Assembly (NCBI GenBank): GCA_030038275.1
Contig: JASHPG010000176.1
Coordinates: 1 to 36,769 of the forward strand
Source: Candidatus Acidiferrales bacterium
Lineage (GTDB): Bacteria; Acidobacteriota; Terriglobia; Acidiferrales; UBA7541
Direction of reading: 5' to 3'
Length of the DNA: 36,769 nt
A program made the position numbers and the translations under genes. The notes below the pieces were generated by a model, which worked only from the letters and a program-made list of their open reading frames with translations, did no database searches and was not told the DNA's origin. Position 1 is the stretch's first letter; each line of letters opens with the position of its first letter. Shown piece after piece: positions 1-36,769 of the stretch.

Positions 1-513
1 CGGCTGGAGAGGCGCGCCGCACTTTTGGCAGTTATCGCCCCGAAATCCTTTCACCCGATCGACCGGGCAAAGTCCAACCTCAACGTTCCCGTGTAGAAAG
101 AGGAGTTTTGACACCCTCGCGGTTTACCGGCTGCGCTGGAAAGCCTGAGCGAGAAATGGGTCCCAATTAAAGGTTGCGATGTAATCGCTCTCTTTCAGCG
201 AAAGAATCAGGTAGTCGTAAAGCGTGGGCGATTCGGGAAGCTGGAGTGCCGCGAAATAGGCTTCTACTTTGGCTTCGATCTCGGCTTTGAGGCCAGGAAC
301 TTTGCCACCCGTAGCGATCTCGTCGTAAAGGGATTCAAAATCCGAGGTATCCGAAAAACCCGCGTTGGCAATGGCTGGCGCGAGACCGAGAAGCTCGATC
401 AAGTCCGCCATCACGGGCAACAGCTTGCCATTTGCGTCCCCTTTGGGAAAAGCGGCGCGGCTCGCCCCTGCTCCGAGGATAACAATGTGAGGCGAGTGAT
501 TGATTTGTGTCAC
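1..513 (-). pseudogene. SIR2-like domain protein, interrupted by an in-frame stop and cut by the window edge
   Basis: From a GTG at 513 the protein opens with HIVILGAGASRAAF, the glycine-rich nucleotide-binding start of SIR2-like proteins (GAGAS near residue 14). It continues to TFNWDPF near residue 115, equivalent to the SIR2-like 'T-N-x-D' region. A TAA at 124-126 then stops it. Reading on in the same frame gives KLLFLHGNVEVGLC followed by Cys-rich sequence (CQKCG) with no further stop to position 1. That is how the family normally continues, with an FLHGN motif and a four-cysteine zinc-binding site. The gene therefore looks broken by one nonsense codon rather than truncated. SIR2-like proteins are often NAD+-consuming effectors in phage defence; this role is known for the family only. 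The start is uncertain: an in-frame opening up to 639 is Arg-rich and unlike protein, so it was not used. Confidence 0.7.
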
Positions 514-639
514 TGGATTAAAGAGAGGCAAAAGTGGCACGCGAGGTCTCCCTAAGCGCCGACGATGCAGTCCAGGATTCGCACGGCATCGGCTACAGCG
601 ACGATATACCAACGATATAATAAGGACTGGGGGATTCAC

Positions 640-1015
640 ATGAGAAAGGCTTTCGTCGGACTGTCTGTTGTTCTTGGGGGCCTTCCTAGGACTTTACGGG
701 GCGCTTTCGCTCCATGAAGTTATCTCGGGAGAATTCAAGTGGGAGCGGCCCTTGTCCTTTTGCACTGCGATTGCCGCAGTTTATATGTTCCTGGTCATTG
801 CCAATGCCGGCTTCCACCTAAAGCAGCAACACCGGAACCTATACGGGCTGATTCAAATCGCCATCGGTTGCGTGATCTTGCTGTCCCGAATCGGCGGTCC
901 TGACCTATCCGATCCGATGATTTCGGTGAAGTTCCTTGCTGTTCTCTTCTTCGTCGTCCAGGGATTTGAGGCCTGGCGCGCTCCACGCCAGGTCGGGACC
1001 AGCGCAGCCCGCTGA
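640..1015 (+). pseudogene. Small four-helix membrane protein with a G-tract frameshift
   Basis: An ATG at 640 starts MRKAFVGLSVVLG and runs into a tract of five Gs at 676-680. In the present frame it ends soon after at a TGA. Reading the tract as four Gs joins it smoothly to the downstream frame (AFLGLYGALSLHEV), which stays open to 1015 and gives about 124 residues. Four hydrophobic segments are visible in the joined protein: the N-terminus, around LSFCTAIAAVYMFLVIANAG, around LYGLIQIAIGCVILL, and VKFLAVLFFVVQGF. No family was recognised. A G-rich stretch (629-633) lies 6 nt before the ATG and AAGGA (622-626) lies further off. A sequencing error at the homopolymer, a genuine mutation or phase variation would all explain it. 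The alternative is a 115-residue protein from TTG at 668, which would lack the charged N-terminus. Confidence 0.5.
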
Positions 1016-1296
1016 ACGCGATGCCGCCATTCGTCGCCGCTCTCGTAGGGCCGGAGAAACCACAGCGTAGGGAGAAGCCACTCGCTTCTCGCACCCCGCC
1101 ATCCGATCAGCCCAAAACATTTCAGCTGGACATTCCGGATATCAACTGGAACTGGTTGACATTCAACGCCTAACTGAGATGCTCGGGGTGTATGGCGATA
1201 GGTTAGCGAATCTCGAAGACGATCTTCGGTTTCCGAAAACCCGTGGAGATATCAGTCTTGTATAAATCTAGGAATCGTGGCCGTGCAAGCACGCTA

Positions 1297-3979
1297 TCAT
1301 CCCCGAAGGCGTTCGCTTTCTGCCTGGAGCCTCTCGAGCGGGTTTTTCTGGCGCATGGCCTTCTTTAGAAACATACGAGTGAGATGGAACGGGTCCAGTG
1401 GACTCGAATTGCCCGACTGCTCGATCACGGACCTCAAGTCTCCCCAGTTCTCCCAGAAAAACGGCTGCCCTGGGCTGCCAGGGGGTAGTTTGAGAAGCGC
1501 TCGATGGAATACGTCGACGGCCCCGCCGCTAAAATCAGAGGCGTGATCGTTCAGAATTGCAGAGATCACCAGGAACACCTGATATTCGTGCTGCACGTAA
1601 GGATCGAATGGAATCGGTGAACACAAGGCGACCGATTCGCGCCAGGTTTTACGGGGCAAAGCAGCTACGGCGTTTGCGATATGTCTTGGATCAACGAGCT
1701 GTTCGCGTGTATTGAGGAAATCAAGCATCTCGGAACGACACACGTAGGCTTGTTGGTCCCGAAGCGTCTCTTCGAGCTCCTTTTGCGTGCATTGCAACTC
1801 GGCGAGCTTGGCATCCAGCTGAGCCACATTCTCTTTGCGTTGCTGAACTACTCCATGAACCTGTTCCTTGTCTTTTGGGTTGATTGCAAGCGCCAATGCA
1901 GCCTCAGCATCGGTGCACGATCGGCCTGCTGAATCTCTGTCAGTAGTTGTCTGAAGAACCTCTGCAGCAACCTGGTCGAAACGCATGCCGGTGCTGACAA
2001 CATCGGGCGGTGTCGCCTGCTGAATGCGGTCACGACAAAAGTGTATAGCCAGGCCTCCGTCGTAGGGATGTTCCTTAGCTGGCAGAAAGGCCAGACGGAC
2101 GTCCTCGATAGTCGATGTAGGTTCTCGGGCGATGGAGAGTATTTGTGAGCCGATGGTCGGCCAACATTGTTCGAGAAGCCTGACCCAAGCATTGCGACCA
2201 CCGATTAGGAAGCCGTCTGCCCTCGACTCGAACTCTTGCCCCCCCAGGCTCCGTAAGTTCCTCCGCGGCTGGCAATAGGTCGGCTTGAGCCAGCTCACGT
2301 CGACCATCATCGGCTGATTCGGAGGCTGTTCGGACAATTTCGCCGGCCAAAGGCAGCTTGAGGCTTCGAGGTGGAAGAAACTGCATACCCTCAACCCGAA
2401 AGCTCTGAACTTGCTTGCTCGCCGGGTCGAGGAATTCAATTTCGGTTGGACTCCAAGTGAAGGCCGGCTTGGAGGTGATTCCTTCCACGAGTAACGAACG
2501 TGGTTCCTTCAGGCTGCGTTGAACAGCGCCATCCGCACCGATCTGATCGTCGAAATAGCGCGCAGGAATGGCGATGATCCTTGTACACGAAAGAGAGATT
2601 TCGTCGATTGGCGCATTCAAATAGTGCGCGCGCAAAACCACGGATTTGGCGTCCCATCGGGCAAATTCTTCGAGTGCATCAGCAGCTTGATAACCGTCAC
2701 CGGTGACTCGAAAAAAGTCGCTGCCGTAGCTCAAAGGCTCGATAAAGCCGCGCTTCTCTACGCTGCGGAAGGCCGCGATCCATTCCGCTCCGGTGCGTGC
2801 ATCTACCCCGGCGAGGAACTGCTTTCCATTAACCCGTATGCTTTCGCCGTCCAATGTGATGTTGTGCAGGATTTCGCCATCGGGGGCTTTGGCCGCGTTC
2901 CAAAGAAGTTCGATTTCTTTGGGACTCAAATTTGCTTTGGGCTCGGAAAATGCCACACGTGGGGCGTAAGTACTCTGCGGTTGTGTCGAGGATGTTCTTG
3001 GCGTTAAATCTCCGACACTTCGGGAGACCTCACCAACAATCTTCGGAAGATGCTGAACGACGAGTCGTCGCAACTCCTCGGTGCTCTGGAACGTGCCGTA
3101 CAGAGTGTCCTTTTGCCGCTCGCGCTGATAGTCCTCGAGCGCTTTCAGTTGCTCACGATCTACGGTCCGCGGCACGTCTCCCGTCGAAAAGTACAACGCC
3201 ACGTATTTCCCAACCTTGCGAAACTCCTCGATTTCCTCGATCGTCCCAGACTGTGCTTTTCCGGTCGGAGTGCCCAATTTATTACCGAAGATTCCGATGA
3301 GAATGTCCCCCGATTCGACAATTTGTTTATTGAGGATAGCTTGGGGACGGTTCCCGGACGCCGGATACGAATGAGTCTCCCACCGAACGGGTTGGAGCAT
3401 GATTCCCATTCGCTCGTGGTGATTTCCGTTCCATTCTTGAATGGCGCTCTCGACCGCATCGCGCTCCGCACTCACGTCGGACGGAGAGGCAACGAGCACG
3501 TTCAGAATAGTTGCTCTCACGGGCTGGCGTCGTATTCCGTGCGGCGAAGATGGAGTTGCGGAACGCTCACTGACGTTCCGAGCCTCTGCAGGCTTAAGAC
3601 CGGGAACACTGGCTCCTGGCGGTTCGGCTTCGGCGCCGCTTGTCTCGGCTTCCTCCAGGCGTTTCCGGCCCTGATGGGTGAGCTTGAGCTCGAAGCTACC
3701 TCGACCGAAGAAATTGGATAGGTATCCCTCGTCTGACTGCTTCTGAAGGTCAAACGGTAGCCGTTTGCCTCCTCCCTCTCGCTTGCCAAGCAGGATATTT
3801 CCGTTTTCCAAAAGGAATAGGCACGCTTCAACGATGCTGTTCATTGAGGCATTGAGAGCATCCACTTCGATGTCCCTCATGCGAACTCGCAAATCTCCAA
3901 GGGAACACGGTAGCCAGTCGTCGCGCCTAACTCTGGCGATCGCTTTGAGAATCGTCCACTCGAGGCTCTGCGCTTTCAT
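1297..3979 (-). pseudogene. DUF4062-domain protein with N-terminal winged-helix-like region, frameshifted in a 7-G tract
   Basis: ATG at 3979 begins a protein with an N-terminal region of about 115 residues that resembles a winged helix-turn-helix (start MKAQSLEWTILKAI). A low-complexity linker follows, then a DUF4062-type domain at about residues 155-270 (ILNVLVASPSDVSAERDAVE, then SGDILIGIFGNKLGTPTG). The next part is a region of unknown fold, and the C-terminal part carries a Gln/Lys/Glu-rich coiled coil. The first frame is sensible up to a run of seven Cs on the plus strand (2239-2245). After that the sensible reading (EFESRADGFLIGG) is one frame over and stays open to 1297. Six Gs instead of seven on the coding strand would give one protein of about 893 residues. 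DUF4062 is TIR/nucleosidase-like and is found in predicted signalling or defence proteins (family knowledge). As written, the product would lose the coiled-coil end. Confidence 0.65.
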
Positions 3980-4054
3980 TTGTGTAGCAATTATGCCATT
4001 AGCATACCGTATCGTTACCAACGCTAAAGATATTGCCCATCCCTAAGCCTACCG

Positions 4055-4070
4055 AAAGTCGTACGACTTT
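4055..4070. promoter_or_regulatory. Perfect 16-bp palindrome upstream of the DUF4062 gene
   Basis: AAAGTCGTACGACTTT is its own reverse complement. Allowing one mismatch it extends to 20 bp (4053-4072). It sits between the end of hipA (4131) and the DUF4062 start (3979), about 75 bp upstream of that start, in AT-rich sequence where a promoter for the minus strand is expected. An operator for a dimeric regulator is the simplest reading; a transcription terminator is less likely because no long T run follows. Confidence 0.5.
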
Positions 4071-4130
4071 TGTCCGAGGCTATAATTACAACATATATAA
4101 ACCAAAGAGTTACTAACACAGTTGCAGCGC

Positions 4131-5360
4131 TCAACTATGCAAAGAGATAGCGGAGCCCTCTTCCCATTGCTGAAGCATCCGTTCCCCAATCTCCACAAAC
4201 TCCCGATGCTGTTTCATGTGGGAGCGAACCTCTACAGCCGTCCCCAGAATCGCCTCGCTGATACGTTCTAAAATCTGCTTAACTTTTGCGGGTGTTCCAC
4301 CCATACGTGTTTCGCCAAACCTCTGCAGATCCTTTGCGGTTGGCCATTTGGTTGTACCGTTGAGCGTGAGCGCCAAGCTGTCTTTGGGCAGGTAAATGGA
4401 AGTAGTCACGAGATCGTATACGGGCGCAAGCCGTGCTTCACCCTGCACATCATCGTAAACAATCCCGAAATTCTTGAGATGCGCATCGCCATTGCGAAGT
4501 GCGCAATTGAGCGCGATCAGCGTGAATAGCTTTTCCATATCCTCGTTGACGTGTGTGGAATTTGCGAACTGCCCGAATCGTTTTATAACCGATGTTTCAT
4601 AGGTACCTCGATACTTCTCATCCGTCCTGCGGGCGTTAAGCACGCAGAAATCCTCAAACCCTCGATAGGTACCGTCCATACGCAGATCGAACCGGTCAAT
4701 CACAAGTGCCATACCGTCTTCAGAAAGTCGGTAGGGCGGCACGTCAAGTCCGCATTTTCGTGCGACTGCAAGGCAAAAATATTCATTGGCGGCTAGCTGC
4801 GGAAATTCGTTCGGCTCCCATAACTTTACGATGTGAGTCGCACCCTTGTAGCTCTGAGAGAGGCGTTCTTTCGTATGTTCCATTGCAGCGAAGGCTTCCT
4901 CGTCGCGTACGAGGATCTTAGGCTGGACGCCGCTGATGCCCGAAAACGAAGCGAACTTTTCAAGCAGGTAGCGAAATAGATCGCCTCCGCGCTTGCGTTC
5001 CAGGATTTCATCCACCGATTGGAAAGGCACCTCTTCGTTCAGCTGTTCTTTATCGCCGGTGTAACGGATGCGGCCTACCTGTGAGCGGCCGACAATTGAC
5101 AGCAGATCGAATTCGTCAAACGTGCCGGTGGCTTTTGCGAAGGCAAGGCGGAGACGCTCGCGCAAAACTCCCTCGGGCAAATTCATCTCGAAGATGGGAG
5201 GAAGGCCGAAGGGAGCACTCCACGACTCGAGCCGAACCGACATCGTGACTGAAACTGCACGTGTGGGTACCACGTTCGGCAGGTAAACAAACGTACTGCC
5301 GCGTTCTCCGTGGCGATCGAATAATCCCGCCTCAACGGCGTCGGTCCACACTTTGATCAT
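4131..5360 (-). CDS. hipA: HipA-family serine/threonine kinase toxin
   Basis: This 409-residue protein has the two-part HipA layout. The N-terminal subdomain (about 1-100) is followed by the glycine-rich SGVQPK loop (143-148). A C-terminal kinase core contains IDRFD (221-225), the catalytic loop RNGDAHLKNFGI with Asp292 and Asn297, and the metal-binding Asp316 in PVYDL. All key kinase residues are present, so it should be active. HipA kinases phosphorylate targets such as glutamyl-tRNA synthetase and cause growth arrest (family knowledge); the target here is unknown. ATG at 5360 overlaps the end of the upstream antitoxin gene by 29 nt, indicating one mRNA and translational coupling. Length is near the usual ~440 residues. 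Confidence 0.95.
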   Translation of the reverse strand: MIKVWTDAVEAGLFDRHGERGSTFVYLPNVVPTRAVSVTMSVRLESWSAPFGLPPIFEMNLPEGVLRERLRLAFAKATGTFDEFDLLSIVGRSQVGRIRYTGDKEQLNEEVPFQSVDEILERKRGGDLFRYLLEKFASFSGISGVQPKILVRDEEAFAAMEHTKERLSQSYKGATHIVKLWEPNEFPQLAANEYFCLAVARKCGLDVPPYRLSEDGMALVIDRFDLRMDGTYRGFEDFCVLNARRTDEKYRGTYETSVIKRFGQFANSTHVNEDMEKLFTLIALNCALRNGDAHLKNFGIVYDDVQGEARLAPVYDLVTTSIYLPKDSLALTLNGTTKWPTAKDLQRFGETRMGGTPAKVKQILERISEAILGTAVEVRSHMKQHREFVEIGERMLQQWEEGSAISLHS

Positions 5361-5610
5361 CGCGATCCTCTTTGAGGAGTTCGTCCAAGGTGGGACGAAC
5401 CGAGCTTGCGGCCTGCAGTTTTAATTCGAGCCCGAGCACAGCAAGCAATTTCGTCAGTTTTGAGAAGCCCATCTCCCCGGAGCGTCCGTTTTCGAGCGCA
5501 TCGATAGTGGCGCGGCTGATTCCCGCTTTACGTGCGAGCGCGGTCTGGCTAAGCTTGGATTTCTTGCGGTGCTCCGCGATCTGGCTACCAATATAGAATA
5601 GGTCTAGCAT
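5332..5610 (-). CDS. hipB: HipB-type XRE-family antitoxin
   Basis: The protein has 92 residues with a single XRE helix-turn-helix in the first ~65 (SQTALARKAGISRATIDALENGR). A short C-terminal tail (TLDELLKEDRDD) follows, of the kind that contacts the HipA partner. It lies directly upstream of hipA and overlaps it by 29 nt. The ATG at 5610 has no Shine-Dalgarno sequence. A TATACT -10 box ends only 7 nt upstream, so the mRNA is probably leaderless. Two inverted repeats lie at and upstream of the promoter, fitting autorepression by the HipB-HipA complex (known for the family; the sites themselves are inferred from sequence). Confidence 0.92.
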   Translation of the reverse strand: MLDLFYIGSQIAEHRKKSKLSQTALARKAGISRATIDALENGRSGEMGFSKLTKLLAVLGLELKLQAASSVRPTLDELLKEDRDDQSVDRRR

Positions 5611-5613
5611 AAT

Positions 5614-5674
5614 GCCTAGTATATTAGGCGATACATTTAAATCAACATATAATGCTTGGAATGATAGGCATTCC
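5614..5674 (-). promoter_or_regulatory. hipBA promoter and operator-like inverted repeats
   Basis: Read on the minus strand, a TTGATT -35-like box and a TATACT -10 box (5618-5623) are separated by 16 bp. The -10 lies inside the inverted repeat GCCTAGTATATTAGGC (5614-5629). A second inverted repeat, GGAATG-N5-CATTCC, lies at 5658-5674. With the -10 only 7 nt from the hipB ATG, RNA synthesis would start at or next to the start codon. Binding at the first repeat would block polymerase directly. Confidence 0.6.
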
Positions 5675-5757
5675 GCATATTTGACAATTGGAACAGACTT
5701 CCTCCGCCAATTATCGCCCCTCGCTCTAATTTTGAACCTGGCTTTCCTTTATCCGTT

Positions 5758-5787
5758 TGTGGACATATAATACTCCACATATGGAGA
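5758..5787 (+). promoter_or_regulatory. xre-RES promoter with nested inverted repeats
   Basis: A perfect TATAAT -10 box (5766-5771) is framed by TGTGGA (5758-5763) and TCCACA (5774-5779), spacing 10. The right arm is shared with a second inverted repeat, CTCCA-N4-TGGAG (5773-5786), whose last arm also serves as the ribosome-binding site (GGAGA, 5783-5787). No good -35 is visible. The layout suits autorepression by the Xre antitoxin at both transcription and the ribosome-binding site. Confidence 0.5.
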
Positions 5788-5794
5788 CATGCCT

Positions 5795-6229
5795 ATGGCG
5801 ACTCTAAATCAGCAGGTGGCAGGCGTTACATGGGACCAGTCGGCCGATTTGTCAGACAGGACCGTGATCAAACGGCTCAGCCCGACTGGGATAAAAGCAT
5901 TTTTCAAAATTGCGCAATCATGGGAACTACGAGACGAAGATGCCAGGCAGCTACTCGGAGGAATATCGAATGGGGCCTTCTACGAGCTGAAACGAACCAG
6001 CGCGCGGTCGCTTGACCAAGATCGGTTAACGAGAATCTCTTTTTTGACGGGCATCTTCAAGGCGCTCAATATCCTTTACAGCAAAAAACTTGCAGATCGT
6101 TGGGTTCAACTTCCCAATTCCAATCCTATGTTTGGCGGCGACACTCCGCTCAAGTACATGATCAAGGGTGGTGTTCCGGCGCTTCTGCGCGTTCGCCAGC
6201 TTCTCGATTCAAGGCGTGGCGGACATTAG
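5795..6229 (+). CDS. Xre/MbcA/ParS-family antitoxin of a RES toxin
   Basis: From ATG 5795 the protein has 144 residues. It has an Xre-type HTH in the middle (LSPTGIKAFFKIAQSWELRD to GISNGAFYELKR). The C-terminal ParS/MbcA toxin-binding domain includes LYSKKLADRWVQLPN and the MFGGDTPLKYMIKGGVPAL signature, which is typical of antitoxins paired with RES toxins. ATG 5795 is preferred over ATG 5789 because GGAGA at 5783-5787 is 7 nt from it but only 1 nt from the earlier codon. The stop codon abuts the toxin start. Its role is to neutralise the RES protein and probably to repress its own promoter. Confidence 0.92.
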   Translation: MATLNQQVAGVTWDQSADLSDRTVIKRLSPTGIKAFFKIAQSWELRDEDARQLLGGISNGAFYELKRTSARSLDQDRLTRISFLTGIFKALNILYSKKLADRWVQLPNSNPMFGGDTPLKYMIKGGVPALLRVRQLLDSRRGGH

Positions 6230-6910
6230 TTGCTTCCTCCGATTTCATATCTGCGCCGAGATGACACGCACAGGCTGATTCCGTCGAGAAACGCCGACGA
6301 AAGCGTCTTGAATAGGCTCACAACGGACCAAGCTGAACTCGCGGATCTTTTTGAACTCGAAGGTGCTACCAATGAGCGCCTCCAGGGAGAGACAGGGCTA
6401 TTGCCGGGAATCGGCGTACGAGAACTCGTGTTTGGGCTTACTTACGCACATATCGTGAATGCCGCATTTACCCACGCGAGTCCTTTGGGTAACCGCTTCA
6501 ACGGCCCGGATCGAGGCGCATGGTATGCAGCATTTTCCTTGAAAACGGCCGCAGTCGAGGTCGCTTTTCACAAATCACAAGAGCTCCGCGAGATTAACTG
6601 GCCAGACGCGGAGACATTCCAGTATGCGGATTTTCTGGCTGATTTTCGCGGCGATTTTCATGACGTCAGGGAACACGATCAATTCAAAGAAGTTCTCGAT
6701 CCTGAGAGTTATGTGGCTTCCCAGGAGCTCGCTCGAGGACTTCTCAATGCGGGTTCTGCCGGAATTGTTTATCCGAGTGTCCGCGATAAAAACGGCACCT
6801 GCATCGCTTGCTTTCGACCTGCGCTGGTCAACAATGTTCGCAAGGATTCAGAAGTAATGATCACCTTTGCGAACGCATTCGCTCCGCCAACGATCGAAGG
6901 TCTGAAATAA
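6230..6910 (+). CDS. RES-domain toxin (NAD+-degrading)
   Basis: This 226-residue RES protein starts at TTG 6230, the base after the antitoxin stop. The N-terminus (THRLIPSRNADESVLNRL) matches the usual family start, which supports the TTG. Conserved RES residues are visible: Arg89 in NRFNGPDRG, Tyr99, Glu110 in AAVEVAFH, and Ser183 in GIVYPSVR. RES toxins such as MbcT and Res degrade cellular NAD+ (family knowledge). The gene is complete, with the usual C-terminus ending APPTIEGLK. Its last ~140 bases are present again, in degraded form, at 8392-8532. Confidence 0.9.
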   Translation: MLPPISYLRRDDTHRLIPSRNADESVLNRLTTDQAELADLFELEGATNERLQGETGLLPGIGVRELVFGLTYAHIVNAAFTHASPLGNRFNGPDRGAWYAAFSLKTAAVEVAFHKSQELREINWPDAETFQYADFLADFRGDFHDVREHDQFKEVLDPESYVASQELARGLLNAGSAGIVYPSVRDKNGTCIACFRPALVNNVRKDSEVMITFANAFAPPTIEGLK

Positions 6911-7140
6911 TTGCAGGCCTGGTTATTGCTTGTCCGGGAGCTTTGGAGCTTTTCGGCGCAATGTGGATCGAAGGAAACCACGAAACCTGCCCCATCATCG
7001 CGAGCTTCGCTTCTCTGATTCTCGCCGCACAGTATTCCTCAAGCTTCGCCACTGCCTCCACCTTGTAGGTTCAGCGATCTTCACGTATCGCATGGTCATG
7101 CCGATTGGCAAGTGGCCCAAGCTCTTCTGCAGGATAGCCA
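6770..7140. repeat. Direct repeat copy A: RES 3' end plus integrase 3' end
   Basis: This ~370-bp block comprises the last part of the RES gene (plus strand) and, convergent to it, the last part of an integrase gene (minus strand). It is strongly similar to 8392-8756 in the same orientation. Long stretches match almost base for base, including the part encoding NNVRK and SEVMITFANAFAPPTIEGLK. Copy A has the intact RES end and a degraded integrase end. Confidence 0.85.
6911..7140 (-). pseudogene. Remnant of a tyrosine recombinase C-terminus
   Basis: On the minus strand this reads AILQKSLGHLPIGMTMRYVKIAE. After a one-base deletion it continues VEAVAKLEEYCAARIREAKLAMM. It matches the C-terminus of the intact integrase at 8593-9756, including the GH box and the nucleophile Tyr in RYVK. 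The frameshift, and loss of the stop codon (TAG to TGG), show it is dead. Nothing upstream of the ILQK region is preserved. Confidence 0.85.
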
Positions 7141-7302
7141 GATGGCATGCGGCCGACCTTTGATCTCGTATCGTTTTCGGTTGATCGCCAAGGGAGAGTC
7201 TATGAACCTGACTGGAAGAGGATCACAAAGAGGGAGAGGAATGCGATGGGCTATGTAGTCGCGCCATTCCCCCTCACTGATGACAGAAACAGGCATCCTC
7301 TA

Positions 7303-7336
7303 TATACGTATAGATTGTCGTATATACTGCTATACT
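7303..7336 (+). promoter_or_regulatory. vapBC promoter region with short palindromes
   Basis: TATACGTATA (7303-7312) and GTATATAC (7320-7327) are perfect palindromes just upstream of a TATACT -10 candidate (7331-7336). A strong ribosome-binding site follows (GGAAGGAGG, 7341-7349), then the vapB ATG at 7356. No convincing -35 box is seen. The palindromes are plausible sites for autorepression by the VapBC complex. Confidence 0.45.
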
Positions 7337-7355
7337 AGTTGGAAGGAGGCTGGGC

Positions 7356-7610
7356 ATGGCACTAAGCATCAAAAACAGCGAGACGGAACGCCTGGCGCGA
7401 CAGGTGGCGAAAGAAGCTGGCGAATCTCTAACCGAAGCGATCGAGAGTTCCCTTAAGGAACGGTTGCAACGGCTTCGGCAGCGACGCCGCGGTCGAATCT
7501 TGACGGAAAAGCTCGAAGACATTTTACAGCGCGTCGATAGCCTTCCAACCCTTGATACACGGTCCGAGGATGAGATCTTGGGATATGACGTTCACGGAGT
7601 GCCCCGCTAA
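7356..7610 (+). CDS. vapB: VapB-family antitoxin (Rv0623/PSK-type)
   Basis: The protein has 84 residues. Its start (MALSIKNSETERLARQVAKEAGESLTEA would be the continuous reading; key parts are ETERLARQVA and ESLTEAI) is the ribbon-helix-helix-like DNA-binding part of the PSK-trans-factor VapB family. A charged C-terminal half ending with an acidic tail (SEDEILGYD) normally occupies the VapC active site. A strong Shine-Dalgarno, GGAAGGAGG, is 6 nt from the ATG. The stop overlaps the vapC start (TAATG), so the two are translationally coupled. Confidence 0.92.
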   Translation: MALSIKNSETERLARQVAKEAGESLTEAIESSLKERLQRLRQRRRGRILTEKLEDILQRVDSLPTLDTRSEDEILGYDVHGVPR

Positions 7611-8002
7611 TGGTCGTTGATACCTCCGCACTGCTCGCCATTTTCTTAGGCGAACCGGAACGGCAACACTTTTTGGAGCTCATCACCCAAGCCGAAACGC
7701 GGTGTATATCCGCCGCAAACGCGTTGGAAACAGGCATTGTGCTGGAGGCGCGGCGTGGCGAGGCTGCGGGTCGAGAGTTCGATCTTTTTCTGCATCACGC
7801 GAAATTTGATGTGATCTCCGCTGATTCCGAACAGATGGAAATTGCGCGAGTGGCTTGGCGCAAATACGGCAAAGGACGGCACCCTGCAGGCTTGAATTTC
7901 GGAGATTGCTTTGCCTATGCCTTGGCCAAGGTTCTGGGCGAACCGATCTTGTTCAAAGGTGACGACTTCAAAAATACGGATCTCGCGCCAGTTTTAATGT
8001 AG
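7610..8002 (+). CDS. vapC: VapC-family PIN-domain ribonuclease toxin
   Basis: The protein is a 130-residue PIN domain with the acidic residues in their usual places: Asp4 (VVDTSA), Glu40 (NALETG), Asp99 (NFGDCFAYALA) and Asp118/119 (FKGDDF). VapC toxins cut specific tRNAs or rRNA using metal ions held by these residues (family knowledge); the target here is unknown. The GRHPAGLNFGDCFAY sequence is typical of the VapC group that pairs with PSK-type VapB. The ATG overlaps the vapB stop. The pair sits alone between the two RES-integrase repeats. Confidence 0.95.
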   Translation: MVVDTSALLAIFLGEPERQHFLELITQAETRCISAANALETGIVLEARRGEAAGREFDLFLHHAKFDVISADSEQMEIARVAWRKYGKGRHPAGLNFGDCFAYALAKVLGEPILFKGDDFKNTDLAPVLM

Positions 8003-8391
8003 CGATCCTGCGGAAAACCTATCCACCCCGTCCTGTCGTTCATCAATTCCCTCGCGGGTATTTGGCAGTCCTGAGTCGAGACGAAACCAGATGTGTGTCG
8101 TGCTGAATACGTGCGTTTGCTCAAGCCTTGCGGTTAACGGTCGTCACTGTAGATTAAGCGCTACACCGCAAGCCAGAAGGCTCTGTCGCAGACCTGACAC
8201 CTTCTGGTTCTGTATCTTACAAATGCCCGCTCAAATAGCCCGGGACAAGCTTCTCCAAATTGGAAGATATGACTCAACACGTTCTGCGCCGGAGGATGCT
8301 GTCGGCGCCGAACGAAGGAATCTTGGTGACACGTGACTTGATTCGCATGTCGACGGACGCCGTTCACACGGAAAGGCGCGCTCTAGATGGC
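8003..8391. other. Intergenic stretch without a recognisable gene
   Basis: Between vapC and the second repeat copy no coding region, RNA or clear regulatory signal could be supported. It reads as degraded sequence; short open frames on both strands have no recognisable features. Confidence 0.5.
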
Positions 8392-8532
8392 TATCCGAGG
8401 TCCGCGAAGAAGACGGCATCTGCATTGCATGTTTTCGGGCCGGCGCTGGTCAACAATGTTCGCAAGGGCTCGGAAGTAATGATCACCTTTGCAAACGCAT
8501 TTGCTCCGCCAACGATCGAAGGTCTGAAATAA
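8392..8532 (+). pseudogene. Remnant of a RES toxin C-terminus
   Basis: The sequence reads VREEDGICIACFR. After one extra base it continues as ALVNNVRK then SEVMITFANAFAPPTIEGLK, closely matching the end of the intact RES toxin at 6230-6910. Upstream of 8392 nothing of the toxin (Arg, Tyr, Glu residues) remains, so it is non-functional. It forms the first part of direct repeat copy B. Confidence 0.85.
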
Positions 8533-8756
8533 TTGCACCCCTGTTGCGGTCAGGAATTTCCGAAGTTTTCGGGGCAATGCTGACCAAAGGAACTACGAAG
8601 CCTGCTGCATCATCGCTAATTTCGCTTCTCTGATTCTTGCCGCACGGTATTCTTCGAGCTTCGCCACCGCCGCCACTTTGTAGTGCTCGGCGATTTTGAC
8701 GTACCGCATGGTCATACCGATTTGCGAGTGCCCTAAAATCTTCTGCAAGATAGCCA
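8392..8756. repeat. Direct repeat copy B: RES 3' end plus integrase 3' end
   Basis: This is the same-orientation partner of 6770-7140. Here the integrase end is intact and continues into the full gene, while the RES part is a broken fragment. Recombination between the copies would remove about 1.6 kb carrying vapBC. Confidence 0.85.
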
Positions 8757-9756
8757 CGTTCGTACCAGATAGGATGGTTCGAGTAGCAAAGGTGTGGCGC
8801 AGATTGTAAAGGTCGATGACACCTCTCAAGCCGATCTTTCCGCAAACGCGATCATGCGCCTTGCGTACCGATCCAATGTGAGTGCCCGGTTTTGTAGAGC
8901 TTGGAAAAACCCAATAGTCTTCCGGGTGCTTCTTTCTCCGTCTTTTAAGCAGCTCATGCACTTCGTGACTCATCGACAGTGCGCGCCTAGCGTTTTTGGT
9001 TTTACCGCGGACGATAAAGATAGTGCGATTGAAAAAGTCAATGTTGGGGTAGGCCATGCGAAAGACTTCATCGGGTCGCATGCCTTGTCCGAGCATGATC
9101 GTGGCGACGCTTTTCAGGGGCTCGGAAGCCAGGGCCATATATTCGAGTTCCTCTTCGAACGATAGAACATAAACGTCCGGGATTTCCTCCGGAAATGGCC
9201 GCACCTGTCGTGCCGGACTCTTCCAGAGCAATCCATCATCCACAGCCATATTGAGAATCTTCTTGAGGGTACTAAGCTCGCGATTCACCGTCGCTGGCGC
9301 AATGGTTTGCGTTTTGCTTCCTTGCTTGGGTTCCTTGACCCGGCCGCTCCTGTAGTCCTCAATCATGCTCTTTGTGATTTGGTCCAGGAATTTGTCCTTG
9401 AACCGTTTGAGCAGGAATTTGAGATTATTGTTGTGTAGATCGATTGTGTTCTGAGCCAAGTTTCCTTCGATCCGCCCAAGGAACGTCTTGACGTATTCCT
9501 TGAACATAGGTGGCTGTTCACGCGGCCTCAACACATATGTTCCTTGGATCAGATCAGCTTTCAGAACTGCCTGCACGTTCTCGGCTAGGTGCCGGTTGGT
9601 GGATCGGGTGGATTTTCGATACCGACGTCCGCCGAATTCGAAGTCGTAATAGTAATATCTGCCGCGTTTGTAGACCGCCAAGAACAGGGTTCCTTTCGTT
9701 GCTATCGTCAAATAAGGTGGTATGCGATTAATTCGGGCGTACTTTACAGATTTCAT
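8593..9756 (-). CDS. int: Tyrosine recombinase / phage-type integrase
   Basis: This 387-residue site-specific recombinase is complete. The N-terminal arm/SAM-like DNA-binding part spans about 85-190 and the catalytic domain about 195-365. Catalytic residues are visible: Arg227 (GQGMRPDE), the Lys in GKTKNARR (251-258), Tyr317 in the usual His position followed by Arg320 (YNLRHTFATR), His343 (LGHSQIG) and the nucleophile Tyr352 (MRYVK). It is the best candidate for the enzyme that placed the island in the tRNA-Pro gene whose 3' fragment lies at 14,020-14,064, though it is over 4 kb from that end. The 3' end is duplicated at 6911-7140. A gene of unknown function ends 66 bp upstream on the same strand. 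Confidence 0.95.
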   Translation of the reverse strand: MKSVKYARINRIPPYLTIATKGTLFLAVYKRGRYYYYDFEFGGRRYRKSTRSTNRHLAENVQAVLKADLIQGTYVLRPREQPPMFKEYVKTFLGRIEGNLAQNTIDLHNNNLKFLLKRFKDKFLDQITKSMIEDYRSGRVKEPKQGSKTQTIAPATVNRELSTLKKILNMAVDDGLLWKSPARQVRPFPEEIPDVYVLSFEEELEYMALASEPLKSVATIMLGQGMRPDEVFRMAYPNIDFFNRTIFIVRGKTKNARRALSMSHEVHELLKRRRKKHPEDYWVFPSSTKPGTHIGSVRKAHDRVCGKIGLRGVIDLYNLRHTFATRTILSGTNVAILQKILGHSQIGMTMRYVKIAEHYKVAAVAKLEEYRAARIREAKLAMMQQAS

Positions 9757-9822
9757 GATCGTCGCGCCAGGCTTGCGCTACCGGTTTTACTGCCGGGCCA
9801 CCAGTTTTCCCCGTCGGGCATT

Positions 9823-11016
9823 CTATTCCGATTCCTGCAAGCCTTTGAATTCCGCCACGGTCTCCGCAATCCGATTGATCGGGTCCAATCGCTGCGCGTA
9901 ACCTCTGGCCCATTTTGCAAAGCGCCGGACGTCGCGGCCTCGATCTCTGGAATAGCCAGGGCTTTCACCTGCTTTAAAGAGTGCAATCGCGAACTCTCGA
10001 ATGTGGTTGCTTGTTTGCCAAGCATCAGCAGCGTCACGAATGATTTTGGCTTTGCGGTCGAATTCAGCTTGCCGTCTCCGTTCCGCTTCCGCTCGCCTCT
10101 CCCTATCTTCCCATTCGTGCTTCCACCGCAAATGCTCTTCGCGTTGCTTCTTGAGAGCCAGGGCCGCGAGATTGAGTCCAGCTATGAAGGCTCCGAGGCA
10201 GTTTTCTAGCTGCTGAATCGAACCGTCCGACCAGGTGTGCCGGATTTTGCTGTCATACGGGAGCTCGTTAATCGCGATTTTCAATTGTCCTGTTGGCTTG
10301 TAATCCCATTGGGGAGGGTATACATAGAGGCCCTTTTTCTTCTTCGCCTCTTCCTCGACGGTCAATGAGTGTGGCACTCGTTGTACGAATTCAGATATTG
10401 AAAATGTCACTGCTTCCTCGATGACTGTGATCGAAAGGCCCTCGGCGTCGCCACTGACCCACGTAGACGCGATCTCTCGCTCATCTAGTGCACGCAGAAG
10501 CGCGTCGAGAATGGTCAACGATCTCGAAAGTGCAGGTTCAGAGACTCTGAGGTGCGACAGAGGTTTTCCCTCTTTCGGGAGCAGCAGGCCTCTCTCATCT
10601 TTCCTGGGGTGTGCCAGCAGTTTTTTGGTTCTGAGAACCAACGGATGAGAAATCGGGCGGTAACTCTGAACCACGATAACAGGTGGGACCAACATCGCTT
10701 GGACTTTGGGATCGAGATTTTGCCCAAGAGTGTCGAGTGGCTTCTCGCGGATCGTAATGTTGACGAGATCGAGCTTCGCGTCTTTGATATCGGGCAAGGG
10801 AGTCTGTTTTGGATGATGGCCACTTTCGACGCGGACCCAATGGCCCACTGGCGGGCGAGGGATGTGGTGTTTCTCGCAAATCTTCGCCAGTCCAACATCC
10901 GAAAGTCCGAAATCTTTTGCAAGTGTGCGCATAGGCGTACTCCAGACGCGTTGGTACAGCTCCGCACGTGTAATGGTTAGAGATTTTTGAGAAGACACGA
11001 TGGCCTCCGATTTCAC
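9823..11016 (-). CDS. Conserved hypothetical protein with N-terminal HTH-like region
   Basis: This 397-residue protein belongs to a family I recognise only as 'hypothetical'. The N-terminus carries an HTH-like sequence at about 14-60 (ITRAELYQRVWSTPM, FGLSDVGLAKICEKHHIP), followed by RPPVGHW. The centre has no recognised motif. A highly charged helical stretch (HLRWKHEWEDRERRAEAERR) near residues 295-330 is probably a coiled coil, followed by a short C-terminal helical region. It lies 66 bp upstream of the integrase on the same strand and may be co-transcribed. A role in DNA binding, island regulation or silencing is inference from the HTH-like start and context only. Confidence 0.8.
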   Translation of the reverse strand: MKSEAIVSSQKSLTITRAELYQRVWSTPMRTLAKDFGLSDVGLAKICEKHHIPRPPVGHWVRVESGHHPKQTPLPDIKDAKLDLVNITIREKPLDTLGQNLDPKVQAMLVPPVIVVQSYRPISHPLVLRTKKLLAHPRKDERGLLLPKEGKPLSHLRVSEPALSRSLTILDALLRALDEREIASTWVSGDAEGLSITVIEEAVTFSISEFVQRVPHSLTVEEEAKKKKGLYVYPPQWDYKPTGQLKIAINELPYDSKIRHTWSDGSIQQLENCLGAFIAGLNLAALALKKQREEHLRWKHEWEDRERRAEAERRRQAEFDRKAKIIRDAADAWQTSNHIREFAIALFKAGESPGYSRDRGRDVRRFAKWARGYAQRLDPINRIAETVAEFKGLQESE

Positions 11017-11258
11017 GGAATTACGAGCGCCCTGATCAGATGATAGGCTTCAGGCAAGCCCGGAGAAGGATGGGCCATTCTGTCCACAATGGGGCCAAGT
11101 TCCTTTCGCTGCTGTCGCCCAATCAGGTGATAGCGCCTTCTCAAAAAGGGGAAGAATTCTGACACTGGGTTTCCAGAGGCGGACGTTTTAAGAGTGAATC
11201 GGTAAGAAGGCTGAATGGGGAGTTCACCAGTGAGATCTCAATTTTGATTTTTGCATAA

Positions 11259-11465
11259 CTACGACTGGTCGTCCGGCAAGAACTGCCTGCGATCTAATGG
11301 GGACAGTCCAACCACTTTGCACTTATCCCTACCCTTGTGCCTCTCCGCGATCAATTCATCGACGAGGGAAATGCCCGGTTCAACGTGTTTGCGCACTAGG
11401 CTCTGAGCATGTTGGAGACGATCCTTGAAGATTGCGATACGTAGTTCATCGTTCTCGTTTAGCAA
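11259..11465 (-). CDS. Small antitoxin-like protein
   Basis: TTG at 11465 preceded by AGGAG with 5-nt spacing gives a 68-residue protein. A longer reading from ATG 11534 has no ribosome-binding site. It contains FKDRLQHAQSLVRKHVEPG then SLVDELIAERH. This resembles the C-terminal, toxin-binding part found in small antitoxins paired with PIN toxins, from memory of such sequences. No toxin gene lies next to it, so it would be an orphan or a remnant. It could also be unrelated. Confidence 0.4.
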   Translation of the reverse strand: MLNENDELRIAIFKDRLQHAQSLVRKHVEPGISLVDELIAERHKGRDKCKVVGLSPLDRRQFLPDDQS

Positions 11466-11649
11466 GATAACTCCTCGTATCAGACACGTCCAACAATCCG
11501 CCTGACCAAACGCCAACCGAACTGGATAACCCATTCACTGGCCCAAAAGCCCACGTGGCAAATAATGCTAATTCTATGGAAGATTGAGTTTAAAAGACGA
11601 TTACATTCTTCCGAGGTCTGCAAATCTGAATGCCATTCGCCCCTTCTTC

Positions 11650-11679
11650 GCTGTGGGGAAAAGTGTGGAGACTCGATGC
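11650..11679 (+). repeat. 30-bp direct repeat, left copy
   Basis: This copy begins GCTGTGGGGAAAAGTGTGG and matches 13,879-13,908 at 28 of 30 positions in the same orientation. Weaker similarity extends about 20 bp upstream. The two copies flank the winged-helix/nucleotidyltransferase pair and the higBA remnants. Confidence 0.8.
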
Positions 11680-11708
11680 GTTTTGGATCGCCCAGCGATT
11701 GCGTTTGC

Positions 11709-11731
11709 TATTCGCGAATAACAAATATACA
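11709..11731 (+). promoter_or_regulatory. Palindrome and -10-like box before the winged-helix gene
   Basis: TATTCGCGAATA (11709-11720) is a perfect 12-bp palindrome followed by TATACA (11726-11731). The ATG at 11740 comes 8 nt later with no Shine-Dalgarno, so a leaderless transcript with operator control is likely. The -35 region is not convincing. Confidence 0.45.
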
Positions 11732-11739
11732 ATAAACAT

Positions 11740-12288
11740 ATGGCTTTAAAACCCCAAGACGTGGTGGTTCTCATAAAGCTCCTTGAATATGGAGACAAGC
11801 GGCCCCCTTACGTTCAAATTGCTAAGCAGCTTTTCTTGAGTGTCTCCGAAGTTCATGCGGCTGTTCAACGTGCCAAGCAGGCGCGCTTGCTGACTGGCAT
11901 TGAACTGCACGAGACTCCCAACAAATCTGCCTTGGAAGAGTTTCTGGTTCACGGGTTGAAGTACGCGTTCCCACCAGAACGCGGCGAACTTACCAGAGGT
12001 CTACCCACTGGCTACGCAGCGGAGCCTCTTAAGAGCAGGATTTCCGCCGGCGCTGATCCTCCGCCTGTTTGGCCATTTCCTGAGGGCAAGACACGAGGGA
12101 TCTCGTTCATTCCTCTTTATAAAACGGTTCCGAGGGCAGCGTTGCGAGATGCGTACCTCTATGAAATGCTCGCGTTGACCGACGCCCTTCGAGATGGAAG
12201 GTCTCGCGACCGTCACATCGCGGAAGAAGAAATCAAGCTCAGGCTGCAGTCGCCGAAATATGCAGACCTCCAACATCGAGCTTCTTAA
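11740..12288 (+). CDS. Winged-helix antitoxin/regulator partner of an AbiEii-like nucleotidyltransferase
   Basis: This 182-residue protein has an HTH at about residues 5-55 (VVLIKLLEYG, YVQIAKQLFLSVSEVHAAVQRAKQARLL), typical of MarR-like winged helices. The middle is Pro-rich, and a C-terminal helical part (DAYLYEMLALTDALRDGRSRDR) is followed by a short tail. It overlaps the next gene by 29 nt (ATG 12260). HTH proteins of this size are commonly found directly upstream of nucleotidyltransferases of the AbiEii/AbiGii type and are probably their antitoxins or repressors (family-context knowledge, not shown here). The gene looks intact although the partner is broken. Confidence 0.75.
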   Translation: MALKPQDVVVLIKLLEYGDKRPPYVQIAKQLFLSVSEVHAAVQRAKQARLLTGIELHETPNKSALEEFLVHGLKYAFPPERGELTRGLPTGYAAEPLKSRISAGADPPPVWPFPEGKTRGISFIPLYKTVPRAALRDAYLYEMLALTDALRDGRSRDRHIAEEEIKLRLQSPKYADLQHRAS

Positions 12289-12955
12289 AAACGTCGCGAA
12301 GCGATTAAGTCCTCTCTTAAGCGAAGTCGTTTTCGTCGGAGGCTGCACTACAGGTTTGTTCATTACCGACCCGGCTGCGTCGGAAGTCCGTCCGACGTTT
12401 GATGTCGACGTGATTGCCGAGATTACGTCTTACGCTGACTACGACACTTTTTCAGAGCGCTTGCGAGTCTTGGGGTTCCGAGAAGATACCAGCGAGAACG
12501 CTCCACTGTGCCGCTGGCTGATCGACAAGATGATATTGGACGTGATGCCGATCGAAGAAAGAATTCTCGGCTTTACAAATCGGTGGTATAGATCTGCCAT
12601 GAATGCGGCACAAGAAATTGAACTCGAGCCAGGACTTCGCATTCGCGTGGTCACTGCTGCCTATTTCATTGCCACAAAGCTTGAGGCTTTCCGAGGACGT
12701 GGCCGCGGCGACTACACTGCGAGTCACGACCTCGAAGATTTGGTAGCCGTGATTGATGGACGAGAGGAGATCGTCGAAGAAATAGCTGCTGTCGCAGAAA
12801 TATGATCCTACATCGCCGAGCAATTTCGCAGCTTGCTCGCAAATCACATATTCATCGATGTCTTACCGGGCTATCTCCTCCCTGACACCGGCAGCCAGGG
12901 TCGTTTGTCAATTTTAGTAAATAGAATGACCGAAATCTCCAAATTGCCCGGATGA
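12260..12955 (+). pseudogene. AbiEii/AbiGii-like nucleotidyltransferase toxin with an in-frame stop
   Basis: From ATG 12260 the protein shows the nucleotidyltransferase core: VVFVGGCTTGLF (Gly27-Gly28) and RPTFDVDVI with metal-binding Asp48 and Asp50. These are followed by LEAFRGRGRGDYTASHDLEDL, typical of AbiEii-like toxins. A TGA at 12803-12805 stops it at residue 181. The same frame continues without interruption as SYIAEQFRSLLANH and VLPGYLLPDTGSQGR, as in full-length relatives, to a second stop at 12953-12955. A CGA-to-TGA transition would explain it. The truncated product retains the active-site residues but lacks about 50 C-terminal residues. Such enzymes modify tRNA 3' ends or other targets (family knowledge). 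Confidence 0.8.
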
Positions 12956-13060
12956 GCTGAGGCAGCTGGATCAAAGAAGATCAAGAATATGAGGGACTCC
13001 GGGTGGTAATGCTAGACTTTCCTAGCTCAGACTACGGACCTATCCACGCGAAGCTGTGGT

Positions 13061-13129
13061 TGCGGAAAAGCTCGAATCTCTTGTGAAATGAACGAGATCT
13101 GCGATCTGAATTTGGAAGACTATCATTAG
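13061..13129 (+). pseudogene. Remnant of HigB toxin C-terminus
   Basis: The frame ending at TAG 13127-13129 reads GKARISCEMNEICDLNLEDYH. Its end (LNLEDYH) matches the typical HigB/RelE C-terminus 'D-x-E-DYH'. Farther upstream the HigB core cannot be recognised. It lies immediately before the higA-like gene, the normal higB-higA order. Confidence 0.6.
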
Positions 13130-13147
13130 AAGGAAAGGAGCAGGACG

Positions 13148-13443
13148 ATGCCAATGAAGAACCCTCCCCATCCTGGCGATTTTATTCGCACAGAAATTAT
13201 TGAGCCACTGGCTTGTCCGTGACTGCTGCCGCGGCTGCGCTTCAGGTTTCGCGGCCGGCTCTGTCGAGCCTGCTTAACGGTAAGGCCGATCTTTCGGGAG
13301 ACATGGCGCTCCGCATAGAAAAGGCCTTCGGCGTGAAGACGGATACGCTCATGCGCATGCAGGCTTCATATGACATTGCCCAAACCCGCAAACGAGAGAA
13401 GCAGATTCACATAAGACGGGTCCATCAACTTGTCCACGCTTGA
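13148..13443 (+). pseudogene. HigA-family XRE antitoxin with a one-base frameshift
   Basis: An ATG at 13148 with AAGGAAAGGAG 7 nt upstream starts MPMKNPPHPGDFIRTEIIEPL, the classic HigA N-terminus. It then shifts out of frame and hits a stop at about 13223. The next frame carries the rest (LSVTAAAAALQVSRPALS, SLLNGKADLSGDMALRIEKAFG) and ends at 13443. Restoring one G in 'CTGGCTTG' (to CTGGGCTTG, near 13209) joins the halves into a normal HigA of about 98 residues. With the adjacent HigB remnant, the whole higBA unit appears to have decayed. Confidence 0.85.
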
Positions 13444-14019
13444 CAGAGCGATCATGGTTTTCCAACCTCACAGGAATAAGCCGTTGCTCCACTTCTAGCC
13501 GAACCGAGTCGCCACACTCACCGGCCTCACCCGCGCTGTTCGCTGCCTGCACTACGCTCCCGGATCACTTTCCTTTTCGAGATAACCTCCGTCATGATAT
13601 TGCTCAGAATCACTTGCCTTGTGCAGCACCCTTTCGCTAAAGGAGGGCAAGAGTTGGCGATCAGCCCTCGCTGGGGTTTACAAAGTACTCTCGATCCCTA
13701 GGCAATTCTCCTGCCGAGGACGCGTAGCGCACATCCATTTGGCACATTTGACGAACGCAGCTTGCCGTGCTAGAGAGTCTCTGTTGGGAGCAGCAGCGAT
13801 GAACCGAGACGTTCTCCCCAAGAAACGATCCCAGGACCAGAGTTCTTCTGGCGAGCCGCAATGTTTCGCTTCAATTTTGCTGTGGGGAAAAGTGTGGGGA
13901 CTCCATGCATGCGCAACCACATTCTCGCACATCCTGCCACCGCCAATTTTTCCGCTAAGTCCATTTGTTTTCTGTATTCGGATTGAAAAGAAAGGGCTTC
14001 CAAGAAATAGCCCGGACGT
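13444..14019. other. Non-coding stretch at the island end
   Basis: No gene could be supported here. The only structure noticed is the right copy of the 30-bp direct repeat (13,879-13,908). Open frames on both strands lack family motifs or ribosome-binding sites. Confidence 0.5.
13879..13908 (+). repeat. 30-bp direct repeat, right copy
   Basis: It matches 11,650-11,679 at 28 of 30 positions. It lies about 110 bp before the tRNA-Pro fragment, so it may belong to the recombinase binding region of the attachment site. That role is inference. Confidence 0.8.
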
Positions 14020-14064
14020 CTTGGGCGCAGGAAGTCTGGAGTTCAAATCTCCACGCCCCGACCA
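14020..14064 (+). other. tRNA-Pro 3' fragment: probable island attachment site
   Basis: The sequence folds as the 3' half of a tRNA. It has an anticodon loop CTTGGGC (anticodon TGG), then the 3' anticodon strand GCAGG, the variable loop AAGTC and a T arm TGGAG-TTCAAAT-CTCCA with all five pairs. It ends with acceptor strand CGCCCCG, A73 and CCA. G72 with A73 and the TGG anticodon indicate tRNA-Pro. The required 5' half (CGGGGCG and the CCTGC stem strand) is absent, and identity starts at the anticodon loop, a known crossover position for tyrosine recombinases in tRNA genes. The intact tRNA is expected to the left, outside the window. Confidence 0.75.
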
Positions 14065-14276
14065 ACGCACTCCCGATTGGTCACGTCTGAAACGGAGTTT
14101 TGTGCATTCGCGTATGCTGGCATCTCCGCGCTTGAATTCGGAATCTCACTGACATTATGATTCTGGGTCGGGCATAGTCCTGGCAAACCCGCACTACCGA
14201 AATGGAACTTCAAGCTAACAACGGCGAATCGTCTCCGCGGTGTAGGGTGCCTGCGCCCGCGCGCTCCCATTGGAGA

Positions 14277-14588
14277 ATGATCTGCAACCGCCTGGCGATC
14301 CTACTGCTCCTGATAGGCTTGGCCGGTCTCGCTGCGCGCGCGAAAGACGGCCAGTATTACCGCCGAACGAATCCGGAACGCGAATCGTCGCTAGCGACGA
14401 AAATGAACGTGTCTCCACCTGCGATTAATTTGCGGGCGCAACAGCTGCGAACCGGTGCGCGCGTCATGGTGGAACAGCCGCGGCCAAGCTTTCGCCCCCG
14501 AATCGAAGCTGAGCCTCCACTCGCCGAATCCGTAGGCGTGACGGTAGCCATGCAGCACCGGTCGCCGCCGCAATCCCTCCACTCGTAA
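14277..14588 (+). CDS. Small secreted protein of unknown function
   Basis: ATG at 14277 gives about 103 residues. The N-terminus is a typical signal peptide (MICNRLAILLLLIGLAGLAARA, likely cleavage after ARA). The rest is a short, basic, Pro-rich sequence with no recognised motif. GGAG at 14272-14275 is only 1 nt from the ATG, so the start is uncertain. A longer reading from 14202 would add 25 residues that spoil the signal peptide. It is the first gene to the right of the island border. Confidence 0.4.
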   Translation: MICNRLAILLLLIGLAGLAARAKDGQYYRRTNPERESSLATKMNVSPPAINLRAQQLRTGARVMVEQPRPSFRPRIEAEPPLAESVGVTVAMQHRSPPQSLHS

Positions 14589-14687
14589 TCCGTCTTTTCA
14601 CGAAAAATTCATAGCAAGACCAAGCGTTCAAAGGCCCCCTGAGGTACAGGGTTGCGCAATTTGATCATTGGCGGCAAGGGAGACCGT

Positions 14688-15413
14688 ATGAGTGCGGACC
14701 TGCTTGCGCCCGCTCAACTCGAGCAGTTTCAAAGGTGGAGCACCTGCGTGGTGTCCAGCGCTATCGAGACTTTTAATGTACGACTGCCGAATACCGGCTT
14801 CGCGGATTCGCGAATTCGCTGCATGTTTCCGGCGCAGCCTCCGGTGATCGGCTACGCCGCCACGGCGCGAATCCGCACCTCGAATCCGCCCATGGAGCGG
14901 CACACGCGCTTCGATTATTACGACCGCGCCGACTGGTGGCGGAACATTCTCACTATTCCCGCTCCGCGCATCGTGGTCATACAGGACGTGGATGATCCGC
15001 CGGGCCTGGGCGCCTTCATCGGCGAAGTGCACGCGAACATTTTGCTGAGCCTGGGATGTGTCGCGGTTGTGACGAACGGCGCCGTGCGCGACCTGATCGA
15101 CGTCGGGCACACGGAATTTCAGATGTTCGCCGGCAACGTTTCCGTCTCTCACGCTTACGCGCACCTCTTCGATTTCGGCACGGATGTCGAAGTTGGCGGC
15201 TTGGCAATCAAGCCGGGCGACCTGATCCATGGAGATTTGCACGGCGTGCAAACCGTTCCGCTGGGAATCGCCGGTCGCGTGGTGGAAGTGGCGCGCAGGA
15301 TCCGCCAGCGCAGGAATCATTTGCTTGCGCTGCGACGTTCGCCCGATTTCTCCATCGACAAGCTGCGCCAGGCGATTCAGGAGACGAGCTTCGGCGGCAA
15401 TGATGGCGAATAA
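14688..15413 (+). CDS. RraA-family protein (HMG aldolase-like)
   Basis: From ATG 14688, with GGGAG upstream, the protein has 241 residues of the RraA fold. The family signature is GEVHANILLSLGCVAVVTNG followed by AVRDLIDV (the Arg-Asp pair used in catalysis or metal binding), and later FGTDVEVGG, KPGDLIHGDLHGV. Members include 4-hydroxy-4-methyl-2-oxoglutarate aldolases and oxaloacetate decarboxylases as well as the RNase E regulator RraA. The substrate cannot be told from sequence. It ends 45 bp before the efflux adaptor gene on the same strand and may share its transcript. Confidence 0.85.
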   Translation: MSADLLAPAQLEQFQRWSTCVVSSAIETFNVRLPNTGFADSRIRCMFPAQPPVIGYAATARIRTSNPPMERHTRFDYYDRADWWRNILTIPAPRIVVIQDVDDPPGLGAFIGEVHANILLSLGCVAVVTNGAVRDLIDVGHTEFQMFAGNVSVSHAYAHLFDFGTDVEVGGLAIKPGDLIHGDLHGVQTVPLGIAGRVVEVARRIRQRRNHLLALRRSPDFSIDKLRQAIQETSFGGNDGE

Positions 15414-15458
15414 AAATTCAAGCACGACGCGGTCGCGATCGTTTTCAGGAGGCCGAAT

Positions 15459-16655
15459 GTGAGGTCGTTCATGCGAAATATCAGCAGCAGAGCGGTGCGG
15501 ACTGCGTTTGTTGGGACGGCGGTCCTTGGAATCGCGGCGCTCGCCGGTTGCGGCGGCCTCAGCAAGACAAAAGTCGTTGCTGCATCTCCTGCCCCGGACG
15601 TGGCCGTTGTTGCCGTGACGCGGCAGAACTTTGCCAACACGCTGCAAATCGCTTCCGAGTTCCAGCCGTATCAGGATATCGACGTGTACGCGAAAGTGTC
15701 CGGCTACATCAAGAACCTCTACGTCGATTACGGAACGCACGTCCAGAAAGGCCAACTGATGGCCGTTCTGGAAATTCCCGAGCTGAAGCAGCAGATTGAG
15801 CGCGACAAGGCCGCCGTGGCGGAGGCGCGAGAGGATCTCGACCGCTCCAACTCCGCTTTCAAAGTCGCGCACGTCACCTACCAGCGCCTCGCCGCCGTGC
15901 AAAAAACGCGTCCCGAGCTGATTTCGCAGGAAGAGATCGACGTGGCGCAAGGCAAAGACCTGGAGGCGAGCGCCGCGGTATCCGCCGCGCAGCAAGCGCT
16001 GATAGCGGCTAACGCGGCGCTGGCGAAGGATCAAACGCTCTACGGATACGCGCACATGACGGCGCCGTTCACCGGCGTCGTTACGCAAATGTACGCATAC
16101 ACAGGAGCGCTGCTGCCCGCAGGCACTTCTTCGAACATCGGCAATTCCGCTCTGTGCCATCTGGCGCAAAACGACGTTCTGCGGCTGGTGATTCCCGTTC
16201 CAGAGCGCGCCGTACCAGACGTGCGCCTGGGAGAAGACGTGCAGGTGCAAGTCTCCAGCTTGAACCGCACGTTCATGGGCAAAATCGCGCGCACCTCGGA
16301 CCAGATCGATCTTTCCACGCGCACCATGCACACCGAAGTCCAGGTGAACAACCCCTCGTATCAAATCGTCCCGGGAATGTACGCGACGGTTTCGATTCCT
16401 CTGCACACCGCGCGGAACGTGCTGGCCATTCCTCTGGAGTCCGTGCAGACCAGCGGCGCGAGCCAAGGAACTGTGCTGGTGGTTGATAAGGCCCATCGCA
16501 TCGTCCGGCGCGAAATCACATTGGGCCTGCAAAACGCCACAGATGTAGAAGTGACGTCCGGCCTAAACGAGGGAGAGCTGGTCATCTTTGGAGATCAAGC
16601 CCAATACCAGCCGGGGCAATTGGTGGAACCGAAACTCATAAAGTCGTCTTCGTAG
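15459..16655 (+). CDS. RND efflux periplasmic adaptor (membrane fusion lipoprotein)
   Basis: GTG 15459 lies 6 nt after AGGAGG and gives 398 residues. The N-terminus is a lipoprotein signal with lipobox LAGC near residue 31. It is followed by a barrel-sandwich lipoyl-like half (VYAKVSGYIKNLYVDYGTHV, KGQLMAVLE), a coiled-coil hairpin rich in Ala/Glu (ELKQQIERDKAAVAEAREDL onward) and the second lipoyl half (MTAPFTGVVTQMYAYTGAL). The beta-barrel and membrane-proximal domains end the protein. It links the inner-membrane pump to the outer-membrane channel. It is followed 16 bp later by the permease gene, so it is the first member of a three-gene efflux operon. Confidence 0.95.
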   Translation: MRSFMRNISSRAVRTAFVGTAVLGIAALAGCGGLSKTKVVAASPAPDVAVVAVTRQNFANTLQIASEFQPYQDIDVYAKVSGYIKNLYVDYGTHVQKGQLMAVLEIPELKQQIERDKAAVAEAREDLDRSNSAFKVAHVTYQRLAAVQKTRPELISQEEIDVAQGKDLEASAAVSAAQQALIAANAALAKDQTLYGYAHMTAPFTGVVTQMYAYTGALLPAGTSSNIGNSALCHLAQNDVLRLVIPVPERAVPDVRLGEDVQVQVSSLNRTFMGKIARTSDQIDLSTRTMHTEVQVNNPSYQIVPGMYATVSIPLHTARNVLAIPLESVQTSGASQGTVLVVDKAHRIVRREITLGLQNATDVEVTSGLNEGELVIFGDQAQYQPGQLVEPKLIKSSS

Positions 16656-16671
16656 TCGCGAGAGGAGTTAT

Positions 16672-19600
16672 ATGTCGTCGTTTTCATTGCGACATCCGTA
16701 TTTCATCGTTGTTGTTTGCCTCTTCGTATGCGTGCTCGGGCTCACCAGTTTGGTCCAGATGCCAGTGGACATGTTTCCGCACATCGACCTTCCCGTGGTC
16801 GAAGTAGCCACTTTCTACAACGGCATGCCGCCGGAACAGATCGAGGCGGACATCACCGGCCGCTTCGAACGGTTTTTCACTCTCGGCAGCGGCATCGACC
16901 ACATCACCTCGCGCTCGCTGCCCGGCGTCAGCCTCATCAAGGTGTATTTCCAGGCAGGCACGGATGCCAACGCGGACGTCACGCAAGTTTCCAATCTGGC
17001 CATGGCCGACCTCAGACGTTTGCCTCCCGGAACTCTGCCTCCCGTGGTGGTGAACAGCGGCGCATCCACGCTTCCGGTTTGCCTGCTGACGGTGGAGGGA
17101 AAAGGGCTCACCGAAACGCAGCTTCGCGACTATTTGCAGTTTGAAATTCGGGACCAGATCGCCGGAGTGCCGGGAGCCACCGTCCCGCCGCCCTACGGCG
17201 GAAAATATCGCGAAATCATGGTTTACGTGGATCCGCTGAAGCTGCAAGCCAATCAGCTGAGCCCTATGGACGTCGTCAGGGCTGTCAACAACTCCAACTT
17301 GATTTTGCCCGCTGGCGATGTGCGCATCGGCGCCTTGGACTACAACCTTTACACCAACGCGCTGGTGCCGAGCGCCAAGGCCCTCAACCAAATACCGCTC
17401 AAAACCGTCGGCGAGAGGTCGGTCTTCGTCTCGGATGTCGGCAAAGCTGTTGATGGCTCCGCGCTGCAATACAACATCGTGCGCGTCAACGGGCAGCGTT
17501 CCACATACGTCCCAATACAAAAGCAGGGCGGCAACAGCAACACCATTGCCGTGGTGGACGGCATCAAGGCCGCCATCAAGCATTTGCGAGATATTCCCGC
17601 GCAAATGAAGGCTCGCGTGGTGTTCGACCAGTCCGTGTTCGTGCGCCAAGCGATCTCCACGGTGGTGCGCGAAGGCGGAGTCGGCTTGATCTTGACTGCG
17701 CTGATGGTCCTGCTGTTCCTCGGCAGCGTGCGCGCCACCGTAGCCGTCTTTCTTTCTATTCCGATTTCGGTGATGGCTACTTTTTTCTTCCTTCACATAG
17801 GAAACGCCACCATCAACGCCATGATTCTCAGCGGCCTCGCGCTGGCGTTTTCGCGCCTCATCGATAATTCGGTGATCGTGCTGGAAAATATTTTCCGCCA
17901 CGTCGAGCTAGGCGAAAAACCGTTCATCGCCGCCGGGAAGGGGACGGACGAAGTGTCCCTGGCGGTTCTGGCGATCACCATCGCTACCGTAGTCGTGTTC
18001 TTTCCGGTCACCTTGCTCTACGGCGTCAGCAAATACCTCTTTACGGCGCTGGCCGTCAGCGTGGTACTGGCGCTCTTCGCTTCCTACTTCGTGGCGGTGT
18101 CGGTGGTGCCTCTCTACTGCGCGCACCTGCTGAAAGGCGTCGTTCATCATGGTCCCGCGGAAGCGGCTCCCGACGGCGGCGAGCATAGCGAACCGAAACA
18201 GGTGCCGCAGCCGCGAATGTCGCTCGGCGCCCGGTTCCACGCTGCCTTCAACGCCAAATTCGACCGCATGTTGGACAAGTACGACGCGACCGTCAAAAAA
18301 ACGCTCGATCATCCAAAACTCGTGGTGTTCGGATTTCTCGGCATTTTCCTGCTCAGCTTTGCCTTGTATCCGCGTGTCGGCCTCGCGTTCTTTCCACGTA
18401 CTGATGCCGGCCAGTTCATCATCAACGTAAAAGCCCCCACCGGCACGCGCCTCGAAGATACGGAGAATTACGTCAAACAGGTCGAAGGCATCATTCGCCG
18501 CGTGGTTGCTCCTTCCGATCTGAATACTATCGTTTCGAATATCGGCATTACTCCCGGCCTGGAATCGCTTTCCAGCCCGAATGCCGGAATGTACACCGCC
18601 TTCGTGCAGGTGGGTTTGAAGGAAGACCACAAAACCAGCAGCTTTGTGTACATGGATCGCGTCCGGACGGCCCTCGGCGAGCAGTTGCCGCAGTTGCGCA
18701 CCTTCTTTCAATCGGGAGGCCTCGTCGAGTCCGTGCTGAATCAGGGAGAAGCCGCGCCGATCGACGTGCAGGTCAGCGGCACCGATCTCAACGCCGACGA
18801 CCACGTGGCTATCGATCTGAAGCGCCAGTTTCAGACGATCGAGGGCGTTTCGGACGTTTACATTCCCCAGGATATGGACTACCCAACGCTCGAAGTGAAT
18901 CTGAACCGCGACCGCGCCAGCGAACTCGGCCTGAATCCTCGCGAAGTGGTCGATAACATCATCACCTCGCTTACCTCGGACGTGATGATTGCGCCGAACT
19001 ACTGGATCAATCCGAAAACCGGCAACGACTACTTCTTGGCCGTCCAATATCCCGACAATGCCACGAAATCGATTCAAGATTTGGACACCATGCCGCTTCG
19101 CTCGCCCAACCTGAAGCTGCCAACGTATCTCAACCAGGTGGCGGCCATAGTTCCCAGGTCCACTCCTTCGGAAGTGGACCACTACCAGACCGAGCGCGAA
19201 ATCGACGTATACGTGTCTCCTTCGGGCGAGGACTTAGGCCGTCCGGCAAGCGCGGTGGAAAAAATTGTCGCCAACATGAAAATTCCCCCCAACATGCGCG
19301 TCAACGTGCGCGGTCTGGTGAACACGATGTTCACCTCGTTCCGGAGTTTCGGCATCGGCTTGGTACTTTCGATCCTGCTGGTGTTTTTAGTGCTGGTGGC
19401 GCAATTCTCGTCGTTCCTCGATCCGTTCCTCATCGTTCTGGCGATTCCCACCGGGTTGGTCGGAGTGATGCTCACGCTGGCTTTCACCGATACCACTCTG
19501 AACATTCAATCGTTGATGGGCGTCGTGATGCTCACCGGAATGGTCGTGTCGAACTCCATCCTGATCGTGGACTTCGCCAATCGCTTGCGGCAGGAGGGGC

Positions 19601-19869
19601 ACAGCGTGCGGGAATCGGTCGCGCACTCCTGTCGCATCCGCTTGCGCCCAATCTTGATGACCTCGCTCGCCACCATCGTCGGGCTTCTGCCGATGGCTTT
19701 CAAACTCGAGGCTGGCAGCGAAGCGTATGCGCCGCTGGCCCGCGTGATTATCGGAGGATTGATCGTGTCTGTCGTGCTCACCGTCTTCGTCGTTCCAGCC
19801 GCGTACCTGATCGTATATGGGCATCGCCCAATGCGGGCCACGCAGCCCGCTGTGGAGGAGGCGCGATGA
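16672..19869 (+). CDS. RND efflux pump permease subunit
   Basis: This 1065-residue AcrB/MexB-like transporter is full length. It has an N-terminal membrane helix (YFIVVVCLFVCVLGLTSLVQM), two large periplasmic loops and twelve membrane segments in two halves. A cytoplasmic Glu/Pro-rich linker lies at about 495-515. The proton-relay site is unusual. In helix 4, SRLIDNSVIVLENI has Asp398 but Asn399 where AcrB has Asp408. In helix 10, GMVVSNSILIVDF has Ser960 where AcrB has Lys940. It exports small molecules by proton exchange (family knowledge); substrates are unknown. Its last codons overlap the outer-membrane gene (ATGA). Confidence 0.95.
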   Translation: MSSFSLRHPYFIVVVCLFVCVLGLTSLVQMPVDMFPHIDLPVVEVATFYNGMPPEQIEADITGRFERFFTLGSGIDHITSRSLPGVSLIKVYFQAGTDANADVTQVSNLAMADLRRLPPGTLPPVVVNSGASTLPVCLLTVEGKGLTETQLRDYLQFEIRDQIAGVPGATVPPPYGGKYREIMVYVDPLKLQANQLSPMDVVRAVNNSNLILPAGDVRIGALDYNLYTNALVPSAKALNQIPLKTVGERSVFVSDVGKAVDGSALQYNIVRVNGQRSTYVPIQKQGGNSNTIAVVDGIKAAIKHLRDIPAQMKARVVFDQSVFVRQAISTVVREGGVGLILTALMVLLFLGSVRATVAVFLSIPISVMATFFFLHIGNATINAMILSGLALAFSRLIDNSVIVLENIFRHVELGEKPFIAAGKGTDEVSLAVLAITIATVVVFFPVTLLYGVSKYLFTALAVSVVLALFASYFVAVSVVPLYCAHLLKGVVHHGPAEAAPDGGEHSEPKQVPQPRMSLGARFHAAFNAKFDRMLDKYDATVKKTLDHPKLVVFGFLGIFLLSFALYPRVGLAFFPRTDAGQFIINVKAPTGTRLEDTENYVKQVEGIIRRVVAPSDLNTIVSNIGITPGLESLSSPNAGMYTAFVQVGLKEDHKTSSFVYMDRVRTALGEQLPQLRTFFQSGGLVESVLNQGEAAPIDVQVSGTDLNADDHVAIDLKRQFQTIEGVSDVYIPQDMDYPTLEVNLNRDRASELGLNPREVVDNIITSLTSDVMIAPNYWINPKTGNDYFLAVQYPDNATKSIQDLDTMPLRSPNLKLPTYLNQVAAIVPRSTPSEVDHYQTEREIDVYVSPSGEDLGRPASAVEKIVANMKIPPNMRVNVRGLVNTMFTSFRSFGIGLVLSILLVFLVLVAQFSSFLDPFLIVLAIPTGLVGVMLTLAFTDTTLNIQSLMGVVMLTGMVVSNSILIVDFANRLRQEGHSVRESVAHSCRIRLRPILMTSLATIVGLLPMAFKLEAGSEAYAPLARVIIGGLIVSVVLTVFVVPAAYLIVYGHRPMRATQPAVEEAR

Positions 19870-21167
19870 TGGCGCGATCTCGCTGGATGTTCGCCGCCGG
19901 AATCTGCGCCTGTTTTACAACCGCCGCGTTGGCGCAGCCTCCAAAACCGCCGCAACAACTTACCCTTCCTCAAGCGGAGCAGCTCGCCATTCGCAACCAT
20001 CCACAGCTTCAAGCGGCCCGCAACTTGGCCACGGCGGCGAATGAGCAGGTCGCTCAGCAGCGCTCCGCGTACTACCCGCTGGCCTACGGTAGCGCCACCG
20101 CCGTCGATGCCGAAAAAAACAGCCGCATCGCTGCGGGCGGGCTAAACAACCCGATCATCTACGACCGTTACAGCAACGGGTTTCTGGTCGATCAGATGAT
20201 TACCGACTTCGGGCGAACCCGCAATTTGGTGAAGAGCGCGAATTACCGCTCCCAGGCGGCAAACGAGGACGTCCAAACCACGCGCGAACAGGTGCTGCTC
20301 GGCGTCGATCAAGCTTACTTCGGTGTGCTGAAAGCCGAAGCCGTGCTGAAAGTCGCGCAGGAGACAGTCAAAGAACGCCAGTTGGTTTCCGATCAGGTCA
20401 TCACGCTCGAGCAAAACAAAATAAAATCTGGCCTGGACGTCAGTTTCGCCAACGTCAACCTCGCGCAGGCGCAGCTCATGCTGGTGCAGGCGCAAAATGG
20501 CGTGCAAGACTCCTACGCGCAACTCTCCGAGGCGCTTGGCTACCCGGGCGAACAGACGTTCGATCTCTCCGACGTTCCCGTTCCTCCCGCGCCCCCCGCG
20601 AATTTTGACGACTTGCTTCAAGAGGCGCTGCGCGAACGGCCGGAACTAATCAGCCAGAGGTTCCAAGCGGATTCGGCCCATAGCTACGCCACTGCCGAAC
20701 GCGATCTCTGGTTTCCGACCATCAGCGCGGCGGGCGCGGCCGGCGTGACTCCCGTGGGTGCTAACCAGCTCGCCACCCAATACGCCGCGGCGGGCGTCAA
20801 CGTGAACATCCCGATTTTCAATGGCCATCTTTTCGGCGCGTTGCGCGGCGAAGCGCAATCGCGCGCTCGCGCCCAAGATCAAGACCTGCGCGATTTACAG
20901 GACCGCGTGGCCCGCGATGTTCGCACCGCGTGGTTGAATGCCAACACTTCGTTTCAGAATCTCGGACTCACTGACAAACTCCTCAACGAAGCCAATCAAG
21001 CCCTGCAACTCGCGCAATCCCGTTACAGGCTCGGGCTAAGCTCGATCGTGGAATTGACTCAGGCGCAGCTCAATCAGACGCAAGCCCAAATCCAGCAGGC
21101 CAGCGCGAAATATGACTATCAGATCGCAACCGACGAACTGAATTTCCAGTTGGGCGTTCTCAACTGA
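19866..21167 (+). CDS. TolC-family outer-membrane efflux channel
   Basis: The protein has 433 residues with a signal peptide (MMARSRWMFAAGICACFTTAALAQ). Two repeated OEP halves consist of long amphipathic helices, e.g. LTLPQAEQLAIRNHPQL, IKSGLDVSFANVNLAQAQL, and the second-half YRLGLSSIVELTQAQLNQTQ. It forms the trimeric outer-membrane tunnel for the adaptor and permease encoded upstream. The ATG overlaps the permease stop, with GGAGGAGG in the end of the permease gene serving as ribosome-binding site. Confidence 0.95.
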   Translation: MMARSRWMFAAGICACFTTAALAQPPKPPQQLTLPQAEQLAIRNHPQLQAARNLATAANEQVAQQRSAYYPLAYGSATAVDAEKNSRIAAGGLNNPIIYDRYSNGFLVDQMITDFGRTRNLVKSANYRSQAANEDVQTTREQVLLGVDQAYFGVLKAEAVLKVAQETVKERQLVSDQVITLEQNKIKSGLDVSFANVNLAQAQLMLVQAQNGVQDSYAQLSEALGYPGEQTFDLSDVPVPPAPPANFDDLLQEALRERPELISQRFQADSAHSYATAERDLWFPTISAAGAAGVTPVGANQLATQYAAAGVNVNIPIFNGHLFGALRGEAQSRARAQDQDLRDLQDRVARDVRTAWLNANTSFQNLGLTDKLLNEANQALQLAQSRYRLGLSSIVELTQAQLNQTQAQIQQASAKYDYQIATDELNFQLGVLN

Positions 21168-21321
21168 GCTGCCTTTTTCTGACTCACCCATCACCGCGCC
21201 ATCACACGTTTTGCAAAAGAAAATTCACGGCCATTTTGACATTCTCATCGCGCAGGAGTATTTCTGAAACTTCGGACGGCGTGAGAAAGCTCAGCGCGCC
21301 GGTCAACCCCGGAAAGTGATG

Positions 21322-21359
21322 AGCTTCAACGCAGGCTGAAGCTATGCCGCCGTTGCGGC
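21322..21359 (+). promoter_or_regulatory. Two adjacent hairpins before the Hsp20 gene
   Basis: AGCTTCA-N8-TGAAGCT (21322-21343) is followed at once by GCCGC-CGTT-GCGGC (21346-21359). No T run follows, so it is not a standard terminator of the efflux operon. It may be in the leader of the Hsp20 mRNA, which starts translation at 21419. It is not a CIRCE element. Confidence 0.35.
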
Positions 21360-21418
21360 CGTGTCTTTACGAAACAGCCGCAGTGCGGGAAAAGAAGAGA
21401 AGTGAAAGGAGTGGAAAA

Positions 21419-21943
21419 ATGGCAGAGAAGAGCACCGCGGTACAAAGGGCCCCATCGAGCGGGTCGTTGCGGGTCGTGGAACCGCAAACTTTATTCGATC
21501 GCATGAGCCGCATTCACGACGAGATTGCTCGCCGCGCGTTCGATCTGTTTCAGACGGACGGCGCTTTCGGCCGCGACCTGGAGAACTGGTTCAACGCCGA
21601 AGAGCAGCTCGTGCATCCCGTGCACGTCAATATCAGCGAATCGGACGCCGCTCTGAACGTGCAAGCCGAAGTTCCCGGCTTCGAGCCGAAGGACATCGAA
21701 ATCAGTTTGGAGCCAACGCGGCTCACCATCAGCGGCAAACGGGAATCCAACCAGGAACAGAAAGAAAAAGGCAAGGTGATCTACAGGGAGCTTTGCTCTA
21801 GCGAGATGCTTCGCACCATCGACCTACCCGTGGAAGTCGATCCGGAAAAGACCAGGGCGACTCTCAAGAATGGCGTCTTGGAACTCGAAATGCCGAAAGC
21901 TCAAAAAGCGCTCGGCAAGCGAGTCGAAGTCACCGGCGCCTGA
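21419..21943 (+). CDS. DUF2934-Hsp20 fusion: small heat-shock protein
   Basis: ATG 21419, 7 nt after AAGGAG, gives 174 residues. The first ~70 residues contain a DUF2934-like segment (IHDEIARRAFDLFQ, GRDLENWFNAEEQLVHPV). An alpha-crystallin domain follows (VHVNISESDAALNVQAEVPG, EISLEPTRLTISGKRE, TLKNGVLELEMPKAQ). The C-terminal I-x-I-type motif is not evident. Small heat-shock proteins hold unfolding proteins in the cytoplasm (family knowledge); what DUF2934 adds is unknown. It is encoded beside a universal stress protein, on the same strand but about 250 bp away and probably separately transcribed. Confidence 0.9.
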   Translation: MAEKSTAVQRAPSSGSLRVVEPQTLFDRMSRIHDEIARRAFDLFQTDGAFGRDLENWFNAEEQLVHPVHVNISESDAALNVQAEVPGFEPKDIEISLEPTRLTISGKRESNQEQKEKGKVIYRELCSSEMLRTIDLPVEVDPEKTRATLKNGVLELEMPKAQKALGKRVEVTGA

Positions 21944-22097
21944 CGCGCCATTATGCCTGACGCCCCATTATGAATGTCCAATTTTCGCGGGCAGCGCGGG
22001 CCTGCGCTCGCAATCAGAGTAGCGTTCGCAGGCCTCGCCTCTCCGCACATCGATTGAACTTCATCACTTTTCTGTTGGCTATCTCGCATGAAGCCCG

Positions 22098-22141
22098 TGT
22101 GACCTAGGTCACAGCCTCGCGGACCGCTTGGTGCGTAGAAT
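22098..22141 (+). promoter_or_regulatory. CRP/FNR-type binding site and promoter of the universal stress gene
   Basis: TGTGACCTAGGTCACA (22098-22113) is a perfect 16-bp palindrome with the CRP consensus layout TGTGA-N6-TCACA. A -10 candidate, TAGAAT (22136-22141), lies downstream and no -35 box is seen. With a start near 22148, the site would be centred around -42, the usual class II activator position. This predicts activation by a CRP/FNR-family protein. Confidence 0.6.
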
Positions 22142-22196
22142 TGTTTCAGGCCTCGATAAGAGTGGATCGTAGTCAATCTCCGTCAGGAGGCTCTAC

Positions 22197-23096
22197 ATGG
22201 CTACAGCTGCTAACAGGGCCCAGATTCACATCAGTTTTCGCAAGATCCTCTACGCCACGGATTTTTCGCCGATGGCGAAAGCCGCGGCGCCTTACGCCGC
22301 GGCCATCGCGCGGCGCTATGGCTCCAAAGTCTTTGCCGTTCACGTTCGCTCCTTGAATACCTACGGAATGGCGCCTCCCGAATCCTGGCCAGCGCTTAAG
22401 GAAGCAGCCGAATATCAGGCTAAGGAGCAAGCCGCGCATTTGAGCGGCCTGTTCCAAGGGATAGAACATCAAGCGATCGTCGACGAAGGCGGGGTCTGGG
22501 AGACGCTTTCCGATTTGATCCAGCGGGAACGTATTGACCTGGTGGTGATGGGCACGCATGGCCGCGAAGGCCTCGGCAAAATCATGCTCGGTTCTGTAAC
22601 GGAAGGTGTGCTGCGCCGCGCGCCTTGCCCAGTGCTCACCATCGGCCCGTATGTGGAAATCGATCCCGCGCGAGCCACGGAGATGAAGCGCATTTTATTT
22701 GCCACCGATTTCTCTCCGGCCTCGCAGGCGGCCGCGCCGTACGCGGTATCGCTGGCGCAGGAAAATCAGGCGCATCTCGATATTCTGCATGTCATCGAAA
22801 GCCCCAGAGCCGGTGAACTCGTCAGTGCGCCGGAATTGATTGGGGGGATCGCGGGCCGCATGCGCGGTTTGTTGCCCGCCGAAGCGGAGCTATGGTGCGA
22901 GCTGGCTTTCTTGGTCGAAGAAGGGCCGGTTGCCGGCGAAATCCTCAAAGCCGCTCGCGAGCGCAAACCGGACGCGATCGTTATCGGCGCGCGCCGCGTG
23001 GAAGGCGATTTTGGCACGGCAGACCATCTGCCGTGGAATACGGCGCACAAAATCATTGCCGGGGCCCCGTGCCCGGTTCTTACGATCCGCGGCTAA
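22197..23096 (+). CDS. Two-domain universal stress protein (UspA family)
   Basis: The protein has 299 residues with two tandem Usp domains. Domain 1 (about 9-145) starts FRKILYATDFSPMAKAAAPY. It has the nucleotide-binding loop GTHGREGLGKIMLGSVTE, fitting G-x2-G-x9-G-S. Domain 2 (about 160-299) starts MKRILFATDFSPASQAAAPY, but its loop GARRVEGDFGTADHLPWNT lacks the full motif, so only the first domain is expected to bind ATP. AGGAGG precedes the ATG by 7 nt. The cytoplasmic role in stress survival is known for the family. The upstream CRP-type palindrome suggests control by a CRP/FNR protein. Confidence 0.93.
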   Translation: MATAANRAQIHISFRKILYATDFSPMAKAAAPYAAAIARRYGSKVFAVHVRSLNTYGMAPPESWPALKEAAEYQAKEQAAHLSGLFQGIEHQAIVDEGGVWETLSDLIQRERIDLVVMGTHGREGLGKIMLGSVTEGVLRRAPCPVLTIGPYVEIDPARATEMKRILFATDFSPASQAAAPYAVSLAQENQAHLDILHVIESPRAGELVSAPELIGGIAGRMRGLLPAEAELWCELAFLVEEGPVAGEILKAARERKPDAIVIGARRVEGDFGTADHLPWNTAHKIIAGAPCPVLTIRG

Positions 23097-23162
23097 GCCC
23101 GGCGGATTAATATTCGTTGCTGGTTTTGCGGCAGCGTCCTTCACTGGCGGCGAGGATTGCTT

Positions 23163-24305
23163 TCAATTCTCGCCGCCCTCCGCTCCGTCGATCCAATACG
23201 CATTCCGAGCGCGCACGATCAGGTCGGGTCTATCTTTCACGCTGAGCTTCAGCGCGTGGAATCCCGCGGTGGCCGCCCGCGGATCGAAGCTCAAGACGTA
23301 ATAATTCGGCACATCATTCGAAACCGTCAGCAAATCGTCTGTCAGCGTGTTTGAATTTTTGAACGCAAAATATTCCCCGCCCGTCAGCTTCGCCACGGTT
23401 TCGGGCACGTTGCGTTTCAGGCCGTCGCGCGCAGCAAGGAACGCCATCCGCACCAGCCGCAGCGGCGGCAGCAGATCGCTCGCGCAGTCGAGCGCCTGAA
23501 CGCTGCGCTTCCCATGCGCGTCAGGATCGGACCCTTTGCTCATGCATCCGCCCTTTCCGTACGATTCGTCTTCGTAAGCGCTTCCGCCCGGTCGCGGCAG
23601 TTTCGCCGCTTCGTGTCCAACCGCCGCTCTGGTGCTAGAAAACGCAACGGCGTAAATCTCCGTGTTTGTGTCATCCACTTCGCGCAACACGTTTTCGAGG
23701 CTCGTTTGGCTTCCGCTATCGGCCGTCTCACTTACCAGCAGAACGGCGCGCCGGTAAGCCGGCGGCTGCTTGCGTAAAATATCGATCGCGAAATTCAGCG
23801 CGTCAAGAATTGCGGCTCCGGAGTCTCCCGCCTGAAGAGTGGCAACAACCTGAGCTGCCGCGTTCCCATCGCTTGTGAAATTGACCGCAAGCCGAGGTGC
23901 GCTGTCGAACGCGATCACCGCAACGCGGTGCGGCACTCCGCCAATCACCGCGTGAAGCACCGGCCCAAGATCGCCATAATCTGGCAAGTGCAACGCGCCA
24001 TCGCCGCCCGTTTCCACCACCACGGCGAGCGCCAGCGGCTCCGAATCCGTGTCCGGCTCCAACTTCACGGCCTGTGGGACTCCATTATCCGTAAGCATGA
24101 AGTCGTCGGCGGTGAGCGAGAAAACTACCTCGCCCGATTTGGTCTTCACCAGCGCAGGCACCAAAACCACGTTTGAACGCGCACGAAGAACCGGAGTTAG
24201 AGTTCCAGGTGTCTTTTGATTTCCGGTCTGCGCGTTCGCCATGGGTGCCGGCGAATACCCGGCAAGCAACATCAGCCCGAAACAGAGCGTCACGCGATTC
24301 AGCAT
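23163..24305 (-). CDS. Secreted VWFA-like domain protein (acidobacterial type)
   Basis: The protein has 380 residues with a signal peptide (MLNRVTLCFGLMLLAGYSP, MANAQT). It opens with the typical VLVPALVKTKSGEVVFSLTADDF start of the acidobacterial VWFA-related family, where a short beta domain precedes the VWA fold. The MIDAS Asp-x-Ser-x-Ser is not conserved: the position reads VVVETGGDG, so metal-dependent ligand binding is doubtful. An insertion with Gly/Asp/Lys and a Cys (GKGGCMSKGSDPDAHGKR) lies in the second half. The function is unknown; it is probably periplasmic or at the cell surface. It is convergent with the universal stress gene. Confidence 0.85.
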   Translation of the reverse strand: MLNRVTLCFGLMLLAGYSPAPMANAQTGNQKTPGTLTPVLRARSNVVLVPALVKTKSGEVVFSLTADDFMLTDNGVPQAVKLEPDTDSEPLALAVVVETGGDGALHLPDYGDLGPVLHAVIGGVPHRVAVIAFDSAPRLAVNFTSDGNAAAQVVATLQAGDSGAAILDALNFAIDILRKQPPAYRRAVLLVSETADSGSQTSLENVLREVDDTNTEIYAVAFSSTRAAVGHEAAKLPRPGGSAYEDESYGKGGCMSKGSDPDAHGKRSVQALDCASDLLPPLRLVRMAFLAARDGLKRNVPETVAKLTGGEYFAFKNSNTLTDDLLTVSNDVPNYYVLSFDPRAATAGFHALKLSVKDRPDLIVRARNAYWIDGAEGGEN

Positions 24306-24419
24306 CGGAGTTGCACTATTTCATGCTTTTAGCACACCGGCGAGTTTGAAAGTAATGAACTGTGGATGCAAGCTGCGTGCGATAACGAAACAACGATGCA
24401 CAACAGTCGTCCCGAACCC

Positions 24420-24470
24420 ATTCCCGGCGTCTCAGGCCGGGAATGAGGGCGAGGCCTACCCGCCGTAGGC
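24420..24470. repeat. Two tandem hairpins (REP-like or terminator)
   Basis: ATTCCCGGC-N7-GCCGGGAAT (24420-24444, nine perfect pairs) is followed by GCCTAC-N5-GTAGGC (24454-24470). They lie between the start of the VWFA-like gene (24305) and the end of the DUF3175 gene (24566), both on the minus strand. Either a terminator of the latter or an interspersed palindromic repeat would fit; no T run is present. Confidence 0.5.
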
Positions 24471-24565
24471 AGGGATCTGCTGTTTGCATTTATTTTTTCG
24501 GCGCTCCAACTCCACTGATACCGGAAGCCTTACTTAAGGTATCCAACGCATACCGCCTTCCCGAA

Positions 24566-24871
24566 CTATTTCCTTCCTCTATCTTTCGTGGACGCCCGCC
24601 GCATTCGCTGCGAAAGCAGCTTCTTGGCGCGATTCAGCTCTGCGCGGCGCGATGCGCTCAGGTTGCGACCCGCGCGGTTGATATAGAACGTCAGCATGCG
24701 CATTCCCGACCCCGGCCCTTTGGGCGACACTTTCTTCGACGCTAGCGCTCGCGCAATCGCCGGAGCGCTTTTCTTGAATAATCCCGCGGACGGATACGTC
24801 GATGCCGTCTTCACCCTGCCTGACCACCGCCTCGCTCCCTTCGCTCTTGAACTCGCGTGTTTGCGTGCCAT
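24566..24871 (-). CDS. DUF3175 family protein
   Basis: This small basic protein (101 residues) has the DUF3175 core: GLFKKSAPAIARALASKKVS, PKGPGSGMRMLTFYINRAG and NLSASRRAELNRAKKLL. The N- and C-terminal ends are Lys/Arg-rich, suggesting nucleic-acid contact, but the function is unknown. GGAGG lies upstream of the ATG with ordinary spacing. It stands alone between intergenic stretches. Confidence 0.85.
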   Translation of the reverse strand: MARKHASSRAKGARRWSGRVKTASTYPSAGLFKKSAPAIARALASKKVSPKGPGSGMRMLTFYINRAGRNLSASRRAELNRAKKLLSQRMRRASTKDRGRK

Positions 24872-25405
24872 CTTTTGCCTCCGCCCCGAAGTGTTGTCCT
24901 CAGTGCAAGCCTCCTATGGCCGAATCGGCAATCAGCCAAATCCCGCAATTATGTTCGCGTTTAGTATCCTGTTCTCTCTCGCCACCCCGGCCAGCATCGA
25001 AGCAGCGCACCCAGAGGCAAGCAAGGATCGCGGCTTTTTTGCCCTTGCTTCCTCCCGCACTTTGTGCTAACGGTAGATGGTTTTATGTGGGCGATTTTGA
25101 TTTACTAGTGAGGGGAGGAAAGGGATGAGGACGGCGGCAAGCCCGGACCGGGCCTGCGGTGCGTGTGCCGTGCTCGACGCTGGCACCCTATTCCCGGTCT
25201 GCCTCCTCTCCGGTACCGTCCCTTTGCTTTCTCTTCGGTTTTTCTTCGATTTTTCGGTCGTCAAAGGGCGGAACAGCCATTCGACCTTGCACCTATGTAA
25301 ACCACTGAAAGTAAAGGAACATAAAAATCAAAGGGCGGAACGTCCCGGTGCATCTTCTCATGCGCAATTTTCTGTTCTGGCCCTCCAGCCTCCAGCCTCT
25401 AGAAC
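24872..25405. other. Intergenic region without a supported gene
   Basis: No coding region or structured RNA could be supported in these ~530 bases. A short inverted repeat, GCCCGG-A-CCGGGC (25141-25153), was seen. The promoter for the downstream threonine ammonia-lyase operon is expected in the last part but no clear boxes were identified. Confidence 0.5.
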
Positions 25406-26614
25406 ATGGTAACCCTCAAATCTATCCAGGCCGCCACCGCGCGGATACGCGAGTCGATCTACGTCTCGCCGTTCTCCCGCTCGGAAACTTTTTCGAAGCT
25501 CACCGGCAACGACATCTACTTCAAACTCGACAATCTGCAAATCACCGGCGCGTTCAAGGAACGCGGCGCGCTCAACAAAATCCTGCTCCTCAGCGAAGCC
25601 GAAAGGGGACGCGGCGTCATCGCCGCCTCCGCCGGGAATCACTCGCAAGCCGTGGCCTACCATTCCACGAAGCGCGGCATCTCCGCCGAAATCTGCATGC
25701 CGCTGAACACGCCGATCGTAAAGGTTTCCGCCACGCGTGCTTTTGGCGCTGAAGTGATCCTCGCCGGCTCGAATTACGACGAATCCTGCCAGGAAGCGCT
25801 GCGCCGTTGCAAGGAGCAGGGCCGCACCTTCGTCCACCCCTTCGACGACGCCGCCGTAATCTCCGGCCAGGGATCGGCCGGTATCGAAATGCTGGAGCAG
25901 CAGCCGGATATCGATGTGCTCGTAATCCCCGTCGGGGGTGGCGGCCTGATTGCCGGCGTCGCGTGCGCGGTGAAAGAACTCAAGCCTAGCGTAAAGGTGA
26001 TCGGCGTCGAAACTTCCAAGCTCCCCTCGATGAAAGCCGCCATCGAGCATCACGGACCGGTAACGCTTGCCGGGAAAGCGACGATTGCAGACGGTATCGC
26101 CGTCCGCCGCGCGGGCGGAATAACCTACCCGCTCGTATGCAAATACGTGGACGACATCGTCACCGTCGATGACGAAGAAATCGCCAACGCCATTCTCCTG
26201 CTGCTCGAAAAAGAAAAAACTCTCACGGAAGGTGCCGGAGCCGTTGCCACCGCCGCCGTCGCGCAGCACAAGATTCACGCCAAAGGCAAAAAAATCGGAG
26301 TCTTCGTCAGCGGTGGCAATATCGATGTCTCTCTGCTCTCGCGTATCATCGAGCGCGGGCTGGTAAAAGACGGACGCCTGCTGCGCCTGCGCATCCATTT
26401 GCCCGATCATCCAGGCTCGCTGCAGCGGCTGGCGCAGGTCATCGCAGAGCACAAAGCCAACATCGTTGAAACCATGTACGACCGCTCGCATTACGGCGTG
26501 CTTCTTGGCGATGCCGTCATAGACATCACCATCGAAACGCGCGGCCCAGAACACATAGCCGAAATCCGCGCCGATCTCGATGCCTCCGGCTATTCCCACG
26601 AGCGGATCGTCTGA
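25406..26614 (+). CDS. ilvA: Threonine ammonia-lyase (PLP-dependent) with C-terminal ACT domain
   Basis: The protein has 402 residues. The PLP fold shows the cofactor lysine Lys51 in ITGAFKERGA, the substrate/phosphate loop SAGNHSQ near 75 and the glycine loop PVGGGGLIAG near 175. A C-terminal ACT-like domain (LLRLRIHLPDHPGSLQRLAQ to the end) is of the type in the 'short' threonine dehydratase family. It deaminates threonine to 2-oxobutyrate for isoleucine synthesis or catabolism. Serine racemase/serine dehydratase activity is a possible alternative for close relatives. It is followed 7 nt later by a thioesterase gene and then an aminotransferase, forming an operon. No strong ribosome-binding site was found. 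Confidence 0.9.
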   Translation: MVTLKSIQAATARIRESIYVSPFSRSETFSKLTGNDIYFKLDNLQITGAFKERGALNKILLLSEAERGRGVIAASAGNHSQAVAYHSTKRGISAEICMPLNTPIVKVSATRAFGAEVILAGSNYDESCQEALRRCKEQGRTFVHPFDDAAVISGQGSAGIEMLEQQPDIDVLVIPVGGGGLIAGVACAVKELKPSVKVIGVETSKLPSMKAAIEHHGPVTLAGKATIADGIAVRRAGGITYPLVCKYVDDIVTVDDEEIANAILLLLEKEKTLTEGAGAVATAAVAQHKIHAKGKKIGVFVSGGNIDVSLLSRIIERGLVKDGRLLRLRIHLPDHPGSLQRLAQVIAEHKANIVETMYDRSHYGVLLGDAVIDITIETRGPEHIAEIRADLDASGYSHERIV

Positions 26615-26621
26615 TTCCGCC

Positions 26622-27053
26622 ATGAAAACGAAAAAGCTCGCGGCTCCGCAAGTCCGCGCGGTGCTCGGGAAAATCCGCTTTGCGGGGCTTCTCGGCGTTC
26701 GCCTCGCCGCCTTGCATCGGGATGGACTCACCCTCGAATGCGCCGTCCGCAAGGAGCTGCTGAATAGCGCCGGCGTGCTGCACGGCGGCGTAGCCGCCAC
26801 GCTCGCGGACGCGGCGGTTGGCGTTGCGCTGCATTATCTGCTCGGCAGCCATCGTTCCATCACCACCGTCGAAATGAAGATCAATTATTTTCGCCCGGTG
26901 ACGGAGGGAAAAATCTTCGCGCGCGCCCACATGCTGCGAATGGGATCGACAATTTGCGTCGGCCGCGTCGATATAGCCGATTCCAAACGCAAGCTCGTTG
27001 GCGCCGCTGTCGCCACGTACATGATTTTGCCAGCTCGGGGCGGCGCCTCATGA
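26622..27053 (+). CDS. Hotdog-fold thioesterase (PaaI/YbgC-like)
   Basis: ATG 26622 gives 143 residues. The PaaI-type hotdog signature is present: LLNSAGVLHGGVAATLADAA (with HGG and the catalytic-region Asp) then TTVEMKINYFRPV. It is expected to hydrolyse an acyl-CoA; the substrate is not predictable. The gene sits 7 nt after the threonine ammonia-lyase and its stop overlaps the aminotransferase start (ATGA), so the three are surely co-transcribed. Confidence 0.88.
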   Translation: MKTKKLAAPQVRAVLGKIRFAGLLGVRLAALHRDGLTLECAVRKELLNSAGVLHGGVAATLADAAVGVALHYLLGSHRSITTVEMKINYFRPVTEGKIFARAHMLRMGSTICVGRVDIADSKRKLVGAAVATYMILPARGGAS

Positions 27054-28246
27054 GCCGGCGCGCCATTTTCGCCGCACGCACCAATTGGACGCTTGAGGAA
27101 AACGCCTACACGCGCGCCCTGCGGCGTCACCGCCAATCCGGCCGCAAAATTCTCGACCTTACCGCCTCGAATCCCACCACCTGCGGTTTTCATTACGACG
27201 AATCGGCGATTCTCGGCGCGTTGCAAAATGCCGCCGCGTTGCATTACGATCCGCAATCGAAAGGCTTGTTATCCGCGCGCGCGGCCGTGGTCGAATACTA
27301 CCGGGAAATCGGCGCGCAAGTTGATCCCGAGCGCCTGATCCTGACCACCGGCACCAGCGAAGCGTATTCGTTCCTGTTCCGGCTGGTGTGCGAGCCGCGC
27401 GATGAAGTGCTCGTCGCTCATCCCAGCTACCCGCTTTTCGATTTCCTCGCTTCCATTCACGACGTGAAGCTGCGCCCGTTTCCCCTGGTTTACGACCATG
27501 GCTGGCAAATCGACTTCAGCGAACTAGAAAAGTGCGTTGGCGCATGGACGCGCGCGATCCTGCTGGTTCATCCGAATAATCCCACGGGAAATTTCGTCAG
27601 CGCCGCGGAAGCCGAAAAGCTGAATGCGTTGTGCGCGCAACATAGTCTCGCGCTCGTGGTGGACGAAGTGTTTTTAGACTACCGGCTGCCGGGCCGCGAA
27701 ACGCGAGGCGCGATCCACGGCACGTTCGCCCGGAATTCAGCGGCGCTCACCTTCGTGCTTAGCGGTCTTAGCAAAATCTCCGCGCTGCCGCAAATGAAAG
27801 TCGGATGGATTGCCGCGAGCGGCCCTGAAAACCTGGTGCGCGATGCCGTTGCGCGCATTGAGGTCATCGCCGATACGTACCTTTCGCTCAGCGCTCCCAT
27901 TCAGCATGCCGTACCCACGCTGCTCGCGCAGCGAAAAACTCTTCAGCCGCGGCTGATCTCACGAGTCGCGTCGAACTTGCGTAATCTCGATGCCCAGCTT
28001 GCTAACCAATCTCTCGTCTCACGTCTGGAATTGGATGGCGGGTGGTACGCGGTGTTGCGCGTTCCAGCCGTGCAATCGGATGAGGATCTCGCGATCGAAT
28101 TGCTCGACCGGTGCTCGGTAGCAGTGCATCCCGGACATTTCTACGAATTTTCAGGCGAGGGTTTTTTAGTGGTGAGCTTGCTCCCGCCTTCAGGCCAATT
28201 CGAGGAAGGAGCGCGGCGCTTGCTGGCGCACGTCAATGCGCGTTGA
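27050..28246 (+). CDS. Class I/II PLP-dependent aminotransferase
   Basis: ATG 27050 overlaps the previous stop and gives 398 residues. Fold-type I aminotransferase motifs are present: LDLTASNPTTCGF, the PLP-contacting TTGTSEAYSFLF, HPNNPTGNF, VVDEVFLDYR and the cofactor lysine Lys242 in GLSKISALPQMKVGW. It transfers an amino group between an amino acid and a 2-oxo acid. Together with threonine ammonia-lyase upstream, an amino-acid synthesis or degradation role is likely; the exact substrate is not determined. Confidence 0.9.
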   Translation: MSRRAIFAARTNWTLEENAYTRALRRHRQSGRKILDLTASNPTTCGFHYDESAILGALQNAAALHYDPQSKGLLSARAAVVEYYREIGAQVDPERLILTTGTSEAYSFLFRLVCEPRDEVLVAHPSYPLFDFLASIHDVKLRPFPLVYDHGWQIDFSELEKCVGAWTRAILLVHPNNPTGNFVSAAEAEKLNALCAQHSLALVVDEVFLDYRLPGRETRGAIHGTFARNSAALTFVLSGLSKISALPQMKVGWIAASGPENLVRDAVARIEVIADTYLSLSAPIQHAVPTLLAQRKTLQPRLISRVASNLRNLDAQLANQSLVSRLELDGGWYAVLRVPAVQSDEDLAIELLDRCSVAVHPGHFYEFSGEGFLVVSLLPPSGQFEEGARRLLAHVNAR

Positions 28247-28303
28247 TCCGTCGAATTGAGAAGGGAACTGTTCGATTAAATGGAAGGGAGCGCCGGACCA
28301 GCG

Positions 28304-28327
28304 CCCCGCGCATTTTGCGGCGCGGGG
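28304..28327. terminator. GC-rich hairpin between convergent genes
   Basis: CCCCGCGC-N8-GCGCGGGG is a perfect 8-bp stem with an 8-nt loop, midway between the aminotransferase end (28246) and the cytochrome c end (28355). Its position suits a two-way terminator, but no T run follows on either strand. Confidence 0.45.
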
Positions 28328-28354
28328 ACGCCGGGATGCTACGGTGAATTTCAG

Positions 28355-28759
28355 CTATTTCTTTTTGCCGAAGGTCCGAACGTAAGCGACCAGCAACTTA
28401 ATCTGGCCGGCGTCCAGGGTGGATTTAAACGGCGGCATATTGCCCTTGCCGTTTGCGATCTGGTCGGTGATTTGCGCGTTGGTCAGTTTTTGAACCGCGG
28501 CCGAACTCAGGTCCGGCGCATTGAGCGCCTTGCCGGTCGCCGTTCCGTGGCCATCCTGGCCGTGGCAAACCGCGCAATTGGCGCCGAAGAGCGATTCACC
28601 CGTGTCGGCGGCTTTAGCGGATGGGGCCGCGCCAGCCACTCCCAGAAACAACATCGCGCTCGCGGAAACCGCCACAATGCCCGACCGAAGCGCGCGCCGG
28701 GAGAACGTTTTGGCGCCCGCGCTGGATTTGCCGCCCAATATGCTCTGTCCCATGTTCAA
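28355..28759 (-). CDS. Exported class I-type c cytochrome
   Basis: The start is TTG 28759, 7 nt from AAGGAGG. ATG 28753 is the alternative, 13 nt away. The protein has about 134 residues with a basic N-terminus, a hydrophobic segment (GIVAVSASAMLFLGVAGAA) acting as signal or anchor, and a single c-type haem domain. The domain has CAVCH for covalent haem attachment and NMPPF supplying the Met axial ligand. It is a periplasmic electron carrier; partners are not encoded nearby. Confidence 0.88.
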   Translation of the reverse strand: MNMGQSILGGKSSAGAKTFSRRALRSGIVAVSASAMLFLGVAGAAPSAKAADTGESLFGANCAVCHGQDGHGTATGKALNAPDLSSAAVQKLTNAQITDQIANGKGNMPPFKSTLDAGQIKLLVAYVRTFGKKK

Positions 28760-29104
28760 GATACCGCCTCCTTGTGGACAACGACTTTCTCGGTCACTCG
28801 CTGAACGCCCGGTCGCGCCGAAGCCCATCCTCGCGAGCGCAACGTACACAAGCTATTTTGCCCTACCGAAGGCTCGGCTGTAAACGGAAACGCCAAATCC
28901 GCGTTTCAATATCAGCGGATGCCACGATTTACAATTGTGGAAGCCGCTCGGGAACACGTGCGGGAAACGAAAGTTGCTTCCCCAAGCGCAAATTGCGCAT
29001 CTAAAAAGTCGGGTACGGGATTTGACGCCATCAAGATACTGACTTGCGGTGTGGCAACACGGCAAGCGGGTACTCCACTGAGGGAGAAGAGCCTTGTCTC
29101 TGAA

Positions 29105-29332
29105 ATGCGCGCGAACCCGCAATGTTCAGCGCCGTTCGACTACCGGGAGGGGCAACTGATTCGAACCCATCGTGGCGCCGAAGGCTCCGGTGAAGTCAAG
29201 CACTTCTGGCTATGCGGAGCCTGCGCGCGCCGGTACTTCCTGGAATACAGGCGCGGTGAAGGCATGCTGCTGATGCCGCGTCCCACGGGCCGCAACTTCC
29301 GGCCGGGAAACGGCCACGGAGTTGCAGCCTGA
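29105..29332 (+). CDS. Small zinc-ribbon-like protein
   Basis: ATG 29105 gives 75 residues. A Cys near the start (NPQCSAPFDYREGQLIRTHR) and a CxxC pair (HFWLCGACARRYFLEY) resemble the short zinc-ribbon proteins common in Acidobacteriota. The function is unknown. A longer reading from 28919 lacks a ribosome-binding site and protein-like sequence, so the shorter form was chosen. Confidence 0.6.
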   Translation: MRANPQCSAPFDYREGQLIRTHRGAEGSGEVKHFWLCGACARRYFLEYRRGEGMLLMPRPTGRNFRPGNGHGVAA

Positions 29333-29435
29333 GCAGATGCACTCCTGTCAGGGTAGCCAGCGTGGGGCGGAATTGCGACTGACGATTCAGCACGCACGCT
29401 GAGCGCCGCAACGTTGCTGCTTGCGAGCGCCGCGT

Positions 29436-30512
29436 TCAGCTATGCGAATCCTGATGGCGACGTGCCAGCGGGAATTTTAACGTCAGCTTGGGAACGATGA
29501 ATTCCTCCACTACGTTGGCCAGCGCCGCGGCTCCCACCCCAATACCCGCGCTTTCGAACGTCAGCGCCGCGCCGTTGCGATTCTGCGGCGGATAGTAGAG
29601 ATTCGAAATCGCGCCGGCGCCAAGATCTCCAAGGATGCTTGAGTAGTTGGGCTGCCAGCGCCCATTATCGCCCTTGCAAATCACCGCGGCGGCTATCGCG
29701 TAGTACAGGCGCTGGCGAACGCTGCCATCTGCTTTGTAGAAGAATCGCGGATCCTGTTTGAATACCGCCGGCAAAATCGCGCTGCCGAGAAACGTACCGA
29801 TCGCCACGTCCGCATAGGACGCAGCGTAGCGCTTACCGTAACCCTCCGCGCCCATCCCGAAGCCAGAATACTCGCCGCTTTCCTGCTCCATTCCGGCGAC
29901 CGCGGCGACAACTCCGAAAGTGACTGGATCGATCGTGGATTTCCACGCCAATTGAAATTTCTGATGAGCATCGAGCGGCGCGGCGTTTGGAATGTAGGTC
30001 ACGTAAAAATTCGGAACTACGCCGAGCACCCGCTGCCGCTCTTCCTGTTTCACCTGCTCTTGCGCGATTACAGACTCCGGCTTGACGACGACCTGGGTGA
30101 CGACGGGCGCCAGAACAAGACCGATTGCGGAGAGCGTGTGGTATTCGCCCGGCTTGAGCACGCCCGAAATGGCCACGGACTTGAAATCCGTAGCCGCGAC
30201 GGAGAGCTGGAATGGACCGGGAGCGACATTCGAGAAAGAAAATTGGCCGCCCTGGTCGGTATCAGTGTTTAACGAAACCTGGCCCTCGCGAGCGAGCGTA
30301 ACGTGCGCGCCGTAAACGGGTGTGCCGCGCTGGTCCACCACGCTTCCAACAATGCTTCCGGTGGCTTCCGGGTCAGGTGATTGCGCGAGCGCTGCTTGGG
30401 ATTGTGCCCGGGCCGGCCACACGCAGATCAGGATGGCGGCGCTCAACCACAACAATATACTCACCATAGGACGGAAGAAGTTGCGGGACGAAATTTGCCT
30501 CTCGCGGCTCAC
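29436..30512 (-). CDS. Secreted carboxypeptidase-regulatory-like domain protein
   Basis: The protein has 358 residues. A signal peptide (FFRPMVSILLWLSAAILICV, ending ARAQ) is followed by a CarboxypepD_reg-like beta-sandwich (GSIVGSVVDQRGTPVYGAHV, GQFSFSNVAPGPFQLSVAAT). The C-terminal part, of unknown fold, is rich in Gly/Ala and aromatic residues (FLGSAILPAVFKQDPRFFYK, SNLYYPPQNRNGAALTFESA). This layout is frequent in Acidobacteriota and is probably outer-membrane associated; the function is unknown. It is convergent with the small zinc-ribbon gene. Confidence 0.8.
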   Translation of the reverse strand: MSRERQISSRNFFRPMVSILLWLSAAILICVWPARAQSQAALAQSPDPEATGSIVGSVVDQRGTPVYGAHVTLAREGQVSLNTDTDQGGQFSFSNVAPGPFQLSVAATDFKSVAISGVLKPGEYHTLSAIGLVLAPVVTQVVVKPESVIAQEQVKQEERQRVLGVVPNFYVTYIPNAAPLDAHQKFQLAWKSTIDPVTFGVVAAVAGMEQESGEYSGFGMGAEGYGKRYAASYADVAIGTFLGSAILPAVFKQDPRFFYKADGSVRQRLYYAIAAAVICKGDNGRWQPNYSSILGDLGAGAISNLYYPPQNRNGAALTFESAGIGVGAAALANVVEEFIVPKLTLKFPLARRHQDSHS

Positions 30513-30740
30513 AGTGCTTATTGATATTGTCGCCCGGATTCGTTCCCAATTCTTTCGGGGCAGCCGCTATCTGTGTGTAGTCGGTAAAGCGAACGGCGCG
30601 CAACATTAAACGAACCGCTGCTTTCGGAATGTTTCGATCACCGGCTCTCGCCCAATCGACAGTGGATAGATGCCGCTGATGAGTTTATGGTTCGCCGTGG
30701 TGATGCGAATACTATGCAACTGTGACGGTACGGCCATTAA

Positions 30741-31871
30741 TCAGCTCGGTTTTTTGTGCGGTTTGCGCAGGCCTGCTTGTTCGAGCAGTGGCAGAACGCC
30801 GCGGACGAAGCGCTCGACGCCCTCGACGTGATCGACCCATGTGAAAATGATGCCGTCGATTCCAGCATTTGAGATTCGGACGAGCTCTTCGGCAATGGAT
30901 TGCCCGGTGCCGATGAGCGGATGCCCCGCGCCCATGGACATGCGCTTGCGCATGAACGCAAGCTGAGGCGAGTCCGCGGGAACATTGTTCTCCTTGCTGA
31001 TCGTTTCCATGATGCTGTCCATGCACTCGTTATCGACGTATTCCTCCGTGTAGCGGCGGACGAATTCGTCGGCATCTTTCTGCGTGTCGCGCTGCACCAT
31101 GGAAGCGTTGGTCCAGAGCTGTAGTTCGCGGCCGGATTCCTCGCGCGCCATGCGCTTGTAACTTTCGATCTGTGGCTTCCACTCTTCGGGAGTCTCTCCG
31201 CGCAAGCTGATCAAACCTATATCGGAGTTCCTTGCTGAAAAGCGTATGCCCGCGGGAGATTGCGCCGCGTTCATGATGGGGATGCCGCCTTCCTGCAGCG
31301 GGTGCGGGCGCGAAATGGCTTTCTTCATGCGGAAATATTTGGACTGGTAGTCGAATTCGCCGGGATCGGTCCAGAGGCGGCGCAGGATCCGCAGCCATTC
31401 TTCCAAATAGACGTAGCGCTGATCGTGCTCCATCAAGTCGATGCCAAACATGTCGAACTCGCGGCGATTCCAGCCGCCGACGACGTTGAGCGAGCAGCGA
31501 CCGCCGGAAATCGCGTCGATGGTGGCGCACTGCTTGGCGACGAGCACCGGATGCATATTCGGCGCGTGCGATGTGGCGAACACCGACGAATACTTCGTGG
31601 CCTGCGCGATGCCGGCGGCCCAGGTGAACACGTCGAACACGACGTTCGAATAGTGATCGGGCTTGTCGTCGAGGTAGCCCTTCCAGCGCGCGATGGGAAC
31701 GATGGCCTCCAGGCCGGCCGCGTCCGCAATCCGCGCGCCCGCCACGCAAGCTTCCCACGTGGTATCGCGGCGCTCGGGAATGAACGTCATGTACGGCACT
31801 GTATTGGTGCAAAAAGTGCCGAGTTTCAGTTTGTTGTCGTTGAAAACAGGATTCGTAGGTTTGTTGGACAC
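30741..31871 (-). CDS. Luciferase-like FMN-dependent monooxygenase
   Basis: The protein is a TIM-barrel member of the bacterial luciferase/LLM family (RutA/SsuD-like). It shows LKLGTFCTNTVPYMTF, ISGGRCSLNVVGGWNRREFD, YQSKYFRMKKAISRPHPLQ, and MNAAQSPAGIRFSARNSDIG. It uses reduced FMN to oxidise a small organic substrate, with reductase supplied elsewhere (family knowledge). GTG 31871 (VSNKPTNPVFNDNKL) gives 376 residues and matches the usual start of the family. A longer reading from ATG 31964 is possible. Neither has a clear ribosome-binding site. Confidence 0.85.
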   Translation of the reverse strand: MSNKPTNPVFNDNKLKLGTFCTNTVPYMTFIPERRDTTWEACVAGARIADAAGLEAIVPIARWKGYLDDKPDHYSNVVFDVFTWAAGIAQATKYSSVFATSHAPNMHPVLVAKQCATIDAISGGRCSLNVVGGWNRREFDMFGIDLMEHDQRYVYLEEWLRILRRLWTDPGEFDYQSKYFRMKKAISRPHPLQEGGIPIMNAAQSPAGIRFSARNSDIGLISLRGETPEEWKPQIESYKRMAREESGRELQLWTNASMVQRDTQKDADEFVRRYTEEYVDNECMDSIMETISKENNVPADSPQLAFMRKRMSMGAGHPLIGTGQSIAEELVRISNAGIDGIIFTWVDHVEGVERFVRGVLPLLEQAGLRKPHKKPS

Positions 31872-31977
31872 GGCCGTTATTTTGCCAGAGTTCGTCCGTT
31901 CTTGCAGAAGGGAATCGCGCGAAAAGAAGCCTCGCTGAACTGACCATTCTGAGGTTCCGGCCATGTAGCCGGCGAAT

Positions 31978-32026
31978 TTGGATAGTTGGGCGCAATACGA
32001 TATGATGTTGATACTGCGTATATACG
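31978..32026 (+). promoter_or_regulatory. mazEF promoter and operator-like palindrome
   Basis: TTGGAT (31978-31983) and TATGAT (32001-32006) are spaced by exactly 17 bp, a good sigma-70-type promoter. CGTATATACG (32017-32026), a perfect 10-bp palindrome, lies in the leader just before GGAG and the ATG at 32036. It is a likely MazE/MazEF repressor site. Confidence 0.6.
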
Positions 32027-32035
32027 GAGATTCGA

Positions 32036-32278
32036 ATGAAGACTGTGGTAAAGAAGTGGGGCAATAGCGCGTCGGTGCGAATTCCGAGGCAGTTAATGAA
32101 AGCGGCGCGCCTGCAAATTGATGAAACGGTGGATGTTCGCGAAGAATCAGGCCGGATTGTGATCGAGCCGGTGCGGCGGAAGGAGTACAGTCTCGCCGAT
32201 CTCTTGAAAGGAATCACGCGCAAAAATTTGCACCGCGAGCTCGATTTCGGACCGCCGGTCGGACGAGAAGTGTGGTAA
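32036..32278 (+). CDS. mazE: MazE-family (AbrB-type) antitoxin
   Basis: The protein has 80 residues. The first ~50 form the MazE/AbrB swapped-hairpin DNA-binding domain (KKWGNSASVRIPRQLMKAAR, ETVDVREESGRIVIEPV). The acidic/hydrophobic tail (YSLADLLKGI, LDFGPPVGREVW) is the MazF-binding part. The stop overlaps the mazF ATG (TAATG). It should repress its own promoter through the palindrome upstream. Confidence 0.93.
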   Translation: MKTVVKKWGNSASVRIPRQLMKAARLQIDETVDVREESGRIVIEPVRRKEYSLADLLKGITRKNLHRELDFGPPVGREVW

Positions 32279-32610
32279 TGGAGCGGCACTATACTCCGGC
32301 GGCGGGCGACATCGTCTGGTTGGATTTCAATCAACAAGCTGGCCGAGAGCAGACTGGGCACCGGCCTGCGGTTGTGCTCAGCGCCATGGAATACAACGCC
32401 AAGACGGGGCTAATGATCTGCTGCCCCATGACTACTCAGATCAAGAATTATCCGTTTGAGGTGCGGATTCTCGGAGACCCGCCGAGCGTTGTCTTGGCGG
32501 ACCAGGTAAAGAGCTTCGATTGGCGGGAGCGCAGAGCGAAACGGAAGGGGGTGCTCTCGTCCGATGAACTTGAGGACGTACGGGCTAAGGTTCGCGCGAT
32601 TATCGGATAA
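32278..32610 (+). CDS. mazF: MazF-family endoribonuclease toxin
   Basis: The protein has 110 residues with MazF/PemK motifs: AGDIVWLDF, GHRPAVVLSA (with the active-site Arg), CPMTTQIK (active-site Thr) and ADQVKSFDWRERRA. MazF cuts single-stranded mRNA at short sequences (family knowledge). ATG 32278 is coupled to the antitoxin stop. It ends 2 bp before the convergent metallophosphoesterase gene. It appears complete and is the only toxin-antitoxin pair outside the island. Confidence 0.95.
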   Translation: MERHYTPAAGDIVWLDFNQQAGREQTGHRPAVVLSAMEYNAKTGLMICCPMTTQIKNYPFEVRILGDPPSVVLADQVKSFDWRERRAKRKGVLSSDELEDVRAKVRAIIG

Positions 32611-32612
32611 TC

Positions 32613-33722
32613 TCACTCGAAGCGGAACAGAACGATCTCCGGGCTGGTGCCAACGCGCAGCGGCGGTCCCCACGTGCCCGCTCCATAGGAAGTGTAAACC
32701 AGGAGATTGCCGAGGCGGTTCAGGCCGTACACGAACGGCCCGTAAATCCTCGAAGTAAACCACGTGAACGGAAAAAATTGGCCGCCGTGCGTGTGCCCGG
32801 AAAGCTGCAAGTCGATTTTTTCGTCCGCGGCGATGCCGAGAAGATTGGGTTCGTGCGTCAGCAGAACGCTTGGCGAATTCGGATCGAGCTTGGCATTTTG
32901 AAGAATGGCGCGGAAGCGCTCCGGGTGGCTTGATTCCTTGTCGTGTACGCCGATCAGTTGGAGCCCATCGAGCACAACTTTCTCGTTGTTCAGCACGTGG
33001 ACTCCGGCGTTTTTGACCGCATTCAGGTATTCCACGCGATGATGAAATTCCTCGTGATTGCCGGTGATGAAGTAAGCGCCGAACGGCGCGTCGATTTTGC
33101 GCAGAGGCTCGGCCAGGCGGCGCGCGTCAACGGCAGTGCCGTCGTATAAATCGCCGCCGATCAGAACGACATCGGGCCGCAGCCGCGAAAGCTTGGAGAC
33201 GAGCCGCGTGGCGAAGCGGACGCCGCGCACGTGGCCCAGATGCATGTCGGTCACCAGAGCGGCCACGCGCCCGCGCCACGAGTCCGGCAAATTCGCCAGT
33301 TTCACCGGCACGCGGCGCACGCGAACCAGGGCGGAATTGATGAGGCCGTAGAGGCCGGCGGCGAAAGCCGCGCCGAAGCAGACGTACAGCGTCAGGCGCG
33401 AGGGCCAGTCAGGCGCCAGCCAGCGCGTGAGCCCATAGACGATCCACGCGAGGCACGAGGCAAAGAAAAAATAGCTGAAAAATCCAAGCCAGATGGATGC
33501 CGCCGTGTAGTAAATCCGCACGGCAAAATTCGAATACCGCCAGGCGAGCAGCGAGGCGCTCAGGAAAGTGACGGAAAGAATGGCGAAGACGATCGCCAGC
33601 CGTGGGATCCCGGGCGGGTCGGGCGCCCGACGCAAAACCGTCCACGTCTCATACACGAACCAATGGGTGGCAAAAAGCATCACCTGCACGAACGCGGCGA
33701 ATTTAAAGATTCGCATTCGCAA
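32613..33722 (-). CDS. Membrane-anchored metallophosphoesterase (YkuE/YaeI-like)
   Basis: The protein has 369 residues. The first ~135 contain several membrane helices (FVQVMLFATHWFVYETW, LAIVFAILSVTFLSASLLAW, WLGFFSYFFFASCLAWIVY, LYVCFGAAFAAGLYGL). The catalytic calcineurin-like domain follows with all metal-binding motifs: VTDMHLGH, GGDLYDG, TGNHEEF, LLTHEPN and SGHTHGGQFFPF. Relatives act on UDP-diacylglucosamine or other phospho-substrates (family knowledge); the substrate here is unknown. Confidence 0.92.
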   Translation of the reverse strand: MRMRIFKFAAFVQVMLFATHWFVYETWTVLRRAPDPPGIPRLAIVFAILSVTFLSASLLAWRYSNFAVRIYYTAASIWLGFFSYFFFASCLAWIVYGLTRWLAPDWPSRLTLYVCFGAAFAAGLYGLINSALVRVRRVPVKLANLPDSWRGRVAALVTDMHLGHVRGVRFATRLVSKLSRLRPDVVLIGGDLYDGTAVDARRLAEPLRKIDAPFGAYFITGNHEEFHHRVEYLNAVKNAGVHVLNNEKVVLDGLQLIGVHDKESSHPERFRAILQNAKLDPNSPSVLLTHEPNLLGIAADEKIDLQLSGHTHGGQFFPFTWFTSRIYGPFVYGLNRLGNLLVYTSYGAGTWGPPLRVGTSPEIVLFRFE

Positions 33723-33996
33723 CCGGCAAAAACCCCTTTATTTAGACGACTTGAGAGCAGGATTGGACTCAGTCGCGAGAATTTCGAACGCCTCCAATAA
33801 ATTTTAGAACAAGCGGCGAAGACACTCAAGAGCCTCCGGTATGAACGGAAGGAGCCTGGTTTCCGAATCGACCCTATTTATCGCGATTCGCGGACGCGTG
33901 CCGCCCGATACCCGCCCCACGCTATCAGCAGTTGCGCCGCAAATGAGAGCGCGCTTTGCCAATCAGCTTGCGATATTTCCGTCGCGGACGTTCCGT

Positions 33997-34767
33997 TCAG
34001 AAAGGTTTCACCTGGCCATTTTCAATTTGGTTGCGATTGTTTTCCTCGCAGATGTACTCAAGCTGCTGCCAATTGCGGTGGCGCGTGAACGTGTGCGCCT
34101 CGTGCCAGGGTTTGGCAAGCACGTCGGGATCGATCAGCGTCATATCGTCTTCCATCTTGTCCGGCCCGGTCTGGTAGATGCGCTCGATCACGTGCAAATG
34201 CGGCCCATGCATCAGTTCGTGATAGCCGAGCGGCGTGCGATGTCCCAGGCCGACCGTATCGATCACCAGGGTATCGCCCTCCCAATGGCCGATGGAATCG
34301 CCGTTGAACGTGGGATCGACGTGCGCCGGATGGCTGCGCCCGTCGGTGGACACGCGCCGCACCTGCATATACGCCTCTTGAATGATGGTGACGCGCCCCG
34401 GAGTGAAGAGAAATTCCACGTCGTAAGGTTGGAACATGATCGTCGGCATTCCCGGAGGCAGGCAGTCCGCGCTTTCCGAAGGCGGCGGCGCGTTTTTCGC
34501 TTCGTCCGCGAGATTGACCTTGAGCTGTGCTTCCGCGGCAGGCAGGAGCACGGGCTTCTCTTCCGGATGTCCGGGCACGGGACCGAAATCGAGTACCCAG
34601 ATGCCGGCCCAGTCGGGCAGCTTGGCGATGGCGGCATACGCGGCCTCGCGTTGCGCGGCGGACGGCGCGGCGTTGTCGGTCGGCGGCGGAGTCTGCGCGC
34701 CGCAAGTCAGCGGACAGACGACCGCGAAAATCAGGACGACCGCCACGGCAACAAAAGCTTTCTTCAT
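33997..34767 (-). CDS. Secreted protein of unknown function, 'GHWEGDTL' family, copy 1
   Basis: The protein has 256 residues with a signal peptide (MKKAFVAVAVVLIFAVVCPL, ending CGAQ). The mature part carries KLPDWAGIWVLDF, CLPPGMPTIM, and the strongest motif NGDSIGHWEGDTLVIDTVGL, followed by HVIERIYQTGPDKMEDDMTL. A paralogue is encoded at 35,889-36,701, and both flank two DUF6152 genes. Such proteins are frequent near DUF6152 genes in Acidobacteriota and Proteobacteria (memory of genomic context). The biochemical role is not known. GGTGAAG precedes the ATG. Confidence 0.75.
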   Translation of the reverse strand: MKKAFVAVAVVLIFAVVCPLTCGAQTPPPTDNAAPSAAQREAAYAAIAKLPDWAGIWVLDFGPVPGHPEEKPVLLPAAEAQLKVNLADEAKNAPPPSESADCLPPGMPTIMFQPYDVEFLFTPGRVTIIQEAYMQVRRVSTDGRSHPAHVDPTFNGDSIGHWEGDTLVIDTVGLGHRTPLGYHELMHGPHLHVIERIYQTGPDKMEDDMTLIDPDVLAKPWHEAHTFTRHRNWQQLEYICEENNRNQIENGQVKPF

Positions 34768-34978
34768 TCGACTTCACCCCCACCGCGATTTGAACCTACT
34801 GGTGCGCAGAGCATATCAAAGATCGGTGCCATAGGCGTGGGCCAATAAACATTTGTGGCCGCGTCGCGCCGACTTGTGGTATTAACATGAAAAGTAAGAA
34901 GTCGAAAGGGGGTGGCTCGCTACGTCTCACCGGAACATTCGCGGAGCAACTCTGGCAACTTTTTGTGAGCTGGCGCTT

Positions 34979-35374
34979 TTGGCTGCGCTCGTCGTAGCCG
35001 TGTCCACTCCTGTGCTGGCGCATCACTCGTTTGCGATGTTCGACCGGGACAAGGAAATGGTGCTGGTCGGTACCGTGCACGACTTTCAGTGGACCAACCC
35101 GCATAGCTGGATCGAGATCGACGTGCCGAACGGCAGCGGCAGTACCGTCCGATGGCACCTGGAGTGCAACAGCCCGAATAATTTGACGCGGCAGGGCTGG
35201 CACTCCGACAGCCTGAAGCCGGGCGACAGAATTTCCGTGGTGGTCTGGCCGCTGCGCAACGGCGAAAAGGGCGCGCTCTTTATATCGCTCAAGTTTCCCG
35301 ATGGGAGGACGCTCGACGAGGCGGCTTTCCGTCACATGACCAAACTTCCGCCGGGCGGGAACACTAAGTTTTGA
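34979..35374 (+). CDS. Exported DUF6152 family protein, copy 1
   Basis: From the TTG at 34979 the protein has 131 residues, with a hydrophobic start (ALVVAVSTPVLA) and an expected cleavage just before HHSFAMFD. Family motifs are GTVHDFQWTNPHSWIEIDV, WHLECNSPNNLTRQGW, SLKPGD and PLRNGEKG. The TTG start lacks a basic signal-peptide region and a ribosome-binding site. An ATG at 34887 (MKSKKSKGG) would give a proper one only if the G run at 34908-34912 had one more G. The start is thus doubtful and the gene may carry a frameshift. It is divergent from copy 1 of the secreted protein and followed 64 bp later by its own paralogue. Confidence 0.75.
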   Translation: MAALVVAVSTPVLAHHSFAMFDRDKEMVLVGTVHDFQWTNPHSWIEIDVPNGSGSTVRWHLECNSPNNLTRQGWHSDSLKPGDRISVVVWPLRNGEKGALFISLKFPDGRTLDEAAFRHMTKLPPGGNTKF

Positions 35375-35438
35375 TTTAGCGGAATCTATCGAACACCACC
35401 AAATACCAAGTACGCGAATTGCATGGGTGGAGGCAATC

Positions 35439-35858
35439 ATGAGGAACCAGAGGAACTATCGGTCGGCTTGGTACGTTAGCGGACTGCTTTTTGCGGCGTT
35501 CGTTTTCAGTGCCGTTCCAGCGGCCGCGCACCACTCGGCGGCGATGTTTGACCATACGAAGACCGTCAAGCTCGTTGGCACCGTGGTGCAATTCGGCTGG
35601 ACGAATCCTCACAGCTGGATTTCCGTCGATGTGCCGGATGCCAGCGGTAAAACCGCGCGGTGGGACGTCGAGTGCAACAGCCCCAACAATCTGGCGCGCA
35701 TGGGCTGGAAATCGACGAGCCTCAAGCCCGGCGACAAGGTGACGATCCTGATCCATCCGCTGCGCAACGGCGACAGAGGCGGCAGCTTCATGTCCGCCAC
35801 GCTCGCGGATGGCACCGTTCTCAACGATCCAACCTACAAGGCCGGACCCAAATACTAG
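35439..35858 (+). CDS. Exported DUF6152 family protein, copy 2
   Basis: ATG 35439, 6 nt after GGAGG, gives 139 residues with a complete signal peptide (NYRSAWYVSGLLFAAFVFSA, then PAAA) expected to be cut directly before HHSAAMFD. Shared with copy 1 are GTVVQFGWTNPHSWISVDV, WDVECNSPNNLARMGW, SLKPGDKVTI and PLRNGDRGG. Two N-terminal His residues and the His in NPHSW are invariant in both copies. The fold is probably a small beta barrel or sandwich. The function is uncharacterised. Confidence 0.88.
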   Translation: MRNQRNYRSAWYVSGLLFAAFVFSAVPAAAHHSAAMFDHTKTVKLVGTVVQFGWTNPHSWISVDVPDASGKTARWDVECNSPNNLARMGWKSTSLKPGDKVTILIHPLRNGDRGGSFMSATLADGTVLNDPTYKAGPKY

Positions 35859-35888
35859 GGCCGCGGACGGAGACCGTAGTGCGAGCGT

Positions 35889-36701
35889 CTATTTGAGTTC
35901 GTCCTGCGTGCTCAGGAGATGCTTGTTCAGGTCGGGTGTGCATTCCACTTCGGTGATGTCGGTATCGTCCTGGCGTTGCCACTTCTTGGTGCTGGTCCAA
36001 ACGCCGTCCCAATTCTTCGGATCGGTCATGATGTATTTGATTTCGAGCGTCTTTCCGCCGTTGGTCAGTTGCATGCGTTCGATGATGTGAAACTCATCGC
36101 TCAGCGGCAATCCTGAGTCGATCCAGTGGTGCGCGGTGACCATGCTGGTTGTGTCCACCACCAGCGTGTCGCCCTCCCAGTGGCCCACGGAGTCGCCGTT
36201 GTACGAGCGGACCACGATGTCAGGATCGGTGTGCGCGCGGCCATCGATGTAAATAATTCGCAATGCGTTTTCGAAACCGCTGATCATGTAAATGGCCGTG
36301 GGAAGCTGGATCATGGCGATGGGCCAGACGCGCGTCATGATCATCGGCATTCCAGCGGGATAGCACTGGCCGATGTCGTCGCGAAACGCTTTGTGTTCCT
36401 TGGCCGCTTGCTGCGCCTCTTCGTACGCCGCCTGCGCCGCCGGCTTGAACTTCGGATACGGCGGCCCAAACATGAACGAGCTGAATCCGGAGCTCAGGTC
36501 CACCATCCACACTCCCGTCAGATTGAACGGCGGCTTCGGGCGGGGCTTGGCCAGATTATCGGGAGCGAGAGCGCCTTCGGGAAATTCCTGCGACGGCTGT
36601 GCTTGCTTCTGCTGAGTCTGCGCGGGCGCGCCAAGCGCGGCGGCCGCAACGGCAAATGATAGCGTGAGGCTCGCAACGAAAAGTTTTTTGATTCGGCACA
36701 T
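35889..36701 (-). CDS. Secreted protein of unknown function, 'GHWEGDTL' family, copy 2
   Basis: ATG 36701, with GGGAGG 4 nt upstream, gives 270 residues with a signal peptide (LFVASLTLSFAVAAAALGAP). The mature part resembles copy 1: FNLTGVWMVDL, CYPAGMPMIM, DGRAHTDPD and NGDSVGHWEGDTLVVDTTS, then HIIERMQLTNGGKTLEIKYI. It is longer at the N-terminus (Gln/Pro-rich, then AAQAAYEEAQQAAKEHK). It is convergent with DUF6152 copy 2, with a 30-bp gap. Confidence 0.78.
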   Translation of the reverse strand: MCRIKKLFVASLTLSFAVAAAALGAPAQTQQKQAQPSQEFPEGALAPDNLAKPRPKPPFNLTGVWMVDLSSGFSSFMFGPPYPKFKPAAQAAYEEAQQAAKEHKAFRDDIGQCYPAGMPMIMTRVWPIAMIQLPTAIYMISGFENALRIIYIDGRAHTDPDIVVRSYNGDSVGHWEGDTLVVDTTSMVTAHHWIDSGLPLSDEFHIIERMQLTNGGKTLEIKYIMTDPKNWDGVWTSTKKWQRQDDTDITEVECTPDLNKHLLSTQDELK

Positions 36702-36769
36702 ATGCCCTCCCGACGAAGTGGTTGACGCTTCTTTCGAGATCCCCCGAGTGCGTGCCACTTTACGAGTCT

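Follow-up and report, generated by a model that had tools for sequence, protein, structure and literature searches.

A 3' fragment of tRNA-Pro(TGG) in an Acidiferrales contig very probably marks the right end of a decayed tyrosine-recombinase element

The window analysed here, which is the whole of contig C72 (36,769 nucleotides) in the assembly of a Candidatus Acidiferrales bacterium, carries a 45-base sequence that looks like the 3' half of a tRNA gene, which raises the question of how half a gene came to lie at this place and where the other end of the responsible element is. A preliminary description had read the fragment as the right border of a genomic island that began at an intact tRNA-Pro(TGG) gene further left, outside the window. 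It had proposed aligning the fragment with that gene and comparing the locus with a relative lacking the island.

A search of the window's own genome (G000) matched the fragment (CTTGGGCGCAGGAAGTCTGGAGTTCAAATCTCCACGCCCCGACCA) to positions 33-77 of an intact tRNA-Pro(TGG) gene on another contig, C24, with a single mismatch, a G-to-A change in the variable loop. The E value of 1.5e-15 ruled out a chance match as the origin of the fragment. Its first seven bases are the anticodon loop CTTGGGC, with the anticodon TGG inside, and it also has a T stem paired throughout (TGGAG/CTCCA), G72, A73 and CCA. The 5' half is absent, the 10 bases preceding the fragment (GCCCGGACGT) matching the tRNA gene at 5 of 10 positions. 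On the extent and pairing of the fragment, and in placing an intact gene outside the window, the preliminary description was borne out. As would be expected of half a gene, ARAGORN called zero tRNAs in the window and Rfam had no hit within 13500-14700 up to E = 1. Only the intact gene on C24 and the window fragment were found in the own-genome search, with no second intact TGG copy or further tRNA-Pro fragment in an assembly that is 88% complete. The same genome thus holds an intact tRNA gene and a displaced end fragment, the arrangement of tRNA-gene islands made by tyrosine recombinases.

Comparison of element ends distinguished three families (A, B and C) on the 3' side of tRNA-Pro(TGG), and the sequence directly left of the fragment is a family-A right end. 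A search of 95 genomes of the order with the 160 bases that precede the fragment gave 17 places in 14 genomes, the window's own included, two of these places lying inside the window (Table 1). Among the 15 copies elsewhere, 13 were 74-80% identical over 130-151 bases, and 11 continued straight into a tRNA-Pro 3' half through CCA. The copy in G110 retained only CTTAG and met a contig end soon after, and that in G069 was a 47-base partial arm. Two copies, L100 (G035:C125) and L110 (G066:C224), kept CTTGGGC and then departed from the tRNA sequence, which is one basis for placing strand exchange at this motif; these two may be secondary-site integrations, or may have decayed.

We then compared 13 ends, the window's included, by alignment with free end gaps, leaving out L099 (a near copy of L098), L105, L109 and L113. 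Mean pairwise identity was 0.784 over the 150 bases left of the loop (shuffled 0.046), 0.729 over the 45-base core (shuffled 0.210) and 0.079 over the 150 bases right of CCA (shuffled 0.051), and the window's left arm was 0.65-0.79 identical to the other twelve ends. Conservation among the ends stops at the tRNA, so that element-specific sequence extends to the crossover site and no further; with element sequence on the left and tRNA on the right, this supports the earlier proposal of a crossover in or very near the anticodon loop. Some family-A ends show degenerate tRNA likeness up to ~14 bases left of the loop, and the match of G013:C36:34709-34767 starts from position 19, so the cut site does not simply coincide with the point where the tRNA match begins. 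The fragment fitted the intact tRNA of its own genome at least as well as that of any other genome in 9 of 10 comparisons (G062 and G068 were left out for want of a clear intact TGG gene), G077 going in the opposite direction. Another genome tied in 7 of these 9 because neighbours share alleles, and the fit is compatible with a host-derived right half rather than strong proof of one.

Table 1 Features of the window (positions are those of the whole contig).
Feature	Position	Strand	Evidence or remark
Displaced 3' half of tRNA-Pro(TGG), positions 33-77, putative attR core	14020..14064	+	44/45 identity to G000:C24:3206-3282
CTTGGGC anticodon loop, probable strand-exchange region	14020..14026	+	Element sequence left, host tRNA right; exact cut sites presumed
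Right end (arm) of family-A element	13860..14019	+	15 copies in 13 other genomes (95 searched)
Repeated motif in arm, possibly a recombinase arm site	13876..13908	+	91% copy at 11647-11679
Second arm-motif copy without tRNA core, probable remnant of another element end	11647..11679	+	Arm-motif match (partial in arm search)
Tyrosine integrase, 387 aa, full length; putative cognate of the family-A end	8593..9756	-	PF00589 E=1.7e-25
RES-toxin 3' end remnant beside integrase C-terminus, where the left end is expected	8392..8532	+	Sequence comparison
Remnant of second, related integrase C-terminus	6971..7140	-	6770-7140 matches 8392-8756 at 82%
PDC-M21A-like candidate defence protein, cargo	11740..12288	+	PADLOC E=1.9e-40
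PDC-M21B-like candidate defence protein, cargo	12194..12805	+	PADLOC E=5.3e-63
PSK_trans_fac antitoxin and PIN toxin pair, cargo	7356..8002	+	Pfam
Xre/MbcA antitoxin and RES toxin pair, cargo	5789..6910	+	Pfam
HipA kinase and HTH partner, cargo	4131..5610	-	Pfam
DUF4062 protein, cargo	2075..4021	-	Pfam; residues 172-344 match first fifth of PDC-S60 profile (PADLOC)
Right flank: small ORF, RraA-like, RND adaptor, RND pump, TolC-like	14202..21167	+	Family searches; TolC-like label is our own reading, made without one

It is very likely that the fragment is the attR of a family-A tyrosine-recombinase element which integrated in the anticodon loop of tRNA-Pro(TGG) and has since decayed, and that this kind of gene has been used by family C as well. 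Such an element would integrate by crossover in the anticodon loop of the host gene. Its attachment site would carry a tRNA 3' half of its own, rebuilding the gene at the left end, while the host's original 3' half would be displaced to the right end, where the fragment now lies. The integrase encoded in the window would be its most likely recombinase, and the lack of a left end beside that integrase would reflect the decay. A family-C element would have used the same kind of tRNA gene, its left end adjoining the intact gene on C24.

The integrase had relatives at E <= 1e-60 in five other genomes of the 95. In all three close orthologues, from G013, G064 and G065 (72-76% identity), ~70-105 bases separated the end of the match from the 3' terminus of an intact tRNA-Pro(TGG) gene. 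The distant relatives in G105 (43%) and G106 (42%) adjoin a tRNA-Asp (L145, G105:C154) and a tRNA-Pro-like 3' half at which no intact tRNA was called (L146, G106:C155), so targets vary in the wider integrase family. The element side thus contains a tyrosine integrase gene which, judging from its orthologues, probably belongs with the window's right end. In the window the integrase and the family-A right end share one contig, and G013:C36 carries a family-A left end beside an intact gene together with a family-A right end. In G013 and G065 the family-A right end is present on contigs other than that of the full-length integrase, and for G064, which has the integrase, the 95-genome arm search found no family-A right end. 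No close relative of the integrase was found in viral contigs; in plasmids and phages, among the matches listed, the best were ~25-26% identical and every best place counted was below 60%, the plasmid count extending to 5000 records.

The C-terminus of the window's integrase adjoins a RES-toxin remnant, not a tRNA, and this junction occurs twice (Table 1), suggesting that the left end was probably lost before the junction was duplicated. Part of the second copy (7009-7143) matches the integrase gene of G013. Searches of Pfam, NCBIfam, PADLOC and PHROGs, at the thresholds applied, gave no match for a 397-aa ORF beside the integrase (9823-11016).

The two sides of the fragment differ in composition and content, with 51-55% GC left of 14,000 vs 58-60% on the right. 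The two left-side proteins tested in the genus were both rare, the integrase occurring in 2 of 20 genomes and the PDC-M21B-like protein in its own genome only (1 of 20 at E <= 1e-20), and the left side also holds duplicated and truncated pieces. The island side thus has the foreign, variable content that had been described as accessory and partly broken, and the right side is conserved, the RraA-like protein having a match at E <= 1e-80 in 15 of the 20 genomes. Within ~11 kb (2075-12805) the left side contains three toxin-antitoxin-like pairs (HipA/HTH, Xre/RES and PSK/PIN), the PDC-M21A/B pair and the DUF4062 protein.

The relative with the most similar RraA-like protein (G003, 86%) has a 48-base tRNA fragment at the matching place, followed by the same right flank (from 14117, with 85% identity across 2.3 kb); window bases 14072-14116, 45 in all, gave no alignment to G003. 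Left of its fragment, G003 has a family-C end, unlike that of the window. ARAGORN found no tRNA-Pro at 20 RraA loci, mostly with 1.5 kb flanks, nor in five longer stretches around RraA (G001, G005, G008, G009 and G033). Thus, of the two comparisons proposed at the outset, alignment with the intact gene succeeded, and that with a relative lacking the island did not: no empty site was found in the relatives examined, in which the RraA operon is not beside tRNA-Pro(TGG). In G008:C315:8000-13571, two tRNA-Pro 3' pieces lie ~640 bases apart, one of them ending where the contig ends. The molybdopterin/cytochrome gene that precedes the tRNA on C24 has a homologue near these pieces, oriented differently relative to them, and the locus may reflect a local rearrangement.

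The identity of the scar is as the preliminary description stated, and the feature is of an ordinary, well-known kind, but the further claim that a single island runs from the intact gene on C24 to the fragment is unsupported. Family-A left ends were found in G013 (C36 and C85), G064 and G065, family-B left ends in G004 and a second element of G013, and family-C left ends in G066, G030, G014, G011 and, at C24, in the window's own genome. The right ends were of family A in the window and twice in G013, of family B in G004 and G013, and of family C in G003, G011 and G030; four ends, the right one of G097 and the left ones of G021, G023 and G097, fell in no family. The left end on C24 and the right end in the window are therefore of different families, and on the G030 contig the partner of a C24-type left end is a right end like that of G003. 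An island extending from C24 to the window fragment as one element, with no array involved, is accordingly improbable. C24 ends 185 bases past the tRNA, within an integrase whose C-terminus faces the tRNA, which is the usual layout of a left end and would suit one island; that left end, though, groups with G066, G030, G014 and G011, and the window's right end with two of G013. C24 and C72 are separate contigs with no physical link. No family-A left end was found in the G000 assembly, a negative that is weak taken alone; G013 and G065 do match this end. G000 shows only a 25-base motif of the family-C right end, located at C24's own left end.

With ends of different families on C24 and in the window, it is likely that there is an array, that one element was replaced by another, or that the genome has a second tRNA gene. 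The simplest of these is an array at one gene that would join C24 and C72, with a middle part that was deleted or is absent from the assembly; the other two are the alternatives. Elsewhere, a gene and its scar share one contig in G030 (family C, 8.9 kb) and G004 (family B, 20.5 kb), and three fragments lie downstream of one intact gene in G013:C36. Among the matches listed, all eight 3' halves sharing a contig with an intact gene (G004, three in G013, two in G023, G030 and G097) were downstream of it in the same orientation. Counting against the array, it predicts a second tRNA fragment and a family-C right end, and neither was found in the 88% complete G000 assembly. It is also unlikely that the window's element belongs to a second tRNA-Pro(TGG) gene absent from the assembly rather than to that on C24. 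G013 does have two intact TGG genes, on C36 and C85, and both the differing end families and the incompleteness of the assembly would agree with such a gene; against this, a single intact copy was found in G000, and where a metagenome bin shows two copies, one of them may have been binned wrongly. That the fragment is a decayed tRNA pseudogene or a chance duplicate unrelated to integration is extremely improbable, for although no tRNA was called at it, strong evidence against this rival comes from the element end conserved in other genomes directly to its left, the drop in similarity beyond the tRNA on the right, the location of integrases next to intact copies, and the GC step.

A family-A right end, with a family-C element at the intact gene, therefore remains our preferred reading, in which several element families, differing in their ends, have inserted at one tRNA gene, and the comparison of their ends suggests a crossover in the anticodon loop. 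It also carries a caution for draft genomes: an intact tRNA gene and a fragment of it do not necessarily bound a single island. The kind of feature is known, and the members described here are new. In the portion of the Islander report used here (PMC4383910), the crossover was anticodon-centred in 2083 of 3919 islands, and 3760 islands had a 3' fragment and 159 a 5' fragment, so the 5' kind is known but uncommon. The window resembles those islands in its intact tRNA with a displaced 3' fragment, tyrosine integrase, anticodon-centred crossover and tandem arrays at one gene, and differs from them, as far as that portion describes them, in that the two ends in G000 come from different families and the window's element is without a left end of its own. 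The tRNA hot spots of Sinorhizobium meliloti, as presented in the consulted part of PMC11476347, are phage-related sequences in another phylum at other tRNA genes. Archaeal integration of the pTN3 type at tRNA 5' halves, going by the relevant section of PMC8371274, resembles 5'-half scars seen in relatives, whereas the window holds a 3' half.

Among the matches listed, 16 3' halves and 9 5' halves of tRNA-Pro(TGG) were found in the relatives, a count that may include some intact genes truncated where a contig stops, as G008:C315:13526-13571 reaches the end of its contig. All four 5' halves listed on contigs with an intact gene lay upstream of it (G004:C29:71804-71844, G021:C85:128919-128959, G100:C79:12826-12866 and, at 93 kb, G085:C4:334134-334175); G030 provides a fifth, upstream of the end at G030:C62:95111-95241. 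The six 5'-type ends aligned in 15 of 15 pairs, and this end, designated family D, had matches at E <= 1e-6, many of them partial, in 31 of the 95 genomes; a tRNA-Pro 5' half preceded it in 7 of the 30 loci read. A partial match in G004 covers positions 12-41 and then passes into a family-D end, on the other side of the intact gene. The 5' halves with their conserved end suggest mirror-image islands, each supplying a tRNA 5' half of its own and probably a promoter.

In G064:C58 (L141:5562-8092) an intact tRNA-Pro(TGG) lies between two tyrosine integrase genes, both with the C-terminus toward the tRNA. The downstream one is the family-A integrase; the upstream one, with RepB-primase-like and secretion-ATPase-like genes behind it, may belong to family D. 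In G004 and G030, 3' and 5' scars surround one gene. We lean towards the view that, in this lineage, mobile elements exploit the anticodon loop of tRNA-Pro(TGG) from either side, with three or more families (A, B and C) replacing the 3' half and family D the 5' half, apparently with its own promoter. If so, the transcription start and the 3' half of this tRNA would come from different mobile elements. Ends resembling family D occurred at other tRNA halves too, which we named by our own reading and not by a tool call: 5' halves read as tRNA-Ala (L165, L176 and L177), halves read as tRNA-Arg (L166 and L175) and reversed 3' halves read as tRNA-Ala (L168, L169, L174, L180 and L183). At tRNA-Ala these ends apparently occur in both orientations, either of which the near-palindromic loop TTGCAA might permit.
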